Shown here: positions 1-64,000 of the stretch, piece by piece
Numbering within the stretch: the first letter of the stretch is position 1
How the letters are laid out: the number at the start of each line of letters is the position of its first letter
Assembly (NCBI GenBank): GCA_030652115.1
Contig: JAUSBK010000008.1
Coordinates: 62,001-126,000, forward strand
DNA length: 64,000 bases
DNA from: Coriobacteriia bacterium
Lineage (GTDB): Bacteria > Actinomycetota > Coriobacteriia > Anaerosomatales > Anaerosomataceae
Reading direction: 5' to 3'
Position numbers and translations under genes: made by a program
Notes under the pieces: model-generated
What the model was told of the DNA's origin: nothing
Seen by the model: the letters and a program-made list of their open reading frames with translations, nothing else
The model's database searches: none

Positions 1-2
1 CA

Positions 3-794
3 CGGACGCCCGAGTCGGTCGATGGCCGCCGCATCGCCGATGTGGCCGAGCAGCTTGCCCACCTCGATCGCGCGGAGTGGCTCACCGACGAGGGGCGTGC
101 TCTCTACGGCTCGCTGCCGGCCGTCCCCTTCGACAAGGCGGCGCTGGAAGTCTCGGCGAACGTCGCGGTGGTGCCGACCGATCTCGACTGGTCCGATGTG
201 GGCTCGCTGCTGTCAATCGCGCAGCTTGGCGATGCGGACGCGCGAGGCAACGTGCTCGTTGGCAGGGCATATGACGTCGATTCACGCGGGACGATCGTCT
301 ACTCTCCCGACCGCCTGGTCGCCACGCTCGGGCTTGAGGACGCGGTGGTGGTGGATACGGCCGACGCGACGCTGGTAGTGGCAAAGGACCGCGTGCAGGA
401 CGTTCGCCTGATCGTCGACATGCTCAAGAAGGTGGGCGCCGAGGAGGTCAGCACGTCGCGGTCCTCGCTACGGCCGTGGGGGAGCTGGACGCTGCTGATG
501 AGGGGCGATGGCTTCCAGATCAAGTCGATCGATGTCTTGGCGGGCAAGCGGCTGTCCGTGCAGAGCCACGAGCGCCGCTCGGAGCATTGGATCGTCATCG
601 CGGGCGAGGCGCGCGTGCTTCGCGGCGAGGAGGAGGTCGTGCTGCACGCGAACGAGTCGGTCTACCTGCCCGCAGGAATCGTGCATCGCCTCGAGAATCC
701 CGGTTCGGCTCCGCTCAAGGTCATCGAGGTAGCGGTGGGCGAGTACCTCGGCGAGGACGACATCATCAGGTACTCCGACGACTACGGGCGCTAA
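3..794 (+). CDS. manC: Mannose-1-phosphate guanylyltransferase / mannose-6-phosphate isomerase, 3' part
   Basis: The frame is open from the window edge, so the N-terminal nucleotidyltransferase core with its GTP-binding loop lies upstream. What remains (263 residues) is the end of the GDP-mannose pyrophosphorylase domain (DWSDVGSLLSIAQ, then a left-handed beta-helix-like stretch) followed by a type II phosphomannose isomerase cupin (RPWGSWTLL near the middle, EHWIVIAGEARV, and the metal-site-like PAGIVHRLENP). This order is typical of bifunctional ManC. It makes GDP-mannose from mannose-1-phosphate in the cytoplasm, the substrate of the GDP-mannose dehydratases just downstream, so the context agrees. 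The family assignment is firm. Whether the isomerase half is active cannot be judged without the missing part. Confidence 0.9.
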   Translation, partial: RTPESVDGRRIADVAEQLAHLDRAEWLTDEGRALYGSLPAVPFDKAALEVSANVAVVPTDLDWSDVGSLLSIAQLGDADARGNVLVGRAYDVDSRGTIVYSPDRLVATLGLEDAVVVDTADATLVVAKDRVQDVRLIVDMLKKVGAEEVSTSRSSLRPWGSWTLLMRGDGFQIKSIDVLAGKRLSVQSHERRSEHWIVIAGEARVLRGEEEVVLHANESVYLPAGIVHRLENPGSAPLKVIEVAVGEYLGEDDIIRYSDDYGR

Positions 795-824
795 CTGCCG
801 TGCTCCGGAACGGGGAGTCAGCCA

Positions 825-2237
825 GTGCGTGATCTGAGCCGGATAGCCGTCATCGATCACGTGAGCCATGGCGGCGTGAGCCGTTTTCTGCTGGCGCTCA
901 TCACGCACATGGCGGCGATGCATCCCGAACTCACGCTCGTGTACTACGTGTCGCAGACCAACATCGAGCGCGACGATCTCGAATCGAAGCTCGCCCCGAT
1001 TCCGAACGTGACGCTTCGTTCGATTCCGTCTCCCATCCAGCCTCCGCAGGAGCCAGGGCTGCCACAGCCCGGGCGCGAGTCTCTCTGGAAGGCCACCGCG
1101 GCGGTTCTGAAGGCGGTGCCGCCGCTTCACAAGGTGCTGCTGGGCATGCTCGTATTCGTGAAGAACCTGAAGACGCCACCTCCTCCTGCGTGGTGGGAGT
1201 ACCGCATGCCGGATGACGTCGTGGCCGAGCTGGGCGAGTTCGATGTGGCCTACTTCGGCTGGCCGTACTACACCGAGCCGGTAAGCTTTCCGACCGCGAC
1301 GGTGGCCACCTTCCACGACTTCCACTACAAACACTTTCCGGAGTCCTACAGTACTGGCCAGCTGCGCATTCTCGACGCGGATACCACCGAGTGGCTCCGC
1401 CGCTGCCGCACGGCGGTGACCTCGACGCACTTCATCCACGACGAGCTTCTGGGGTACTTCCCGCAGGTCTCCGTGCCGGTCGAGATCGTGTACCTCGCCT
1501 CGTACGGATTCCACCATCCGGTGGAGGGCGCCGTCGAGGAGGCTGTCGAACGGTTCGGCATCAAGCGTCCGTTCGCGCTCTACAGCGGAGGCTGCAGCGG
1601 CCACAAGAACGTGGCCCGGATCCTCGAGGCCGTTGGCATCCTGAAGCAGCAGGGAGCGCCGGTTCACCTCGTCATCAGCGGAGCCGGCACCGATGCCATA
1701 GGCCTCACCGCAACGGAGCCGACCATGGACTCCGTCCGCGTGATGAACGAAGCCATCGAGCGCTACGGCCTGGTGCGGGGGGAGGACTACCACCCGCTCG
1801 GTTACGTGAGCAACGCGGATGTGGACGCGCTTACGGCAGGCGCCGACCTTGTGGTATCGGCCTCGATGTACGAGGCGGGCTGTGGCCCCGCGATGGACGC
1901 CTGGCTGGCCGGCGTGCCCGTGGCGTTCTCGAACATCCCGCCCTTCATCGAGCAGACGGAGCGATTCGGCGTTCAGGCCTGGATCTTCGACCCGCTCGAT
2001 TCGGCGGATATCGCGGACAAGATGCGCGCGGGCATCCACGAGACGGCACGCTCGGCCGAGATGGTGGCCGCCTCGCTCCATGCGTTCGAGCGGTACGGGT
2101 GGGACGACGTGGCGCGTGAGTACTACCGGATCTTCGCAGAGGCGGCCGAGGCGGGGCCGACCGAGCGTATGCTGACACCAGCGCCGTCGCGCCGCAGGTT
2201 CTGGTTCCGGCGGACGCTGCGGGGATGGATGGCCTGA
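825..2237 (+). CDS. GT4-type glycosyltransferase
   Basis: A 470-residue cytosolic glycosyltransferase of the GT-B fold. The N-terminal half begins with IDHVSHGGVSRFLLALI, the usual acceptor-domain opening of GT4 enzymes. The C-terminal half has the nucleotide-sugar part: ALYSGGCSGHKN, then a donor-site segment ending in SMYEAGCGPAMDAWLAG. That segment corresponds to the EX7E motif but keeps only the first Glu, with Asp at the second position. The GTG start at 825 follows a GGGGAG ribosome-binding site at 811-816. It sits between manC and gmd, so a mannose- or deoxyhexose-derived donor is plausible, but donor and acceptor cannot be read from sequence. Long antisense frames overlap it but look like GC-rich shadows. 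Confidence 0.8.
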   Translation: MRDLSRIAVIDHVSHGGVSRFLLALITHMAAMHPELTLVYYVSQTNIERDDLESKLAPIPNVTLRSIPSPIQPPQEPGLPQPGRESLWKATAAVLKAVPPLHKVLLGMLVFVKNLKTPPPPAWWEYRMPDDVVAELGEFDVAYFGWPYYTEPVSFPTATVATFHDFHYKHFPESYSTGQLRILDADTTEWLRRCRTAVTSTHFIHDELLGYFPQVSVPVEIVYLASYGFHHPVEGAVEEAVERFGIKRPFALYSGGCSGHKNVARILEAVGILKQQGAPVHLVISGAGTDAIGLTATEPTMDSVRVMNEAIERYGLVRGEDYHPLGYVSNADVDALTAGADLVVSASMYEAGCGPAMDAWLAGVPVAFSNIPPFIEQTERFGVQAWIFDPLDSADIADKMRAGIHETARSAEMVAASLHAFERYGWDDVAREYYRIFAEAAEAGPTERMLTPAPSRRRFWFRRTLRGWMA

Positions 2238-2280
2238 CGTGGTACGAGAGAACGCGAGGTGCAGGCACGGGGGGCGGTGA

Positions 2281-3345
<1,065 letters not shown>

Positions 3346-3352
3346 GGCAACG

Positions 3353-4339
3353 ATGCCGAAGCGGGCGCTCATCACCGGCGTCGCCGGGCAGGACGGCTCA
3401 TATCTGGCCGAGCTGCTGCTCGACCGGGGCTACGAGGTCTACGGCATCGTGGGGCCCGTGCCCGGTGACCTGCTCGACGCTGCGATCGAGAAGGGCGGCG
3501 AGCGCCTGCACCTGCTCGACGGCGATCTCACCGACATGGAGTCTCTCCTTGCCTGCGTGAACACGGCCCGGCCCGACGAAGTCTACAACCTCGCGGCGAT
3601 GTCTTTCGTCGGCGCATCGTGGGAGCAGGCGCTCAAGACCACGGACATCAACGCTGTGGGCGTGTTGCGTCTTCTCGAGGCGCTTCGTCACGAGGCCCCC
3701 GGCGCACGCTTCATGCAGGCGGCCTCTGGCGAGGTCTTCGGGCGCGCGGAGGGCGGCCGGGCACAGGACGAGTCCACGCCGCTTCATCCGCGCTCGCCCT
3801 ACGGCGTGTCCAAGGCCTACGCGCACTTCATCACGCTCAACTACCGTGAGTCCCACGGCATGTTCTGCTCCAACGCGGTGCTGTTCAATCACGAGTCGCC
3901 GCGTCGCGGCGTGAACTTCGTGACACGCAAGATCACCGACGGTGCCGCGCGCATCTCGCTCGGGCTGGCAGACGAACTGCTCATGGGAAATCTCGACTCG
4001 CGCAGGGACTGGGGATTCGCCGGGGACTATGTGGATGCGATGTGGCGGATCCTCCAGCACGAGGAGCCGGACGACTTCGTCGTTGCCACGGGCGAGGCGC
4101 ACTCGGTGCGGCAGTTCTGCGAGGTTGCATTCGCCCGCGTGGGGCTTGACTACCGCGAGTACGTGAAGTGCGACGAGCGCTTCCTGCGCCCCGCAGATGT
4201 CGACGTGCTCCTCGGTGATGCCACTAAGGCCCGCGAGAGGCTCGGGTGGGAGCCGAAGGTGAGCTTCTGCGACCTCGTCGAGATGATGGTGGACGCCGAT
4301 CTCGCGCGCCTGAAGGCCACCGAGGCCGCCGACGCCTAG
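3353..4339 (+). CDS. GDP-mannose 4,6-dehydratase paralogue (SDR family)
   Basis: A second GMD-like protein of exactly the same length (328 residues) as its upstream neighbour. The Rossmann loop [15 protein letters not shown] and the NHESPRRG signature are shared, and Tyr150-Lys154 are kept. The catalytic Thr is replaced by Ser125 in AASGEVFG, with Glu127 retained; Ser at this place is chemically acceptable. The segment after the first beta-alpha-beta unit (IVGPVPGDLLD) lacks the Arg-rich NADP-binding [12 protein letters not shown] found in the first copy, which hints at different cofactor or substrate use. It could be a second dehydratase, or a GDP-4-keto-6-deoxymannose reductase of the GMD-like Rmd type. 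No other Rmd or fucose synthase candidate is visible in this window. Its stop overlaps the stop of the convergent gene. Confidence 0.75.
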   Translation: MPKRALITGVAGQDGSYLAELLLDRGYEVYGIVGPVPGDLLDAAIEKGGERLHLLDGDLTDMESLLACVNTARPDEVYNLAAMSFVGASWEQALKTTDINAVGVLRLLEALRHEAPGARFMQAASGEVFGRAEGGRAQDESTPLHPRSPYGVSKAYAHFITLNYRESHGMFCSNAVLFNHESPRRGVNFVTRKITDGAARISLGLADELLMGNLDSRRDWGFAGDYVDAMWRILQHEEPDDFVVATGEAHSVRQFCEVAFARVGLDYREYVKCDERFLRPADVDVLLGDATKARERLGWEPKVSFCDLVEMMVDADLARLKATEAADA

Positions 4340-5634
4340 CGCGCGGGCTTCCTGAGACCGAGCGCACGCAGCACCTTCCCGCCCAGACGTCTCACGTTGC
4401 GGTAGTTGCTGCCTCGCGCGATCCGGCGCAGGGCGCGCCTCTTGGCCGCATGTCTCGTCCACAGCGGTGACTCCGGCGCCATGGCCGACCGAAGGACCTC
4501 GATGATCTCACCACGCTCATAGGTCGTCCGCAGATCGGCCATGTCCTGACGGGCGCGCTCGCCCATCGCTTGGCGCAACGCCGGGTCCTCGGCCAGCCGC
4601 ACCATATGCTTCGCGGCATCGTCCTCGCTGGGATTCGCCCAGAACACGTCGTGTCCCACGATCGAGGCGTGGTATGACGGGTGCTCGGAGACCACCGGTA
4701 TGAACTCGTAGTCCACTGCGCACGAGTTCTCATCGGTCATGAAGTCCATGTTGCCTGACCAGCCTGTAGCAATGACCGGCTTGCCGAACGACATCGCCTC
4801 CATGAGGCTCAGCCCCAGGCCTTCACTTCGATGGAGCGACACGAGAACGTCGCACGACGCGTAGAGACAGAGCACGTCTCTGTACGCGAGCGTCTCGTGG
4901 ATGAGCACGATACGGTGGTCGGTCGCAGCCAGCTTCTCCAGGTCGGAGAGCTGACGTGCGAACAGCTCGCGGGCGTCGGAGCCGGAGTTGATCTTGAGCA
5001 CGAGACACACGTCCGGACGGGTTGGGAATGCCGTGAGGAACGCGCGAACAGCGGCCTCCGGATTCTTGCGGCTGATGTCGCTTGACGCGTCGAAGCTCGA
5101 GACGAAGGCGAGCGCCTCGGCGGGAACGCCCCACCGCGCTCTGTCGGGCTCGACATCGTCCGGTACGAACGCGGCCTGCTGGTAGTAGACGCACATCGCC
5201 TCGGGCAGTGCGGCGTTGACAGCGTCTTCGACGAAACGGGTGGGTGCGAGCACGATGTCCATCGCGTGGAGAGCCGGCAGCCAGGCTTCTGGGAGCTGGG
5301 GCAGCTCCCAGAAGGGAACGCACGCGCTCACCCGGTCCTTCCGGCTCCAGGACGGGTTCATCCAGAGCTGCTCCGCGAGTTGGGGCGGGTTCATGTGGAA
5401 TAGGTTCAGCGGGTGCGGCGTGGGGTCGGCGTGATCGTGAGCAAGCGGCTGGTACGTCGTGTCGTGACCCTGCCGGTCTCCGCCGGGGTCGACGTCGGCC
5501 AGCGCCAGGGGTACGTCCCGCTTGTTCAGTAGCGTGATGGTGTTGCGTGTGGCGATGCCGAGCCCGAAACTGCCCGTTACGTAGCCGATGATGTTGATGC
5601 CGAATTGGGCATTCGCCAGGTGGTGAGAGCGCAT
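4336..5634 (-). CDS. GT4-type glycosyltransferase
   Basis: The only long minus-strand gene in the polysaccharide locus (432 residues). It opens with FGINIIGYVTGSFGLGIATR, a common start for group 1 glycosyltransferases. The donor-binding half contains LHRSEGLGLSLMEAMSFGKPVIAT, with a typical EX7E arrangement. Start: the ATG whose complement ends at 5634, with AAAGGA about 11 bases upstream; longer readings of this frame run into the divergent neighbour's promoter region and have no family similarity. The C terminus is rich in Arg and Lys and may touch the membrane surface. It is divergent from the GT2 gene at 5773 and convergent with the gmd paralogue, with which it shares a CTAG stop. Substrate unknown. 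Confidence 0.82.
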   Translation of the reverse strand: MRSHHLANAQFGINIIGYVTGSFGLGIATRNTITLLNKRDVPLALADVDPGGDRQGHDTTYQPLAHDHADPTPHPLNLFHMNPPQLAEQLWMNPSWSRKDRVSACVPFWELPQLPEAWLPALHAMDIVLAPTRFVEDAVNAALPEAMCVYYQQAAFVPDDVEPDRARWGVPAEALAFVSSFDASSDISRKNPEAAVRAFLTAFPTRPDVCLVLKINSGSDARELFARQLSDLEKLAATDHRIVLIHETLAYRDVLCLYASCDVLVSLHRSEGLGLSLMEAMSFGKPVIATGWSGNMDFMTDENSCAVDYEFIPVVSEHPSYHASIVGHDVFWANPSEDDAAKHMVRLAEDPALRQAMGERARQDMADLRTTYERGEIIEVLRSAMAPESPLWTRHAAKRRALRRIARGSNYRNVRRLGGKVLRALGLRKPAR

Positions 5635-5684
5635 GTGCGCCGTGGTCCTTTCTTGAGACAGCGGTGTCACCGTTCGGATTCTGG

Positions 5685-5690
5685 CATAAT
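5685..5690 (+). promoter_or_regulatory. Possible -10 box in divergent intergenic region
   Basis: CATAAT lies in the 138 bp between the divergent glycosyltransferase genes, about 83 bp before the plus-strand start. No convincing -35 box was found at the right distance. It is a weak call based on one hexamer in otherwise GC-rich DNA. Confidence 0.3.
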
Positions 5691-5772
5691 CGCATCGCTG
5701 GATGACAGCCTCGGAGTGTTTTCGGGGCGCTCCCGTCACCCGGTGTCCGCCAAGGCCGCCACGAGTCAGAAG

Positions 5773-6744
5773 ATGCGCAGGACCGTGAATCAGCCCGGAC
5801 TCCTCTCGATCCTCATCGTCACTTACGATGCCGAGCGCGTGCTGCCCGGCTGTCTCGACTCGCTCATGGCCGAGCCTCCGTCGTGTGAGCACGAGGTCGT
5901 GTGCGTGGACAACGGCTCCACCGACGGCACGTGCGCTCTCGTGCGCGAGCGTTACCCATGGGTGTGCCTCGTGGAGAGCGACCGCAACCTCGGCTTTGCG
6001 GGCGGCAACCTGCTGGCGGCGGAGCACGCGCGCGGCGATGTGCTGTTGCTGCTCAATCCGGACACCATCGTGCTGTCCGGCGCGCTGGATGCGCTCACGG
6101 GGGCGCTTCTCGCCGATGACGCTCGCGCGATCGCCGGCGCGTGTCTGCTGGGCGCTGATGGCGCTCCCGTGACGTCGTGGGGCGACTTCCCGACGGTGGG
6201 CTGGGCGATCGCGAACACCGCGCCGTGGGGTGGGGCCGGCATGCGAGTTCGCTCGCGTGTGCGCATGGACGGTAGCTGCGCTGAACTCACGGGGGTGACC
6301 CCGGTCGACTGGGTCTCGGGGGCCGCGCTCGCCATTCGGCGTGAGACGTGGAATGGTTTCGGCGGGATGGACGCCGGCTACTTCCTGTACTACGAGGAGA
6401 CCGACCTGTGCTTCCGTGTGCGCGCGGCGGACAAGGACGTCGTGGTCGTGCCCGATGCACGGATCGTGCACCTCGAGGGCGCTTCGGTGGGCACGCAGAC
6501 CGTGCGCCAGTACGTGTGGTCAACGCGGAGCCTCATCCGGTTCCTCCGGCGCAACCGCGGTTCACTCGCAGGTGCGGTGGTGAAGCACTGGGTAGGGGAT
6601 GTGAACATGCTCCTGTGGCTGGTGGCGGCCATCGCCGGGCCGTTCAGCCCCCGTCTGCGCGAACGACGCGAGCGGTACGCTGCACTGATGCGCGTGGGAC
6701 TCGGCATGCGCACGGCCTACGACCCGCCGGAGGTGCGGCCGTGA
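5773..6744 (+). CDS. GT2 family glycosyltransferase (rhamnosyltransferase-like)
   Basis: A 323-residue GT-A fold enzyme. SILIVTYDAE opens the domain, VDNGSTDGT is the nucleotide-binding region and LLLLNPDTIV carries the DxD-equivalent. The stretch WVSGAALAIRRE and the YEETDLCFRVR motif match the WbbL/rhamnosyltransferase branch, where the Glu-Asp pair forms the catalytic base region. A hydrophobic segment near the C terminus (LLWLVAAIAGPF) suggests membrane association. The start is placed at ATG 5773; GTG 5785 is also possible, and the frame upstream has no family similarity. The downstream rml genes supply dTDP-rhamnose, which would suit a rhamnosyltransferase. It overlaps the next gene by 4 bp (GTGA), so the two are translationally coupled. 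Confidence 0.85.
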   Translation: MRRTVNQPGLLSILIVTYDAERVLPGCLDSLMAEPPSCEHEVVCVDNGSTDGTCALVRERYPWVCLVESDRNLGFAGGNLLAAEHARGDVLLLLNPDTIVLSGALDALTGALLADDARAIAGACLLGADGAPVTSWGDFPTVGWAIANTAPWGGAGMRVRSRVRMDGSCAELTGVTPVDWVSGAALAIRRETWNGFGGMDAGYFLYYEETDLCFRVRAADKDVVVVPDARIVHLEGASVGTQTVRQYVWSTRSLIRFLRRNRGSLAGAVVKHWVGDVNMLLWLVAAIAGPFSPRLRERRERYAALMRVGLGMRTAYDPPEVRP

Positions 6745-7700
6745 GCGATGCGACGACCACGCTTTCAGGGGTGCCCGCGGTCTCGATCGTGACCGCGGCG
6801 TACAACGCGGCATCGACCCTCGCCGAGACCGTCTCGTCGGTGTTTGCGCAGACGCGCCCCGACTGGGAACTCGTGATCGTGGACGACGGCTCTACCGACG
6901 CGACACGCCAGATCGCAGCGGGGTTCGCCGCCGAAGACCCGCGCGTGCGGGTGGTGTCGCAGGCGAACGCGGGCACGGCCGCGGCGCGCAACGCCGGCGT
7001 GCGGGAGGCACGAGCCGAGTGGCTGTGCATGCTCGATGCCGACGACTTGCTCATGCCGACGTTCCTCGAGCGCATGATCGCCTTCCGGGAGGAGCATCCG
7101 GGATACGATATCTACTCGCCGGTCACCACGATGCTCCTGCGCGACGGCAGGCGCGTCCCGCTCATGACCGGCCGTGACTGGGAGACGGTGCGCTCGGTTT
7201 CGATCGCCAAGCAGATGCGTGAGAGCAGCATCGCGCAGGTGAGCCTGGTGCGCCGTGAGGTCCTCGACCGCGTGGGAGGCTACCGGAGCGTCTACTCGGA
7301 GGACTACGACCTCTGGCTGCGTGCGCTCATCCTCGGCGCGCGGCAGCTGCAGGTGCCCGAGGCGTTGTGGGTGTACCGCCGCCAGGAGGGCAGCAAGACC
7401 ACGGCTCTCGTGCGCGAGGCCGAAAGCATCCTGGAAGTCCTCACCGATGCACGCGCGATGCCGGAGCTCTCGCCCGAGGACCGGGCTGCATGCGACGATG
7501 CGATCGTGTTTGCCGAGTCGCGCATCGGCAGGCGGAACCTCGAGGAGGCGCTGTTGCGCGGCGAGTACGCGGGCGCCCGTGCGGCGTATGTGCGCCACCG
7601 CCGGGCGTTCCCGGGAGCGGGCAAGTACGCCCTCGGCTTTGCGCTCATGATGCTGAGCCCGCGCCTGTACGCACGGATCAAGGCCGGGCGCATGGTGTAG
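6741..7700 (+). CDS. GT2 family glycosyltransferase
   Basis: A 319-residue GT-A enzyme that starts at GTG 6741 inside the stop of the previous gene, with GGAGG at 6729-6733. SIVTAAYNAASTLAETVSSV and VDDGSTDAT are the donor-binding elements, and MLDADDLLMP holds the metal-binding DxD. EDYDLWLRAL is the acceptor-side motif common in this family. The C-terminal 80 residues look helical and end in a short hydrophobic stretch. It presumably adds one sugar to the growing lipid-linked repeat unit on the cytosolic side of the membrane. Donor and linkage cannot be assigned. Confidence 0.85.
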   Translation: MSDATTTLSGVPAVSIVTAAYNAASTLAETVSSVFAQTRPDWELVIVDDGSTDATRQIAAGFAAEDPRVRVVSQANAGTAAARNAGVREARAEWLCMLDADDLLMPTFLERMIAFREEHPGYDIYSPVTTMLLRDGRRVPLMTGRDWETVRSVSIAKQMRESSIAQVSLVRREVLDRVGGYRSVYSEDYDLWLRALILGARQLQVPEALWVYRRQEGSKTTALVREAESILEVLTDARAMPELSPEDRAACDDAIVFAESRIGRRNLEEALLRGEYAGARAAYVRHRRAFPGAGKYALGFALMMLSPRLYARIKAGRMV

Positions 7701-7815
7701 CGCGCCTGCGCGCGACACCGAGCCGTTGACCGTGTCCTGTCCCTTCGGCGCGCCTCACTGCTACCATGATGAGGCTCGCGCCGCGACGCGCGCGGGCATC
7801 CGGATGGGGAGATCG

Positions 7816-8901
7816 ATGAATCTGCTGGTCACCGGTGGGTGTGGCTTCATAGGCACGAACCTCGTGCGGCACGCTCTGCTCGAGGGTGGGCACGCGGTCA
7901 CCAACGTCGACTTGCTCACGTACGCGGGCAACCGCCACTCGCTCTCCGATCTCGAGGGCTCGGCGGGCTATGAGCTTGTCGTGGCCGACATCTGCGATGC
8001 CGACGCGATGCGTGAGGTCTTTGCGCGCGTCCGCCCTGACGCCGTGCTGCACCTTGCTGCCGAATCGCACGTGGACCGTTCGATCGATGGCCCGGACGCA
8101 TTCGTGCGCACCAACGTCGTTGGGACGTCCACGCTTCTGCAGGTGGCACTCGAGCACTGGCGCTCGCTCGAGCCCGTGGAGGCAGCGGCGTTCCGCTTCA
8201 TCCACGTCTCGACCGACGAGGTGTACGGCAGCCTCGGCGCAAACGATGCGCCCTTCACCGAGGACACCAAGTACGACCCGCACTCACCGTACGCGGCGAG
8301 CAAGGCGGCCTCGGACCACCTCGCGCGTGCCTGGCACGACACGTACGGGCTGCCGGTCATCGTCACCAACTGCTCGAACAACTACGGGCCGTACCAGTTC
8401 CCCGAGAAGCTCATCCCGGTGATCGTCTTGAAGGCGCTCGCCGGGGAGCCGATCCCCGTCTACGGCGCAGGCGACAACGTACGCGACTGGCTGTACGTGG
8501 AGGACCACGTCCGCGCGCTCTTGCGCGTGCTCAAGGAGGGCGCACCGGGCCGGACGTACAACATCGGCGGCAACAACGAGATGCGCAACATCGATGTCGT
8601 GCGCCGCGTGTGTGCGCTGCTGGATGAGATCGCTCCCGCCGAAGACGGCCGGCCATACGGCACGCTCATCACCTTCGTCACGGACCGGCCGGGCCACGAC
8701 AAGCGCTACGCCATCGATGCTACGCGCATCACCGCCGAACTCGGCTGGACGCCGACCGCGGATGCCGAAGGCGCGCTCGGCGCCACGGTCCGCTGGTACG
8801 TGGAGCACCGCGACTGGTGGGAGCGTATCCTTCGGGGGGAGTACCGCCTGGAGCGCATCGGTCTCGGCACCGCTGGCGCAGACAGCGAGGAGGGCTCGTG
8901 A
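7816..8901 (+). CDS. rmlB: dTDP-glucose 4,6-dehydratase
   Basis: Second enzyme of dTDP-L-rhamnose synthesis, giving dTDP-4-keto-6-deoxyglucose. The protein (361 residues) starts with [16 protein letters not shown], the NAD-binding loop. [22 protein letters not shown] (catalytic Thr-Asp-Glu) and [12 protein letters not shown] (Tyr and Lys) are all as expected, and [14 protein letters not shown] is the RmlB signature. Start ATG 7816 follows GGGGAGA at 7806-7811. A TACCAT hexamer about 50 bp upstream could be the -10 box of an rml operon promoter. The stop overlaps the rmlA start by 4 bp. The gene order rmlB-A-C-D is complete here. Confidence 0.96.
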
Positions 8902-9758
8902 AAGGCATCGTCCTGGCAGGGGGCGCCGGCACGCGACTCCATCCGGTCACCCTCGGCACGTCCAAACAGCTGCTGCCCGTCTACGACAAGCCGATGATCT
9001 ACTACCCGCTCTCGGTGCTGCTGCTCGCCGGCATCCGCGAGATACTGGTGATCACCACGCCGACCGACCAGCCCGCGTTCCAGCGGCTGCTGGGCGATGG
9101 TTCGCAGTGGGGCGTGAGCATCAGCTTTGCGGTGCAGCCCGCTCCCGAGGGGCTCGCACAGGCATTCATCATCGGCGAGGAGTTCCTCGACGGCAGTCCT
9201 GCCTGCCTCGTGCTGGGCGACAACATCTTCTACGGCACGGGAATGGTCGAGATGCTGCAGGGCGCCCGCGAGGATGCAGAGCGTGGAGGGGCGGTCGTCT
9301 TCGGCTACAAGGTGCGCGATCCGGAGCGGTACGGTGTGGTTGAGTTCGACGACGCGGGCACCGCGCTGTCCATCGAGGAGAAGCCGGCCGAGCCACGCTC
9401 GTCGTTCGCGGTCACGGGGCTCTACTTCTACGATTCGCGCGTCTGTGAGATGGCCCGGAAGGTGATGCCGTCGGCCCGGGGCGAGCTTGAGATAACGACG
9501 CTCAACAACCTGTATCTTGCCGACGGCAGCCTCCATGTACGTGTGATGAGCCGCGGCATGGCATGGCTCGACACCGGCACGCCCGACTCGCTCATGGAAG
9601 CCGGCGCGTTCGTGCAGACGATCGAGAAGCGCCAGGGCCAGAAGGTGGCGTGCCTCGAGGAGGTCGCCTACCACATGGGCTACATCGATCGCGACGCCCT
9701 GCGTGCGGCCGCGGCGAAGGCCACGGCCGACTACTACCAGTACCTGCTCGATCTGTAG
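8898..9758 (+). CDS. rmlA: Glucose-1-phosphate thymidylyltransferase
   Basis: First enzyme of the dTDP-rhamnose pathway: glucose-1-phosphate plus dTTP to dTDP-glucose. The 286-residue length is normal for Rml[17 protein letters not shown] is the nucleotide-binding signature, followed by [26 protein letters not shown] holds the metal-binding Asp. [14 protein letters not shown] and [13 protein letters not shown] are typical core motifs. The GTG start at 8898 overlaps the rmlB stop, indicating translational coupling. In this family dTDP-rhamnose usually gives feedback inhibition; the sequence itself shows no regulatory site. Confidence 0.96.
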
Positions 9759-9769
9759 AAGGAGCCACC

Positions 9770-10225
9770 ATGATCGATGGAGTGAAGGTCAAGGACCTGA
9801 AGGTCGTTCCGGATGAGCGCGGTCTGCTCATGGAGATGTGGCGCAGCGACGACCCGGACTTCCAGAAGTTCGGGCAGTGCTACGTGACGATGGTCTACCC
9901 GGGTGTCGTGAAGGCCTGGCACTACCATGAAAAGCAGACCGACCACTTCGTGTGCGTCGGCGGCATGGCGAAGGTCGTGTTGCACGACCGCCGCGACGGC
10001 TCACCGACTTTCGGCGAGACGAACGAGTTCATCATCGGCTGGCAGCGCCAGCGGATGGTGATCATCCCCAAGGGCGTCTACCACGGGTTCACCCCCGTGG
10101 GCACGGAGCCGGCGATGATCGTCAACGTTCCCACCGAGCTGTACGCCTACGACGACCCGGACGAGTACCGCAGGCCGTTCGACGACCCGGAGATCGGCTA
10201 CGACTGGAGCGTGAAGAGCGGGTGA
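9770..10225 (+). CDS. rmlC: dTDP-4-dehydrorhamnose 3,5-epimerase (short form)
   Basis: A single-domain cupin of 151 residues, shorter than classical RmlC (about 180). It starts at ATG 9770 after GAAGGAG. KAWHYHEKQTDHF contains the active-site His region, and PKGVYHGFTPVG the second half of the cupin barrel. Position between rmlA and rmlD gives the role: epimerisation of dTDP-4-keto-6-deoxyglucose at C3 and C5. Because it belongs to the shorter RmlC-like branch, single epimerisation or an isomerase activity cannot be excluded by sequence alone, but the complete rmlBACD context argues for the normal function. Confidence 0.88.
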   Translation: MIDGVKVKDLKVVPDERGLLMEMWRSDDPDFQKFGQCYVTMVYPGVVKAWHYHEKQTDHFVCVGGMAKVVLHDRRDGSPTFGETNEFIIGWQRQRMVIIPKGVYHGFTPVGTEPAMIVNVPTELYAYDDPDEYRRPFDDPEIGYDWSVKSG

Positions 10226-11100
10226 CGCGCTTTCTCATCGCGGGCGCCAGCGGAATGCTCGGCACCGCGCTGCAGACGGTGCTCGCCGAGCGGGGAACCC
10301 GCTTTGAAGCCCCGCCTGAGGCCGAGTTCGACATCACCGATCCCGCTGTGATCGCCTACCAGGTGCGGCGGTTCGCCGCCACGGTCGGTGAGGGGGAGCG
10401 CGGCGTCCTCGTGAACGCTGCGGCTTACACCAACGTCGAGATGGCCGAGGACCACCCCGACGTGGCGTTCCGGGTGAACGAGCACGGCGCGCGCCTGCTC
10501 GCCGAAGCGGCACGCGATGCCGGACTCGGGTTCGCGCATGTCTCGACCGACTTCGTCTTCGACGGCACGAAGCACGGGGCCTATGACGAGTACGACGAGC
10601 CGGCCCCGCTTTCGATCTACGGGATGTCCAAGCTCGCCGGCGAGCACGCAGTGCACGCTGCCTACGCGTTCGCGCTCGTCGTGCGCACCGCCTGGGTCTT
10701 CGGCGAGGGCGGCGCGAACTTCCCCGTGAAGATCCTCGACCTTGCCGGGCGTACGTCGGTACTCAAGGTCGTGACCGATGAGGTGGGCTCGCCCACCTAC
10801 ACGATCGACCTCGCCCGGGGCATCATCGCGCTCGTGGACGCGGAGGCGCACGGTCTCTACCATCTCGCGGGCGAGGGTTCGTGCAGCCGATTCGAACTCG
10901 CCGAAGCGGTGCTCGAGCTTGCGGGTCTGGCCAACACCATCGAGCCGGTGCTTGCCGCCGCGTTTCCGACGCGCGCAGCCCGCCCGGCCAACTCGACGCT
11001 CGACTGCTCGAAGGCGGCCTCACTCGGCGTTGCGATGCCGCCCTGGCGCGACGCGCTGGGGCGCTTCATCGCGAGTCGCGGCGGCGAGACGGAGGCCTGA
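10222..11100 (+). CDS. rmlD: dTDP-4-dehydrorhamnose reductase
   Basis: Last step of dTDP-L-rhamnose synthesis, an NAD(P)H-dependent SDR of 292 residues. It begins at GTG 10222, overlapping the rmlC stop by 4 bases. FLIAGASGMLGTALQTVL is the cofactor loop. VNAAAYTNVEMAEDHP is the RmlD signature, STDFVFDGTK holds the catalytic Thr, and SIYGMSKLAGE the Tyr-x3-Lys pair. RTAWVFGEGGANFPVKIL is also diagnostic. Together with rmlB, rmlA and rmlC it gives a full local supply of dTDP-rhamnose for the surrounding glycosyltransferases. Confidence 0.95.
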   Translation: MTRFLIAGASGMLGTALQTVLAERGTRFEAPPEAEFDITDPAVIAYQVRRFAATVGEGERGVLVNAAAYTNVEMAEDHPDVAFRVNEHGARLLAEAARDAGLGFAHVSTDFVFDGTKHGAYDEYDEPAPLSIYGMSKLAGEHAVHAAYAFALVVRTAWVFGEGGANFPVKILDLAGRTSVLKVVTDEVGSPTYTIDLARGIIALVDAEAHGLYHLAGEGSCSRFELAEAVLELAGLANTIEPVLAAAFPTRAARPANSTLDCSKAASLGVAMPPWRDALGRFIASRGGETEA

Positions 11101-11101
11101 G

Positions 11102-12268
11102 GTGGCCACGATCGGCATCGACGTCACCGCACTCGCCACGAGCGCGTCGGGCGGGATCGGGGCATCACAGTGGGCGACCATGCGCGCACTCGCCCGTGCT
11201 GGTTCCGAGCACCGGTTCATCATGTACTCCACGGCTACGCCGGTCGTGCCGTTCACGGAGCAGCCGCTGTATCTCAAATGGCCCCTGCGTTTGGGCTCAG
11301 GTTCGAGCGCGCGCTCCAACATCGTGTGGATGCAGACCGGCGTGAACCGCATGCTCGCTGCAGACCACGTGGACCTCTTCTGGAGCCCACGACACCTGCT
11401 GCCGTTCCGGGCCCGAGGTGTGGCGACTGTGGCGACGGTGCAGGACTTCTGGCACCTTCATCATCCCGAGCAGCAGCCGCTCGCCAACCGCACGATGAAC
11501 AGGCTGCTGATCTCGCGGATCCTGAAGCGCGCCGATCACATCGTGACCACCTCGCAGGCCGTGGCCGAGGATGCGTTCGCCCACTACCACGTATCGCGCG
11601 GTCGCCTCACGGTCGTCCCGCTCGGCGTGGATGCCGAGGTGTTCCGGCGCATGCGCGGCGAGGAGGTGGGCCGCGTGCTCGAGCGCTACGGAGTCCCCGG
11701 CAGGTTCCTGCTCGCGCTCGACGTCTACAACCCTCGCAAGAACTTCTCCGCGGTGCTCGAGGCGTTCGCCCGGCTGCCCCGGGATCTCAGGTCGTCTTTG
11801 CACCTGATCGGACTCGGCCGTCGCCGTGCGAGTGCCGAGGCCACGTCACCGGCCGCACTTGCCGAGCAACTCGACATCGGCGATCGGCTCGTGCTTGCAG
11901 GAGACGCACCGCTCGAGGAGCTGGTGGCGCTCTACAACGGGGCCGAGGCGCTGCTGTACCCGTCGGTGTACGAAGGCTTCGGCATGCCGGTGCTCGAGGC
12001 GATGGCATGCGGCTGTCCGGTGATCACCTCGGACCGCTCGTCGCTGCCGGAAGTCGCCGGAGGCGCGGCGCTGCTGACCGACCCCACCGATCCGGACGCG
12101 CTCGCCGAAGCCATCGTGACGATCGCGCGAGACGCGGCCCTGCGCGGGCTGCTCGTGCAACGCGGTGGACAGCGCGCCGCCTCGCTCACGTGGGATGCCA
12201 CCGCCGCCGGCATGCTGGCCGTCTTCGACCGGGTGCTCGCGGCCCGCGCCGGCACGGGGAGTGCGTGA
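11102..12268 (+). CDS. GT4-type glycosyltransferase
   Basis: A 388-residue GT-B enzyme beginning at GTG 11102, one base after the rmlD stop. The N-terminal domain contains DLFWSPRHLLPF and TVQDFWHLHHPE, typical of mannosyl- and rhamnosyl-transferases of the WbaZ/RfaG type. The donor domain carries VYNPRKNFSAVLEAF and VYEGFGMPVLEAMACGCPVI, with the EX7E catalytic signature. It overlaps the next glycosyltransferase by one base (TGATG), so the two are co-translated. The exact sugar is unknown, although the adjacent dTDP-rhamnose genes make rhamnose a reasonable guess. Confidence 0.85.
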   Translation: MATIGIDVTALATSASGGIGASQWATMRALARAGSEHRFIMYSTATPVVPFTEQPLYLKWPLRLGSGSSARSNIVWMQTGVNRMLAADHVDLFWSPRHLLPFRARGVATVATVQDFWHLHHPEQQPLANRTMNRLLISRILKRADHIVTTSQAVAEDAFAHYHVSRGRLTVVPLGVDAEVFRRMRGEEVGRVLERYGVPGRFLLALDVYNPRKNFSAVLEAFARLPRDLRSSLHLIGLGRRRASAEATSPAALAEQLDIGDRLVLAGDAPLEELVALYNGAEALLYPSVYEGFGMPVLEAMACGCPVITSDRSSLPEVAGGAALLTDPTDPDALAEAIVTIARDAALRGLLVQRGGQRAASLTWDATAAGMLAVFDRVLAARAGTGSA

Positions 12269-13329
12269 TGCGCATCCTCCTCGACTGCCGCATGGCCGAG
12301 TGGAGCGGCATCGGCCGCTACTGCAAAGGGCTCGTGCGCGCGCTCGCAACGCTCCCGGACGTCGAGGTCGTGCAGATGATCGCCGCTGGCGCCGAGCCGC
12401 CGGTCTCCTCGGCCGAGGTGGTGGAGGCACGCCACCATCCCTTCACGATGCGCGGCTCCTCGGAGTTCGGCCGCATCGCGCGCGCGACGTCGCCGGACCT
12501 CACGCACGCCCTCCACTTCCCGACGCCGGCGCCGGCGATCCACCCGCTGGTGGTCACCATCCAGGACCTCACGCCGCTTGCCGTGCCGGGTGTGATGCCG
12601 TCGCGGCTCAGGCGGGCGGTCTACCGTCGGTCCATCCGCCGGGCGGTGCGTACTGCAGACCGCATCCTCACGCCCTCCGAGTACTCGGCGGGCGACGTGG
12701 TGCGCTTCTTCCCGGAGGCGGCCGGACGCATCACGCCGGTGCTCCTCGCCGCCGACGACTTCACGGCCGGTCCGGTCGGCGTGCTGCCCGAGTGGCTCGA
12801 TGGACATCGGTTCGTGCTGTCGATGGGCAACACGAAGCCGCACAAGGACCTGCCGACGCTTCTGCGCGCGTTCGCAGCGCTGACCGATACGTCGCTCACG
12901 CTGGTGCTCTCGGGAGTCGACCCCGGTGACTATGTCGCCTCGGTACTCGGCGACGATCCTGCGGCCGCCAGGGTGCGGTTCACCGGCCGAATCTCCGACG
13001 ACACGTTGCGGGCGCTTTACGCCTCAGCCGAGCTGCTGGCGTACCCGTCGCTCTACGAGGGGTTCGGCCTGCCGCCGCTTGAGGCGATGGGGTTCGGCAC
13101 GCCGGTCGTGGTGGCCGAGGCGGCGTCGGTTCCCGAAGTCGTGGGGGACGCCGCGCTCACGATCGAACCGGGCGATGTCCGCGCGCTCACGGCAGCCATG
13201 GCGGACATCCTTGATGACCCGGCGCTCGCCGTCCGGTTGGCCGACCTCGGCCGTTTGCGTGCGAGCGAGCTCACGTGGCGACACACAGCCGAGCGAACGG
13301 CTGCGGTCTACCGCCAGGTCATCGGCTGA
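12268..13329 (+). CDS. GT4-type glycosyltransferase
   Basis: A 353-residue paralogue of the preceding enzyme. MRILLDCRMAEWSGIGRY is the standard opening of this GT4 subgroup, TIQDLTPLAVPG corresponds to the acceptor loop, and SMGNTKPHKDLPTLLRAF with YEGFGLPPLEAMGFGTPVVV forms the donor site. It starts at the ATG that shares its A with the stop of the upstream gene. It is the last gene of this transcription group: 130 bp separate it from the phosphohexomutase, where a new promoter is likely. Confidence 0.85.
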   Translation: MRILLDCRMAEWSGIGRYCKGLVRALATLPDVEVVQMIAAGAEPPVSSAEVVEARHHPFTMRGSSEFGRIARATSPDLTHALHFPTPAPAIHPLVVTIQDLTPLAVPGVMPSRLRRAVYRRSIRRAVRTADRILTPSEYSAGDVVRFFPEAAGRITPVLLAADDFTAGPVGVLPEWLDGHRFVLSMGNTKPHKDLPTLLRAFAALTDTSLTLVLSGVDPGDYVASVLGDDPAAARVRFTGRISDDTLRALYASAELLAYPSLYEGFGLPPLEAMGFGTPVVVAEAASVPEVVGDAALTIEPGDVRALTAAMADILDDPALAVRLADLGRLRASELTWRHTAERTAAVYRQVIG

Positions 13330-13459
13330 GTCCTCATCGCTTGAACGCACGCCCCGTTACTGTCCTGTGATACCGCTTCGGCGCGCGATAAGGCAGAATG
13401 TGAGGGCGGCGCGTGCCCGCCGACCACGAAGCATCTCATTCGTACGGGAGTGATCATCC

Positions 13460-14872
13460 ATGTGCGCAGAACCTGCCACCATCACGTTCGGCACCGACGG
13501 CTGGCGTGCCGTCATCGGCGACGACTTCACCTATGCGAACCTGCGCCGGGTAGCCGATGCCGCCGGTCGCGTCTTCGCTGCGGACAATCCGGGCGGCCTC
13601 GTCATCGTCGGCCACGACACCCGTTTCGAGGCAGCGAGCTTCGCGAAGGCAGCCGCCGAGGTCCTGGCAGCGCACGGGCTGCGCGTGCGGCTCACCGATC
13701 GCTACCTGCCCACGCCGGCGCTGTGCTGGTCGGTCAAGAACGACGAGGCGGCCATCGGCGGCGTGATGCTCACCGCGAGCCACAATCCGGCGCCCTACCT
13801 CGGCTTCAAGCTGCGCATGGCCGACGGCGGTGCGAGCCCCGTCGAGTTCACGGACCGCGTGGAAGCCGAGCTCAAGCCGGAACCGCCGGAACGTGACGCA
13901 GATGCCGCGGCGCGGGTCGAGATCGTCGACCTGGTCGGCCCGTACCTCGAGGCGCTCCGCACCATGGTGGATGCGAACCTGATCGCGGAGGCGAACCTTC
14001 GCGTGGCGGTCGATCCGCTGTACGGCGCGGGTCAGACGTACCTTGCCGAGATGCTCCGCTCCTTCGGCGTGGACGTCGTGGAGCTTCACGGCGAGCGCAA
14101 TCCCGGATTCGGCGGGCTGCATCCCGAGCCGATCCCGCCGCACATCGACGAGGTGCGCGCGTACGTGCGCGATCACGGTCTCGATGCCGCGTTCATCACC
14201 GACGGCGACGCGGACCGCATCGGTGCGGCCGACCGCAACGGCAACTTCGTGAACCCGCACCGCATCATCGCGCTCATCGCGCGTCATCTCGTGGAGGACC
14301 GCGGCATGCGCGGGCGCATCGTGAAGACGCTCTCCACAAGCGTGCTCGTCGACCGCCTCGGCGCCCGTCTCGGCAGCGAGGTCACCACCACGCCGGTCGG
14401 CTTCAAGTGGATCTACGCCGAAATGGTGAAGGGCGACGTGCTGGTGGGAGGCGAGGAGAGTGGCGGCATCGGCATCCCCTCGCATGTGCGCGAGCGTGAT
14501 GGGCTGCTCATGGCGCTGCTGCTCGCCGAAATGATGGGGCAGCGCAAGATGGGCCTCGGCGAGCTTGTGGACGACTTGCTCGCGCTCACCGGTCCCATGG
14601 AGTACAACCGCATCGACCTCAAGCTCGACCCGGCCGTGAAAGACGCGTTCGTGGCGGCAATGCCGTCGATTGCACCGGCTGAGATAGCGGGTCTCGAGGT
14701 CCGCGAGATCATCCGCGCCGACGGGATCAAGTTCCTGCTGCCCGACGATGCGTGGCTGTTGCTGCGCACCTCGGGCACCGAGCCGCTCGTGCGCATCTAT
14801 GCCGAGGCCTCGAACGCCGGCGTCGTCGACGAGCTGCTCGCCGCAGGACGTGCGCTCGTCACGGGTGCCTGA
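13460..14872 (+). CDS. Phosphoglucomutase/phosphomannomutase family protein
   Basis: An alpha-D-phosphohexomutase of 470 residues with all four family loops. The phosphoserine loop is GGVMLTASHNPAPYLG, the metal loop DGDADRIGAAD, the sugar-binding loop GGEESGGIG and the phosphate-binding loop RTSGTEPLVRIYAEA. It interconverts 6-phospho and 1-phospho hexoses, and so would feed both ManC (mannose-1-P) and RmlA (glucose-1-P) in this locus. Which sugar it prefers cannot be told from the loops. ATG 13460 has GGGAG at 13446-13450. The 130 bp upstream hold no gene and probably carry its promoter (AATG-rich segment near 13395, weak). Confidence 0.92.
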   Translation: MCAEPATITFGTDGWRAVIGDDFTYANLRRVADAAGRVFAADNPGGLVIVGHDTRFEAASFAKAAAEVLAAHGLRVRLTDRYLPTPALCWSVKNDEAAIGGVMLTASHNPAPYLGFKLRMADGGASPVEFTDRVEAELKPEPPERDADAAARVEIVDLVGPYLEALRTMVDANLIAEANLRVAVDPLYGAGQTYLAEMLRSFGVDVVELHGERNPGFGGLHPEPIPPHIDEVRAYVRDHGLDAAFITDGDADRIGAADRNGNFVNPHRIIALIARHLVEDRGMRGRIVKTLSTSVLVDRLGARLGSEVTTTPVGFKWIYAEMVKGDVLVGGEESGGIGIPSHVRERDGLLMALLLAEMMGQRKMGLGELVDDLLALTGPMEYNRIDLKLDPAVKDAFVAAMPSIAPAEIAGLEVREIIRADGIKFLLPDDAWLLLRTSGTEPLVRIYAEASNAGVVDELLAAGRALVTGA

Positions 14873-14891
14873 CGAAGGAACGCCGCTGCTT

Positions 14892-16058
14892 ATGCGTGTG
14901 ACGATGGTCAACAAGTACTACCCACCGCACCTCGGCGGCATCGAGTTCCACATGCGCGACCTCGCAACCGCGCTCGTGGCGCGCGGCCATTCGGTCAGGG
15001 CGCTCGTGGCCAACGAGGGGCGTGAAGCTGTCGCCGAGATGGTGGACGGCGTCGAGGTCGTGCGACTCCGCCGTGCCTTCGCGTACGCTTCCACGCCTGT
15101 CGCCTTCGGAATGAGGACCGCGATCGCGCGCGAGGCGGTGCGCACCGACCCGCCGGACCTGTTCCACCTGCACTTCCCGTATCCGTGGGGCGAGGTGTCG
15201 TGGCTTGCGGCGGGCGGCGGGCGAGGGGCGAGTTCGGGCGGGCGGCCGAAGTCCACGATCCCGACCGTGCTCGCGTATCACAGCGACGTGGTGCGCCAGA
15301 AGGCGTTGCTCGCCCTGTACGCTCCCATCCTCCGCCGTGTCCTCGATCGGGTGGACGTAGTGTTCGCCTCGTCGCCGAACATGGTGGAGCACAGCCCGTT
15401 CCTCTCTCAGATACCGGACAAGTGCCGGGTGATCCCGTACGGCATCCACGTGGAGCGCTACGCGGACACGCCGGAGCTCACCGCCCGCGCCGCTGCGCTG
15501 CGTGCGGGGCACGACCGCCCGATCGTGCTGTTCGTCGGTCGTCTCGTGTACTACAAGGGCCCTGAGGTGCTCGTGCGTGCAATGGCCGACGTGGACGCTG
15601 ACCTCGTGGTCATCGGCCGCGGTCCGCTCAAGCCAGAGCTCGAGGCGCTTGCGGCGTCTTCGGGCATCGCCTCGCGCGTGACGTTCCTCGACCCCGTCGA
15701 CGATGACGAACTCGCGGCCTGGTACCACGCGGCGGACATCTTCTGCCTGCCGAGCGTGGCGCGCTCTGAGGCATACGGGCTCGTACAGCTCGAGGCGCAC
15801 GCCTCGGGCACGCCCACCATCTCGACCACGCTCACCACGAGCGTCCCGTTCGTGAACGCTGACGGCGTCACGGGACTCACCGTCCCGCCCGGCGACGTGC
15901 CGGCGCTTGCCGAGGCGCTCCGGGCGCTCGTGGACGATGAGTCGCTTCGCACGCGCCTCGGGGCGCAGGCCCGCGAGCGGGCACGTGCCGAGTTCTCGAT
16001 CGACCGGATGGTCGACCAGACGCTGCAGGCGTACGCCGAGCTGGGGGTGAACGTCTAG
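14892..16058 (+). CDS. GT4-type glycosyltransferase
   Basis: A 388-residue GT-B enzyme. VNKYYPPHLGGIEFHMRDLA is the classic opening of group 1 transferases; FVGRLVYYKGPEVLVRAM and PSVARSEAYGLVQLEAHASG form the donor domain. GAAGGA at 14875-14880 precedes ATG 14892. The gene is followed directly, without a gap, by the sugar-1-phosphate transferase, which initiates the lipid-linked repeat unit. It may therefore add the second sugar, but this is inference from order alone. Confidence 0.86.
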   Translation: MRVTMVNKYYPPHLGGIEFHMRDLATALVARGHSVRALVANEGREAVAEMVDGVEVVRLRRAFAYASTPVAFGMRTAIAREAVRTDPPDLFHLHFPYPWGEVSWLAAGGGRGASSGGRPKSTIPTVLAYHSDVVRQKALLALYAPILRRVLDRVDVVFASSPNMVEHSPFLSQIPDKCRVIPYGIHVERYADTPELTARAAALRAGHDRPIVLFVGRLVYYKGPEVLVRAMADVDADLVVIGRGPLKPELEALAASSGIASRVTFLDPVDDDELAAWYHAADIFCLPSVARSEAYGLVQLEAHASGTPTISTTLTTSVPFVNADGVTGLTVPPGDVPALAEALRALVDDESLRTRLGAQARERARAEFSIDRMVDQTLQAYAELGVNV

Positions 16059-17420
16059 ATGGTGCGCGGCAGGTTCATCGTGCTCTCGGTCGTGCTCGAC
16101 GCACTTCTGGTGAATGCGGGCATCGTAGCCGCGTTCTTCATCCGCTTCGGCGGCGAGCTGCCCACGTTCAACTTCTCGCCGTACGTGGCCCTCGCGCCGC
16201 TCATCACGGTGCTGTACCTCGCAGCGGGCTACATCTTCGGTCTCTACGAGCCGGAGCGCACCGAGGGCACGTGGGAACTCGTGCGCGCTGCGTTCCAGGC
16301 AGTCACGCTCGGCTTGGTGCTCACCGTCGCGGTCGCGTTCTTCGCCGGCCCGAACTTCTTCTCGCTCAGCCGTCTCGTGCTGCTGATCGCGTGGACCGTG
16401 CAGTTCGGTTTGCTGGTGGGCTGGCGCGTCACGCTCCTTCGCTTCACCTCTGTGCTCTGGCCGGAGCAGCGCATTCTGATCGTGGGGACGAGCGACCTTG
16501 CGGTGGAACTCGCCACCGAACTCGAGCAGCGCGCCGGCTGGGGCTACCGCGTGGTCGGGCTCGTTCGGCGGGCGGAGCCGGAAGCGGAGGTCGCCTCGGC
16601 CTTCCCCGTGCTCGGCACCGCGCACGACATCGCCCAGATCGTGGCACGAGAGGACATCGACCGCGTCATCATCGCGAGCCCGGTCGCACACCGCGAGCTC
16701 ATCGAGGACATGGCGCTCTCGAGCGAGTTCGACGTGCGCGTGGAGGTCATCCCCGAGCTCTACGAGATCTTCATCGGCACTGTGGACAGTACGGTCTCGG
16801 ACATCCCGCTCATGGAGCTCACACGTCCCGCCGCGCCCGGCTGGTACCTGAGCACCAAGCGGCTGATCGACATTGGGACCTCGCTCGTATGCCTCATCAT
16901 CCTCACGCCGATCCTGCTGCTTGTGGTGCTGGCGATCCTCGTTACCATGGGCTGGCCGGTCTTCTTCACGCAGGAGCGGGTGGGTCGTCACGGTCGGTAC
17001 TTCAACGTGATCAAGTTTCGTACGATGGTCAAAGACGCCGAGGCCGCTTCGGGTCCGGTTCTCGCGGAGGAAGCCGATCCGCGCATCACGCCGCTCGGCC
17101 GGTTCATGCGGGCCACGCGTATCGACGAGCTTCCGCAACTGGCGAACATCCTCGTGGGGCAGATGAGCTGGGTCGGCCCCCGTCCGGAGCGACCGTTCTT
17201 CGTCGACCAGTACATTCATGAGATTCCCGGGTACCGCGAACGTTTCAAGGTGAAGCCGGGCGTCACCGGGCTCGCCCAGGTGAGCGGCGGCTACGCCACC
17301 ACTCCCGAGCGTAAACTCAAGTTCGACCTCATCTACATGTATCATCAGAATCTGCTGATGGACCTCCAGATCCTCGTCGAGACCGTGCGCGTTGTGCTGA
17401 CCGGTCGCGGCGCCCGATAG
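16059..17420 (+). CDS. Polyprenyl-phosphate sugar-1-phosphate transferase (WbaP/CpsE-like)
   Basis: Integral membrane initiating enzyme (453 residues). The N terminus has several membrane segments (about residues 5-125), then a soluble Rossmann-like domain (ILIVGTSDLAVELATEL), then one more membrane hairpin and the bacterial sugar transferase domain. In that domain the catalytic motifs are complete: FNVIKFRTM, RIDELPQLANIL, SWVGPRPERP, and KPGVTGLAQVSG. It transfers a sugar-1-phosphate, commonly glucose or galactose, to undecaprenyl phosphate at the inner membrane face. It directly abuts the preceding glycosyltransferase gene and lies 10 bp before the ligase/polymerase gene, consistent with a common assembly pathway. 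Confidence 0.93.
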   Translation: MVRGRFIVLSVVLDALLVNAGIVAAFFIRFGGELPTFNFSPYVALAPLITVLYLAAGYIFGLYEPERTEGTWELVRAAFQAVTLGLVLTVAVAFFAGPNFFSLSRLVLLIAWTVQFGLLVGWRVTLLRFTSVLWPEQRILIVGTSDLAVELATELEQRAGWGYRVVGLVRRAEPEAEVASAFPVLGTAHDIAQIVAREDIDRVIIASPVAHRELIEDMALSSEFDVRVEVIPELYEIFIGTVDSTVSDIPLMELTRPAAPGWYLSTKRLIDIGTSLVCLIILTPILLLVVLAILVTMGWPVFFTQERVGRHGRYFNVIKFRTMVKDAEAASGPVLAEEADPRITPLGRFMRATRIDELPQLANILVGQMSWVGPRPERPFFVDQYIHEIPGYRERFKVKPGVTGLAQVSGGYATTPERKLKFDLIYMYHQNLLMDLQILVETVRVVLTGRGAR

Positions 17421-17430
17421 GAGCATGCGC

Positions 17431-19836
17431 GTGGCCGGGGGCAAGAGACAGAAGGGCGCTCCGGCGCCTGAGAAGCGAGCGGCGCACGCGGCCGCTCGCG
17501 ATGCTGTCGTCGCCGCGCCGGGCATGGACCTCTGGGATCGCATTGCGTGGGCGTGCCTGCATATCCTGGTCGTTCTCGTTCCGCTCGCCATGTCCAACCT
17601 CGGCCCGTTCAGCAGAGACGGCGTGCCGTTCACTTACGACCAGTTCGATATTCTGAAGGTGTTCTTCGAGCGCGGCCTCATGATCGTGGCCGTGTCGGCA
17701 TGGCTCGTCGGCCTGCTGCTCCGGGGCGGGCGCGTGCGGTTCACGCGCGGCGAGTGGGTGCTGCTCGCGTTCCTCGGCTGGCTGATTCTCACCACCGTGC
17801 TGTCGGTACATCCGGCCACCGCGCTCTTCGGCAAGTACCGGCGCTTCGAGGGCCTGCTCTCGTTCCTCACCTACGGCGCCGCGTTCTTCATGAGCCTGCA
17901 GCTCGCAACCAGCGCATCGCGAGTGCGCTCGCTCGCGCGGACGCTCGCCATCGGCGGGTTCCTCGTGGCGGCATACGGGGCGCTGCAGGTGATAGGGACC
18001 GTGGGCCTCGGTGCGGCCAAGGTCCTGCAGCCGCTCGCCGCGGTCCTTGCGGCTGCGGTACCCATCGTTCTCATCTACGTGGCGATCGCGCGAGCGCGGG
18101 GCGACCGTGACGTGCAAGTGGCCTGCTGGGCCGGGGCTGCCATAGCGCTCGTGGCCGGCGTCATGATGGCCTTCGGGCTGTCCCAGAACATCGACGTTGC
18201 GGTCGCCACCGGCGCACAGTCCGTCGCGCTCGACCCCATCAGGTGGGGGTCGCTTCCGTTCGAGTCCAATCGCGCGTTCTCGACCTTCGGTAATCCCGAT
18301 CTGCTGGGCGGCTACCTCATCTTCCCGTTCGCGGTGACCCTCGGGCTGGCTCTTTCGGAGAAGCATCCTCTGTGGCGGTCGGCCTACTGGTGGTTCACCC
18401 TGCTCAACGTCTTCGTAGGCATCACCTCCTACGTCCGGGGTGCCTGGATCGGCGCCGTCGTTTCGCTCGGCCTCGTCGTCTTCGCGTACCGCCGAAGTAC
18501 CCGGGACACAGATCTGAAGCTCACACCGATCGATCTGACATACATCTTCGGTACGATCACGGCGGCTGTCGCCGTGGTGGTCGCAAGCTCGCTCAGGCCC
18601 GACGTGGTGCGCAACGTGGTCACCCGCGTCATCTCGATCTTTCAGTTCGACCAGGGGAGCGCGCAGACGCGCTTCCAGATCTGGGAGGCGGCGCGCTCGG
18701 CCATCGCCGAGCGTCCGGTCTTCGGCTGGGGCGCGGACACGTTCCGCCTGCTCTTCCCGATGTTCAAGCCGAAGGAGTACGTGGAGGCGGCCGGTTACCT
18801 GTCGGTCGCGGACAACGTCCACAACTACCCGCTGCAGCTGGCGAGCGGCATCGGGATCCCCGGGGCGCTGCTCTTCTACGGCGCCATCATCGTGGCGCTC
18901 GTCATCGCGGCACGGACGGCGTTCGAGAAGGGCGGCGCGGGTCGGAACCTGGTGCTCGCGGGCCTCTGGGCCGCGGTCGCCGGGTATGTGGTCCATCTGA
19001 TGTTCGGGCTGTCGGTCACGGGCTCCACGATCATGATGTGGCTCGCGATGGGCGTGTTGCTGAGTACCACGTCGGTCGAGCATGAGGTCAAGGCGCCCTC
19101 GTGGCAGGCGCTCGGCGTGGGTGCCGCTGTCGTGCTGTGCCTCCTCGGCACGATCCTCAACGTCAGGTATATCGCCGCCGATACCCACTATCTCGCGGGT
19201 CGCGTGCTCACCACCGGCACCGACCGCGTGGCTGAGATCGAACGCGCGATAGAACTCAACCCGTACAACGACATGTACCGGCTCGAACTCGGCACGGCCT
19301 GGCGCGATCTGTTCAAGTCCTCGGCCGCGCAGTACCTGGAGACCGTCACCGCGGGCGCGCCGGACAGCGCAGTGCTCTATCGGGCGCTCGACTACTACAC
19401 GCGTGCCGAGGCCGCGTACGAGGACATGATCCGCTACGTCCCACAGGAGTACGACACGTATGTGTTCCTTGCGAATCTGCACAACGAGGCGGCGACGTAC
19501 ATCAAGTCCGACTATGCGGAGCGGGCCGTGGACGTCGCCGAGCGCGGGATCGCGGTGGAAGAGTACGGCCCCGCGATACGCGTCCAGGCCGCAATGGCCT
19601 ACCTGCTGCTCGACCGTCCGGACGAGGCGGTCGCGGAACTCGAGGTCGCCACGGAGCTCGACCCGAACTACACTCAGGCGTTCATGATCCTGGCCGAGGC
19701 CTACGAGCGCACGGGTCGCATCGACGAAGCGCGCGCGGCGCTCGTGCATGTTCTGGAGCGCTATCCAACCAACGCCGAGGCGCAGGCAGCACTCGATTCG
19801 CTCGAGGCCAGTGCCGCGGATTCGACCGGACAGTAG
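17431..19836 (+). CDS. O-antigen ligase/polymerase-like membrane protein with TPR tail
   Basis: An 801-residue polytopic protein. Residues about 30-560 hold some 12 or more hydrophobic segments and a large loop, as in Wzy/WaaL proteins; AARSAIAERPVFGWGADTFR is the Wzy_C hallmark and DNVHNYPLQLASGIG follows it. The last 220 residues form tetratricopeptide repeats (AIELNPYNDMYRLELG, ELEVATELDPNYTQAF, LERYPTNAEAQAALD). I place the start at GTG 17431, because AGGAG at 17419-17423 stands 7 bases before it; ATG 17425 is too close. It would polymerise or ligate the glycan outside the cytoplasmic membrane. Such ligase-TPR fusions are common in Gram-positive and deep-branching bacteria. Confidence 0.85.
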   Translation: MAGGKRQKGAPAPEKRAAHAAARDAVVAAPGMDLWDRIAWACLHILVVLVPLAMSNLGPFSRDGVPFTYDQFDILKVFFERGLMIVAVSAWLVGLLLRGGRVRFTRGEWVLLAFLGWLILTTVLSVHPATALFGKYRRFEGLLSFLTYGAAFFMSLQLATSASRVRSLARTLAIGGFLVAAYGALQVIGTVGLGAAKVLQPLAAVLAAAVPIVLIYVAIARARGDRDVQVACWAGAAIALVAGVMMAFGLSQNIDVAVATGAQSVALDPIRWGSLPFESNRAFSTFGNPDLLGGYLIFPFAVTLGLALSEKHPLWRSAYWWFTLLNVFVGITSYVRGAWIGAVVSLGLVVFAYRRSTRDTDLKLTPIDLTYIFGTITAAVAVVVASSLRPDVVRNVVTRVISIFQFDQGSAQTRFQIWEAARSAIAERPVFGWGADTFRLLFPMFKPKEYVEAAGYLSVADNVHNYPLQLASGIGIPGALLFYGAIIVALVIAARTAFEKGGAGRNLVLAGLWAAVAGYVVHLMFGLSVTGSTIMMWLAMGVLLSTTSVEHEVKAPSWQALGVGAAVVLCLLGTILNVRYIAADTHYLAGRVLTTGTDRVAEIERAIELNPYNDMYRLELGTAWRDLFKSSAAQYLETVTAGAPDSAVLYRALDYYTRAEAAYEDMIRYVPQEYDTYVFLANLHNEAATYIKSDYAERAVDVAERGIAVEEYGPAIRVQAAMAYLLLDRPDEAVAELEVATELDPNYTQAFMILAEAYERTGRIDEARAALVHVLERYPTNAEAQAALDSLEASAADSTGQ

Positions 19837-19846
19837 GGGGACGTTC

Positions 19847-20482
19847 ATGCCTTATCGTGCGGGGATACCCGAGACGACCATCCAGCGTCTGCCGATGTAC
19901 CTGCGATGTCTCCTTGACGCGCAGAGCCAGCGGTTGCCGCTGGTGAATTCGGCGGTTCTCGCGGAGATGTGCGGGACGAACGCGGCGCAGATCCGCAAGG
20001 ACTTCTCGTACCTCGGGGAGTTGGGGACGCGCGGCATCGGTTACGACGTGGATGCTCTCATCGTGTACATCTCGAGAGTCCTCGGCATCGACGAGTTGCG
20101 GCGGGTCGTCCTTGTCGGCTACGGACGTTTCGGAAGCGCGCTGCTGGGATACCCTGGCTTCACCGAGCGCGGGTTTGAGATCGTTGCCGTGCTCGACGCC
20201 GACCCGGCGAAGATCGGCACGTTGGCCGGAGACGTGGCGATCTCCGATGTGGCCGACCTTGAAGACGTGGTCGTCGCCACCGGCGCGGAGATCGCCGTTC
20301 TCGCAACTCCGGCCCCGGCAACGCAGGCGCTCGCCGACCGGCTCGTGCGGGCCGGGATCCGCGGCGTCTTGAACCTTGCACCGGTGCGCCTCACGGTGCC
20401 CGACGACGTATCGGTTCGCCACGTCTGCCTCTCGACGGAACTGCAGGTGCTGTCGTTCCATCTGGCACAGAAGGCGCTGTAG
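19847..20482 (+). CDS. rex: Redox-sensing transcriptional repressor Rex
   Basis: NADH-sensing repressor of 211 residues. The N-terminal winged helix (RLPMYLRCLLDAQ, then AAQIRKDFSYLGELGTRGIGY) is the Rex DNA-binding domain. The Rossmann domain has an intact Gly91-Tyr-Gly93-Arg-Phe-Gly96 motif and the ribose-binding Asp in VAVLDADP. AGIRGVLNLAPVRL and the C-terminal domain-swap helix are present. In the family, a high NADH/NAD ratio releases Rex from TGTG-n8-CACA type operators upstream of respiratory and fermentative genes. A matching palindrome lies at 22505-22520, before the first cytochrome gene. A divergent homologue without the glycine motif is found at 38593. ATG 19847 follows a GGGGG stretch. 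Confidence 0.95.
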   Translation: MPYRAGIPETTIQRLPMYLRCLLDAQSQRLPLVNSAVLAEMCGTNAAQIRKDFSYLGELGTRGIGYDVDALIVYISRVLGIDELRRVVLVGYGRFGSALLGYPGFTERGFEIVAVLDADPAKIGTLAGDVAISDVADLEDVVVATGAEIAVLATPAPATQALADRLVRAGIRGVLNLAPVRLTVPDDVSVRHVCLSTELQVLSFHLAQKAL

Positions 20483-20517
20483 TCCGAGAGCCCGATCTGC
20501 GGGGATTGGAGTCATGG

Positions 20518-21252
20518 GTGGCACGAGCACGACGCGAGGCTGATTCCGACACATCGGCTGCGGTGACTGACGCATCCCCGGCCGATTCCGTTGGAACCGA
20601 CGAGCCGGTCGAAGCCGCGGGCGAACTGATCCCGGGCTGGCTGGCGCTGCTCGTTCTCGTCTTGCTGCTTGCGGTCGCCGGACTCGGCGGCTATCTGATC
20701 CGTGGCGCCATGACCGACGAGACGATCGACACGCCGACCGAGCTCACCGTTCAGGAGAAGGAGCTGCAGGCCGAGAGCAATCCTGACGACCCGGAGGCGC
20801 TGCTGGCGCTCGGCTATGCCTACCAGCAGGAAGGGCGTCATGAGGAGGCGCTCGACCTCTACGAACAGGCGCTCGAACTCGACCCCGTCAACACCGGCGC
20901 CCTCTACAACAAGGGTGTTGTGCTCGGTTTGCTCGGCCGGGACAAGGATGCCGAAGTTGCGTACTGGGATGTCATGGAGGTGGCGCCGGACCACGCGCTA
21001 GCCGCCAAGGCGCTCGGCCAGTACTACGTGGATAAGAAGCAGTACAAGTCGGCGCTCATCGCGCTTGAGCCTGTGATCGCGGCCCAGCCGCAGTACGCGG
21101 ACCTGCAGTATCTGGCGGGCTACTCGTGCGAGCAGCTCAACATCGACAACACCGCGATCGAGTACTACCGAGGTGCGCTCACCTACAATCCCGACTACCA
21201 GGAGGCCAAGGACGGGCTCGACCGCCTTGGCGCGACGGAGCAGCCGCAATGA
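20518..21252 (+). CDS. Membrane-anchored TPR protein
   Basis: A 244-residue protein with an acidic N terminus, one membrane segment at about residues 39-62 (WLALLVLVLLLAVAGLGGYLI) and three or four tetratricopeptide repeats outside (LLALGYAYQQEGRHEEALDL, ALYNKGVVLGLLGRDKDAEV and on). Start: GTG 20518, with GGAG at 20508-20511; a TTG at 20506 is also in frame but lies within the ribosome-binding site. TPR proteins of this kind often act as scaffolds in cytochrome assembly (compare the TPR part of CcmI/NrfG), and the downstream cytochrome genes make that a reasonable inference here. It overlaps the following NHL gene (ATGA). Confidence 0.75.
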   Translation: MARARREADSDTSAAVTDASPADSVGTDEPVEAAGELIPGWLALLVLVLLLAVAGLGGYLIRGAMTDETIDTPTELTVQEKELQAESNPDDPEALLALGYAYQQEGRHEEALDLYEQALELDPVNTGALYNKGVVLGLLGRDKDAEVAYWDVMEVAPDHALAAKALGQYYVDKKQYKSALIALEPVIAAQPQYADLQYLAGYSCEQLNIDNTAIEYYRGALTYNPDYQEAKDGLDRLGATEQPQ

Positions 21253-22499
21253 CAGCACCATCTCTCGACGACATGCTCGCCTCGCTTCCGGAAGGCGAGG
21301 ACGCCGGATCGCCGTCCGACTTCCTCGCATCGGCCGAGGCCCCCGAGGGAGTCGCGCCCGCGATCGAGGAGGGCTGGGAGGACGCGGATCCCGGCACCGG
21401 CGATGAAGCGTCCGCCGACGACGGAGGGCCGGTCCGCCGCCGGGGCTTTGCGCTGACGCCCCGGCGTGCGTTCGGTCTCCTCGCGATCGTGCTCGCGCTC
21501 ATCCTCGCTGGCCTGGTCGCGTACCTCTTCTGGTTCGTTGGGCGTCCCGAGTCACTGGTGGATCTCCCCGCGGTCCAGGGCGTGGAGCCCGTCTGGCAGG
21601 TCTTCGGTCCCGGTGAGGGGGATGTCCCTCTGTTCGACCGCCCGATGGGCGTGGCGGTGGGCGAGGGTGACCGGATCTACGTGACCGACAGCGGCAACAA
21701 CCGCGTCTGCATGTTCGACGCGAGTGGGCGGTACCTCGGGCAGTTCGGGTCGCTCGGGATCGCAAAGCCCGCCGCAGGCTACGAGGCCACCTACGTGGCC
21801 GGGTCGCTCAACTACCCGGTAGGCATCGACGCCGATGACGACGGGAACGTCTACGTCGCGAGCTTCTACAACGACTCCATCGAGGTCTTCGACGCCGAAG
21901 GCAACCCGCTGCGCCGCTTCCCGGATCCCGCCTCTTCGGTAGGCAGGGGCAGTTCCGGCTACGGCGGGACCGGCATCGCCGTCACCGACGTGGCCGTGAG
22001 CGGTGATCGCGTCTACGCTCTCGACGCGTACCAGGTGTTCGTGTTCACCACGGAAGGTGAGTACGTCGGGCAGTGGAGCAAGCCCGGCACGAGCCCGGGC
22101 GATCTGGACCATCCGAACGGCATCGCGGTGAGCGATGACGGGCAGGCGATCTACGTCTCGGACTCGAATCACAGTCGTGTCACGGCGTTTTCGAGCGACG
22201 GTGACGTGCTGTGGCAGGTGGGCGACATCTCCGGAGGCATCTCTGACCGGGAGTCCGGTGCGTTTGAACTGCCGCGCGGTCTCGCGGTCATGTCCGACGG
22301 TTCGGTGCTCGTGACAGACGCCTTCGCATTCTCGCTTGTCCGGATCAGTGCCGAGGGCGACGTGGTCGCCACGTACGGTGAGCGGGGAGTGGATCCCGGG
22401 CAGTTCAACTTCGCCAATGATGTCGAATCATTCCGAAGTTTCGTCGTAGTTGCCGATAAAGAGAATGGACGCATTCAGGTGGTGCGTCTGGTGAACTAG
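21249..22499 (+). CDS. NHL-repeat beta-propeller protein, single membrane anchor
   Basis: A 416-residue protein. Residues 1-70 are acidic and disordered, residues 74-97 form one membrane helix, and the rest is an extracytoplasmic propeller of about six NHL repeats (MGVAVGEGDRIYVTDSGNNR, VGIDADDDGNVYVASFYND, NGIAVSDDGQAIYVSDSNHS, RGLAVMSDGSVLVTDAFAF). NHL propellers are binding platforms, or sometimes lyases (peptidyl-alpha-hydroxyglycine lyase); no catalytic signature was recognised. The start ATG 21249 overlaps the TPR gene stop. A second, smaller NHL protein flanks the two cytochrome genes on the other side (25351), so the propellers probably serve the cytochromes. Confidence 0.8.
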   Translation: MTAPSLDDMLASLPEGEDAGSPSDFLASAEAPEGVAPAIEEGWEDADPGTGDEASADDGGPVRRRGFALTPRRAFGLLAIVLALILAGLVAYLFWFVGRPESLVDLPAVQGVEPVWQVFGPGEGDVPLFDRPMGVAVGEGDRIYVTDSGNNRVCMFDASGRYLGQFGSLGIAKPAAGYEATYVAGSLNYPVGIDADDDGNVYVASFYNDSIEVFDAEGNPLRRFPDPASSVGRGSSGYGGTGIAVTDVAVSGDRVYALDAYQVFVFTTEGEYVGQWSKPGTSPGDLDHPNGIAVSDDGQAIYVSDSNHSRVTAFSSDGDVLWQVGDISGGISDRESGAFELPRGLAVMSDGSVLVTDAFAFSLVRISAEGDVVATYGERGVDPGQFNFANDVESFRSFVVVADKENGRIQVVRLVN

Positions 22500-22504
22500 G
22501 CTGG

Positions 22505-22520
22505 TGTGTCCAGGGACACA
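22505..22520. promoter_or_regulatory. Candidate Rex operator
   Basis: TGTGTCCAGGGACACA is a perfect 7+2+7 palindrome with the TGTG-n8-CACA layout known for Rex operators, although the inner bases differ from the usual AAC/GTT. It covers the expected -35 position of the promoter whose -10 box (TATCAT) is at 22529-22534 with a 17 bp spacer, so a bound repressor would block transcription of the cytochrome genes. Rex itself is encoded 2 kb upstream. Binding is inferred. Confidence 0.5.
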
Positions 22521-22528
22521 TCGTCTGG

Positions 22529-22534
22529 TATCAT
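22529..22534 (+). promoter_or_regulatory. -10 box upstream of 7-heme cytochrome gene
   Basis: TATCAT in an AT-richer stretch, 43 bp before the GTG start at 22577. The -35 position at 17 bp falls inside the palindrome at 22505-22520. Confidence 0.45.
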
Positions 22535-22576
22535 CAATCGTGTCTGCGTTCGTTCATCGTTCACGGGGGTTTCAGC

Positions 22577-23680
22577 GTGCCGTTCAGGCGGGGGCTGTTC
22601 ATAACATGCGTGCTCGTCGCGGTCGTCGCGATCACGGCCCCAGCATTCGCCTATGACGAGGTCACCAGTGGCAAGAGCTGCATCGAGTGCCACGGCGTAG
22701 CTAACCCCGCATCAGGCAACGAGTCCTTCGGCCCGCATAGCGGGTACCTCACCACCACCAACAAGTGCGCCGCCTGTCACACCGTGCACAACGCACCGGC
22801 GGGCGGCATCCTGCTCCTGCCGGCGGCGACCATCAAGGGAACGTGCGAGACCTGCCACGATGGGACTGCAGGCGGCGGGGTGTACGGGGTCCTCGCCGCG
22901 CGGGTTCCGGCCGTGACCGTTGCTGCCGCGCACGACATAGACCAGACCAACCTCGTGCCGGGCGGTGGGTCGGACGGGGGTTCGGCAACGCCCACCTTCT
23001 CGGGCGCCAGTGGCAACCTTACCTGCACCGACTGCCACGCACCGCACAGCGCGAGCGTGGTCGACCCGTTCACCGGCGATCGGGCGCGATCCTCGGCGTA
23101 CATGGCACTCGGCCCGACGGTGGTCTCTTCGCGCCTGCTCAAGCAGCGTCCCACTTCGATACCTGTCGCTGCGGCCAACGTCACCAAGTACGGCTCGGAC
23201 TGGTGCGGCGCATGTCACGTGGGCAGGCTCTCCGGCTCAGGGATGCCGAACAACCATCCGGTCGAGTCCACGGTGAACCCGCCGGACAGCGGTTTGGCCG
23301 ATCTCTTCTACTACGAGCGCATCGCGCGTGTCACCGGCGTGGGCGTAGGTACGACTGAGATCGCGACACTCGGCAAGAACAACGGCGGCTACGTGATGCC
23401 CGATCCGCGCACTGCGCATCAGAACGGTCATGACCCGATCTGTCAGCAGTGTCACGAGGACGCTCGCAGCGTCGGCAACGACACGGTCAACTTCCCGCAG
23501 CGCCTCGACACCAGTCCCTCGGAGGCATTCACGCTTACAGCGGTGGACGGTCTCACGACGACCGACAACCCGCGCTTCCAGACGTTCCCGCACGAGTCGC
23601 GGATCGCGAGCTTCCTGGTCGAGGACGGCACGACCGACGGTTTCTGCCTGAACTGCCATAGCCTGGCAATGCTTCCATAG
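22577..23680 (+). CDS. Secreted heptaheme c-type cytochrome
   Basis: A 367-residue exported protein with a clear signal peptide (about residues 1-25, ending APAFA). Seven CxxCH heme-binding motifs are present: CIECH, CAACH, CETCH, CTDCH, CGACH, CQQCH and CLNCH. CTDCHAPHSA resembles the doubled CXXCH family, in which a second His or PH follows the motif. No membrane anchor is seen after the signal peptide, so the protein should be free outside the membrane or bound to a partner. GTG 22577 follows GGGGGT at 22565-22570. No catalytic family (nitrite or sulfite reductase) was recognised; an electron carrier is the simplest reading. Confidence 0.88.
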   Translation: MPFRRGLFITCVLVAVVAITAPAFAYDEVTSGKSCIECHGVANPASGNESFGPHSGYLTTTNKCAACHTVHNAPAGGILLLPAATIKGTCETCHDGTAGGGVYGVLAARVPAVTVAAAHDIDQTNLVPGGGSDGGSATPTFSGASGNLTCTDCHAPHSASVVDPFTGDRARSSAYMALGPTVVSSRLLKQRPTSIPVAAANVTKYGSDWCGACHVGRLSGSGMPNNHPVESTVNPPDSGLADLFYYERIARVTGVGVGTTEIATLGKNNGGYVMPDPRTAHQNGHDPICQQCHEDARSVGNDTVNFPQRLDTSPSEAFTLTAVDGLTTTDNPRFQTFPHESRIASFLVEDGTTDGFCLNCHSLAMLP

Positions 23681-23873
23681 CGTGATGACCAACTGACAAA
23701 GGGGACCTGCAGGCCCATGCGCCCATCGATGCTCTCAGGCCACGTTGAGGGGCATGGCGCATGTGCCGATACACTCTGTGGAGCGTGTCGGCTGGATGTT
23801 AGACTGAACGTGAAGCGGGGGTCGGTCGCGGTTGCGCGGTTCGGCGCCCTGCTCGTGCGGGCGGGGAGGTTCA
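23681..23873. other. Intergenic region with possible promoter
   Basis: These 193 bp between two cytochrome genes contain no gene that I can support. TAGACT at 23800-23805, preceded by ATGT, is a candidate -10 box about 70 bp before the next start. Short frames across the region have no recognisable similarity. Confidence 0.4.
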
Positions 23874-25349
23874 TTGAGCGACCCTGAGGTGGACACAGGG
23901 CCCGTCACTCCAGGGGGTGACGAGCAGACCGGTGCGACGAATCGCCGCGGTCGCGGCGTGTTTGCAGCCGTCCTGTTGCTCCTACTCGTGCTCTGCGCCG
24001 TCACCACAATCACTCAGACGTACATGTCGGCCGGCAGCGATCAGGTCATCCGGAGCGTCACGGAGAACCTCGAGTGCCTGCAGTGCCATACCGAGCTCAT
24101 CCCCGAGCTTTCGATGGACGTCGTCCACAATCCCTTCGAGAAGGAGCGCTGCACGACCTGCCACACACCGCATGGCGAGATCGAGACCACGACCGTCATC
24201 GCGGGCATCACGCAGGTTTGGAATCGTACGCGCACGCTGGTGGAATGGCTGCCGCTCAAAATCGTGCTCGACGTCTTTGGCGGCGGGGACGAGGGGGTCG
24301 CCGAAGATGCCGGCGGGGACGTGAAGAGCGTCACCGAAAAGCAGGTCAAGGGCAAGGAGTCGGAGCTCGTGATGGCCGGCGACGAGCTATGCTGGATGTG
24401 CCACGGCAATATGGGCCCGCAGGCCAACGCCGAGTACACGCATGCGCCGTTCGTGAACGGCAACTGCATCGACTGCCACGACCCTCACGCCTCGAACATC
24501 AAAGACATGCTGACTGTAGAGGTCGAGGACCTGTGCATCAGGTGCCATCCGATCGGCAGGGAGATCAATCGCGCGCAGGCGCACGCGCCGGTCGCGGGTC
24601 TGCATTGCACCAACTGCCACGACCCGCACGGGTCGGCGTACAAGGGCATCCTCGTCGACAATCAGCGTGACCTCTGTTTCACCTGCCACCCCTCGGTGGC
24701 CATGCTCTCCAACCTATCTGTCCAGCATGGTCCGTACCTGAACGACGCGTGCACCGACTGCCACGAGCCCCACGGTTCGGATTACATGCCGCTGCTGCGC
24801 AAGAGCCAGCCGGCGCTGTGCTACATGTGTCATCCGGCCATCCAGAACGACTTCCTCAAGGCGAGCCACCACCCCGTGGGCACGATCTCGCTCAACTGCA
24901 CCGGGTGTCACGACGCGCACGCCACCAACTACGACGGCTTGCTGTACGACGACGACAACGGCATCTGTTACGACTGCCACGCCAAGCCGATCCAGGTCAC
25001 GTACGACAAGTCCGCACACAAGGAGACGCCCTGCTGGGGCTGCCACACTCCGCACGGCTCCAACTACGGTCCGCTGCTCAAAGGCCCGCAACCCGAGGTC
25101 TGCTTCGACTGTCACCCGCGGTCGAACTACGACGACACAGCAGGCGGATACGGAAACCACCCGGTGCGGCCGGTCTACTACGACGTCAATGCCAGAACGG
25201 CGCTCACATGCACCACGACATGTCACGACCCGCACGGCTCGGCCATGGGGTACAGCCGCCTGCTCCGACACTACGAAGCGGGCATGGACGGCAACTGCCT
25301 CATCTGCCATGCGGTCGTCCCAGGGCAGGTCGTTGGCGTTGACTTCTAA
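23874..25349 (+). CDS. Membrane-anchored multiheme cytochrome, 14 CxxCH plus one CX3CH
   Basis: A 491-residue protein with about 28 cytosolic residues, one membrane helix (VFAAVLLLLLVLCAVTTIT) and a long extracytoplasmic heme domain. Fourteen CxxCH motifs run from CLQCH to CLICH. One more site, CTTTCHDPHGS at 25209-25226, is CX3CH and sits exactly where a heme motif is expected. Most motifs are followed by DPH, EPH or TPH, the doubled-CXXCH pattern in which the extra His ligates a neighbouring heme. The N-terminal anchor resembles quinol-oxidising NapC/NrfH-type proteins in layout only. I use TTG 23874, with GGAGG at 23865-23869 (short spacer); GTG 23889 is an alternative. It may take electrons from menaquinol and pass them to the secreted cytochromes. 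Confidence 0.85.
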   Translation: MSDPEVDTGPVTPGGDEQTGATNRRGRGVFAAVLLLLLVLCAVTTITQTYMSAGSDQVIRSVTENLECLQCHTELIPELSMDVVHNPFEKERCTTCHTPHGEIETTTVIAGITQVWNRTRTLVEWLPLKIVLDVFGGGDEGVAEDAGGDVKSVTEKQVKGKESELVMAGDELCWMCHGNMGPQANAEYTHAPFVNGNCIDCHDPHASNIKDMLTVEVEDLCIRCHPIGREINRAQAHAPVAGLHCTNCHDPHGSAYKGILVDNQRDLCFTCHPSVAMLSNLSVQHGPYLNDACTDCHEPHGSDYMPLLRKSQPALCYMCHPAIQNDFLKASHHPVGTISLNCTGCHDAHATNYDGLLYDDDNGICYDCHAKPIQVTYDKSAHKETPCWGCHTPHGSNYGPLLKGPQPEVCFDCHPRSNYDDTAGGYGNHPVRPVYYDVNARTALTCTTTCHDPHGSAMGYSRLLRHYEAGMDGNCLICHAVVPGQVVGVDF

Positions 25350-25350
25350 T

Positions 25351-26346
25351 ATGCCGGACGACATCGCAGTGAAGACCGAGCCCGAACTGCTTTCCCGCCG
25401 ATGGCTCCCGAAGATCCTGATCGCCGCCGGGGTCCTTCTGCTGCTGGCGGCCGCGATCATGGTAGGGGTGTCGCTGGCCGAGGATCCGTTCGCGGATCTT
25501 CCCGACGACCCGGCGGTCACTGTGAACCTTGCCGGTACGCTGCCGGCCGAGGGGGCGGCGCCGCTCGAGAACCCGGTCGGCATCGTGATGAGCCGTAATC
25601 GCATCTTCGTCGCCGATTCCGGCGCGGGCGTGATCCGGGTCTTCGACCGGTACGGTCGCGACAAAGGCAGCATCGTGCTTCCCGCAATCGATGGCGCGGA
25701 CAGCCGGCCCTCGGCGATCGCGCTCGCGGACAACGGCCGCATCGCGGTGGTCGACAGCGGTTTGGGTCAGGTCGTCGTGATCGCCGCCAAACCTGCCGAG
25801 GAGGCGGACGTGCTGTTCGCGCTAGGCGATGCCACGGAAGGAACCGCTCCCGTGCGGCCGGTCGCCGTGGCGTACGCGGATGATGAGTACTACGTCCTTG
25901 GAAGCGCGGAGACCAAGATCCGCGTCTACGACAGCACGGGCGAGCCGGTGCGTGAGGTCGACGTGCAGGCAGATCCTGCGGTCGAGTACCCGGGCGGTCT
26001 ACTGGCAACTGATGGGACGATCCTTCTCAGCGATACCAAGAGCGGTCGCGTCGCGGTGTTCGATGCCGAGACAGGAGAGGCCGTCGGTGCATGGCCCGAC
26101 ACGTACACGGTGCCGCGGGGGCTCACGCAGGTTGACGACGGGTTCGCCATCGCCGACGTACTCGGCCAGGCAGTGTATGTGTGCGACGCTGAGGGCGTCC
26201 AGACGCATGTAGTGAACGGCGAGACCCTTCCGGACGCAAGACTGGCGCTACCCGAGGGCGTCACATGGGACGCAGCCAAGTCGAGGCTCTACGTGACCGA
26301 CTCGGCGGCGGGCGTCGTGAACGTGTTCAACGTACGCGTTGAGTGA
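25351..26346 (+). CDS. NHL-repeat beta-propeller protein, single membrane anchor
   Basis: A 331-residue protein that starts one base after the cytochrome stop. One membrane helix lies at about residues 18-43 (ILIAAGVLLLLAAAIMVGVS), followed by a propeller of NHL-like repeats (VGIVMSRNRIFVADSGAGV, SAIALADNGRIAVVDSGLG, GGLLATDGTILLSDTKSGR, EGVTWDAAKSRLYVTDSAA). It resembles the protein at 21249 in architecture but is shorter and lacks the long acidic N terminus. It probably forms an operon with the preceding membrane-anchored cytochrome and sits beside it on the outer face of the membrane. Function unknown; scaffold or partner-binding role inferred. Confidence 0.78.
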   Translation: MPDDIAVKTEPELLSRRWLPKILIAAGVLLLLAAAIMVGVSLAEDPFADLPDDPAVTVNLAGTLPAEGAAPLENPVGIVMSRNRIFVADSGAGVIRVFDRYGRDKGSIVLPAIDGADSRPSAIALADNGRIAVVDSGLGQVVVIAAKPAEEADVLFALGDATEGTAPVRPVAVAYADDEYYVLGSAETKIRVYDSTGEPVREVDVQADPAVEYPGGLLATDGTILLSDTKSGRVAVFDAETGEAVGAWPDTYTVPRGLTQVDDGFAIADVLGQAVYVCDAEGVQTHVVNGETLPDARLALPEGVTWDAAKSRLYVTDSAAGVVNVFNVRVE

Positions 26347-26354
26347 GCGCCGGG

Positions 26355-26360
26355 TATATT
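26355..26360 (+). promoter_or_regulatory. -10 box upstream of first 19-heme cytochrome gene
   Basis: TATATT lies 58 bp before the start at 26419 in the 72 bp gap after the NHL gene. No clear -35 box was seen; the expected position falls in the end of the NHL gene. Confidence 0.4.
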
Positions 26361-26418
26361 GAACCTGGATGCATCTGACCAAAGCGGTACATGGTTTGCA
26401 GTTCAAGAGCAAGACTGA

Positions 26419-29400
26419 ATGAAGCTTATGCAGAGGCGGAAATTGAGTACTTCACGCACATACACGACCACCGGTCGTGACATCCGGAACCAGGCGCACC
26501 GTGCCTGGCTGTTGGTGCTCTGCGCGGTCTTCGTCGCGACGCTGTTTGCAGTGCCCTCATCCGCCCTTGCCGCGACCGCGCACGCCGACACCGGTGTGAA
26601 CCCCGACTGCGATGCGTGCCACAAGCCGCATCAGGCGCCAACCGAGCGCAGTCTCCTCGCGGATGTGACCGAGTCCGAGGTGTGCTACGTCTGCCACGGC
26701 GCCACTCCGGGGGGCTCGAAGTGGAACGTCGAGACTTGGTCGGCCAACTCGTTTGCCGCTGGCATGTCGAGCGGTCACACGCTCCAGGACGTCACCGACC
26801 CTGATACGACCATGGATCTCACCAACTCCTGCACCGGCTGTCATGGCGTGCACGGCGACCCGGGCCTGCGGGCGAACCTGCCTGCCAACGAGGAGGTGGC
26901 CGGCGTCACGATCGACCCGGCGGATCCCCGCAGCTGGTGCCTTGCGTGCCACAACGCGGATCACGCGTGGTACGCGGGCTCCGAGACAGCCGGGGTGTTC
27001 ACAGTGGACGCCGGACTGAAGGCGGCATACGAGGCGAAGATCCAGGATCCCGATCGAGGCACGCATCAGTATCCGACGCTCGGGACGTTCCCGGGAAGCA
27101 CGTCGAACGCGACGTACCTGGCGAGTACGCACGCCACAGGGATCGACTCGGGCACGGTCGAGAGCCTCGTTTCTGTGCCCACGGAGACCGTGACGCGCGT
27201 GCAGGGCGACTGCCTATGGTGCCATGCGTCGCATCGCAGCACTGCCACGCACGACGGGTTGCTCGGCGAGTACCGCGCCACGACGCCTGCTGATGCGGCG
27301 GGCGGCGCTACGGCTGGGGAATACGCCCAGGCTTGCTTCGAGTGTCACGGCAACAGCAGCGGTGCGGTCTACCTGCCTGCGGCGACGTACACGGACAGCT
27401 ACTGGCAAACGACCGTGGGCGCGCCGGACATCCACACGCTCGTGACGGACTCGAGCAGCACGCGTTCCGGTCACCGCATCCGTACCACCAGTGCGTACTA
27501 CGCCCCGGACTCGCCGCTGCCCTGCTACGAGTGCCACAACCCGCATGGGTCGAAGAACGGCAACACGCTGATGATCTCCGACGCACTGGGCGGCAACTTG
27601 CAGCCCGATGGTACGGCAGCGCAAGTCCGCCAGTTCTGCTTCAGCTGCCACACCACCGGCGATGCCACGCCTGCTGGCTGGGACAGCGACGCCAACAACA
27701 ATGGCACGCACGATGACGGCGTCTACACCACCACGCTGGCGAACACCGCGGTCGGGGCCACCGCGATCGGCATCAGCCGCACGGCGGCGCCTCCGACGAG
27801 TTATCTGCGCCTCACAACCAGCTCGTACCACCTACAAGCGAGCGCCCTCGACTGTCTCACCTGTCACGCCAGCGCGCATCGGCCGACCGGCGGTGTGTCC
27901 GAGGGCGGACTCGCCTGCTACGGTTGCCACCGCAGCGACACGACGAGCCTCGACTACGAGAAGAACATGGAGTACGACGGCACGAGCAAGACGAGCAACT
28001 ACCATCACGTGATGGGCACGGCGAGCACGTCGGGCGACAGCGCCTTCACGTCTTCGACCTATCCAGCCGCCGGGACCGACGTCTACTGCCTGAGCTGTCA
28101 CGTCGATCACGACCAGTTCAACTCGAGTAAGTCCTCGAGCCTGCGGAGTTCGATCGGCTCCACGCCCTCGGGTGCGACCGCCTCGAGCACCGACTTCAAC
28201 ACCACCTCGGGTGGCGTCTGCCTCGGCTGCCACTACGTGAGCCGAACGAAGGGCGCGGACCAGAAGAGCGACTCAACCTCCGTGACCCCCGCGATCCCGT
28301 TCACTTCGGCGTCCGCGATCGTGGCGGGAGCAGTCTACGACCGTTCGCCGCACCAGTACCAGGTTGCGGGCCGGCTGCGTAATGACGACACCTCGTTCAG
28401 CGGCGACTGTTCGAAGTGCCATAGCGACCGCCTGAGCGGCACGTACTACAAGACCGCGGCCACAGGACCGGAGTTCGGGCTTCACTACGATCCCTCACGA
28501 CGGATCCTCGAGGCGCTCGGGCGCGGGTCGGTTGCCGATCCGTACGCCGAGGAGCGGTTCTGCTACAGCTGCCACGCGCCGACGGGTGCAGGCTTCAAGG
28601 CGACCGCCGGCGCCGACTGGTACGGGACCTCCGGCGTGATGGATGCAGCCTCCGAGAACGTGTACACACAACTGACTGCGTACGCCTCGAAGCACACTAT
28701 GACGCTGTCGAGCTCGGCGCACCGACCGACATCGACCGACGAGGTGACGAGCAATCGGCTTTCGACGGCCGAGCATGTCGAGTGCGCCGATTGCCACAAC
28801 CCGCACGCAGCGGACGATGTCAACCATACGCCGCGGGTCTCCGGCAACAACATCGCCGCAACCTCGCCGATCTACGGCGTCTGGGGTGTACAGCCGCCCG
28901 CTTCGGCGAACTGGGCGGAGCCAACGGTCACGGGTTACACGATTCAGCCCGTTGCGGCCAAGGAGTATCAGGTCTGCCTCAAGTGCCACTCCGGATTCAA
29001 CTCGTCGTATAGCGCGGCGACACGCACGTTCAGCTGGGGCTCAGCCACAGGCTGGACGAACCAGGCGTTCGAGTTCAACACCGCGAATCAGTCGTACCAC
29101 CCGGTGATGGGTGTGGCACGGTATCCGCTGCCGGCCTCGACCCTGCTGGCCCCCTGGAATGTGGCGCCCGGCAATCAGACGATGTACTGCACCGACTGTC
29201 ATATGGACGATGCGGCGACGCCTCTGGCGCAGGGTCCCCATGGGTCGGCGAATGCCTGGATACTGAGGGGCACCTGGAACCCGACGGTCGACACGATCAC
29301 AAGCACAAGTGGCTCGACGACGTTCCTGTGCCGGAAGTGCCACGTGATCACGAACACCCACTCCGCGCACATGACGCTCGGGAGGCATCAGAACAAGCCT

Positions 29401-29613
29401 TGCGCGAACTGCCACATCACCGTGCCACATGGCGGCAAGGTCCCCCGGCTCCTTGCTACCTCGTCGATGGCGGGCATGGATCTCCGCTACAGCGGCGGAA
29501 GCGTCTTGCTGCATAGCTTCACCTATCCGATCAATGGCATTCAAACCAACTGTCAGTCTGGAGTGGGATGCAACCCCGGCGTGCATGGCGGCGCTCAGCC
29601 CACCAAGTGGTAG
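26419..29613 (+). CDS. Secreted 19-heme c-type cytochrome, cassette copy A
   Basis: A 1064-residue exported protein with a long signal peptide (hydrophobic core at about residues 30-50, ending SSALAA). Nineteen CxxCH motifs are spread along the whole chain, from CDACHKPH at the N terminus to CANCHITVPHGG near the end. Many are followed by a nearby PH or VH as distal ligand. The last 22 residues carry a Cys pair in a CX5C spacing without a following His, so not a heme site. The first eight motifs are very similar to the paralogue at 32329; the rest has diverged. No membrane anchor, sorting signal or S-layer domain was recognised. It begins a cassette with ResB, CcsA and a lipoprotein. Likely a long-distance electron conductor outside the membrane. 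Confidence 0.88.
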   Translation: MKLMQRRKLSTSRTYTTTGRDIRNQAHRAWLLVLCAVFVATLFAVPSSALAATAHADTGVNPDCDACHKPHQAPTERSLLADVTESEVCYVCHGATPGGSKWNVETWSANSFAAGMSSGHTLQDVTDPDTTMDLTNSCTGCHGVHGDPGLRANLPANEEVAGVTIDPADPRSWCLACHNADHAWYAGSETAGVFTVDAGLKAAYEAKIQDPDRGTHQYPTLGTFPGSTSNATYLASTHATGIDSGTVESLVSVPTETVTRVQGDCLWCHASHRSTATHDGLLGEYRATTPADAAGGATAGEYAQACFECHGNSSGAVYLPAATYTDSYWQTTVGAPDIHTLVTDSSSTRSGHRIRTTSAYYAPDSPLPCYECHNPHGSKNGNTLMISDALGGNLQPDGTAAQVRQFCFSCHTTGDATPAGWDSDANNNGTHDDGVYTTTLANTAVGATAIGISRTAAPPTSYLRLTTSSYHLQASALDCLTCHASAHRPTGGVSEGGLACYGCHRSDTTSLDYEKNMEYDGTSKTSNYHHVMGTASTSGDSAFTSSTYPAAGTDVYCLSCHVDHDQFNSSKSSSLRSSIGSTPSGATASSTDFNTTSGGVCLGCHYVSRTKGADQKSDSTSVTPAIPFTSASAIVAGAVYDRSPHQYQVAGRLRNDDTSFSGDCSKCHSDRLSGTYYKTAATGPEFGLHYDPSRRILEALGRGSVADPYAEERFCYSCHAPTGAGFKATAGADWYGTSGVMDAASENVYTQLTAYASKHTMTLSSSAHRPTSTDEVTSNRLSTAEHVECADCHNPHAADDVNHTPRVSGNNIAATSPIYGVWGVQPPASANWAEPTVTGYTIQPVAAKEYQVCLKCHSGFNSSYSAATRTFSWGSATGWTNQAFEFNTANQSYHPVMGVARYPLPASTLLAPWNVAPGNQTMYCTDCHMDDAATPLAQGPHGSANAWILRGTWNPTVDTITSTSGSTTFLCRKCHVITNTHSAHMTLGRHQNKPCANCHITVPHGGKVPRLLATSSMAGMDLRYSGGSVLLHSFTYPINGIQTNCQSGVGCNPGVHGGAQPTKW

Positions 29614-29616
29614 CGG

Positions 29617-30867
29617 ATGGCACTGCGCAAGCGTCGATGGCGGTTCGATACGCTGGCTGTCAGGATGCTGCCGGCCCTCACCATCGGACTGCTCGCGGTC
29701 GCCCTCGTCCTCTCGTTCGCGCTTCCCGGCGGCTCCTACACGATGGAGAGCGGCGGTAGTACCGCCGGCGGGGCGCTTCGGGTCCTGGTACTCGGGATGC
29801 TGTCACTCGCGGCTCTGCTGATCGCAGTCGTGCTGCCTCGCATGATGCGCCGGGCCGTTGGCCGCTATCGGCACTCGGATCCGCCGCACCTGAGCGGCAC
29901 GGAGTCAGCCATCAGCGTGGACGCCGTTGGTTCACTGCGGCGCCTGGGCTGGACGGTTGCTGCTGAAGGGCCAGACGCGGTGCGGCTTGCGAAGCACCGA
30001 TGGTCCGTCTGGTCCCCGCTACTGCTGCACATCGGCCTCGTGGTCGTGCTTGCATCCGCCTTCCTCGCGTTTGCTTCTGAGTCGCGTGGTGTGCTCGTCT
30101 TGCACGAAGGTGAGCAGATACTCGCCGGCACTTCGCTCCAAGGCGCGGTTGTCGGGGTGCTCGGCTCCGAGCCTGTGCTGCCCGGGACGATCCTCGGTGG
30201 TGCTGTCACTCCGGCCTACTGGCCCCAGGGCGGCACGCGGCAGCTCACGGCAGAGCACGTCGATGTTGAGACCGGAGAGCCGGTCGTGCTCGAGGTGAAC
30301 CGGATAACGCGATGGCGGGGTGTGAGGCTCTTCCCGAGCCAGACCTGGGGGCGCGTCTACTACGTGCGTTTCGATGGGGCGGAGTTGTCCGAGCAGGTAC
30401 TCCAAATCGATGTCCCGGCGGGTGCCGGTCTGGGCGAGGCCGGATATCGCGACCTCGACCTCGGGCAGTCGCCGTACGACGTACGATTGAAGGCGATCGA
30501 GAACGTGTCTGCGGAGGGCGCGGTTCAGCCCACTTTGGTGCTGCGCCTTGAGGAAGACGGCGAGGTAGCCGCGCAGGAGGAACTGAGTCTTCTCACCACG
30601 GCCACGGTCGGACCGTACGCTGTAAGCCTGCTGAGTGCGGATGAGACCTGGCAGGAGATCTTCGTGGTAAGACAGACTGGTGTTGGCACTCTCATGGTGG
30701 GCATAGTGCTCGTGGTGGTCGGCTCGGTGGCACTCTACTTGTTCCCGCCCGCGGACGTATGGGTCGTCAAGGATGGCGACGTAGATCGTCTCGTCGTCCG
30801 CGCGGGCAAGCTCGGCCAGACTGGCGTCGCGGATCAGATCGCACGAGCGATGGAGGCTCACGAGTGA
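29617..30867 (+). CDS. resB: ResB/Ccs1-like cytochrome c biogenesis protein (copy A)
   Basis: System II heme-lyase subunit of 416 residues, 3 bp after the cytochrome gene. The N terminus has two membrane helices (ALTIGLLAVALVLSFALP and VLVLGMLSLAALLIAVVLP) and a third follows at SVWSPLLLHIGLVVVLASAF, where SPLLLHIG matches the ResB core with its conserved His. A large extracytoplasmic domain and a final membrane helix (GIVLVVVGSVALYLF) complete the known topology. With CcsA it delivers heme to apocytochromes and keeps their cysteines reduced. It overlaps the ccsA gene by one base. A second ResB is encoded at 35844, in the other cassette. Confidence 0.87.
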   Translation: MALRKRRWRFDTLAVRMLPALTIGLLAVALVLSFALPGGSYTMESGGSTAGGALRVLVLGMLSLAALLIAVVLPRMMRRAVGRYRHSDPPHLSGTESAISVDAVGSLRRLGWTVAAEGPDAVRLAKHRWSVWSPLLLHIGLVVVLASAFLAFASESRGVLVLHEGEQILAGTSLQGAVVGVLGSEPVLPGTILGGAVTPAYWPQGGTRQLTAEHVDVETGEPVVLEVNRITRWRGVRLFPSQTWGRVYYVRFDGAELSEQVLQIDVPAGAGLGEAGYRDLDLGQSPYDVRLKAIENVSAEGAVQPTLVLRLEEDGEVAAQEELSLLTTATVGPYAVSLLSADETWQEIFVVRQTGVGTLMVGIVLVVVGSVALYLFPPADVWVVKDGDVDRLVVRAGKLGQTGVADQIARAMEAHE

Positions 30868-31694
30868 TGGACGCTCAGGTGCTGCTGTCGGCGGACCCAC
30901 GGCTCCACGTGGTGTCGCTCGTCCTCTATGCGATCGGGGCTGCGCTCGCTGTCACGGGTGCGGTGCTCCGACGCGAGCGTCTCGCCGAACTGGCGCGGTG
31001 GTCTGCCGTTGGCGGGCTCGTGGTGCAGGGCCTCGGACTCCTTGCGCGCTGGATCGGTTCGGGTCACGGGCCGTACGTCTCGCGCTACGAACTGCTGTCC
31101 GCGTACGCATGGGTGTCTGTGCTGATCTGGCTGGTGTGGTCTGCGCGGGACCGTCGGCTGCGTGACTTCGGACTCGTCGTGCTTCCTGTGGCGCTTCTCC
31201 TGATCGGCGTCGGTCTGTACACCGGGCCGGAGGTTCGGGTTCTTCCGGCAACGTTTGCAGGCATATGGCTAGTCCTTCACGTCTCCTTCTACTTCATCGC
31301 GTTCGCGACCGGGCTCACGGCCTTCGGCGCTTCGTTGTTCTATCTCGTGCCGGAGTCCAAGCTCGCCGGCACCCGCCTTCCGAAGCGCCCGGAGCTCGAT
31401 TCGATCGCTTACCGCGCGGCGGGGCTGGCGTTCGCCTTCTGGGGAGTCGGGCTGCTCACCGGTGCGATCTGGGCGTACTACTCGTGGGGCCGCTTCTGGG
31501 GCTGGGACCCGGTGGAGACGTGGTCGCTCATCACGTGGCTGCTGTACGGACTGTACCTGCACCTGCGTCGCTTCTACGGTTGGAAGGACCGGCGGGCGGC
31601 CCTTCTGCTCATACTGTGCTACGGACTCGCTTTGCTGTCGCTCTTCGGCACTGCGTTGTTCACCTCGACGGTGCACTCGGAGTACTTCTCATGA
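30867..31694 (+). CDS. ccsA: CcsA/ResC-like cytochrome c assembly protein (copy A)
   Basis: Polytopic membrane protein of 275 residues with about eight helices. The tryptophan-rich WWD-type domain is intact (WGRFWGWDPVETWSLITW), and His residues suited to heme binding flank it (GSGHGPYVSRYE, VLHVSFYF, LHLRRFYG, and the C-terminal HSEYFS). It exports and presents heme for attachment to CxxCH motifs, working with ResB. The start ATG shares its A with the resB stop. Its own stop overlaps the lipoprotein start (ATGA). The copy in the second cassette has exactly the same length, which supports a cassette duplication. Confidence 0.93.
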   Translation: MDAQVLLSADPRLHVVSLVLYAIGAALAVTGAVLRRERLAELARWSAVGGLVVQGLGLLARWIGSGHGPYVSRYELLSAYAWVSVLIWLVWSARDRRLRDFGLVVLPVALLLIGVGLYTGPEVRVLPATFAGIWLVLHVSFYFIAFATGLTAFGASLFYLVPESKLAGTRLPKRPELDSIAYRAAGLAFAFWGVGLLTGAIWAYYSWGRFWGWDPVETWSLITWLLYGLYLHLRRFYGWKDRRAALLLILCYGLALLSLFGTALFTSTVHSEYFS

Positions 31695-32179
31695 GGCATA
31701 CATCCGCACTCGCCCTCATCGCACTCGCGCTCGCTGTGGTCGTCGGCTGCAGCCCGGTGGTGTCAGACGCCGACGTCGTCGCGGTAGAACACGCAGTGCG
31801 CGCTTACAACGAAGCGCTGATCAAGGGCTTCGTGAGCTTCGACATGAACGCACTCAACCTGACAGCCACCGAGGAACAGGCACAGAGGGACTACTACCTG
31901 ATGGCTGCCCTCGGCGAAGGCCGGGTGCAGATGTTCTCGACCTTGCAGTCGATCGAGTTCGGCGAGGTGACGTTCCCCGGAGAGGGGAAGGCGAGCGTCA
32001 CCACGACCGAGACCTGGGACTACGAGCACGTCTCCCTCGATACAAGCGAGACGGTGCGGACCGAGACGGGGGTCGTCTACCACCTGCAATATGATCTCGT
32101 GCTGCAGGACGGGCGATGGCTCGTGGCGGGCGTGACCTCGCTTGACGAGACCACCGAAAGTCAGGAGACCACGCAGTAG
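31691..32179 (+). CDS. Small lipoprotein, cassette copy A
   Basis: A 162-residue protein with a lipoprotein signal: hydrophobic segment LALIALALAVVVGC, with Cys20 as the lipidation site. The mature part begins with a helix (AVRAYNEALIKG) and ends in beta strands with the motif LQDGRWLVAGVTSLDE, a layout like small NTF2-fold or IMS-domain proteins. It is related to the lipoprotein at 39253 (shared AVR-Y, ETW-Y and WLV-AV positions) and shares the DGRWLV ending with the one at 38028. It is coupled to ccsA by a 4-base overlap. Role unknown; a membrane-tethered chaperone or adaptor for the cytochrome or its maturation complex is plausible by context. Confidence 0.75.
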   Translation: MRHTSALALIALALAVVVGCSPVVSDADVVAVEHAVRAYNEALIKGFVSFDMNALNLTATEEQAQRDYYLMAALGEGRVQMFSTLQSIEFGEVTFPGEGKASVTTTETWDYEHVSLDTSETVRTETGVVYHLQYDLVLQDGRWLVAGVTSLDETTESQETTQ

Positions 32180-32205
32180 CCGCCCTGCGGCCGTGCCGTT
32201 CATCG

Positions 32206-32254
32206 GCACATGCGACCGATGAGCGTGAGGCACCGCGCCATCGGTCGCATGTGC
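32206..32254. repeat. 16-bp perfect inverted repeat between the two cassettes
   Basis: GCACATGCGACCGATG (32206-32221) and its exact complement (32239-32254) are separated by 17 bases. The hairpin follows the first cassette by 26 bp and ends 22 bp before the next -10 box. There is no T-run after it, so it may be a factor-assisted terminator, an mRNA-stabilising end, or an operator over the -35 region of the second cassette. Confidence 0.8.
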
Positions 32255-32276
32255 GTGGCGCGCGCCAGTACCCTGC

Positions 32277-32282
32277 TATACT
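32277..32282 (+). promoter_or_regulatory. Extended -10 promoter of second cassette
   Basis: TGCTATACT gives a TGn-extended -10 box (TATACT) 46 bp before the cytochrome start at 32329. The -35 position has no consensus match, as is common for extended -10 promoters. Confidence 0.55.
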
Positions 32283-32328
32283 GAATTCGTATTAAAGTCG
32301 TGGCTGGCACAGCGGCGGGGAGCCGGGT

Positions 32329-35300
32329 GTGATGGCGCGAACACGCGGCGGGTTCAGGGGGCGAGTGACGATCGCGGTAGCATGGGCTGCCATAGGAGCA
32401 GGTCCCCTCACGACCCGGGGCTGGGCGGAGCGCATCCGTACCCCCGGGGGTTCGACAGTTCTTGCACTCGCATTCATCGGCATCGTGCTACTTTCCGCGA
32501 TGGTCCCGTCCCAGGCCGCGGCCGCAACCGCCCACGCTGATGCCGATACCTCCGCTACGGCAGACTGCTTCCAGTGCCACAAGCCGCACACGGCTCCCAC
32601 GAAGCGGAGCCTGCTCGCCGATGTGGACGAGTCGGAGGTCTGCTACGTCTGTCACGGTGACCTCGGCGGATCGAGCTGGAATGTAGAGACCTCGGCTGCG
32701 AACTCCTTCGGCGTCGGCATGCAAAGCGGTCATGTGCTCGAGGACGTGACCGATCCGGATGCCCGGATGGACCTCACCAACTCGTGCACGGGCTGTCACG
32801 GCGTTCACGGCGACCCCGACGTGCGGGCGAACCTGCCCGCCAACGAGGAGGTGGCCGGAGCCACCATCGACCCGGCGGACCCGCGCACCTGGTGCCTCAC
32901 GTGTCACAACGTCGATCACGCGTGGTACGCGGGCTCTGAAACAGCCGGGGTGTTCACCGTCGACGCCGGACTGAAGGCTGCCTACGAGGCGCTCATCCAG
33001 GACCCGACGCGCGATACGAGCAACTACCCGACGCTCGGCACGTTCCCGGGCTCCGCCGGCAACACGACATACCTCGCAAGCACGCACGCCACTGGCATCG
33101 ATGCCGGCACCGTGGAGAGCCTGGTCTCCGTGCCTACCGAGACCGTCAGTCGGGTGCAGGGCGACTGCCTCTGGTGCCACGCGTCGCACAAGAGCACAGC
33201 CACCTATGACGGGCTGCTTGGCGAGTATCGTGCCGCGACGGCCGATGACGCGGCGGGTGGTACCGCGGCCGGAGAGTACGCCCAGGCGTGCTTCGAGTGC
33301 CACGGCAACAGCAGCGGCACGGTGTACAAGCCCGCGGCCACCTACACTGATACCTACTGGCAGACCACAGCAGGCGCGCCGGACGTACACACCCTCGTGA
33401 TGGAGGGCGGTGCTAGTTCGGGGCACAGGATCCTGACAGACGGCGCCTTCTACGAGGCAGGATCGCCGCTGCCATGCTACGAGTGCCACAACCCGCACGG
33501 GTCGGGCCGAGGCAATTCCTCGCTCTTCTCGGACACGCTCGGTGCCAGTCTCGACGCGTCGACCGCCGAGGGCGTGAGGCGCTTCTGCTTCACGTGTCAC
33601 ACGACGTACGACACCGAACCGGTGACTGGCAGGCCGTACGGCTGGGACAGCACCACCGCTTCGTATGCGCCGGTGGCGGCCGATGCCGAGGTGGTGGGTC
33701 TGTCGCGCACTGCGAGCGCCGCCAGCGAAGAGAATCGGCTGCGTCTGTGGCAGGTCAGTACCGGGCACGACCATGATGATGCCCAGGACTGTCTGGCCGC
33801 CTGTCATGGCGACGTACACGCACCGATGGGGTCGCCCGTTGGTGCGACCAACTGCTTCGATAGTTCGTGCCACAGCGCGCTCCACGGGATGGTCGACGAC
33901 ACCACCTCGTACCACCACGTACTCAACTCGGCCACTCCCGACCAGCCTCCGGCTGACGGGGTGTACCCGGTGTTCTCTGAGACCACGCAGGAGCTTTCAT
34001 GCGTGAGCTGCCATATGGATCACACCGCATGGGAGGGGCCGGGGAACGCGTACAACCTGCGAAACAGCGGCCTGGTGGACAATCCGACTGCCAGCAACAC
34101 CGATGAGGATCTGTGCCTGAGCTGCCACTCTTACACACTCTCGTACCGGATCTACCGCTCGGCCGATGGAACCAACCCGACTCCGGATGGCCAGGCTGAC
34201 AACGCGCTGTACTCGACAGCGGTGATGCGTGTAGAGGACGAGTACTGGGCGGCATCCCCCCACAACTACCCGGCGAACACGTACTTCGCGGACAGCTCGC
34301 AGTTCGTGGGCAACTGCGCCAAGTGCCACGGCACCCTCGAACCCGGGCAGTACACCGAGACGCTGCCGTATTCGTTCACCGTGCACTACTCACCTGAGCA
34401 GCGACTGCTGAATGCGCTCGGCCAGGATAGAACGAGCCTCGCGGCGCCGCAGACTGCGGCGATCAACGAGGAGGACATGTGCTTCCGTTGCCACAGCAAC
34501 TCGACCGATAAGCTGGGCGCGAGCGACCACGACTACTACGGTACGCAGCCGATGAGCACGGCGAATCGCGCGATAGGCGAGCAGATGGATCCTGCGAACA
34601 ACGTGTTCGGCCACAAGCCGGCGACGTACTACAAGGAGCACCTGATCTCGTCCATTGACGAGCCGCAGGCCTACCTCAGCGCGAACAAACATGTCGAGTG
34701 TGCTGACTGCCACAACCATCACATCGTGGGCAAGTCGCGACACGTATACGGAACCGACAACCGGGTGTCCGACGCGATCCAGGGTGTGCGAGGCATCGGG
34801 TTCGCACCAGGGAAGCTCGTGAGTCTGGCGTTGTTGAACTACCCGAGCACGATCAACTACGTCGATGAGCTCGAGTACAAGCAGTGGGCCACCTACGAGT
34901 ACGAGGTCTGCTTCAAGTGCCACTCGAGTGCGAACACGAACCTCGCGAGTTGGGGCGGGGACATGGTGTGGGACTACTGGAACGGCTCGGCGTGGGCCGT
35001 GGGCACGAACCCCGCCGTGGATAACTGGACGAACGTGGCGCAGGACTTCAACGTGGGCAACAACTCGCGGCACCCGGTGTTCGCCACACTGTCCGGCTCC
35101 TACTATGCGACGACCGACGCGACGACGATGACCTTCATCAGTGGGTACGCAGACGTGCTCAGTCGCGGCACGAGCGACCTCGAGGCCGGCCAGGTGTCAA
35201 ACGGCTGGGAGCCAGACTCCACGATGGTGTGCTCGGACTGTCACGGCGATTCCGACGCGCCGATCGCGATGGTCTGGAACGGAACGGATTGGGTCCCCAA

Positions 35301-35787
35301 CGAGCCCGCTGTTCTTGCCGTTCCCCAGGGCCCACACGGTTCCTCTGTGCGTTTCTCCCTGCGTGGTCCGGCGACCGACTGGCCGACGAGGTCGGACAAC
35401 GGCGCTCTGATCCGGCTCGTCGATCTGAGTGACGCTAACTACAACGGTCTGTTCTGTGCGAACTGCCATCCCAAGGCGCGCATCACGACCAACCGGGCGC
35501 ACTCCGCGGCGACAGGGCTGGACAAGCATGGCGGACAGGCGTGCATCTACTGCCACACGCTCGTCCCTCACGGTGGAAAGGTGTCCCGTCTGATCGGTGA
35601 CCATGAGACGATGCCGGCACGGCTGGCCTACCAGGGCGATCTCAACTACATGAAGATGTCGAGTTACATCAAAGGGGCGAGCACCAAGAACACCTGTTCA
35701 GTGGTCGCAGGAAGCAGCTGCGACACGCATGCCTCGGGGCACAGCACCACGGGGAACCAGACCGGCGGCAGCTGGGAGAACTGGTAG
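32329..35787 (+). CDS. Secreted multiheme cytochrome, cassette copy B (17 CxxCH, one CX3CH, one CX4CH)
   Basis: A 1152-residue exported protein, paralogue of the one at 26419. A long basic N terminus precedes the signal core (VLALAFIGIVLLSAMVPS) and the cleavage region AAAATAHA. Nineteen heme-type motifs are in the same order as in copy A. Motifs 9 and 10, however, are CLAACH (33790-33807) and CFDSSCH (33853-33873), where copy A has CLTCH and CYGCH. Motifs 1-8 are nearly the same in both copies; after motif 8 the sequences drift and copy B has extra loops, explaining its greater length. The end carries a non-heme CX7C pair followed by a Gly/Ser-rich tail. GGGGAG at 32317-32322 serves GTG 32329 or ATG 32332. 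Confidence 0.88.
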   Translation: MMARTRGGFRGRVTIAVAWAAIGAGPLTTRGWAERIRTPGGSTVLALAFIGIVLLSAMVPSQAAAATAHADADTSATADCFQCHKPHTAPTKRSLLADVDESEVCYVCHGDLGGSSWNVETSAANSFGVGMQSGHVLEDVTDPDARMDLTNSCTGCHGVHGDPDVRANLPANEEVAGATIDPADPRTWCLTCHNVDHAWYAGSETAGVFTVDAGLKAAYEALIQDPTRDTSNYPTLGTFPGSAGNTTYLASTHATGIDAGTVESLVSVPTETVSRVQGDCLWCHASHKSTATYDGLLGEYRAATADDAAGGTAAGEYAQACFECHGNSSGTVYKPAATYTDTYWQTTAGAPDVHTLVMEGGASSGHRILTDGAFYEAGSPLPCYECHNPHGSGRGNSSLFSDTLGASLDASTAEGVRRFCFTCHTTYDTEPVTGRPYGWDSTTASYAPVAADAEVVGLSRTASAASEENRLRLWQVSTGHDHDDAQDCLAACHGDVHAPMGSPVGATNCFDSSCHSALHGMVDDTTSYHHVLNSATPDQPPADGVYPVFSETTQELSCVSCHMDHTAWEGPGNAYNLRNSGLVDNPTASNTDEDLCLSCHSYTLSYRIYRSADGTNPTPDGQADNALYSTAVMRVEDEYWAASPHNYPANTYFADSSQFVGNCAKCHGTLEPGQYTETLPYSFTVHYSPEQRLLNALGQDRTSLAAPQTAAINEEDMCFRCHSNSTDKLGASDHDYYGTQPMSTANRAIGEQMDPANNVFGHKPATYYKEHLISSIDEPQAYLSANKHVECADCHNHHIVGKSRHVYGTDNRVSDAIQGVRGIGFAPGKLVSLALLNYPSTINYVDELEYKQWATYEYEVCFKCHSSANTNLASWGGDMVWDYWNGSAWAVGTNPAVDNWTNVAQDFNVGNNSRHPVFATLSGSYYATTDATTMTFISGYADVLSRGTSDLEAGQVSNGWEPDSTMVCSDCHGDSDAPIAMVWNGTDWVPNEPAVLAVPQGPHGSSVRFSLRGPATDWPTRSDNGALIRLVDLSDANYNGLFCANCHPKARITTNRAHSAATGLDKHGGQACIYCHTLVPHGGKVSRLIGDHETMPARLAYQGDLNYMKMSSYIKGASTKNTCSVVAGSSCDTHASGHSTTGNQTGGSWENW

Positions 35788-35831
35788 CGTCGGCCCTGGT
35801 GCCGCGGCCGATCGCTGCGCCGCCGCTTTGC

Positions 35832-35837
35832 TACCAT
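35832..35837 (+). promoter_or_regulatory. -10 box just before the second resB
   Basis: TGCTACCAT gives a TGn-extended TACCAT hexamer that ends only 6 bases before ATG 35844. If used, the message would be leaderless, which fits the absence of a ribosome-binding site there. Confidence 0.4.
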
Positions 35838-35843
35838 CACGAC

Positions 35844-37133
35844 ATGCGCCGCTTCCTCGACATGCTCACCTCCCGCCGTACGTCGATCGCGCTCATGGCG
35901 TTCATCGCGGTCTGCGGCGCGCTCGGCGCCTGGATCCCGCAGTCATCGAGCAGCACTGCTGAGATCGTCGCGTCCTGGGAAGCACGCAACCCCGCGGTCG
36001 CCGGCATCGCCGACGCGCTCGGCCTTCGCGAGATCTTCTCGTCGTGGTGGTTCGTCACCGTTCTCGCGGTCTTCGCGGCCGCGCTGACGGTTGCGACGCT
36101 GCGCATGTTCTCCTCGGCGGCGCAACGCCGGGACGCTGTTGCCAGGAAGCCTCGCACGGAGATTTCCGGTGCGGCGATCGAGCGGGTCGCCGAACGCGCG
36201 CGTGCGACGGGCTTTCGCGAGCAGCGCCGGGCGGGATCCACCCGTGTCTTCGTCCGCCACGGCATGGGACTCTGGGCGCCCGCAATCCTGCACGTCGGTC
36301 TGCTCGTGGCGCTCGTGTCGGGGGGCATCGCACTCGCACTCACCCGGAGCGCGATCGCCGACTTCTCGCAAGGCGAGATCCGAATGCCTGGTGACGACTA
36401 CTACGCGGTCGAGGATCCGGCCGATGCGCCCGAGGTCGGTGTGCCGCTGCGCTTCGATGGAATGAAGGTCGAGAACTGGCCGCAGGGCGGGCTCAAGGAG
36501 GTCGTCGCCACGCTCTCGGTTCTCGATGGCACGGAGGATTGGACGCCCCGAACGGTGAGCATCAACCACCCGCTCCGACTCCGCGGGCATACGATCTACG
36601 CACAGCCCGGGGAGTTCGGCGATGCGGCATTCCTCGTCTTCACTGCCGAGGATGGCACTGAGTACCCCGTGCGCATGGAGTTTGTCTACGCCGAGGCGGG
36701 CGAGGTCGTCTACACCGCGGAGCCGCTCACGATCGGTGGCGTCGCGCTCGAGGGACGGTGGGACCCGCACGGCGTCCGAGGTCCTGTGCCGCTTGCCCTT
36801 CGCCTCGCCGGCGACGACGCTGTCGAGCCTGTCACGCTCGCCGAGGGTGAGACCGCAACGGTTGCGGGACTCGAGGTGGAGTATTCATTCACCGGTCAGT
36901 GGGCGCGCTTCATCATCCAGAAGGAGCCAGGCATCTTGGCACTGCTTCTGGGCTTTGCCGTGATCGGTGCAGGCTCGATAATGCTCTACGCTTGGATTCC
37001 TCGTGTGCTGGTCGTCGAGGAGACTGCCGAGGGAGTCTGCTATTCCTGGTACGCCGCCCGTATGCCGGGCTCGTATCTGCCGGAGTTGGCCGAGATGCTC
37101 GGGGCGAACCTGCGGCAGGGAGAGGATGCGTGA
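35844..37133 (+). CDS. resB: ResB/Ccs1-like cytochrome c biogenesis protein (copy B)
   Basis: A 429-residue System II heme-lyase subunit. Membrane helices are seen at about residues 12-29 (SIALMAFIAVCGALGAWIP, the usual ResB opening), 60-80 and 140-165 (GLWAPAILHVGLLVALVSGGI with the conserved His), and at the end (GILALLLGFAVIGAGSIMLYAW). The extracytoplasmic domain keeps WPQGGLKEVVATLSVLD, matching WPQGGTRQLTAEHVDVE of copy A. The start is uncertain: ATG 35844 gives a normal ResB N terminus but lacks a ribosome-binding site; a GTG at 35799 would add 15 non-conserved residues. It overlaps its CcsA partner by one base, as in cassette A. Confidence 0.88.
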   Translation: MRRFLDMLTSRRTSIALMAFIAVCGALGAWIPQSSSSTAEIVASWEARNPAVAGIADALGLREIFSSWWFVTVLAVFAAALTVATLRMFSSAAQRRDAVARKPRTEISGAAIERVAERARATGFREQRRAGSTRVFVRHGMGLWAPAILHVGLLVALVSGGIALALTRSAIADFSQGEIRMPGDDYYAVEDPADAPEVGVPLRFDGMKVENWPQGGLKEVVATLSVLDGTEDWTPRTVSINHPLRLRGHTIYAQPGEFGDAAFLVFTAEDGTEYPVRMEFVYAEAGEVVYTAEPLTIGGVALEGRWDPHGVRGPVPLALRLAGDDAVEPVTLAEGETATVAGLEVEYSFTGQWARFIIQKEPGILALLLGFAVIGAGSIMLYAWIPRVLVVEETAEGVCYSWYAARMPGSYLPELAEMLGANLRQGEDA

Positions 37134-37960
37134 TGCAAGAGGCGTTGGCTACCGAGGTCGTGCTGCACATCGTCGCGCTCGTCGCCTACGCGATCGCTAC
37201 CGCTTTCGTGCTCTTCGGCACGACCATGGCGAAGCCCGGGCTCGTGCGTGCGGCTCACGCCGTCGCGCTTGTGGGACTCGCGGTCCATTCGACGGCTCTC
37301 GGCCTGCGGTGGTACGGGGCAGGGCACGGGCCCTACCTTACGCGCTACGAGGTGCTCTCCTCCAACGCCTGGGTTGCGATGTCGCTTCTCCAGCTGGTGG
37401 GCTGGCGCCAGCCCAAGAGCCGTAGTCTTGCAGTCGTGCTCTATCCGGCGGTGCTGCTGCTCCTTGGACTGGCGGTCTACACGGGTCCGGAGGTGCAACT
37501 CCTGCCGCTCACATTCCGCGGCATCTGGCTTGTGCTTCATGTCTGCTTCTACTTCGTCGCATTCTCGGCAGCGCTCGTCTCACTCGGCTATGGAGTGCTG
37601 CAACTCGGTCGGGGGACTGCACTCGCAGGGCGCATGCCCGGTCTGCCCGAGCCGTCCGAACTCGACCGGGAGTCGTATCGGTTCGCGGGGTTGACCTTCG
37701 CGTTCTGGGGCATCGGGATGCTGACGGGCGCGATCTGGGCGTACTACTCCTGGGGACGGTTCTGGGGCTGGGACCCGATAGAGACCTGGTCGCTGGTGAC
37801 CTGGTTCGTGTACGGCATCTACCTGCACGCGCGTCGGTTCTACGGACTCAAGGGACGTCGGGCGACGTTGCTGCTGCTCGCCGGATTCGGTCTCGCCGTC
37901 GTCTCGCTCTTCTTCACGTCGTTCCTCACCACCTCACTCCACTCGGAGTACTTCCACTAG
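37133..37960 (+). CDS. ccsA: CcsA/ResC-like cytochrome c assembly protein (copy B)
   Basis: A 275-residue polytopic protein, the same length as its copy A counterpart. The WWD-type segment WGRFWGWDPIETWSLVTW is intact and differs from copy A at two positions only. Candidate heme ligands are in GAGHGPYLTRYE, VLHVCFYF, LHARRFYG and the final HSEYFH. Two full ResB-CcsA pairs in one locus imply either high demand for heme attachment or specialisation, for example toward the CX3CH and CX4CH sites of cytochrome B. Specialisation is my inference; nothing in the sequence proves it. Confidence 0.93.
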   Translation: MQEALATEVVLHIVALVAYAIATAFVLFGTTMAKPGLVRAAHAVALVGLAVHSTALGLRWYGAGHGPYLTRYEVLSSNAWVAMSLLQLVGWRQPKSRSLAVVLYPAVLLLLGLAVYTGPEVQLLPLTFRGIWLVLHVCFYFVAFSAALVSLGYGVLQLGRGTALAGRMPGLPEPSELDRESYRFAGLTFAFWGIGMLTGAIWAYYSWGRFWGWDPIETWSLVTWFVYGIYLHARRFYGLKGRRATLLLLAGFGLAVVSLFFTSFLTTSLHSEYFH

Positions 37961-37977
37961 CAGGCGGCCCATGCCGC

Positions 37978-37983
37978 TATGAT
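37978..37983 (+). promoter_or_regulatory. -10 box before second cassette lipoprotein
   Basis: TATGAT in the 67 bp gap after ccsA, 45 bp before GTG 38028. The lipoprotein may thus have its own promoter, unlike in cassette A where it overlaps ccsA. Confidence 0.4.
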
Positions 37984-38027
37984 TACGCAAGTCCGAAGGA
38001 ACCTGCCTGCGAGGGAAAGGGCGCCCC

Positions 38028-38459
38028 GTGCGTCGTGTCATGCATCCGAAGTGGCTCATCGCGGCAGGACTCGTCCTTCTCCTCGGCTGTGCTTCCCCGG
38101 CAGCTCATCCCGCCATTACTCGCATCTCGGACCTCCTCGAACTCCGCCGCGACGACGTTCGTGACCCTGCGGCCTACGAGGAGTACTTCGCGGACCCCGA
38201 TCTGGCGGCGGAGCTGGCCTCGGGCAGCAAAGAGCCGACCGGCACGCCCCAGGTTCCCGATTACGAGCCACCCTACCTCACCGCCGAGACCACCTCGACC
38301 GCTGACGTCGCCGTGGTCTGGAAGGCGAGCGATGAGTTCACCGGCTGGCCGGCGGTGACCGTCTTCATCCTGTCGCTTGACGATGGCCGCTGGCTGGTGG
38401 TCGACGCCCTCGATGCCACCTCGGCACCGGAGCCGTTCGAGCCCGCTGCAACCGACTAG
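38028..38459 (+). CDS. Small lipoprotein, cassette copy B
   Basis: A 143-residue protein with a lipobox at LVLLLGC (Cys about residue 21). The mature part is acidic and ends with ILSLDDGRWLVVDALDATS, the same ending type as the lipoproteins at 31691 (DGRWLVAGVTSLDE) and 39253 (GWLVDAVEATS). The middle part is short and hard to align, so homology to the other two is likely only over the last third. GTG 38028 follows GGGAAAGGG at 38012-38020; an in-frame ATG at 38040 is possible. It occupies the same position in cassette B as the copy A lipoprotein. Function unknown. Confidence 0.68.
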   Translation: MRRVMHPKWLIAAGLVLLLGCASPAAHPAITRISDLLELRRDDVRDPAAYEEYFADPDLAAELASGSKEPTGTPQVPDYEPPYLTAETTSTADVAVVWKASDEFTGWPAVTVFILSLDDGRWLVVDALDATSAPEPFEPAATD

Positions 38460-38529
38460 AGTCCGTTAGCCGATAGCGGTCTTCCGGTCGCGCCCACAGC
38501 CCGCACACGATGCGTTGTGCCGAATTCCG

Positions 38530-38558
38530 TTCGACAAATCCCAAAGTCGCGGTACCAT
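38530..38558 (+). promoter_or_regulatory. Promoter of the Rex-like gene
   Basis: TTCGAC at 38530-38535 and TACCAT at 38553-38558 are separated by 17 bp, giving a start point near 38565 and a leader of about 28 bases that includes the ribosome-binding site GGAGG (38583-38587). Confidence 0.5.
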
Positions 38559-38592
38559 TATCGCAATGCGGCTGCTCTCAACGGAGGACACC

Positions 38593-39249
38593 ATGTCGGA
38601 CGAGCGCACGGCACCCGACGCAAGCCTGTACCGCCTGTCGCTCTACCACTGCTATCTCGGCGAACTCATCCGCACGGGAGCACCGCAGCGGATCACCTCG
38701 CGGCAGCTGGCCGACGAGCTCAACATCAAGGAGGAGACCGTCCGCCGCGACATCTCCTTCGTTGGCGACATCGGCCGTCCGGGTGCCGGCTACGCGCCCG
38801 AGGTGCTCTTTGCGGCGCTCATGGATTTTCTGGGGCTGTCCGACGAGTACCCGATCCTCGCGGTCGGCAGCCTCAAGATGCTCGACACGCTGCAGGTGAT
38901 CTTCCCGCCCGAGCGGTTCGGCGTGCGGGTGGCCGCCTGCTTCTCCGAAGTACCGGAGGACCCCGGTGCCGAGGTGATGGGCGTCACCCTGCAACACCTC
39001 ACCGACATCCCCCGGCTTGATCCCGCCCTGGGCATCACCGTCGCGTTCGTCGCATGCTCGCCCGGCTGGGTTCAAATCACCCTCGACCTGCTGGCGACCG
39101 CCGGCATTCGGGGCGTGCTGCTGCTCACCTCGGCGATCAAGCTCAACCGGCCCGAAGGCATGATCATCACCCAGGTGCGCATGCCCTGCGACCTCAAGAG
39201 CCTTGCGTGCCGTTGCCAGACGCGTACGGGCTCTGTCGGGACCCGGTGA
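38593..39249 (+). CDS. Rex-family protein without the NAD(H)-binding glycine motif
   Basis: A 218-residue homologue of Rex. The winged helix is well kept (ITSRQLADELNIKEETVRRD, then SFVGDIGRPGAGY), and the C-terminal half still aligns with Rex (AGIRGVLLLTSAIKLNRPEG matches AGIRGVLNLAPVRLTVPDD). The nucleotide loop is gone: the GYGRFG of Rex is replaced by VGSLKML at residues 91-97, and the ribose-binding Asp by Phe-Ser in ACFSEVP. Instead there is a C-terminal cysteine group, Cys199, Cys206 and Cys208. It should bind DNA but probably not NADH in the usual way; thiol, metal or heme sensing is possible. ATG 38593 has GGAGG 5 bases upstream. Confidence 0.78.
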   Translation: MSDERTAPDASLYRLSLYHCYLGELIRTGAPQRITSRQLADELNIKEETVRRDISFVGDIGRPGAGYAPEVLFAALMDFLGLSDEYPILAVGSLKMLDTLQVIFPPERFGVRVAACFSEVPEDPGAEVMGVTLQHLTDIPRLDPALGITVAFVACSPGWVQITLDLLATAGIRGVLLLTSAIKLNRPEGMIITQVRMPCDLKSLACRCQTRTGSVGTR

Positions 39250-39252
39250 GCG

Positions 39253-39777
39253 ATGGGCCACGCCCGTCCGATGCCGCTCGCTCTCATCGTGCTTGGGGTC
39301 GCGATGCTGCTCGCGTTCGCGGTGACCGGCTGTGACGGCACCGAGCCGCTCGGCACCGTGGGGGACGCCGTCGAGCCCGCGCCGTGGGATCTCTCCACCC
39401 CCGAGCTCGCCGTCCGTTCGTACCTGGACTGGGTGAGCTTCTCGTACCGCATGGCCAACTCGGAAATCCCCACCGCCACCATGACGCCCGAGGAGGCTGT
39501 GCGGGTCGACTCCTACATCCAGCTCAACCGCATGGACGGCAAGGGGCTGGAGCAGTTCCTGACCTCGCTCGAGATCACGTTCGCGTCGCAGGAGGCGTCG
39601 ACCGCGGTCGTGACGGCTCACGAAACCTGGCGGTACCGCTACTTCTCGCTCGAGACGCTGGAGTATCTGACCGAGGAGTACATGGCGAGCTACGACACCA
39701 CCTACACGCTTGTGGCACAACCGCAGGGGTGGCTGGTCGACGCGGTCGAAGCGACCTCCAACGAGGAGGTCAAGTAG
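39253..39777 (+). CDS. Small lipoprotein
   Basis: A 174-residue protein with a lipobox ending AFAVTGC. The mature part has an N-terminal helix (ELAVRSYLDWVSFSYRMA) and beta strands with HETWRYRYFSLE and QGWLVDAVEATS. It is clearly related to the lipoprotein at 31691, where ETWDYEHVSLD and GRWLVAGVTSLDE occupy the same places. It lies 3 bp after the Rex-like gene, so the two are co-transcribed. That the third family member travels with a candidate redox regulator, not with a cytochrome, suggests that the lipoprotein may have a sensing or signalling part in the system. This last point is speculation. Confidence 0.7.
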   Translation: MGHARPMPLALIVLGVAMLLAFAVTGCDGTEPLGTVGDAVEPAPWDLSTPELAVRSYLDWVSFSYRMANSEIPTATMTPEEAVRVDSYIQLNRMDGKGLEQFLTSLEITFASQEASTAVVTAHETWRYRYFSLETLEYLTEEYMASYDTTYTLVAQPQGWLVDAVEATSNEEVK

Positions 39778-39780
39778 CGC

Positions 39781-39801
39781 GCTGCGGGCCCGGCCCGCAG
39801 C
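39781..39801. terminator. GC-rich hairpin after lipoprotein gene
   Basis: A 9-bp perfect stem (GCTGCGGGC and its complement) with a 3-base loop, 4 bp after the stop at 39777. No T-run follows, so an intrinsic terminator is only probable. Confidence 0.5.
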
Positions 39802-39812
39802 ATGCCCTGTGC

Positions 39813-39818
39813 TATACT
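39813..39818 (+). promoter_or_regulatory. Extended -10 promoter of radical SAM-menG genes
   Basis: TGCTATACT: TGn plus TATACT, 61 bp before the start at 39879 and directly after the hairpin at 39781-39801. Confidence 0.55.
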
Positions 39819-39878
39819 CCCGCCTTGTTCCGTTCCGGTGCGCCGCGCCCGTCGTGGCGTGAGGAGGATCCCAGTCAG

Positions 39879-41651
39879 ATGGCCAAAGCGGACCTCGTCC
39901 TGCTGCACGCCCCCAGCGTCTACGACTTCCGAGAGACCTCGATCATGTACGGGCCGGTGTCGGATCTTGTCCCGTCGAGCCCGATCTTCGAGATGTACCC
40001 GCTCGGCTTCACCACCATCGGTGAGTACCTCGAGCGCCATGGGCTTCACGTCAAGGTCGTCAACCTCGCGCTTCTCATGCTCAACAAGCCGAAGTTCGAC
40101 GTGGAGAAGGCCATCCGGGAGATGGACCCGTACGTCTTCGGCATCGACTTGCACTGGGCGCCGCACGCCCACGGGTCGATCGAGATCGCGCGGTTGTGCA
40201 AGAAGTACCATCCGGATACGCCCGTGGTCTTCGGCGGCCTCACGGCCACGTACTTCCACGAGGAGCTCATCGGCTACGACGCCGTGGACTACGTCTTGCG
40301 GGGGGACTCGACCGAAGAGCCGTTCACGCAACTCGTGTACGCCATCAAACGGGGCGGCAGCGTGGCCGACATCCCGAACCTCACCTACAAGGACGCGAGC
40401 GGTGCTGCGGTGGTCAACCCCTTCACCTGCGTGCCGCCCACCTTCGACCACGTGAAGCTCGACTACAGCTTCTCGATGCGCTCGGTCATCCGCGGGCGCG
40501 ACATGTCGTCGTCGCTGCCGTTCAAAGACTGGCTCTCGTATCCGGTGACCGCGTCGCTCACCTGTCGCGGGTGCACGCGCAACTGCGTGACGTGCGGTGG
40601 TTCGGCGACGGCGTTCCGCGAGCACTTCGGCCGCGATCGTGTGGCATTCCGCGACCCCGAGCTGCTCGTGAAGGACATCTCACACATCGCCAAGCACATC
40701 CCGGGGCCGGTCTTCGTGCTCAACGACTTCCGGCAGGCCGGCGACGAGTACGTGAACGAGTTCATCACTGGCCTTCGGAAGGTCGACTTCAAGAACCCGA
40801 TCGGCTTCGAATTCTTCACACCGCCTTCCGAGGACTTCTACGCGCTGCTGGACGAGAACCTGAACGACTTCTCGGTGGAGGTATCGGCCGAGAGCCATGA
40901 CGACGGCGTGCGCGAGGTGTTCGGCAAGCCGTACGCGTGGGAGGACCTCTGCGACTCGATCGACAACGCCTTCAAGCACAACTGCCAGCGTTTCGACCTG
41001 TACTTCATGACGGGCATCCCCACGCAGACGGCCGAATCCGTGCTCGGCACGGCGCGTGCTGTGGAGGAGCTCTACGCGCGCATCGGGGACAACCCGAAGC
41101 TGCTGCCGTTCATCGGGCCGATGGCGCCATTCCTCGATCCGGGGTGCATGATCTTCGAGGACCCGGACCGCTTCGGCTACACGCTCCGCGCCCGCACGCT
41201 CGAAGAGCATCGCCAGAGGCTCACGCAGCCGTCCTGGAAGCACATCCTGAACTACATCCCCGACGCGATGACGCTCGATGAGATGGTGGACGCCACGTAC
41301 GAAGCCGCGGTGGGGCTCAACAGGGTGAAGGCACGGGTCGGCTCCATCGATCCTGCCGTGGCGGCCGCGACCGAGCGCCGCATCCTCGAGGCCCAGATCG
41401 CCATGGCGCGCATCGACGACATCATGCGGCAAGACGAGCCGGTCCGCAGCCACCTACTGGACGAGTTCAAGCACGAGATCGACGTGCTCAACGAGAGTAC
41501 CGTGTGCGAGAAGACGGAGCTCAAGTGGCCTTCGCAGGTGAACCTCGGCCATGTCTTCAACAACGCGAAGCTGTGGCTCAAGGTCAACCTGGAGCTGCTC
41601 TTCCCGCGGCTCAGGAAGTACGACACGCGGTTCACGGAAGGTGCGAAGTAG
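39879..41651 (+). CDS. B12-binding-domain radical SAM protein
   Basis: A 590-residue protein. Residues about 1-150 form a cobalamin-binding-like Rossmann domain (PLGFTTIGEYLERHG, VVFGGLTATYFHEEL, VDYVLRGDSTEEP). The radical SAM centre is Cys232-x3-Cys236-x2-Cys239, with an extra Cys229 just before it (CRGCTRNCVTC). The long C-terminal part has no recognised domain. Proteins of this type are usually methyltransferases or ring-forming enzymes; the substrate is unknown. GAGGAGG at 39861-39867 precedes ATG 39879. menG follows without a gap, so a role in quinone modification is possible, but menaquinone C8-methylation enzymes known to me lack the B12 domain. Oxygen-sensitive, cytosolic. Confidence 0.82.
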   Translation: MAKADLVLLHAPSVYDFRETSIMYGPVSDLVPSSPIFEMYPLGFTTIGEYLERHGLHVKVVNLALLMLNKPKFDVEKAIREMDPYVFGIDLHWAPHAHGSIEIARLCKKYHPDTPVVFGGLTATYFHEELIGYDAVDYVLRGDSTEEPFTQLVYAIKRGGSVADIPNLTYKDASGAAVVNPFTCVPPTFDHVKLDYSFSMRSVIRGRDMSSSLPFKDWLSYPVTASLTCRGCTRNCVTCGGSATAFREHFGRDRVAFRDPELLVKDISHIAKHIPGPVFVLNDFRQAGDEYVNEFITGLRKVDFKNPIGFEFFTPPSEDFYALLDENLNDFSVEVSAESHDDGVREVFGKPYAWEDLCDSIDNAFKHNCQRFDLYFMTGIPTQTAESVLGTARAVEELYARIGDNPKLLPFIGPMAPFLDPGCMIFEDPDRFGYTLRARTLEEHRQRLTQPSWKHILNYIPDAMTLDEMVDATYEAAVGLNRVKARVGSIDPAVAAATERRILEAQIAMARIDDIMRQDEPVRSHLLDEFKHEIDVLNESTVCEKTELKWPSQVNLGHVFNNAKLWLKVNLELLFPRLRKYDTRFTEGAK

Positions 41652-42380
41652 ATGCGATCCAACCAGCAAGCTCCGGCCAACGGCCGTCCGACCACCGAGC
41701 GTGTGCAGTCGATCTTCACGTCGCTCGCCCCGGACTACGACCGCTTCAACCGGCTCTCGAGCCTCGGCGTGGACCGCTCCTGGCGGCGCAAGACCGTGAA
41801 GATGGCCCAGCTGCGACGCACGTCACAGGTGCTCGATATCGCGGCCGGGACCGGCGATCTCACCATGGCGCTCGCGCGTTACGGTCAGCCCGAGAGCGTT
41901 CTCTCGACTGACTTCGTTCCCGAGATGCTCGAGGTGGGCAAGGCGAAGGCAGCCGAGTACGAGGGGCCGACGTCGATCAGCTTCGCCGTCGTGGACGCTC
42001 AGGATCTGCCGTTCAACGACGACAGTTTCGACGTGGTGACGGTGGGGTTCGGCGTCCGGAACCTGCCGGACCGCTCGGCCAACTTCCGCGAGGTCTACCG
42101 GGTGCTGAAGCCGGGCGGCCGCTACGTGGTGCTCGAGATGAGCCGCCCGCCGTTCGCGCCGTTCCGGGCGCTCTATCACTTCTATCTCCACACGGTGATA
42201 CCGACCCTCGGCGGCCTGCTTACGGGCAAGCGGGATTCCTTCGAATACCTGCGAGACTCGATCCTCGGATTCCCGGGACAGGTGGCGCTCGCCGGTGAGC
42301 TTCACAAGGCGGGCTTCGGTGAGGTCACGTGGCGCAACCTGACCCTCGGCATCGTTGCGGTGCACGTGGCGATCAAGTAG
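41652..42380 (+). CDS. menG: Demethylmenaquinone methyltransferase
   Basis: SAM-dependent C-methyltransferase of the UbiE/MenG family, 242 residues. VQSIFTSLAPDYDRFNRLSSLG and VDRSWRRKTV are the N-terminal signature, DIAAGTGDLTMALA the SAM-binding motif I, and VGFGVRNLPDRSANFREVYRVLKPGG the UbiE/COQ5 signature. It performs the final methylation of demethylmenaquinone, providing the lipid-soluble electron carrier that a membrane cytochrome chain needs. The ATG follows the stop of the radical SAM gene directly. No ubiquinone genes are seen, and the organism type argues for menaquinone. Confidence 0.93.
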   Translation: MRSNQQAPANGRPTTERVQSIFTSLAPDYDRFNRLSSLGVDRSWRRKTVKMAQLRRTSQVLDIAAGTGDLTMALARYGQPESVLSTDFVPEMLEVGKAKAAEYEGPTSISFAVVDAQDLPFNDDSFDVVTVGFGVRNLPDRSANFREVYRVLKPGGRYVVLEMSRPPFAPFRALYHFYLHTVIPTLGGLLTGKRDSFEYLRDSILGFPGQVALAGELHKAGFGEVTWRNLTLGIVAVHVAIK

Positions 42381-42479
42381 CGAGGCGGTCCTCCGGCGCC
42401 GGGTCTCCTGGAGCCGGTATCGGTGAGCGTGTAGGATGAGAGCCCGACACACGTCCCATTCGGGAGGTTGGTTCCAGCC

Positions 42480-43829
42480 ATGTTGCTTCTGGCGCGCTAC
42501 GTGCTCCCCGTGAGCGGTCCCCACATCGACGACGGTGCCGTGCTCGTGCAGGGCGGCGAGATCATCGCGCTCGGTAGCCGCGTCGAGATGCTGCGCGACC
42601 ATCCCGATGAGGAGATCGTCGACTACGGGCTCGCGGCGCTGATGCCCGGCTTCGTAGACCTGCACACTCACATGGAGTACGCGATCTTTCGCGGCGTCGT
42701 GGACGACCTGCCGTACACCGAGTGGAAGATGGCGGTCCAGGGTCGCGAGCACCTGCTGAGCGATCAGGACTGGAAGGACTCGGCGGTGCTCGGCGCCATC
42801 GAGACGATCCGCTCGGGCATCACCACCGTTGCCGACATCACCGACACGGGCGCCAGCGTGCAGGCGACGCAGGACTCCGGACTGCGCGGCGTGCTCTATC
42901 GCGAGGTCTCCACGATGGACACCGCTTCGGTCGACCGCGTCATGGCCGAGGCGCTCGCCGACATCGAGGCCTGGACCGCGCAGACGGACAGCAGCCGGAT
43001 CACCATCGGCCTCGCGCCGCACGGGCCGTACACCTGTCACCCGCGGCTGTTCCAGGCGCTCGTGGCCGAGGTGGAGAGCAACGACCGGCCGGTGACGATC
43101 CACCTGGCGGGCTCGAAGGACGAGTACGACTTCGTGAAGTACGGCTCCTCGCCGCTTGGACAGGACTTCCGGGCGCAGTCCGGCTGGTCCGACCAGGCGT
43201 GGATGCCGACCGGCGTGAGCCCGGTGCGCTATGTCTACCAGTGGGGCATCTTCGACCTGCCGAACGTGCTTGCGGTCCACTGCGTGCATGTGGATGCCGA
43301 GGACATCGATGTCCTCAAGCGCACCGACACCGCGGTGGCATACTGCGCGCGCTGCAACGCCAAACTCGGCATGGGCACGGCGCCGCTCGGGGACTTCCGC
43401 GCGGCAGGGCTTCGGGTCGGCATCGGCACGGACTCGCCGGCCTCCACGAGCACCATCGACTTCTTCGAGGAGATGCGCGTGGGTCTTCTCGTCCAGCGCG
43501 GGATGCTCGGCGAGCAAGGCTTCTTCTCGGCGAAGACGTTCGTGACTATGGCGACGCTCGGCGGCGCGCAGGCTCTCAAGATCGACCACCTGGTGGGCTC
43601 TCTGGAGCCGGGCAAGCGCGCCGACATCATCGCGGTCGACCTCTCGAAGAGCCACCAGGTGCCAACGCAGAACCCGTACGGTGCGCTCGTGCACACCTGC
43701 AACCAGGACAACGTGCTGATGACCATGGTCGAAGGGCGGATGCTGTTCGATCGCGGCACGTACCTCACGCTCGAGCGTGAGAGCATGAGCGAGCGTACCG
43801 AACAGCTGCGGATGAAGATGCGGAGCTGA
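42480..43829 (+). CDS. Amidohydrolase, possible aminodeoxyfutalosine deaminase
   Basis: A metal-dependent deaminase of the ATZ/TRZ (SAH/MTA deaminase) family, 449 residues. His62 and His64 in VDLHTHMEY are metal ligands; others are in TIHLAGSKDEYD, VHCVHVDAEDID and IGTDSPASTSTIDFFEEMR. The C-terminal SLEPGKRADIIAVDL closes the composite beta domain. Neighbouring menG suggests the futalosine menaquinone pathway, in which aminofutalosine is deaminated by an enzyme of this family. SAH or methylthioadenosine deaminase remains an alternative. ATG 42480 follows CGGGAGG at 42461-42467 (long spacer); TTG 42468 immediately after it is less likely. Confidence 0.75.
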   Translation: MLLLARYVLPVSGPHIDDGAVLVQGGEIIALGSRVEMLRDHPDEEIVDYGLAALMPGFVDLHTHMEYAIFRGVVDDLPYTEWKMAVQGREHLLSDQDWKDSAVLGAIETIRSGITTVADITDTGASVQATQDSGLRGVLYREVSTMDTASVDRVMAEALADIEAWTAQTDSSRITIGLAPHGPYTCHPRLFQALVAEVESNDRPVTIHLAGSKDEYDFVKYGSSPLGQDFRAQSGWSDQAWMPTGVSPVRYVYQWGIFDLPNVLAVHCVHVDAEDIDVLKRTDTAVAYCARCNAKLGMGTAPLGDFRAAGLRVGIGTDSPASTSTIDFFEEMRVGLLVQRGMLGEQGFFSAKTFVTMATLGGAQALKIDHLVGSLEPGKRADIIAVDLSKSHQVPTQNPYGALVHTCNQDNVLMTMVEGRMLFDRGTYLTLERESMSERTEQLRMKMRS

Positions 43830-43835
43830 GCCGCC

Positions 43836-44273
43836 GTGCATGAACACGGTCGGGTGATCACGGTGCATGACGGTGCCGTGGACGTGCGCATGGAGGTTGG
43901 CGCCGCATGCGGCGGATGTACGTCCTGCGCACGAGGCGCCAATGGCGAGATGATCATGCGGGACGTGGTCGACACGCTGGGAGTGACGGTCGGCGACACG
44001 GTCGACGTGGTGATCCCGGATTCTATCAAGAGTCGTGCCGCTGTGGCGATCTTCCTCGTTCCCGTGGTTTGCATGCTGCTCGGGTACTTGGCTGGCTACT
44101 TGCTTGGACGGTGGGCGGGAATCGCGCCCGATGTGAGCGGCCTCGTGTTTGCGCTGATCGGCGCGAATCTCGCGGTCGTCGGCGTGAGGGCGGCAGAGCG
44201 CAAGATCGCGTCGAGCACGGAGTTCACACCGAAAGTGGATGCTATAATCGCGCGAGGTCACGGCCGACCCTGA
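43836..44273 (+). CDS. RseC/SoxR-reducing-system-like membrane protein
   Basis: A 145-residue protein with the RseC layout: an N-terminal soluble part with a Cys cluster (Cys25-x2-Cys28-x2-Cys31 in CGGCTSCARG), then two membrane helices (AVAIFLVPVVCMLLGYLAGYLLG and SGLVFALIGANLAVVGV). RseC homologues occur near Rnf complexes and in the SoxR-reducing system, where they are thought to pass electrons. No rnf gene is in the window, so the partner is unknown. GTG 43836 stands 6 bp after the amidohydrolase stop, so the two are likely co-transcribed. Confidence 0.8.
   Translation: MHEHGRVITVHDGAVDVRMEVGAACGGCTSCARGANGEMIMRDVVDTLGVTVGDTVDVVIPDSIKSRAAVAIFLVPVVCMLLGYLAGYLLGRWAGIAPDVSGLVFALIGANLAVVGVRAAERKIASSTEFTPKVDAIIARGHGRP
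44243..44248 (+). promoter_or_regulatory. Extended -10 promoter (TGCTATAAT)
   Basis: A consensus TATAAT with TGn extension inside the 3' end of the RseC-like gene, 70 bp before GTG 44318. It is the best -10 match seen in the window. Confidence 0.6.
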
Positions 44274-44317
44274 CGTCGCCGTGGCCGTTCGGTCGACAAA
44301 CGAGGAGGTAATCGCAC

Positions 44318-44764
44318 GTGAGCGATCAGGACTTCTTCTTCGACGAGGAGGAAGAGGCGGTCAAGGACAGCACGTCCGCCTCATCCGCCAAGCCCTCGGC
44401 GAAGTCTAGCGCCAAGACGGCGCCCACCACACCCAAGAGCGCCCCGAAGGCCGCCCCGAAAGCGGCCCCGAAGGCCGGTGCCGCGTCTGGCACGCCAGCC
44501 TTCTTCGAGCAGAGCGTGAGCATGACCATCGCGGCGCTCATGACCGTGGTCGGACTGCTCGTTGGCGTGATCATCGGCTTCCTGGTGGCGCCGGACAGCG
44601 CCACCGTCTCGACCGGGGCGCCCGCCTCCTCAGCGACCACCGACTCGGGCTCCACAGCACCGCAGCTGAGCGAGGACGAGCTGTCGTCGGGCGCGCTGCC
44701 CGAGGGACATCCGGATATCAGCTCGATGGGCGCCAGCGAGACTGTGGAGACGCCGAGCGAGTAG
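44318..44764 (+). CDS. Small single-pass membrane protein with Lys/Ala/Pro repeats
   Basis: A 148-residue protein of unknown function. The first 65 residues are an acidic tip (FFFDEEEEA) and then a low-complexity Ser/Ala/Lys/Pro region with three copies of APKA. One membrane helix (IAALMTVVGLLVGVIIGFLV) follows, and the outer part is acidic and Ser/Thr rich. GAGGAGGT at 44302-44309 is a strong ribosome-binding site, so expression should be high. A hairpin terminator ends the transcript at 44779-44804. The basic repeat region could bind nucleic acid or phospholipid; I recognise no family. Confidence 0.7.
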   Translation: MSDQDFFFDEEEEAVKDSTSASSAKPSAKSSAKTAPTTPKSAPKAAPKAAPKAGAASGTPAFFEQSVSMTIAALMTVVGLLVGVIIGFLVAPDSATVSTGAPASSATTDSGSTAPQLSEDELSSGALPEGHPDISSMGASETVETPSE

Positions 44765-44778
44765 GACAGGGCTCACAG

Positions 44779-44804
44779 GGCCCGACCGCCGTGTCGGTCG
44801 GGCC
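44779..44804 (+). terminator. Intrinsic terminator
   Basis: A 9-bp perfect stem (GGCCCGACC and complement) with an 8-base loop, followed by TCTTCT. It lies 15 bp after the stop at 44764. Confidence 0.7.
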
Positions 44805-44830
44805 TCTTCTCGTCTAAGGGAGTGCAACGC

Positions 44831-45403
44831 ATGGCGAACAAATCAGTGAAGAGTCCGATGGCTGTGGACAAGTCGAACACGCCCGCATGGATGCGGATCG
44901 TGATCATCATCGTGGCCATCTCGTTCGTGGGCGGCGGTATCGCAGTCGTCGCGGCAGGGATCAGCGGTGGGGGCAGTGCTCCGCAGGCCTCCCAGGAGAC
45001 TACTGCCACGGCGGATACGATCACGCAGCAGTATCAGGGACGTGTGGACGCGGCGTTGGCGGCGACACAGTCCGACCCCTCTAACCCCGACATCGTCATC
45101 GAGGTCGGCCATGCCTACTTCGAGTGGGCGGTCGCGCTGTACGAGGGCGGTCAGATCTCGGCATCGATCCCGATCTGGAAGAGCTCCGTGAGTTACTACG
45201 ACAAGGTGCTCGCGGTGGATCCCTCCAATGACATCGCGCTCGGCAACAAGGCGTTCGCGCTGTACTACGCGCAGGATGACGAACTGGCCCCTGCGGCCTT
45301 GCAGGCGTTCATCGACGGCGCAGCAGACAACGCGGCGCTCGCGGCTCAGGTCGAGAATGCGCAGGGGATGCTCGCCGAGTTCGAGACGACCACCGCGCCA
45401 TAG
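44831..45403 (+). CDS. Membrane-anchored TPR-like protein
   Basis: A 190-residue protein with one N-terminal membrane helix (IVIIIVAISFVGGGIAVVAAGI) and an outer part of two or three TPR-like helical repeats (NPDIVIEVGHAYFEWAVALYE, VLAVDPSNDIALGNKAFALYY). The ATG 44831 is preceded by AAGGGAG at 44816-44822. It resembles the TPR protein at 20518 in design but is shorter. Function unknown; bracketed by terminators at both ends, so it is probably transcribed alone or by read-through. Confidence 0.7.
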   Translation: MANKSVKSPMAVDKSNTPAWMRIVIIIVAISFVGGGIAVVAAGISGGGSAPQASQETTATADTITQQYQGRVDAALAATQSDPSNPDIVIEVGHAYFEWAVALYEGGQISASIPIWKSSVSYYDKVLAVDPSNDIALGNKAFALYYAQDDELAPAALQAFIDGAADNAALAAQVENAQGMLAEFETTTAP

Positions 45404-45426
45404 CGAACATGCATCGTGTACCACGC

Positions 45427-45458
45427 GACGGCCGGCCCCCGCAGGGGGGTCGGCCGTC
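45427..45458. terminator. Bidirectional terminator between convergent genes
   Basis: GACGGCCG pairs with CGGCCGTC, extended by a C5/G5 stem and a short loop. It sits between the TPR gene (stop 45403) and the convergent STAS gene (stop at 45482), so it can serve both. Confidence 0.65.
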
Positions 45459-45481
45459 GGTCTTCCGGGGGTCCTAGAGGG

Positions 45482-45832
45482 CTACTGCGCGACGTCGGCC
45501 AGCATGGTGCGTGCTTCGTCGAGCGACGCTGCGCACGAGAAGAGACCGGAGAGCCGCGTGAGGTCGAGGATACTGTCGACGGACTCGTTGGTGACCAGGA
45601 CGAGGCGGCCTCCGTGGGCGCCGTACTCTTTCGAAAGGGACAGCAGCAAGCCAAGGCCGGAACTGTCGAGGTAGTCGAGCGCACTCAGGTCCACGACTGT
45701 CGCAGGCGGCAGGTGCTTCAGCACCCGGTCGATCGTCAGTCGGAACGACGAGCATTCGCTGTAGTCGAGGTCACCCTCGAGTGCGAGCACCCAGTAGTCA
45801 GGGTTCTGGTCGAGTCGAATCGAGAGTGCCAT
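45482..45832 (-). CDS. STAS-domain anti-sigma factor antagonist
   Basis: A 116-residue single STAS domain. VVDLSALDYLDSSGLGLLLSL is the conserved segment; the Ser in DSSG is the phosphorylation site of SpoIIAA-like proteins. The start is the ATG complementary to 45830-45832, with GGGAG just upstream. It would bind an anti-sigma kinase in its unphosphorylated form and so release a sigma factor. A second STAS gene is divergent at 45973, and the two probably work in a partner-switching pathway, but no kinase or sigma gene is in the window. Confidence 0.85.
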   Translation of the reverse strand: MALSIRLDQNPDYWVLALEGDLDYSECSSFRLTIDRVLKHLPPATVVDLSALDYLDSSGLGLLLSLSKEYGAHGGRLVLVTNESVDSILDLTRLSGLFSCAASLDEARTMLADVAQ

Positions 45833-45934
45833 ACCATCTCCCCGTGTGGTCGGCTGCCGGCACTGTGTGTTTACCCTGCCCGCTGGGCATTCACACCGGC
45901 TGCCCCCGCGCTGGCATGGTGGAGTGGCTGCGGG

Positions 45935-45940
45935 TACAAT
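45935..45940 (+). promoter_or_regulatory. -10 box before plus-strand STAS gene
   Basis: TACAAT in the divergent region between the two STAS genes, 33 bp before GTG 45973. Confidence 0.4.
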
Positions 45941-45972
45941 CGTGAACGCATGCACCCTCGGCGAAAGCGGTA

Positions 45973-46314
45973 GTGAACATGGAGCTCGTAATCTCAACCG
46001 AGAACGCGGGAGCGAGTTGCACGATCGCACTCGACGGCGAGGTCGATGTCTACACGTCGCCCCGGTTGCGCCAGAAGCTCACCGACGTCATCGACGCAGG
46101 TTGCCTGAACATCGTGGTCGACCTGCAGAACCTCGGGTTCATCGACAGCTCGGGCCTTGGCGTGCTGGTGAGCGCCCTCCGGAAGGTCAAGGAGAACGGC
46201 GGGACGCTGCGGCTGGTATGCACCAAGGACAGCATCCTGAAGATCTTCCGCATCACGGGGCTCGACAAGGTCTTCCCGCTGTTCCCCACGGTCGAAGAGG
46301 CCCTGGAGTTCTAA
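45973..46314 (+). CDS. STAS-domain anti-sigma factor antagonist
   Basis: A 113-residue STAS protein of the SpoIIAA/RsbV type. DGEVDVYTSPRLRQKL and VDLQNLGFIDSSGLGVLVSALRKV are the family core, with the phosphorylatable Ser in DSSG. ITGLDKVFPLFPTVEEAL is the typical C terminus. GTG 45973 or ATG 45979 may be the start; neither has a strong ribosome-binding site. Its head-to-head neighbour has the same domain but a different binding surface, so they may answer to different kinases. Confidence 0.9.
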   Translation: MNMELVISTENAGASCTIALDGEVDVYTSPRLRQKLTDVIDAGCLNIVVDLQNLGFIDSSGLGVLVSALRKVKENGGTLRLVCTKDSILKIFRITGLDKVFPLFPTVEEALEF

Positions 46315-46387
46315 CCTTCGGACGTGGCGGCACTGCGGCGAGCCGAAAACGGAGCGCCGGGCCGGTCCTTCTTCAAGGAGCTGCGCT

Positions 46388-46852
46388 TTGTTCGGTATCG
46401 GTGGCTGGGAGTTCATGCTCATAGCTGTGTTGGCGCTGCTGCTCTTCGGCCCCGACAAGCTCCCGCAGTTCGCCCGCACGCTCGGGCGGCTCATGCGTGA
46501 CATGAAGAAGTACCAGGCGATGATGGAGTCGACGATCCGCGGCGAGATCCTCGCGGCCGACCCGACTCTCAAGAAGGACCCGTTCGAGACCGGCAAGGAC
46601 TTCGGCAAGAAGGTGGGAAGCGGCGGGTTCACGCGCCCGGAGCCGAATGCCGAGGCGGGGACCGAAGACGCTGACGGTGGCGAGCAGGCCGACGCAGGGC
46701 CCATCGTGAACGAGGACGGTGACCTGCTCGTGCCCGAGCCGGGCGATCTGATCGCGTCCGCCCCCACGGTTGCGAGCGACGCCGATGACGACGTCCCGCC
46801 GGCCGCCGATGCCCCGGACGAAGCTGGAGAGGGGGAGCGGGACGAGGCCTGA
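46388..46852 (+). CDS. tatB: Twin-arginine translocase subunit TatB/TatA
   Basis: A 154-residue protein with the TatA/B layout: an N-terminal helix (GGWEFMLIAVLALLLFGPDKLPQFARTLGR, given here as a region about residues 5-34) with the FGPDKLP hinge, then an amphipathic helix and a very acidic, disordered tail. The start is TTG 46388 with AAGGAG at 46375-46380. TatB is favoured over TatA by its length and by the adjacent tatC 17 bp downstream. It helps export folded redox proteins; cytochromes themselves use Sec, but hydrogenases, for which hypA and hypB follow, use Tat. Confidence 0.85.
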   Translation: MFGIGGWEFMLIAVLALLLFGPDKLPQFARTLGRLMRDMKKYQAMMESTIRGEILAADPTLKKDPFETGKDFGKKVGSGGFTRPEPNAEAGTEDADGGEQADAGPIVNEDGDLLVPEPGDLIASAPTVASDADDDVPPAADAPDEAGEGERDEA

Positions 46853-46869
46853 CGGCCCCCGCGCGCACC

Positions 46870-47646
46870 ATGCCCATCTCCCCCAAGCGGATGCCGATCA
46901 TGTCGCACCTGACTGAGCTTCGTAAGCGGCTCACCGTGGTGGTCGCGGTTCTCGGCACCCTCACGCTCGTCGGCTACTTCTACTCCGATGAGATCTACCG
47001 CCTGCTGATCGGGCCGATGCTGCCGGTTCTCGGCGACAAAGGCGGCTACACGTTCGATCTGCTCGAGGCGATGTCGAACCGCTTCCGCCTCGGCATGTTT
47101 GGCGCGGTCATCGCGGGCAGTCCGATCCTCATCTACGAGGTGCTGGCCTTCTTCCTGCCGGCGCTTAAGCCGAAGGAGCGACGTTGGTTCGGGTGGACGG
47201 CGCTGGCCGCGGCGCTGCTCTTCCTCGCCGGTGTGGCGTTCTGCTACTTCTACATCCTCGAGCCGAGCACGCAGTGGCTCGTTGACCAGAGCGGCGAGAC
47301 GTTCGACCTGCTGCTCCGCGCGCAGAGCGCCATGACCTTCGCGATGTGGTTCCTTGCCGGCTTCGGCATGGCCTTCGAGGTGCCGGTCATCGTCTTCTAT
47401 CTCGTGTACTTCAACGTGGTCCCGTACGCCACGCTTCGCAAGAACTGGCGCACGGTGTGGGTCGTGATCGTGGTGGCCGCCTCGATGATCACGCCCGACT
47501 GGAACCCCTGGAGCATGGCCGCGCTCTCGGCGGCGATGGTGACGCTGTTCGAGGCAAGCATGCTGCTTGTGCGCATAGCGCTTGCGCGCAAGATCAAGGC
47601 CCAGCGTCGCGCCGAGCTGGGCGATCTGCCCGACGAGACCGAGTAG
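46870..47646 (+). CDS. tatC: Twin-arginine translocase subunit TatC
   Basis: A 258-residue polytopic protein with six membrane segments. The TatC signature HLTELRKRL is at the N terminus; FKLKP-type loop residues appear as LPALKPKERRW, and the conserved Glu is in FGMAFEVPVIVFYLVYFNVV. It is the receptor for twin-arginine signal peptides. The ATG 46870 lies 17 bp after tatB. A C-terminal basic tail faces the cytosol. Substrates are not evident in this window. Confidence 0.95.
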   Translation: MPISPKRMPIMSHLTELRKRLTVVVAVLGTLTLVGYFYSDEIYRLLIGPMLPVLGDKGGYTFDLLEAMSNRFRLGMFGAVIAGSPILIYEVLAFFLPALKPKERRWFGWTALAAALLFLAGVAFCYFYILEPSTQWLVDQSGETFDLLLRAQSAMTFAMWFLAGFGMAFEVPVIVFYLVYFNVVPYATLRKNWRTVWVVIVVAASMITPDWNPWSMAALSAAMVTLFEASMLLVRIALARKIKAQRRAELGDLPDETE

Positions 47647-47658
47647 GCAAGGACGCAC

Positions 47659-48003
47659 ATGCACGAGTTGGGCATCGCCGAAGGGATACTCTCCTCGGCC
47701 CTGACCGGGGCCGAAGGGGCGGAAGCTAGCCGCATCAACGAGGTGAACATCACGGTCGGCGTGCTGACCGAGGTGATGGAAGACGCGCTGCAGTTCGCGT
47801 GGGAGGCTGTTCGCGTGGGCACGATGGCCGAGGATGCGGTGCTGAACGTGACGATGCTCGACGCCCGCTCACAGTGCGCCGACTGCGGGCACGAGTGGGT
47901 GCACGACCGCTACTCGGGCGCGCAGTGTCCGTCGTGCAGCGGCTACCTGATGCGTCTGCTCTCGGGCCGTGAGCTGAAGATCGACTCTATCGACATCGAC
48001 TGA
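47659..48003 (+). CDS. hypA: Hydrogenase nickel insertion protein HypA
   Basis: A 114-residue protein with the Ni-binding MHE start (His2) and a zinc site made of Cys73, Cys76, Cys90 and Cys93 (CADC and CPSC). It gives nickel to the large subunit of NiFe hydrogenases together with HypB, which follows 11 bp downstream. No hydrogenase structural gene or other hyp gene is in the window, so these must lie elsewhere; service to urease is also possible in some bacteria. Confidence 0.94.
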   Translation: MHELGIAEGILSSALTGAEGAEASRINEVNITVGVLTEVMEDALQFAWEAVRVGTMAEDAVLNVTMLDARSQCADCGHEWVHDRYSGAQCPSCSGYLMRLLSGRELKIDSIDID

Positions 48004-48014
48004 GGGGTACCCGA

Positions 48015-48683
48015 GTGAAGGTCGACATCGAACAGAGGATCCTCGCCGCGAACGACGAGCTTGCGGCGGGCAACCGCGCTCGTTTCGCCGACCACGGCGT
48101 CTTCGTGCTCGACCTCATGGCATCGCCGGGCGCGGGCAAGACATCCACGATCCTCGCCACCATCGCCGCGCTCAGGGACCGCTATGAGATCGCCGTCATC
48201 GAGGGTGATATCGCGAGCAAGGTGGACGCCGAGAAGGTGCGCGCCCACGGAATCCCCGCGGTACAGATCAACACGGGCGGTGCGTGCCACCTTGAGTCGG
48301 CGATGATCCGCCGCGCGGTCGACACGCTCGACTTGGACTCGCTCGACCTCATCATCATCGAGAACGTGGGCAATCTGGTGTGTCCGTCGGATTTCGATCT
48401 CGGTGAGAGCGCCAAGGTCATGATCCTGTCGGTGCCCGAGGGCCACGACAAGCCGTACAAGTACCCGAACATCTTCCAGGTCTCCGAAGCCGTGATCTTG
48501 AACAAGTGCGACACGATGCCGGTCTTCGACTTCGACGAAGCCGAGTTCCGAAGCGTAGTGGAGAGCCTCAACGGGGTTGCGCCGATCTTCGCGATCTCGG
48601 CCACCAAGGGCGATGGCGTCGACGCATGGGCCGAGTGGCTTGCGGCGCGCATCGAGGCGGCGAAGATGGAGGCATCGGCATGA
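48015..48683 (+). CDS. hypB: Hydrogenase nickel incorporation GTPase HypB
   Basis: A 222-residue GTPase. Walker A is SPGAGKTS (from residue 37), the metal site Cys91-His92 lies in GGACHLES, the second metal-linked Cys is at residue 123 in NLVCPSDFDLG, and the guanine motif is NKCD (163-166). There is no His-rich N-terminal nickel store as in some homologues. Start GTG 48015. It hydrolyses GTP to drive nickel transfer with HypA. The stop overlaps the HD-protein start by 4 bases. Confidence 0.95.
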   Translation: MKVDIEQRILAANDELAAGNRARFADHGVFVLDLMASPGAGKTSTILATIAALRDRYEIAVIEGDIASKVDAEKVRAHGIPAVQINTGGACHLESAMIRRAVDTLDLDSLDLIIIENVGNLVCPSDFDLGESAKVMILSVPEGHDKPYKYPNIFQVSEAVILNKCDTMPVFDFDEAEFRSVVESLNGVAPIFAISATKGDGVDAWAEWLAARIEAAKMEASA

Positions 48684-49234
48684 TGGAGCGCGAGGCCGCG
48701 CTTGCGCTCACGCGCGAGCGCATCCCGAATGCCAATCTCGTGAACCACTGCGTCGCCACCGAGGTGATCATGCAGGCGCTCGCGCGTCACTTCGGCCTTG
48801 CCGAGCCCGACGTGGAGCGTTGGGCGCTCGCCGGCCTGTTGCACGACCTGGACTATGCCGAGACGGCCGAGGACTTCGATCGGCACGGCGTGGTCACTGC
48901 CGAGCTGCTGGCCGACGAGCTCGATGCCGAGCAGCTGCACGCGATCCTCGCGCACGCGAACAAGGTGCCGCGTGAGTCGCTGATGGATCGTGCGCTGTAC
49001 GCCGCCGACCCGACGACCGGCTTCATCGTAGCCGCCGCCCTCGTGCGCCCCGACAAGTCGCTCGCGAACGTCGAGCTGCGATCTTTGCTGAAGCGCTGGA
49101 AGGAGAAGGCCTTCGCGCGCGGCGCCAGCCGCGAACAGATGGCCGCCTGCGAGGAGCTCGACCTCACACGCGAGGAGTTCCTCGAGCTCGCGCTCTCGGC
49201 GATGCAGGCGAGAGCGGACGAGATCGGGCTGTAG
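48680..49234 (+). CDS. HD-domain protein
   Basis: A 184-residue metal-dependent phosphohydrolase of the HD superfamily. NHCVATEVIMQALARHFG holds the first His, and AGLLHDLDYAE the HD pair; HGVVTAELLADE and HANKVP give the next His residues. It resembles small HD hydrolases of the YqeK or uncharacterised HDIG type. It overlaps hypB, so it is expressed with it. The substrate is unknown; nucleotide or phospho-compound hydrolysis in the cytosol is the family activity. Confidence 0.82.
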   Translation: MMEREAALALTRERIPNANLVNHCVATEVIMQALARHFGLAEPDVERWALAGLLHDLDYAETAEDFDRHGVVTAELLADELDAEQLHAILAHANKVPRESLMDRALYAADPTTGFIVAAALVRPDKSLANVELRSLLKRWKEKAFARGASREQMAACEELDLTREEFLELALSAMQARADEIGL

Positions 49235-49397
49235 GAGGCCCCCGCGGGTGTGGGGGGATCCGGCGCTCAGACAGTCCTCGAACGGGTCCCCGAGCGCGCT
49301 CGGCGCGCCACTGGCGCCCCTCGCACGCTCCTCCCGTTCTGCGGAACTCGCGGCGGACCCCCTCACCGGCGGGGGCCTCTGTTAAGCCGGATCCCCC
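49235..49397. ncRNA. Candidate structured RNA with pseudoknot-type pairing
   Basis: No gene is visible in 49235-49511. The region holds two perfect complementary pairs in interlocked order: arm A 49235-49245 with 49369-49379 (11 bp), and arm B 49253-49264 with 49386-49397 (12 bp). The order A-B-A'-B' is that of a pseudoknot. A third pair, 49280-49286 with 49333-49339 (GAACGGG), lies inside, and 49292-49301 is a palindrome. It starts right at the HD gene stop and ends 115 bp before topA. The transcribed strand is unknown. No known RNA class was recognised, and RNase P, tmRNA, 6S and SRP core motifs were not found. Confidence 0.4.
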
Positions 49398-49511
49398 TAC
49401 GTCTGCCGTGCCCCCCGAGATTCAGTTCCGGGTGACCCGCGATTAACCCGGGGCTTGACGCGGCGTATATACTCGGCAGGAATTGCCCCGCGACGGTCGG
49501 AGACCGGCCCC

Positions 49512-52004
49512 ATGCGCCTCATCATCTCAGAGAAGAACATCGCCGCCCGTCGCATCGCCGAGATTCTGGCGGTGGGCAAGCCGAAGGCGGACAAGGTCTA
49601 CACGACACCCGTCTACTACTTCCGCCGGGACGGGGAGGACTGGGCGTCGATCGGCCTCAAGGGCCACATCATGGAAGTGGACTTCGCTCCGACACTCGAT
49701 GCTTCCGCGGTCCGCGCACTGGCGCAGGCCGATCCGCGCATACTCGCCTACGGCGCCGATACGCTGCTCGACGCCGAACCGGAACTCGACCTGAAGCGCT
49801 GGCGTCTGGAGACGCTGCCGGTGCTCGCGCGCGTCGACGTGGAGAAGGTGCCCAAAGAGAAGGGCATCATCCAGTCGATCAAGAACCTCGCCAAGAAGGC
49901 CGACAAGGTCATCATCGCAACCGACTTCGATCGCGAGGGCGAGCTCATCGGCGCCGACGCGCGCGACGTCGTCCGCTCCGTCAACAAGACCGTCCCTGTC
50001 AGTCGCGTGCGCTTCTCGGCGATCACGAAAGACGAGATCGAGCGCGCCTTCGCCAACGAGGACGTGCTGTCCGAGGAGCTCGCGCAAGCCGGCGAGACGC
50101 GGCAGGAGATCGACCTCATCTGGGGTGCGGTCCTCACGCGTTACCTCACGCTCACGCTACAGAAGGTGACCCGCAAGCCCTTCGGCGATGTGCTCTCGTC
50201 CGGCCGGGTCCAGACGCCCACCCTGAAGCTCATCGTGGACCGCGAGAAGGAGCGGGACGCGTTCGTTCCCGAGGACTACTGGGTGGTCCGGGGCACCTTC
50301 GGCAAGAACGGCGACGAGTTCGGCGCCGGGCACGCCACCGAGCGCTTCACCACCGAAGACGCCGCGCGCGCCGCACTCGAGGCCGTCTCGGCTGCCACAG
50401 AGGCCACCATCACGGCAGTCAAGCGCACGAAGCGGCAGTCCAAGCCGCCTGCGCCGTTCAACACCACCGCCCTGATGGCCGCAGCCGCCTCCGAGGGGCT
50501 TTCGCCCTCTCAGACGATGCGGATCGCCGAGTCGCTGTACATGAGCGGTCTCATCTCGTATCCACGTGTGGACAACACCGTCTATCCGCCAAGCCTCGAC
50601 ATCAAGGGCATCGTGCGGACGCTCGCCGAGGTGCCGTTCTACTGGGAGCATGCGCACAAGCTCCTGCAGTCGCCTTTCCATCCGACACGTGGTGAGAAGG
50701 AAGCGACGGACCATCCGCCGATCCATCCCACGGGAGCCGCGGACCCCGACAAGCTCGACCCGCAGGCGTGGAAGCTCTACAACCTCGTCGCGCGCCGGTT
50801 CATGGCCACGCTGTCGGACCCTGCTGTGATCGAGGGCACGCGCGTCGATCTCGACGTGGCCGGCGAGCCCTTCGTCGCCAAGGGTGACGTCGTGCTCTCG
50901 CCGGGGTTCCGCGCCATCTACCCGTACGGCCTGCGCAAAGACGAGCACCTGCCGCAGCTGGCCGAGGGTGAGAGCGTGCGCTTCCTCGGCGCGGAGATGG
51001 AAGGTAAGCAGACGCAGCCGCCGGCCCGCTACTCGCAGGGACGCCTGATCCAGGAGATGGAGAAGCTTGGCCTCGGCACCAAGGCCACGCGGCACGACAT
51101 CATCCAGACGCTCTACGATCGCAAGTACATCAGCAACGATCCGGTCGAGCCGACCTTCAAGGGCAAGACCGTCATCGAGGCGCTCTCCGCGTATGCGAGC
51201 GAGATCACCACGCCCGAGATGACCGTTTCGCTCGACCGCGAGATGGACGCCATCGCAGGCGGTCGTTCGACGCTCCCCGTCGTGGTGACGCACTCGAAGA
51301 ACGCGCTTGCGACCGTGCTCGAGGAGCTCCTGCCTCGCGTGAGCGAGGTGGCCGACAAGCTCAAGGACGCCATCGACGAGGACGCCAAGGTGGGGAAGTG
51401 CCCGGTCTCCGGTCACGACCTGCTGATCAAGTACTCTCCCAAGAACCGCAACTACTTCGTAGGCTGCTCCGGCTACCCGGAGTGCACGGTTACCTATCCG
51501 CTGCCGAAGAACGCAAAGTACCAGTCGGCCGATGAACTGTGCCCCGTGTGCGGGACGCCGCAAGTCAAGATCATCCAGTTCAAGAAGCGGCCGCGTCTCA
51601 TGTGTCTGAGCACCGAGTGCCCCACCAAGCGCGGCCCGGAGATCACGATCGCGAAGGGCGCCTGTCCCACGGGTGACGGCGGCGATCTCGTGGTGCACTA
51701 CTCGCCGGTGGGCAGCCGCTACGTGCGCTGCACCAACTACGAGAACTGCAAGACCTCGTATCCGCTGCCGCAACAGGGCGATCTTGAGCCGACCGAGGAG
51801 ACCTGCGAGTGTGGCACCCCGAAGGTGATCGTCCACACGAAGAAGGGCCCGTGGAAGATCTGCATCGACCCCGCATGTCCGCTCAAGGCTGCAAAGCCGG
51901 CTGCGGCGAAGAAGGCCGGTGGTGCCCGAAAGTCCGCTGCGAGGAAGAAACCCGGCGGCTCGGGTGCCACGGGCGCCGCGAAGAAGCCGCGCGGGGTGAA
52001 GTAG
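49512..52004 (+). CDS. topA: DNA topoisomerase I, archaeal-like type IA
   Basis: An 830-residue type IA enzyme that relaxes negative supercoils. The Toprim domain starts at RLIISEKNIAARRIAEIL and includes TDFDREGELIG with its acidic metal ligands. The catalytic Tyr350 lies in LISYPRVDNTVYPPS; the SYPRVDNT context is that of archaeal enzymes, whereas most bacterial TopA proteins have YMRTDS. The C terminus has several Cys4-type zinc ribbons (starting CPVSGHDLL, CPVCGTPQV and CECGTPKV) and a Lys/Ala-rich tail as often seen in actinobacteria. ATG 49512 lacks a strong ribosome-binding site. TATACT at 49468-49473 is a possible -10 box. Confidence 0.92.
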   Translation: MRLIISEKNIAARRIAEILAVGKPKADKVYTTPVYYFRRDGEDWASIGLKGHIMEVDFAPTLDASAVRALAQADPRILAYGADTLLDAEPELDLKRWRLETLPVLARVDVEKVPKEKGIIQSIKNLAKKADKVIIATDFDREGELIGADARDVVRSVNKTVPVSRVRFSAITKDEIERAFANEDVLSEELAQAGETRQEIDLIWGAVLTRYLTLTLQKVTRKPFGDVLSSGRVQTPTLKLIVDREKERDAFVPEDYWVVRGTFGKNGDEFGAGHATERFTTEDAARAALEAVSAATEATITAVKRTKRQSKPPAPFNTTALMAAAASEGLSPSQTMRIAESLYMSGLISYPRVDNTVYPPSLDIKGIVRTLAEVPFYWEHAHKLLQSPFHPTRGEKEATDHPPIHPTGAADPDKLDPQAWKLYNLVARRFMATLSDPAVIEGTRVDLDVAGEPFVAKGDVVLSPGFRAIYPYGLRKDEHLPQLAEGESVRFLGAEMEGKQTQPPARYSQGRLIQEMEKLGLGTKATRHDIIQTLYDRKYISNDPVEPTFKGKTVIEALSAYASEITTPEMTVSLDREMDAIAGGRSTLPVVVTHSKNALATVLEELLPRVSEVADKLKDAIDEDAKVGKCPVSGHDLLIKYSPKNRNYFVGCSGYPECTVTYPLPKNAKYQSADELCPVCGTPQVKIIQFKKRPRLMCLSTECPTKRGPEITIAKGACPTGDGGDLVVHYSPVGSRYVRCTNYENCKTSYPLPQQGDLEPTEETCECGTPKVIVHTKKGPWKICIDPACPLKAAKPAAAKKAGGARKSAARKKPGGSGATGAAKKPRGVK

Positions 52005-52078
52005 TCCGACTCGTCGTGAGCGGAGCGCCGGGTAGGGGCATCAACTGAATGCAACGTTCCCAACCCCCGGAGCCGTAC

Positions 52079-52756
52079 GTGAAGATCGCCGTCGTGCAGC
52101 ATGCCCTGCGACCGGCACCCGCCCAGGACCTCGAGGCGCTCGTGATCGCATCCGCACGCGCCGCCTCCGGGGGCGCCGAGGCGGTCTTTCTCCCCAACGT
52201 GACCGCAGTACACGACGGTCCGCTCGGAGACGATCTCTTCCGTCGCACCAGCGATGACGCCCCGGACACGATCGTGGTGGTGGCGCACCGCGACAGCGGG
52301 GCCGGGGAGCTGCCGGAGGCGACCGAGACGCTCGGTGCGGTCTGCGTGCTCGTGGGCGACGACGCGATCGACCCCGAGTTGCTTCGGGGCTGTGCCACGA
52401 GACGGCCCGGGATCGTTGTACTCGCGCCGGGTGCCGAATCCGACTTGCAGGCGCAGGCGGTGCTCGAGCTCGCGGTTGCTCTGAGCACCTCGCTCGCGTC
52501 AGTCGTGATCGTGGTCGAGGCCGACGGCGCCGAGCTCGGCGAGCCGGGTCACGGCGGTTCGGCGATCGTGCACCTCGGCGAAGTGCTTGCCGAGGCCGGG
52601 CCGGGAGACGATCTGCTGCTCGCTGACATCGCGGTGCCGCTCGGGCCACCCGAGGCTCCGGCGGCGTTCCCGGACATCCCGCCCGTGCTCCTGCAGCGCC
52701 TCGGCGCTCACCGCGGCCACAAGCTCGAAGTGAGCTATCCCGCCGACCTCGACTAG
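52079..52756 (+). CDS. Nitrilase-fold protein lacking catalytic residues
   Basis: A 225-residue protein of the carbon-nitrogen hydrolase fold by pattern. It opens with KIAVVQHALRP and continues to a region where nitrilases have the catalytic Glu of FPE; here it reads AVFLPNV. The C-terminal stretch GGSAIVHLGEVLAEAG followed by DDLLLADIAV matches the conserved nitrilase ending. The active-site Lys and Cys segments have no equivalent, so hydrolysis is unlikely. GTG 52079 with GGAG at 52069-52072 is chosen over ATG 52049. It might be a regulatory or structural subunit. I would not assign a pathway. Confidence 0.6.
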   Translation: MKIAVVQHALRPAPAQDLEALVIASARAASGGAEAVFLPNVTAVHDGPLGDDLFRRTSDDAPDTIVVVAHRDSGAGELPEATETLGAVCVLVGDDAIDPELLRGCATRRPGIVVLAPGAESDLQAQAVLELAVALSTSLASVVIVVEADGAELGEPGHGGSAIVHLGEVLAEAGPGDDLLLADIAVPLGPPEAPAAFPDIPPVLLQRLGAHRGHKLEVSYPADLD

Positions 52757-52779
52757 CGCGGGGCGCGCGCGGGTGGTGG

Positions 52780-52785
52780 TAGAAT
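52780..52785 (+). promoter_or_regulatory. -10 box before malate dehydrogenase
   Basis: TAGAAT in the 108 bp gap, 80 bp before the ATG at 52865. GAGGGGGT at 52848-52855 is the ribosome-binding site. Confidence 0.45.
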
Positions 52786-52864
52786 CCTCCCCGTACCTGG
52801 AGGCACGCTGCGAGCGCGCGGCCGCCACCGCAAGCGCTCCACGCACAGAGGGGGTCACGCTCGT

Positions 52865-53800
52865 ATGTCACTGCCCAAGGTAACGGTCGTCGGTGCTGGA
52901 CAGGTCGGCGCCACAACGGCACTGCTTCTCGCGCTCAAGGGTCTCGCGGACGTCGCGCTCGTTGATGTGGCCGAGGGCATCCCCCAGGGCAAGTCGCTGG
53001 ACATGATGCACGCGCGTTCGGTCGAGCGTTTCGCCTCTACTGTGACGGGGACGAACGACTACGCCCCGACCGCCGGTTCGGACGTGGTCGTGGTGACTGC
53101 CGGTCTGCCGCGCAAGCCCGGCATGACCCGCGAGGACCTGCTCGCCGCCAACGGCGCGATCGTGCGCTCGGTCATCGCCGAGGTGCGCGTCTCGTCTCCC
53201 GATGCGGTGATCATCCTCGTCACCAACCCACTCGACGTCATGGCGCACCTGGCGTGGCGCGTGTCGGGCTTCCCGGCCGCCCGCGTGCTCGGCATGGGCG
53301 GCGTTCTCGACTCGGCGCGCTTCGCGTACTTCATCGCGGAGGCGACCGGTGCCTCGGTCGCCGACATCGAGGCGGTCGTGATCGGTGCCCACGGAGACAC
53401 GATGGTGCCACTGCCGCGCTTCTCCACGGTGGGCGGCACGCCGCTTTCGGAACTCCTGCCCGCCGGGGAGGTAGCCGAGATCGTGCGCCGCACGGTCTTT
53501 GGTGGCGCCGAAGTCGTCGCCCTCCTGAAGTCCGGAAGCGCATTCTACGCGCCGGCAGCATCGGTGACCGCGATGGTCGCAGCCGTGCTCGGCGACACGG
53601 GTGCGGTCATGCCCTCGTGCGTTCTGCTCGAGGGCCAGTACGGTCTCTCGGGCCTGCACCTCAACGTCCCCGCATCACTCGGTCGCGCGGGCGTGCTCTC
53701 CGTGCCCGTATGGGACCTCGACGAGGCCGAGCTCGCTGCCCTGCGCACGTCCGCGGTCGGCGTGGCCGAAACGCTCGCGACCATAGACCTCGGAGCGTGA
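52865..53800 (+). CDS. mdh: Malate dehydrogenase
   Basis: NAD-dependent enzyme of the LDH-like MDH family, 311 residues. VTVVGAGQVGATTALLLA is the NAD-binding loop, and the active-site loop GLPRKPGMTREDLL contains the Arg that selects malate over lactate. Further signatures are LVTNPLDVMAHLAW and the catalytic His in IGAHGDTMVPLPR. It interconverts malate and oxaloacetate. Fumarase follows 2 bp downstream, so the two genes together form part of a TCA cycle, either oxidative or in the reductive direction from oxaloacetate to fumarate. Confidence 0.94.
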   Translation: MSLPKVTVVGAGQVGATTALLLALKGLADVALVDVAEGIPQGKSLDMMHARSVERFASTVTGTNDYAPTAGSDVVVVTAGLPRKPGMTREDLLAANGAIVRSVIAEVRVSSPDAVIILVTNPLDVMAHLAWRVSGFPAARVLGMGGVLDSARFAYFIAEATGASVADIEAVVIGAHGDTMVPLPRFSTVGGTPLSELLPAGEVAEIVRRTVFGGAEVVALLKSGSAFYAPAASVTAMVAAVLGDTGAVMPSCVLLEGQYGLSGLHLNVPASLGRAGVLSVPVWDLDEAELAALRTSAVGVAETLATIDLGA

Positions 53801-53802
53801 CG

Positions 53803-54642
53803 TTGGCATCCGTCGCCCTCATCGCCCAGGCCGTGTACGGCGCGATCGCCGAGGCTGCCACCACGCTCCGGCCTGACGTGGCCGCGGCGATGGAGCGGGC
53901 GGCGGCCGACGAGCCGTCGGAGCGGGGGCGCGAGGTCCTCTCACAGCTGATCGAGAACGCTACGATCGCACGGGCCGACCGGGTGCCGCTGTGCCAGGAC
54001 ACCGGCACCGTCTGGGTGTGGGTGGAACTCGGCGTGGCCGAGTGCCTCGATGGTGACCTGGCTGCCGCGGTGGACGACGCCGTGGCACGCGCCTACCGCG
54101 ACAACGCGCTGCGCATGAGCGTCGTGCGAGACGCCTTGGGAGATCGCACGAACACCGCCGACAACACACCCGCGTTCCTCGATATCACGCTTCGGCCGGG
54201 AACCGGCGCGACCGTGCACGTCATGCTCAAGGGCGGAGGCTCGGACAACGCGAGCGCGCTCGCCATGCTCGACCCAGCAGCAGGCGAGGAGGGGGTCGCG
54301 CGCTTCGTGCTCGATACCGTCTCGGCGAAGGCGACGGGTGCCTGTCCACCGCTGGTGGTGGGCGTGGGCGTGGGCGGGACTTTCGATACCGTGGGCAAGC
54401 TTGCCAAGAGGGCGCTGCTGCGTCCGCTCGGCACGCCGGCCTCCACCGAGGCGTCTGCGGCCCTGGAGGCACGGCTCCTTGCCGACATCAACGTGCTTGG
54501 CATCGGGCCCGCGGGCCTGGGCGGTGCCACGACGGCTCTCGGCGTGCGCGTACTGACCGCGCCCTGCCATATAGCCGCGCTCCCGGTCGCCGTGAACATC
54601 GGCTGTTCGGCGATGCGCTCGGCTACAGTGGAGGTCTCCTAG
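53803..54642 (+). CDS. Class I fumarate hydratase, alpha subunit
   Basis: A 279-residue iron-sulfur subunit (FumA N-terminal/TtdA type). The three cluster Cys residues are visible: Cys64 in PLCQDTGTV, Cys181 in TGACPPLVVG and Cys268 in NIGCSAMR. KGGGSDNAS and VGVGVGGTFDT complete the family pattern. Start: TTG 53803, which is 7 bases after CGGAG; GTG 53797 is also in frame but too close. It needs the beta subunit, which is encoded at 56100 beyond an MFS gene. The enzyme hydrates fumarate to malate and is sensitive to oxygen. L-tartrate dehydratase is a possible alternative but does not suit the mdh neighbour. Confidence 0.88.
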   Translation: MASVALIAQAVYGAIAEAATTLRPDVAAAMERAAADEPSERGREVLSQLIENATIARADRVPLCQDTGTVWVWVELGVAECLDGDLAAAVDDAVARAYRDNALRMSVVRDALGDRTNTADNTPAFLDITLRPGTGATVHVMLKGGGSDNASALAMLDPAAGEEGVARFVLDTVSAKATGACPPLVVGVGVGGTFDTVGKLAKRALLRPLGTPASTEASAALEARLLADINVLGIGPAGLGGATTALGVRVLTAPCHIAALPVAVNIGCSAMRSATVEVS

Positions 54643-54643
54643 G

Positions 54644-56107
54644 ATGGCTGACACCCCGACGGTCATCGCGGAGACGCCAGAGCCGAAGAGCAGGCCGTAC
54701 TCGGCGGTCCTGCGCAACAAGCGATTCCGCGCGCTGTGGATGTCGCAGTTCGTGAGCGGGCTGGGCGACTGGCTGGTCATCGGTCTCCTCATCCCGCTGG
54801 TGACCACGCTGACCGACGGTTCGTCGTTCGCGGTTGCCGGCATCATGATCGCCAAGATGGTGCCGTCGCTGCTGTTCTCCTCGGTGATCGGCGTGTTCGT
54901 GGACCGCTTCGACCGGCGCCGCCTGATGATCGCCTGCGACCTCGTGCGTGCCCTGCTCACGCTCTTCCTGCTCTTCACCAACAGCCTCGCAGTGATCTAC
55001 ATGACCGTGCTGCTGATGGAGATCGCCTCGCTGTTCTTCTCGCCGGCCCGCAGCGCGCTCATCCCGCGCCTGGTCGCCGAAGAGGAGGTGGCCGTCGCCA
55101 ACGGGCTTGCGTACACCACGCAGCAGGCGAGCATGCTCATCGGTCTCACGATGTCGGGCGCGATCCTCGCGGGCTTCGAGGCGATCGTGCGCTGGGTCCT
55201 CGCGAGCGGCCTGCCGTTCGTAGACGTGCTCGTCGGGCCGTTCGCGCCGGCGCTTCTGGGTTCGCGAGCCGGCGTCGTGCTCAACAGCCTGACATTCATC
55301 GTCTCGGCGACCCTGCTGTGGTCGATCCGGGTGCGCGTCCGTCCGGACCGCGATGGCGGCGGGTTCCAGCTGTCGCTGATCGGCAAGGACGCGCTCGAGT
55401 CCTTCCGGTTCCTCGGAGGGCACAAGGAGCTCCGCGGGCTGCTCGTGACCATCGGCATGGCCATACTGGGCGGCGGCGCGATCATCACCGTCGGCCTCAC
55501 GTACGTGCAGGGCATACTCGCCGAAGGCATCCCGATCCTCGAGCAGTTCGAGGCGATCCAGCGGCTGATCGCGGCGCCGCAGACCTTCGTGCTCGTGCTT
55601 CTTGCGCTCGGCATGGTGACGGGGGCGATCATCGTGCCGAGGCTGGCGAGCAGGATCCCGCTGCAGGCGCTCTTCCTCGGCGCGGTGACCGTGTTCGGGG
55701 TGAGCATGCTCGTCTTCGCCAGCGTAGGCGTCTACTGGGTGTCGATCATCTTCGGCTTCACTGCCGGCTTCTGCATCGCCTGTCTCACGGTGGCGGGCAA
55801 CACATACGTTGCCCAAACCGTCTCCGACGACATCCGCGGACGGGTGTTCACCGCCATGGAGTCGGTCATCCGCGTGTCGCTGCTGCTCTCGATGGTGGTC
55901 GTCGCCCCGCTCGCCGACCTCCTGGCGACGCTCATCCGAAAGCTGTCCGAAGGAATGACCGACCCCTCGTGGTTCACCGGCCCGCGCGTGACGCTGCTGA
56001 TCGCGTCGCTCATCGTGCTCGGCGCAGCGTACTACGCGTACCGCACGCTCGACTGGCGTCAGGCGGACCACGTGAACGGTGGCGCGGTGGTGACGGCCGA
56101 TGAGTGA
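54644..56107 (+). CDS. MFS transporter
   Basis: A 487-residue major facilitator protein with about 12 membrane segments. The N-terminal part SQFVSGLGDWLVIGLLIPL and the loop GVFVDRFDRRRLMIACDLVRA (G-x-x-x-D-R-x-x-R-R type) match the macrolide-efflux (MefA-like) branch. The long extra membrane-proximal stretch between the first and second halves contains GSRAGVVLNSLTFIVSATL. It stands between the two fumarase subunit genes and overlaps the beta subunit gene by 8 bp, so all are co-expressed. A dicarboxylate exporter would suit the place, but the family usually exports drugs or unknown small molecules. Confidence 0.85.
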   Translation: MADTPTVIAETPEPKSRPYSAVLRNKRFRALWMSQFVSGLGDWLVIGLLIPLVTTLTDGSSFAVAGIMIAKMVPSLLFSSVIGVFVDRFDRRRLMIACDLVRALLTLFLLFTNSLAVIYMTVLLMEIASLFFSPARSALIPRLVAEEEVAVANGLAYTTQQASMLIGLTMSGAILAGFEAIVRWVLASGLPFVDVLVGPFAPALLGSRAGVVLNSLTFIVSATLLWSIRVRVRPDRDGGGFQLSLIGKDALESFRFLGGHKELRGLLVTIGMAILGGGAIITVGLTYVQGILAEGIPILEQFEAIQRLIAAPQTFVLVLLALGMVTGAIIVPRLASRIPLQALFLGAVTVFGVSMLVFASVGVYWVSIIFGFTAGFCIACLTVAGNTYVAQTVSDDIRGRVFTAMESVIRVSLLLSMVVVAPLADLLATLIRKLSEGMTDPSWFTGPRVTLLIASLIVLGAAYYAYRTLDWRQADHVNGGAVVTADE

Positions 56108-56672
56108 ACCGGTCCGCATCACCGTTCCGGACGACCTCGGGCGTCTGCGAGGTCTGCGCGCAGGGACGGCCGTGCTGCTCTCGGGACCGGTCTTCACCGC
56201 GCGCGACGCCACCCATGCACGACTCGTGGCCGAGCTCGAGCGCGACGGCGCGCTGCCGTACGGACTCGCCGGTGCTGTGCTCTTCTACGCGGGTCCCACA
56301 CCCGCAGCCGCAGGCCGTCCGGTGGGCTCGGTGGGTCCCACGACTGCGAAGCGGATGGACGCGTGGACGCCGACGCTGCTCGCAGCAGGTATCACGGCAA
56401 CCATCGGCAAGGGCGCGCGTTCCGACGCCGTGCGCGCCGCGTGCGCCCGGCACGGGGCGGTCTACCTGGCTGCGGTCGGGGGTGCCGCGGCTCTGCTCGC
56501 CACGAAGGTGGTCTCCGCAACGCCGGTCGCGTACGCCGACCTCGGCACGGAGGCGCTCGTGCGCCTGGAACTCAGCGAGTTCCCCGCGTGGGTCGCCATC
56601 GATGCCGAAGGGAACGACCTCTACGCCGAGGCGCGCAGTGGTCTCGCGCACGGCGAGGAGGGCGAGCGATGA
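56100..56672 (+). CDS. Class I fumarate hydratase, beta subunit
   Basis: A 190-residue C-terminal-type subunit (TtdB/FumA C domain). LRAGTAVLLSGPVFTARDATH is the family signature; GPTTAKRMDAWTPTLLAAG and TIGKGARS follow, and GAVYLAAVGGAAALLATKVV and LSEFPAWVAIDAEG close the fold. The Lys and Arg in GKGARS and the GPT loop belong to the substrate site. It pairs with the alpha subunit at 53803. The start ATG overlaps the MFS gene and the stop overlaps tmk. Confidence 0.9.
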   Translation: MSEPVRITVPDDLGRLRGLRAGTAVLLSGPVFTARDATHARLVAELERDGALPYGLAGAVLFYAGPTPAAAGRPVGSVGPTTAKRMDAWTPTLLAAGITATIGKGARSDAVRAACARHGAVYLAAVGGAAALLATKVVSATPVAYADLGTEALVRLELSEFPAWVAIDAEGNDLYAEARSGLAHGEEGER

Positions 56673-57310
56673 GCGGGCTTCTCATCACCTTCGAGGGCGG
56701 CGATGGCTCGGGCAAGTCGACGCAGATAGTGCGGCTGGCCGAGCGCCTGCGCGGCCTCGGGTTCGACGTTCGGACCTTCCGCGAGCCCGGCGGCGTGGCT
56801 GCTGGCGACGCCGGCGAGCGTATCCGTGACATCGTGCTCGATCCCGCGCACGCGGAACTCGATCCGCGTGCCGAGCTGCTGCTTTACGTGGCGAGCCGCG
56901 CGCAGCAGGTTGCCGAGCACTACCGGCCGGCGCTGGCCGAGGGCGCGATCGTGCTCTGCGATCGCTACGCCGACTCGAGCGTCGCCTACCAGGGCTACGG
57001 ACGTGCCGTGCTGCCGGTCGAGGAGGTCCGCGAACTCAACCGCATCGCCACCGGCGGCCTCGTGCCGGATCTCACGCTCCTGCTCGACGTGGACGCCGCC
57101 TCGGGTCTCGCGCAGGCGACCGTCGCCGGGGCCGATCGTCTCGAGCAGGCGGGCGCCGACTTCCACGAGCGCGTGCGTGCGGGATATCTCGAGCTAGCGA
57201 AAGACGAACCCGGGCGCATCAGGCTCATCGGCCGAGCGTCCGTCGACGAGGTCGCCGCCGAGGTTTGGGCGCAGGTGGAGCCGCTGCTCGGGCGCCTCGA
57301 TCGGGCGTGA
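56669..57310 (+). CDS. tmk: Thymidylate kinase
   Basis: dTMP kinase, 213 residues. The P-loop EGGDGSGKST is at residues 9-18, the DR motif in LCDRYADSSVAYQGYGR, and the LID region follows at GADRLEQAG. FREPGGVAAGDAGE is the dTMP-binding stretch with a small insertion. It makes dTDP for DNA synthesis and, through dTTP, for the rml pathway. It starts inside the fumarase beta stop (ATGA) and is followed 4 bp later by holB, the usual bacterial order. Confidence 0.95.
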   Translation: MSGLLITFEGGDGSGKSTQIVRLAERLRGLGFDVRTFREPGGVAAGDAGERIRDIVLDPAHAELDPRAELLLYVASRAQQVAEHYRPALAEGAIVLCDRYADSSVAYQGYGRAVLPVEEVRELNRIATGGLVPDLTLLLDVDAASGLAQATVAGADRLEQAGADFHERVRAGYLELAKDEPGRIRLIGRASVDEVAAEVWAQVEPLLGRLDRA

Positions 57311-57314
57311 CCTC

Positions 57315-58439
57315 GTGACTGACTGCGTGTGGGACGACCTCGTTGGCCAGCGCCGGGCCGCGGGCTTCCTGCGCCGTGCGGCGGAGTCGGGGAGCGTCTC
57401 TCACGCCTATCTGTTCGTCGGCCCCACCGGCACCGGCAAGAAGACGGCCGCCCGCGCGCTCGCCTGCGCGCTGTACTGCGACGACAACGGGTGCGGCTCG
57501 TGTCACGCGTGCCGCCGGGTTCGTGCATCGTCTCATCCCGACGTCCACGTGCTCGCGCCGGAGGGCGCGGCCTCGGAGTACCTGATCGATCAGGTCCGGG
57601 ATGTCGTCCACGACGTTTCGCTCAAGCCGATCGAGGCGTCACACAAGGTGTACATCTTCCAGGACGGACGTTTCAACGACGCTGCGGCCAACGCGTTCCT
57701 CAAGACGCTCGAAGAGCCGCCGCTCGACGTGGTGATCGTCCTGCTCGCCGATGACTACGATGACGTGCTGCCCACCATCGCCTCCCGATGCCAGGTCGTG
57801 CGCTTCTCGCCGGTGCCCGAGTCCACGGCGCGCGCGCTCGTGATGGAGCGCACCGGCGCGAGCGAGGACGAGGCGCGGGCCGCGCTCGCCGCAGCCGGCC
57901 AGGTGATTCCGCGCGCCATCGACTTCCTGCGCTCGGCGGGACGACGCAACGCACGGGCCACGATCATGGGGATCCTGAAGCGCCTGACGGTCATGGACGG
58001 CCATGACGTGCTCAAAGCGGCACGGGAACTGCTCACTGCGGTGCGTGCGCCGCTCGAAGAGACCAAGGGCGTGCAGGCCGAGGAGGCCGAGGCAGCGAGG
58101 GATTATCTCTCGAAGGGCCTCAGCAAGCGCATGGATCAACGCCACAAGCGTGAGCTCACCGCCGCCGAGCGCGATGGGATCGGTGAGATCCTGAGCGTGA
58201 CCGAGAGTTGGCTGCGGGACTGCCTGGTGATCGCGAAGGGCATGCCCGAGTTCGTGAACAACGTGGATACGGCCGACGCCACCGCTGAAGTGGCTGCAGC
58301 CATCAGTGTGCCGGCCGCGATACGCGCTTTGGATTGCGTGCGGACGGCTCGCGGGCGCATAGCCTATAATGTGTCTCCCCAGCTGGTCGTCGAGGCCATG
58401 CTGTTCGACATACAGGAGGTACTCCGATGCCCACGGTAG
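57315..58439 (+). CDS. holB: DNA polymerase III subunit delta'
   Basis: A 374-residue clamp-loader subunit. The P-loop GPTGTGKKTAARALA, a zinc site of Cys55, Cys60, Cys63 and Cys66, and the SRC motif in ASRCQVVRF are visible. FQDGRFNDAAANAFLKTLEEPP is the typical delta' segment, with Arg in place of a Met in many homologues. The C-terminal domain is helical. Its 3' end overlaps the next gene by 13 bp. GTG 57315 is the start. Confidence 0.9.
   Translation: MTDCVWDDLVGQRRAAGFLRRAAESGSVSHAYLFVGPTGTGKKTAARALACALYCDDNGCGSCHACRRVRASSHPDVHVLAPEGAASEYLIDQVRDVVHDVSLKPIEASHKVYIFQDGRFNDAAANAFLKTLEEPPLDVVIVLLADDYDDVLPTIASRCQVVRFSPVPESTARALVMERTGASEDEARAALAAAGQVIPRAIDFLRSAGRRNARATIMGILKRLTVMDGHDVLKAARELLTAVRAPLEETKGVQAEEAEAARDYLSKGLSKRMDQRHKRELTAAERDGIGEILSVTESWLRDCLVIAKGMPEFVNNVDTADATAEVAAAISVPAAIRALDCVRTARGRIAYNVSPQLVVEAMLFDIQEVLRCPR
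58365..58370 (+). promoter_or_regulatory. Internal -10 box before ricT
   Basis: A consensus TATAAT within the 3' end of holB, 56 bp before the PSP1 gene. No clear -35 box at a standard distance. Confidence 0.4.
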
Positions 58440-59605
58440 TGGGAGTGAAGCTTCGTTTCGCCGGCAAGGTGCTCTGGTTCGACCCGGCCGGCTCAACGCC
58501 CGAAGAGGGCCAGCACGTGATCGTCACAACCGAGCGTGGCCAGGAGTTCGGCGAGGTCGTCATGGCGCCGCGCGACGTGGACCCGGCGGAGATTCCCGCC
58601 GAGCTCAAGCCAGTGGTCCGCATCGCCGACGAGAACGACCTCGCACGCGCCGAGGCGCTGCGCGACCGCGAGCGCGAGGAGATGGAGCGCTTCCGGGCGC
58701 TCGTAACCAAGCATAGCCTCGAGATGAAGCCGATCGGCGCCGAGCACCTCTTCGACGACTCGAAGATCGTGTTCTACTTCGCCGCCGAGGAGCGCGTGGA
58801 CTTCCGCGAGCTCGTGCGCGAACTTGCTGCCGAACTGCACAACCGCATCGACATGCGCCAGGTCGGCGTTCGTGATGAGGCGCGCATGATCGGCGGCCTC
58901 GGCCACTGCGGTCAGCAGCTGTGCTGCGTGCGTTTCGGCGGGGAGTTCCAGCCGGTCTCCATCCGCATGGCCAAGGAGCAGGACCTGCCGCTGAATCCCT
59001 TGAAGATAAGCGGCCTCTGTGGCAGACTCATGTGCTGTTTGCGGTACGAGTACGACGCGTACAAGGACTTCAAGCAGCGTGCTCCAAAGTGCGGCGCAAC
59101 GGTCGATTTCCCGGACGGTTCGGCGGGCAGGATCTCCTCGATGAACATCCCGAGGGAGACGCTCACGATCCGGCAGCAGGGCGGCCCGGAGATCACGGTC
59201 CCGCTCGAAGCGCTCGATTGCAGCGCCGGCAGAAGCGGTCCGTGTACTCTGTGCGCTGATGCGATTCCGCAGCAGCCCACAGGCGTGGGTCTCGCACACG
59301 GGACCACGCCGACGCTTCGGGAGGCCGAACGTCCGGCGGAGGCACCAGCCGGCAAGCGGCCGGAGGGTTCGCGCCGGAAACGGTCGGGTAACGGACCGAA
59401 GTCCGACGGCGGCGGGGCGCAGAAGCCGCGTGCCGAAGCGCCGAAGAGCGGGTCGCAGCAGCCCAAGCAGCGACAGCCGAAGGACCGCGGCCCCAAGCCG
59501 CAGCAGGCGGCAGGTACGACCGAGGCGCAGGCGCCCGCGAGCAGCACGAGGCGGCGCAGGCGGCGCAGGCCCCGCCCAGAGGGCGGCAGCACGGCAAGCG
59601 AGTAG
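58427..59605 (+). CDS. ricT: PSP1-domain protein (RicT-like)
   Basis: A 392-residue protein. VVGVKLRFAGKVLWFDP opens the PSP1 domain. The signatures IGGLGHCGQQLCCVRFGGEF and KISGLCGRLMCCLRYEYDAY hold the Cys pairs that, in Bacillus RicT, take part in binding iron-sulfur clusters with RicA and RicF. The last 100 residues are a Lys/Arg/Pro/Gln-rich, low-complexity tail not found in Bacillus, possibly RNA-binding. The tmk-holB-ricT order is widely conserved. In Bacillus the complex affects RNA processing by RNase Y. Confidence 0.9.
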   Translation: MPTVVGVKLRFAGKVLWFDPAGSTPEEGQHVIVTTERGQEFGEVVMAPRDVDPAEIPAELKPVVRIADENDLARAEALRDREREEMERFRALVTKHSLEMKPIGAEHLFDDSKIVFYFAAEERVDFRELVRELAAELHNRIDMRQVGVRDEARMIGGLGHCGQQLCCVRFGGEFQPVSIRMAKEQDLPLNPLKISGLCGRLMCCLRYEYDAYKDFKQRAPKCGATVDFPDGSAGRISSMNIPRETLTIRQQGGPEITVPLEALDCSAGRSGPCTLCADAIPQQPTGVGLAHGTTPTLREAERPAEAPAGKRPEGSRRKRSGNGPKSDGGGAQKPRAEAPKSGSQQPKQRQPKDRGPKPQQAAGTTEAQAPASSTRRRRRRRPRPEGGSTASE

Positions 59606-59614
59606 CACAGATAG

Positions 59615-59690
59615 GCCGACGTAGCTCAGCTGGTAGAGCAGCGCACTCGTAATGCGCAGGTCAGCGGTTCGAATCCGCTCGTCGGCTCCA
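59615..59690 (+). tRNA. tRNA-Thr (anticodon CGT)
   Basis: A complete cloverleaf: acceptor stem GCCGACG/CGTCGGC, D arm with GCTCAGCTGGTAGAGC, anticodon stem GCGCA/TGCGC around loop CTCGTAA, and T arm with GGTTCGAATCC. The anticodon is CGT and decodes ACG threonine codons, which are frequent in this DNA. CCA is encoded at 59688-59690. Confidence 0.97.
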
Positions 59691-59701
59691 TAGCATGAAT
59701 C

Positions 59702-59726
59702 AGCAGCCCCCTTCACGGGGGCTGCT
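59702..59726 (+). terminator. Intrinsic terminator after tRNA-Thr
   Basis: A 10-bp perfect stem (AGCAGCCCCC and complement) with a 5-base loop, followed by TCGTTGTGT. It ends the tRNA transcript 12 bp after the CCA. Confidence 0.75.
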
Positions 59727-59808
59727 TCGTTGTGTCGCCCCGTGCGGAGGTCATGCTATGGTTTCGGCGAGGCTTGTGTGTCGGGATTCGGGCCGTTTGG
59801 GGGAGTTC

Positions 59809-61095
59809 ATGACGGGTCTGCATGTGCGCCGGGATGCTCGTACGAGTGCACCGCCGGTACTCGCACGGGCGTGTTCGTTCATGGTGGCGGTCTCATTGCT
59901 GTGGGCCGTAGCATCACCCGCGCTCGGCCTCGTGACCGCCGTCAGTCCCGCGAGCCTGCCCGAGTTCCCGGGTAGCTCCGTGCCCCTCGATCTCAGCACG
60001 CGTTCGCTGCCTCAGCTGCCGCTCGAAGACGATGCTCCCGATTTCGGGGGAGTGGGCGCCGCCTCGACCATCGGTGCGTCGGACGTCGCACTGCCCTTCA
60101 CCGGAGGTTGGTACTGGGTCGGCGACTACCTGAACATCGACGGTTGGGTCGACAACAACACGGCCACCACGGCCGGACTGGTCTTCATCCGCTTCGTGGT
60201 GCAGACGGACACCGGCGTGACGCTTGTCGACGAGGTGGGCGTGGCGGCGGTCTACAACCTCAGGCCGGGAGAGAGCGCAACGTTCAAGGCGCTCTACCAC
60301 CTGCCCGACCATGCGGGCAACTCCATGATCGTCGGCGTAGAGACCCTGGCCATACAGCCGACCTCGTACCCGGCCGCGGTCGACCTCACGTGGGTGAGCG
60401 AATCGTATGTGACCGATGCCGACGGCGTCCGGCTGTGGACGTTCACCTACCGCAACGACTCGGCCATCACGCTCCAGCACCCCATACTCGGCGGCATCGA
60501 GCTCAATGCGGCCGGCGACGCGTTCAGTACGATGATCGGCACGAAAGCCGCGATCATCGCGCCAGGGCAGACGGTCGCGATCGAGGCCTACGGCTTCAAC
60601 CTCGCCGATACGCCCGCGAGTGTCCTGTCGTACTGCCAGGCAGTGCCGAAGCGGCTCGATCCCGTCTACCGGTTCTTCAACCGGAGCAACGGGACGCACT
60701 TCTACACCGTGTCCGCTGAAGAGCGGGATTCGGTCATCATCCGGTGGCCCGACACCTACACCTACGAGGGCGTCGCGTACTTCACCGATCCCGACCGCAA
60801 CGCCCAGCTGCTCTACCGGTTCCTCTACCTGCGCGGCGGGAGTCACTTCTACACGGCGAGCGTCGATGAGGCCAACCTGGTGATAGCCCGCTGGCCGAAC
60901 ATCTTCCGGTACGAGGGCCCCGCGTACCGGGTGTCCGCAACGCAGGTCTCCGACTCGGTCGCGGTCTACCGCTTCGTCAACCGGAAGAACAGCAGCCACT
61001 TCTACACCGCTTCGGCAGAAGAGGCCGAGATGGTGAAGGCCCGTTGGTCGTCCACGTACATCTACGAAGGCCCGGCCTTCTGGGTCGCGCAGTAG
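59809..61095 (+). CDS. Secreted protein with three C-terminal DUF5648-like repeats
   Basis: A 428-residue exported protein. The signal peptide core (SFMVAVSLLWAVASPALG) ends at about residue 40. A middle domain of beta strands (residues about 90-275) has no recognised family. The C-terminal 140 residues contain three repeats of about 45 residues, each with YRF-N-HFYT-W-YEG spacing (HFYTVSAEERDSVI, HFYTASVDEANLVI and HFYTASAEEAEMVK), a pattern of beta-trefoil, carbohydrate-binding-like DUF5648 repeats. GGGGGAG just before ATG 59809 supports that start; ATG 59758 is in frame too. It may bind the cell-surface polysaccharide, but this is a guess. Confidence 0.7.
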   Translation: MTGLHVRRDARTSAPPVLARACSFMVAVSLLWAVASPALGLVTAVSPASLPEFPGSSVPLDLSTRSLPQLPLEDDAPDFGGVGAASTIGASDVALPFTGGWYWVGDYLNIDGWVDNNTATTAGLVFIRFVVQTDTGVTLVDEVGVAAVYNLRPGESATFKALYHLPDHAGNSMIVGVETLAIQPTSYPAAVDLTWVSESYVTDADGVRLWTFTYRNDSAITLQHPILGGIELNAAGDAFSTMIGTKAAIIAPGQTVAIEAYGFNLADTPASVLSYCQAVPKRLDPVYRFFNRSNGTHFYTVSAEERDSVIIRWPDTYTYEGVAYFTDPDRNAQLLYRFLYLRGGSHFYTASVDEANLVIARWPNIFRYEGPAYRVSATQVSDSVAVYRFVNRKNSSHFYTASAEEAEMVKARWSSTYIYEGPAFWVAQ

Positions 61096-61124
61096 CGGCA
61101 GAGCGGATACCCCCTGGGTACACC

Positions 61125-61260
61125 TTGCGGAACCAGGTAACCGTGTTACATTGTCGCAACCGCGCCTCCGGTCGGGAGCTGAGCGCCGCCCTGCCGGGCG
61201 TCCCCGGCGTCGGCTCCACGAATCATCTGCGACCCCGGGTCCACCCCGGGGTCGCTTGCG
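61125..61260 (+). ncRNA. Candidate small RNA with promoter and terminator
   Basis: TTGCGG (61125-61130), a 16 bp spacer and TACATT (61147-61152) form a good promoter. About 100 bases later a strong hairpin at 61229-61255 could end the transcript. The segment contains no reading frame that I can support, and GGAGC/GCTCC plus CGCCG/CGGCG pairs can fold. No known riboswitch or RNA class was recognised. It could also be an attenuated leader of the next gene, although that gene has its own -10 box at 61295-61300. Confidence 0.35.
61229..61255 (+). terminator. Hairpin terminator
   Basis: An 11-bp perfect stem (GCGACCCCGGG and complement) with a 5-base loop, followed by TTGCGTTCT. It lies 134 bp after the stop at 61095. 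Confidence 0.65.
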
Positions 61261-61294
61261 TTCTGCGGGGCGGAGTCAACTCGATCTCGCATGC

Positions 61295-61300
61295 TAGACT
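61295..61300 (+). promoter_or_regulatory. Extended -10 promoter (TGCTAGACT)
   Basis: TGn plus TAGACT, 50 bp before ATG 61350. Confidence 0.5.
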
Positions 61301-61349
61301 GAACCTCGCGCTGCGTGGGCGCTGTCCGCACTGACAAGAGGAGAGTCGC

Positions 61350-62804
61350 ATGGGGTGGCCTGCATCCGCAGGGGGCTCCGAAAGGACCGATGATCCCCCC
61401 GATCGCGCGACGCGCGTGTTCGATCGGCTTGCGCTCTCACTGTCGGTGCTCTTGTGCGCCGTACTTGCCTTCCTCGCGGTCAACGAGCCCTGGGTCTCGG
61501 ACGACTTCAGCGGCGCCTTGTTCCTGAAGGAGCACCCGGGTCTGTGGGAGACCGTGTCGTACGGCTACCAGACATGGACCGGACGCTTCGCAAGTTCGGC
61601 GTTCTCTTGGATGGCGATGCAAGTCCGCCCGGTCTACGGGATCGGCATATGGCTGGGCCTACTGGCCCTGGTCGTACAGACGTTCGCGCTGGCAAGGGGG
61701 AGATACCCCCGCGCCCGCCGCTCCGATCTGTACGTGCTCTGCCTGCTACTACTCGCGTACTGGTACGGACTGCCCGCCCTCGAGGAGACCATCTTCTGGA
61801 CGGCCGGTTCGTTGGTCTACCTGTGGCCTGCTCTAGCTGTGCTCCTGTTCCTGTATCCGTATCGGCGCTGGGACCCCGAGGCTCTGCCCGCGAAAGCTTC
61901 CGCCATGCGCGAGGTCGCCCTGGCGTTAGGGATGCTCCTACTAGGTGTGTTCGTGGGGGGTTCCCAGGAGCAGGTGCTGGTGGCCGGGATGCTCTATCTG
62001 TTCGTCCTGGCGCTGCGGGCGGCGCGTTCGGGCAAGCTGCGGCGGATTCCCGCTCACTTCTATTCAGGCGCACTGGGCCTCGTGGCAGCGGGAGCGATCA
62101 GCCTCGCCGCACCCGGGAACAGCGCTCGCCTGGACGTCACACCCTCCGAAGGGCTGCTCCAGACGGCGATCGCGGCCGCGAAGTACGTTGTCCACATCCT
62201 GGTGGACTGGATGCCGCCGATGACCCCGTGGCTCCTCTGCCTCCTTCTGCTCGCGATCCCGGTCACGGGCGTTCTACGCAACACGAAGGAAGTAGGGCGC
62301 ACGCCCGTATCGCTGCGTTCGGACTGGTGGGTCTGGGTGCTCCTCGGCCTGGCCACCGTCTCCACGCTCTTCGTGCGACCGTACTTCGCGGCCGAGCGCA
62401 CGGTGATGTTCCTCGCGGTGTTCCTGGCCGTTGGCGCCGTATCGCTCCAGACAGGCTCTCGCACGACTTCAGTGCTCGAACGACTCCCGGCACTGGCCGC
62501 CTCGGCTGCGCTCTGCCTGCTGCTCCTGGTGACCGTCGGAGACGTGGCGCTGAGCGGCTGGCAGGCCCGTAGCCTGAGGCTGGGGCAGCAAGAGCGGGCC
62601 GAGGATGTGGCTCGGCAGAAGCAGGAGGGGCTGCGGGACATCGTTGTTGCCCCGCTTACCGACGATGTGCCCCGGCGCGGTGTGATGTGGGGCGACGGTA
62701 CCGCAGACAAGGCGTTCTGGATCAACGGGATCCTGGCCAGCTGGTACGAAGTGGACAGTGTAGTCGTTTCGGGAGGCGCGCAGCCGGAGCAGGGTAGTCA
62801 GTAG
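61350..62804 (+). CDS. Polytopic membrane protein, DUF6056-like
   Basis: A 484-residue protein with about 10 membrane segments. The first outer loop holds VNEPWVSDDFSGALFLKEHPG, with an acidic DD pair like the catalytic loop of GT-C glycosyltransferases, and ALEETIFWTAGSLVYLWP is a further conserved-looking stretch. VGGSQEQVLVAGMLYLF follows. The layout resembles DUF6056 proteins often found in surface-glycan loci. GAGGAGAG at 61338-61344 precedes the ATG. A lipid-linked sugar transferase is the likeliest activity, but this is uncertain. The C-terminal 60 residues form a soluble outer domain. Confidence 0.72.
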   Translation: MGWPASAGGSERTDDPPDRATRVFDRLALSLSVLLCAVLAFLAVNEPWVSDDFSGALFLKEHPGLWETVSYGYQTWTGRFASSAFSWMAMQVRPVYGIGIWLGLLALVVQTFALARGRYPRARRSDLYVLCLLLLAYWYGLPALEETIFWTAGSLVYLWPALAVLLFLYPYRRWDPEALPAKASAMREVALALGMLLLGVFVGGSQEQVLVAGMLYLFVLALRAARSGKLRRIPAHFYSGALGLVAAGAISLAAPGNSARLDVTPSEGLLQTAIAAAKYVVHILVDWMPPMTPWLLCLLLLAIPVTGVLRNTKEVGRTPVSLRSDWWVWVLLGLATVSTLFVRPYFAAERTVMFLAVFLAVGAVSLQTGSRTTSVLERLPALAASAALCLLLLVTVGDVALSGWQARSLRLGQQERAEDVARQKQEGLRDIVVAPLTDDVPRRGVMWGDGTADKAFWINGILASWYEVDSVVVSGGAQPEQGSQ

Positions 62805-63103
62805 CCGCGGCTGCGACAGTCCGGACCGGAGCTGTGCACTGAGCGTCATGAGGGCGCCACGGTATCGGAAGGCTGGTTGTTCGCGCACGCGAGCGAGACG
62901 ACTGAGGAGGGGGCGGGCTGAAGAGGTGCGGTCACCGGCATTCGGCATGTTCTTCGTGGCACCCACTGTCTTCACCGGTACCTGGCGTTCGACATCGCGT
63001 GCTGCGCGATCGAGGGCCCGATGAGCGCACGCGGCCCTGGCGCTCGGCGTGTTCGCGTCGCCGGTGTTGAGCTTCCTCGGCGTCGGCTTCTGACGGGGGA
63101 GTC
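62805..63103. other. Intergenic stretch with a possible gene remnant
   Basis: These 299 bp hold no intact gene. Around 62947-63091 fragments of protein-like sequence occur in different frames (for example MFFVAPTVFTG in one frame and a hydrophobic ALALGVFASPVLSFLGVGF in another, ending in a stop at 63091). This may be the decayed end of a membrane protein gene, or chance in GC-rich DNA. Confidence 0.3.
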
Positions 63104-63568
63104 ATGAGACTCGACCTCATCTGCGTCGGCCGTCTCAAGGAGCGTCACTGGCGTGACGCGGCCGATGAGTACCTCAAACGTCTCGGCCCGTACGCACGCG
63201 TCTCGATGATCGAGGTCCCCGACCGCGACGTGACGGCCGACGAGGCGCGCGCGCTCGAGTCGGAGGCGGCAGGCGTGCTGAAGGCGATCTCCGAGGGCGC
63301 GACGGTGGTAGCGCTCGAGATCGGCGGCAGGATGCGCTCGTCCGAGGAGCTTGCCGCGTGGCTCGAAGCGCTCGGTACGTCGGGCAGGAGCCATGTGGCG
63401 TTCGTGGTGGGCGGTGCAGCGGGTCTGCATCCGGACGTGCTTGCGCGCGCCGACGAGCGCATTTCCCTCGGACCGCTCACGCTGCCGCACCAGCTTGCAC
63501 GCGTGGTACTGCTCGAGCAGTTGTATCGTGCCTTTCGCATCATCCGCGGTGAGCCGTACCATAGGTAG
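63104..63568 (+). CDS. rlmH: 23S rRNA (pseudouridine1915-N3)-methyltransferase
   Basis: A SPOUT-class methyltransferase, 154 residues, the normal length. MRLDLICVGRLKERHWRDA opens the protein, FVVGGAAGLHPDVL is the SAM-binding knot, and LTLPHQLARVVLLEQLYRAFRI is the RlmH signature, with the C-terminal PYHR ending that reaches the active site of the dimer partner. It methylates pseudouridine 1915 in helix 69 of 23S rRNA. GGGGGAG precedes ATG 63104. It is followed 2 bp later by a small hydrolase-like gene. Confidence 0.96.
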   Translation: MRLDLICVGRLKERHWRDAADEYLKRLGPYARVSMIEVPDRDVTADEARALESEAAGVLKAISEGATVVALEIGGRMRSSEELAAWLEALGTSGRSHVAFVVGGAAGLHPDVLARADERISLGPLTLPHQLARVVLLEQLYRAFRIIRGEPYHR

Positions 63569-63570
63569 CC

Positions 63571-63981
63571 ATGGGGCCGAAGGTGCATCTTACGCTCACG
63601 CGGCAGTGGGCGATCGAGGAGGGCTTCTCCGAGCGGGAGGCCGAGCTCATCGCGCGTGCCGACGTCGGATTCGACACGCGCTATCCGGCGCGAGCTTCGT
63701 TCGAGAACATCACCCGGCACTTCGCTCCCACGGTGTGGGTCTGGTCTGCACGATACCTGAAGCGCGCCGCGCGCTGGGGCGACCTCATGCTGCTCGGGTA
63801 TGCGCTGCACTGCGCGCAAGACGGCGTGGCCCACGGCCGGATCGGGACGAGACATCTGAGCGCGCTGGCGTTCAAGCGCGCGAATCCGGATGCATGGGAG
63901 ACGTCGCCTGTCGGCGTGCGGCGGAGAACTGAAGCGGTGACGAGGGAGCGGATGCGCCGCTATCGCGCGCTTGCAGGCTAG
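63571..63981 (+). CDS. Small zinc-dependent phospholipase C-like protein
   Basis: A 136-residue protein. HLTLTRQWAIEEGFSEREAELIARADVGFDT resembles the start of the phospholipase C/P1 nuclease superfamily (region residues 6-36), and LLGYALHCAQDGVAHG contains the HxxxD and H residues used for metal binding. It is shorter than full-length members and has no signal peptide, so it may act in the cytosol. Bacterial homologues of this short type are uncharacterised. Adjacent to rlmH by order only. Confidence 0.65.
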   Translation: MGPKVHLTLTRQWAIEEGFSEREAELIARADVGFDTRYPARASFENITRHFAPTVWVWSARYLKRAARWGDLMLLGYALHCAQDGVAHGRIGTRHLSALAFKRANPDAWETSPVGVRRRTEAVTRERMRRYRALAG

Positions 63982-64000
63982 ACGAGTTTCGTGACCTGCA

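Follow-up and report, generated by a model that had tools for sequence, protein, structure and literature searches.

A locus with two large multiheme cytochrome genes, each followed by resB, ccsA and a lipoprotein gene, in an actinobacterial genome

It was in Geobacter that dedicated ResB/ResC pairs were proposed for adjoining multiheme cytochromes, and the same account refers to efficient expression (Aklujkar 2009, PMC2700814). More recently, a cluster combining cytochrome, biogenesis and Rex genes was described in Parvivirga hydrogeniphila (MCL4079323-32), together with related clusters in Anaerosoma (Khomyakova 2022, PMC9686372), and the NrfI and CcsA1 proteins of Wolinella provide the precedent for substrate-specific CcsA synthases (PMC12285233). 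The preliminary description of the present locus had known of no described system with its design; as far as these accounts go, Geobacter and Parvivirga provide precedents. Giant multiheme cytochromes, in which bacteria load tens of hemes on one long extra-membrane protein, are probably the basis of mineral respiration in subsurface actinomycetes.

The locus and its two large cytochromes

In the window, that is, the whole stretch of 64,000 nucleotides analysed, the gene order cytochrome-resB-ccsA-lipoprotein does occur twice as first described, and the coordinates were confirmed, as were the one-base overlap of resB and ccsA and the CcsA length of 275 residues in both cassettes, A and B. The features of the cluster are:

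19748..20482, +, Rex redox-sensing repressor, left border (NCBIfam equivalog NF003992, 264.5 bits, cut-off 226; position kept in related loci)
20506..21252, +, TPR protein (Pfam TPR; position kept in relatives)
21126..22499, +, NHL-repeat beta-propeller protein 1 (Pfam NHL 1.2e-25; frame start uncertain)
22577..23680, +, 7-heme cytochrome, weakly NapC/NirT-like (7 CXXCH; PF03264 24.2 bits, cut-off 24.1)
23832..25349, +, 14-heme cytochrome, DmsE/GSU2203-like, MtrA-type (14 CXXCH; TIGR03508 172 bits, below the cut-off of 192.2)
25189..26346, +, NHL-repeat protein 2 (Pfam NHL 4.7e-11; real start probably past 25349)
26419..29613, +, cassette A 19-heme cytochrome, 1064 aa (19 CXXCH; PF22113 MtrC/MtrF domain 7.8e-24; trees)
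29617..30867, +, cassette A ResB, divergent (PF05140 31.6 bits, cut-off 24.6; invariant membrane His138)
30867..31694, +, cassette A CcsA, 275 aa (PF01578 126 bits; WWD and His67/138/232/270 invariant)
31691..32179, +, cassette A LipA, NTF2-like lipoprotein, 162 aa, lipobox VVVGC (model pLDDT 85; ARC6 IMS Z 16.7; resB linkage)
32329..35787, +, cassette B cytochrome, 1152 aa (17 CXXCH, CX3CH and CX4CH by motif count; start uncertain)
about 35844..37133, +, cassette B ResB (PF05140 91.5 bits; invariant membrane His150)
37133..37960, +, cassette B CcsA, 275 aa (PF01578 107.7 bits; WWD and four His)
38028..38459, +, LipB lipoprotein, of a family other than LipA (alignment; synteny)
38515..39249, +, Rex-like regulator 2, right border (NF003995 97.5 bits, below the cut-off of 126; position kept in relatives)
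39253..39777, +, LipC, LipA paralogue (family comparison)

The gene for NHL-repeat protein 2 lies immediately 5' of the large cytochrome gene, an arrangement kept in related loci. No Rex operator was found in the window with up to 3 mismatches allowed, and the promoter and terminator scan gave matches no more numerous than in shuffles. The source actinobacterium is a relative of iron-respiring species.

Both large cytochromes had been described as carrying 19 heme-type motifs in the same order, and 19 sites are indeed present in this order in each; those of cytochrome A are all standard CXXCH, but cytochrome B has only 17 of this kind, its ninth and tenth sites being CLAACH (CX3CH) and CFDSSCH (CX4CH). 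Cytochrome A matches PF22113 (MtrC/MtrF domain II/IV) at 84.6 bits (cut-off 30), cytochrome B gave no match to this domain at 0.001, and a PDB sequence search with both cytochromes returned no match. In the trees, cytochrome A is composed of an N-terminal 8-heme part, reaching to about residue 400, and a C-terminal 11-heme part of A-type. The cytochromes of these cassettes also share a conserved C-terminal tail with two extra cysteines, one histidine and a terminal tryptophan, and a tail ending in tryptophan was found in 32 of 48 cytochromes adjoining resB, ccsA or lipA vs. 5 of 75 others, a comparison confounded by the common descent of the cassette cytochromes, so that the tail is only a lead as a marker of them.

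The synthases and the cytochromes they adjoin

ResB and CcsA domains are encoded as a pair in both cassettes, with PF05140 and PF01578 above cut-off, and the residues expected of a System II synthase are conserved, given that the WWD motif and the heme-ligand-type histidines are invariant in 23 of 23 CcsA sequences and the membrane histidine in 24 of 24 ResB sequences. The canonical CcsB/CcsA model TIGR03144 (cut-off 187.6 bits) is missed by CcsA A (160.1 bits) and CcsA B (144.4 bits), which by sequence are divergent members relative to it; the C7 copy scores 181.8 bits. In addition, the same 2.4 Mb genome encodes a third ResB-CcsA pair, adjoining another large cytochrome, and a System I set (CcmE, CcmF/NrfE-like, CcmA, CcmB and CcmC) available to other cytochromes, which makes it plausible that each ResB-CcsA pair is dedicated to its neighbouring cytochrome. 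No thiol-reducing partner (CcdA, ResA/CcsX) is encoded inside the cassettes. The suggestion that the module may be self-contained is not supported, since DsbD/CcdA-type matches lie elsewhere in the genome and 7- and 14-heme cytochromes, NHL proteins and Rex belong to the cluster as well.

In more than 20 loci of the order Anaerosomatales, far beyond chance, the genes for cytochrome, ResB and CcsA stand in this order with lipA and/or lipB immediately after them. This conserved locus usually holds one cassette. The cytochromes of relatives are not scattered away from resB-ccsA; cytochrome, ResB and CcsA stay together. ResB and CcsA co-vary closely (r 0.91, 0 of 2000 permutations). The C-terminal half of the cytochrome tracks ResB and CcsA (r 0.81 and 0.74) and not the flanking rex gene, but within A-type cassettes alone its correlation with ResB is weak (r 0.17, 256 of 2000). 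Because the stretch encoding this half physically adjoins resB, the history they have in common may stem from recombinational linkage rather than from co-adaptation.

We suggest, with a probability of roughly 0.6, that each cassette is an operon-like unit made of one large secreted multiheme cytochrome, its own System II synthase and a lipoprotein, LipA in cassette A. The apocytochrome would be exported in an unfolded state, while ResB-CcsA would carry heme outward via the membrane histidines and present it at the WWD/histidine site for attachment at all 19 sites. LipA, anchored in the same membrane at its outer surface, would act as a partner of the synthase and most likely hold or dock the long apocytochrome. 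The mature cytochrome would then feed an electron route in which the NHL proteins and the 7- and 14-heme cytochromes also take part, and which Rex probably controls (NADH/NAD+). Extracellular electron transfer is plausible.

It is unlikely, in our judgement, that ResB-CcsA is instead an ordinary, non-specific System II, kept near the cytochromes for matched expression, with any pair, or System I, loading any cytochrome. This would agree with the efficient expression named by Aklujkar 2009 (PMC2700814) and with cytochrome A, whose sites are all standard CXXCH, so that no unconventional heme-binding motif of the kind served by NrfI or CcsA1 is present there. In the case of cassette B, CX3CH/CX4CH motifs occur in just three of seven B-type members, which all have the same CcsA type, including the CXXCH-only cassettes G003, G005, G012 and G013; no motif-specific need is visible, and we reject the atypical motifs as the reason for a separate B synthase. 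However, three ResB-CcsA pairs besides System I exceed any obvious bulk need in a genome of 2.4 Mb, and the A and B synthases remain distinct across genera.

The lipoproteins

LipA is predicted to fold as helices followed by a curved four-stranded, NTF2-like sheet. The structures nearest to the model are the intermembrane-space (IMS) domains of ARC6/PARC6 (Foldseek E 3e-7; Z 16.7 over 128 residues at 2.6 A and ~16% identity), the next group reaching a Z of about 12.6. Some of these ARC6/PARC6 structures were solved bound to a protein partner, and we know of no link of this domain to cytochromes; its fold is like that of LipA, which differs in being a lipoprotein. The LipB model (pLDDT 39) was built from two sequences.

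In an unbiased survey of the order Anaerosomatales, 71 of 83 LipA-family members lie within 3 kb of resB on the same strand, where about 0.26 would be expected, while 30 of 100 ResB matches, some of them at contig ends, have no LipA-family member within that distance. Outside the order, two of three strong matches in the same phylum show cyt-resB-ccsA-lipA, and LipA-led searches in Desulfuromonadota found resB and/or ccsA in nearly all loci, mostly plus a multiheme cytochrome. Further Actinomycetota gave weak matches inside frames of 248-741 aa (E about 5e-9 to 2e-12); with no resB or ccsA in the stretches examined, these were read as other NTF2-like proteins. In B-only loci, lipA is absent from its place, with lipB there and LipC after Rex2, and therefore LipA is not obligatory in these loci.

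That LipA so constantly accompanies ResB/CcsA in two phyla seems not to have been described before, and we propose that LipA may be an accessory of those System II synthases that are dedicated to giant cytochromes. More tentatively, and at rather less than even odds, LipA-type NTF2-like lipoproteins might form an undescribed third System II component for giant multiheme cytochromes in the two phyla, perhaps recognising the cytochrome C-terminal tail. If true, this conserved extra heme-attachment component of Actinomycetota and Desulfuromonadota would be directly testable and could aid the laboratory production of giant cytochromes.

We consider it doubtful that LipA serves the finished cytochrome rather than its making, either anchoring it to the membrane or wall or docking it to the 14-heme partner. 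In favour of such a role, lipoprotein and cytochrome are encoded together, protein binding is a common function of NTF2-like domains, and one Desulfuromonadota locus (L145) has lipA next to a 40-heme cytochrome while no resB was detected there. Against it, the linkage to resB is near-universal and is seen on both sides of the resB-ccsA pair (49 of the 71 linked genes upstream of resB, 22 downstream), and lipA-resB-ccsA occurs with no cytochrome in view within the stretch at L136, L143 and L144.

Origin of the cassettes and comparison with known systems

A recent tandem duplication of the four-gene cassette in this genome, as first proposed from the repeated gene order and seemingly favoured by the N-terminal 8-heme parts of the two cytochromes (identity about 80%; sister branches in the tree, 97/91), is highly improbable, being contradicted by the identities of ResB (24% by BLAST local alignment, 20% in the multiple alignment) and CcsA (51%), by the trees, in which the B-type forms of ResB, of CcsA and of the cytochrome C-terminal half, from seven genomes of five genera, group in one clade with full support, and by the lipoproteins, which are no duplicates of each other but different families, lipB lying directly 3' of lipA in single-cassette A-type loci. 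The likeness confined to the N-terminal 8-heme parts indicates later gene conversion between the two cytochrome genes. Cassettes A and B are best explained, on these comparisons, as old, diverged versions of one module, both standing at one locus.

Like the Wolinella genome with NrfI, CcsA1 and CcsA2, this genome has several synthases of the CcsBA type, which in Wolinella each serve particular cytochromes; here, however, ResB and CcsA are separate proteins, and whereas NrfI and CcsA1 serve CXXCK and CX15CH, the motifs in this family are CXXCH, and only some B-type members have CX3CH/CX4CH in addition. The ten genes MCL4079323-32 of Parvivirga, compared by description only, probably correspond to one cassette, and lipoproteins and a two-cassette layout are not discussed in that account of Parvivirga and Anaerosoma as far as it covers the cluster (PMC9686372). 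A close likeness is to ResB and ResC/HemX of Geobacter, with several pairs per genome, each by multiheme cytochrome genes and there co-transcribed, although the passages on these pairs mention no LipA-type lipoprotein (PMC2700814). Unlike in Geobacter, System I is also present here, two cassettes share one locus, and the host is an actinomycete.

Anatomy and origin of the two cassettes

All eight genes that a preliminary description had assigned to two neighbouring cytochrome-resB-ccsA-lipoprotein sets, cassettes A and B, are present where it placed them, with slightly corrected coordinates; LipC, a LipA paralogue, is listed with them.

26419-29613, cassette A cytochrome
29617-30867, cassette A resB
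30867-31694, cassette A ccsA (275 residues)
31691-32179, cassette A lipoprotein (LipA)
32329-35787, cassette B cytochrome
about 35844-37133, cassette B resB
37133-37960, cassette B ccsA (275 residues)
38028-38459, cassette B lipoprotein (LipB)
39253-39777, LipC

The claimed CcsA size and the one-base resB/ccsA overlap hold for both cassettes, and each cytochrome has 19 heme-type sites, which by motif count are 19 CXXCH in A and, in B, 17 CXXCH plus CLAACH and CFDSSCH as ordinal sites 9 and 10. The C-terminal 60 residues of both cytochromes (29430-29613 and 35600-35787) form a conserved tail, also found in relatives of two phyla, with the pattern PHGG..RL..D...PARY...C..(n)..C..H....W and tryptophan as the last residue; its two cysteines are not part of CXXCH and could form a disulfide or an unusual heme site, or else serve as a signal for recognition.

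Calling the pair a tandem duplication was wrong, given that A and B share 20-24% identity in ResB and 51% in CcsA, and that the trees of both proteins unite the B types from seven genomes (five genus codes) in a single, fully supported clade, whereas the closest partner of this genome's cassette A is genome G014. The tree of the cytochrome C-terminal half (hemes 9-19) has the same A/B split, while in that of the N-terminal 8-heme part the A and B copies from this genome pair up (97/91). Sliding identity between the two cytochromes is 78-88% over about residues 76 to 375, drops to 48% in the window that follows and is 28-39% beyond. A second mosaic case is provided by genomes G013 (L085 10573-13641) and G014 (L070 8553-11750), whose cytochromes are 82-97% identical in their N-terminal parts, with 28-64% identity over most of the C-terminal half. 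These two cases of alike N-terminal parts and diverged C-terminal halves indicate that the N-terminal domain is exchanged between cassettes. At the codon level, third positions within the similar part agree at only about 40-72%, and the exchange is therefore probably neither very recent nor an assembly artefact.

Conservation and co-variation of the cassette

The cytochrome family occurs in 50 of 69 genomes of the order Anaerosomatales. A search of genomes for the four families in this order had been proposed, and the order is indeed kept: in the fetched loci, nearly all full-length cytochrome relatives have resB, ccsA, and lipA and/or lipB behind them, with the second Rex next wherever the contig extends far enough. 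The departures are distant or fragmentary cytochrome relatives, plus one genome (G035) with lipA present and resB not directly behind the cytochrome relative. Most genomes have one cassette; two in a row were seen only in this genome and G013, in both cases A before B. A-type loci read cyt-resB-ccsA-lipA-lipB and B-only loci cyt-resB-ccsA-lipB, layouts accounted for by an ancestral A-then-B array losing one unit, or by B inserted between lipA and lipB.

Giant relatives of cytochrome A were seen in G012 (L081 5044-19998 and L163, contig 25), G008 (L082 3626-17713) and G060 (L092 4093-16446), where open frames of 4118 to 5121 aa contain 61-75 or more CXXCH motifs; they apparently consist of repeats of the region matching cytochrome A aa 217-760, and are followed 3' by CcsA, and in G012 by ResB too.

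Co-evolution had also been proposed for testing. In a comparison of distances over 17 cassettes, ResB and CcsA co-vary (r 0.91), as does the cytochrome C-terminal half with ResB (0.81) and CcsA (0.74), but the N-terminal part is uncorrelated with either (0.10 and 0.12). The C-terminal half, ResB and CcsA showed no tracking of the flanking rex gene. Among A-type cassettes alone, the sole clear correlation is ResB-CcsA (r 0.57-0.58). Adjacency of the C-terminal half and resB might alone give the correlation, and therefore co-adaptation is not proven. Neither cassette group follows its flanking genes well, at low power with few taxa, which suggests that whole cassettes are swapped at a fixed locus.

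Genomic setting

The cassettes are preceded 5' by Rex, a TPR protein, an NHL protein, 7-heme and 14-heme cytochromes and a second NHL protein, and followed 3' by a second Rex-like regulator, LipC, a B12/radical-SAM protein and UbiE. The Rex-type regulators thus lie on both sides of the cluster (19748-20482 and 38515-39249), the latter being divergent and scoring under Rex cut-offs; no standard Rex operator was found in the window. Most related loci have the two NHL beta-propeller genes (21126-22499 and 25189-26346) at the same positions between cytochrome genes, and in Desulfuromonas and Planctomycetota loci (L054-L065) NHL genes likewise accompany 10-11-heme cytochromes.

Gene content, and a Coriobacteriia relative that has this locus as well, indicate that the genome (2.38 Mb, 14 contigs) belongs to the Anaerosomatales. 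It contains both System II, the ResB-CcsA synthase, and the Ccm-type System I, with CcmE, a CcmF/NrfE-like protein, CcmA, CcmB and CcmC adjoining a 13-heme cytochrome with FG-GAP repeats, upstream of the window on the same contig (L016 734-18819). A third ResB-CcsA pair, on contig C7 (L015 3964-12028), has a LipA-like gene upstream and an adjoining 15-heme cytochrome with a DUF5648 domain.

LipA, proposed mechanism and known systems

LipA has a lipobox and a confidently predicted NTF2-like structure (pLDDT 85), for which the best match is the ARC6/PARC6 intermembrane domain (Foldseek E 3e-7; Z 16.7, compared with about 12.6 for the group after it); weak profile matches to YvbJ, TcaA and ARC6-like NTF2 domains point in the same direction. 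LipB is a distinct conserved lipoprotein family by alignment. A whole-genome search of the order, not tied to the cytochrome, gave 83 LipA family members, 71 of them on the strand of resB and within 3 kb of it, against about 0.26 expected. In the Desulfuromonadota family to which a Geomesophilobacter locus led, 21 of 48 genomes carry a member; the first five loci (three genomes) all read cyt-resB-ccsA-lipA, and in nearly all of 18 further loci lipA adjoins resB and/or ccsA. Only 14 of 396 Actinomycetota genomes have a LipA match; two of the three strong matches outside the order again read cyt-resB-ccsA-lipA, and the remaining one has ccsA and resB 2-4 kb off in a different arrangement.

The WWD motif of CcsA and the histidines of the System II synthase are conserved, and this supports the cassette pairs as probable functional synthases. 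In System II, ResB-CcsA moves heme out and joins it to cysteines of the exported apocytochrome (review PMC12285233). Here, heme exported by ResB-CcsA would be attached to the giant apocytochrome, which LipA, judging from its linkage and predicted fold, may hold or dock at the synthase, while thiol reduction would have to be supplied by genes outside the cassettes; DsbD/CcdA-type genes are present in the genome. Cytochrome A has an MtrC/MtrF domain match, and a role in extracellular electron transfer would fit the cytochrome family and its 7- and 14-heme neighbours.

The idea of a dedicated synthase is not new, although the preliminary description knew of no described system with this layout. 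Geobacter has four ResB and ResC pairs, each with multiheme cytochromes, and each was suggested to be dedicated to those nearby (Aklujkar 2009, PMC2700814); for Parvivirga, multiheme cytochromes were listed in one cluster along with biogenesis proteins and Rex (Khomyakova 2022, PMC9686372); and in Wolinella dedicated synthases were demonstrated by experiment (cited in PMC12285233). In the titles and abstracts of a limited literature set, we found no report of an NTF2-like or lipoprotein partner of ResB/CcsA with multiheme cytochromes, and what is apparently new with respect to these systems is the linkage of the LipA lipoprotein to System II genes.
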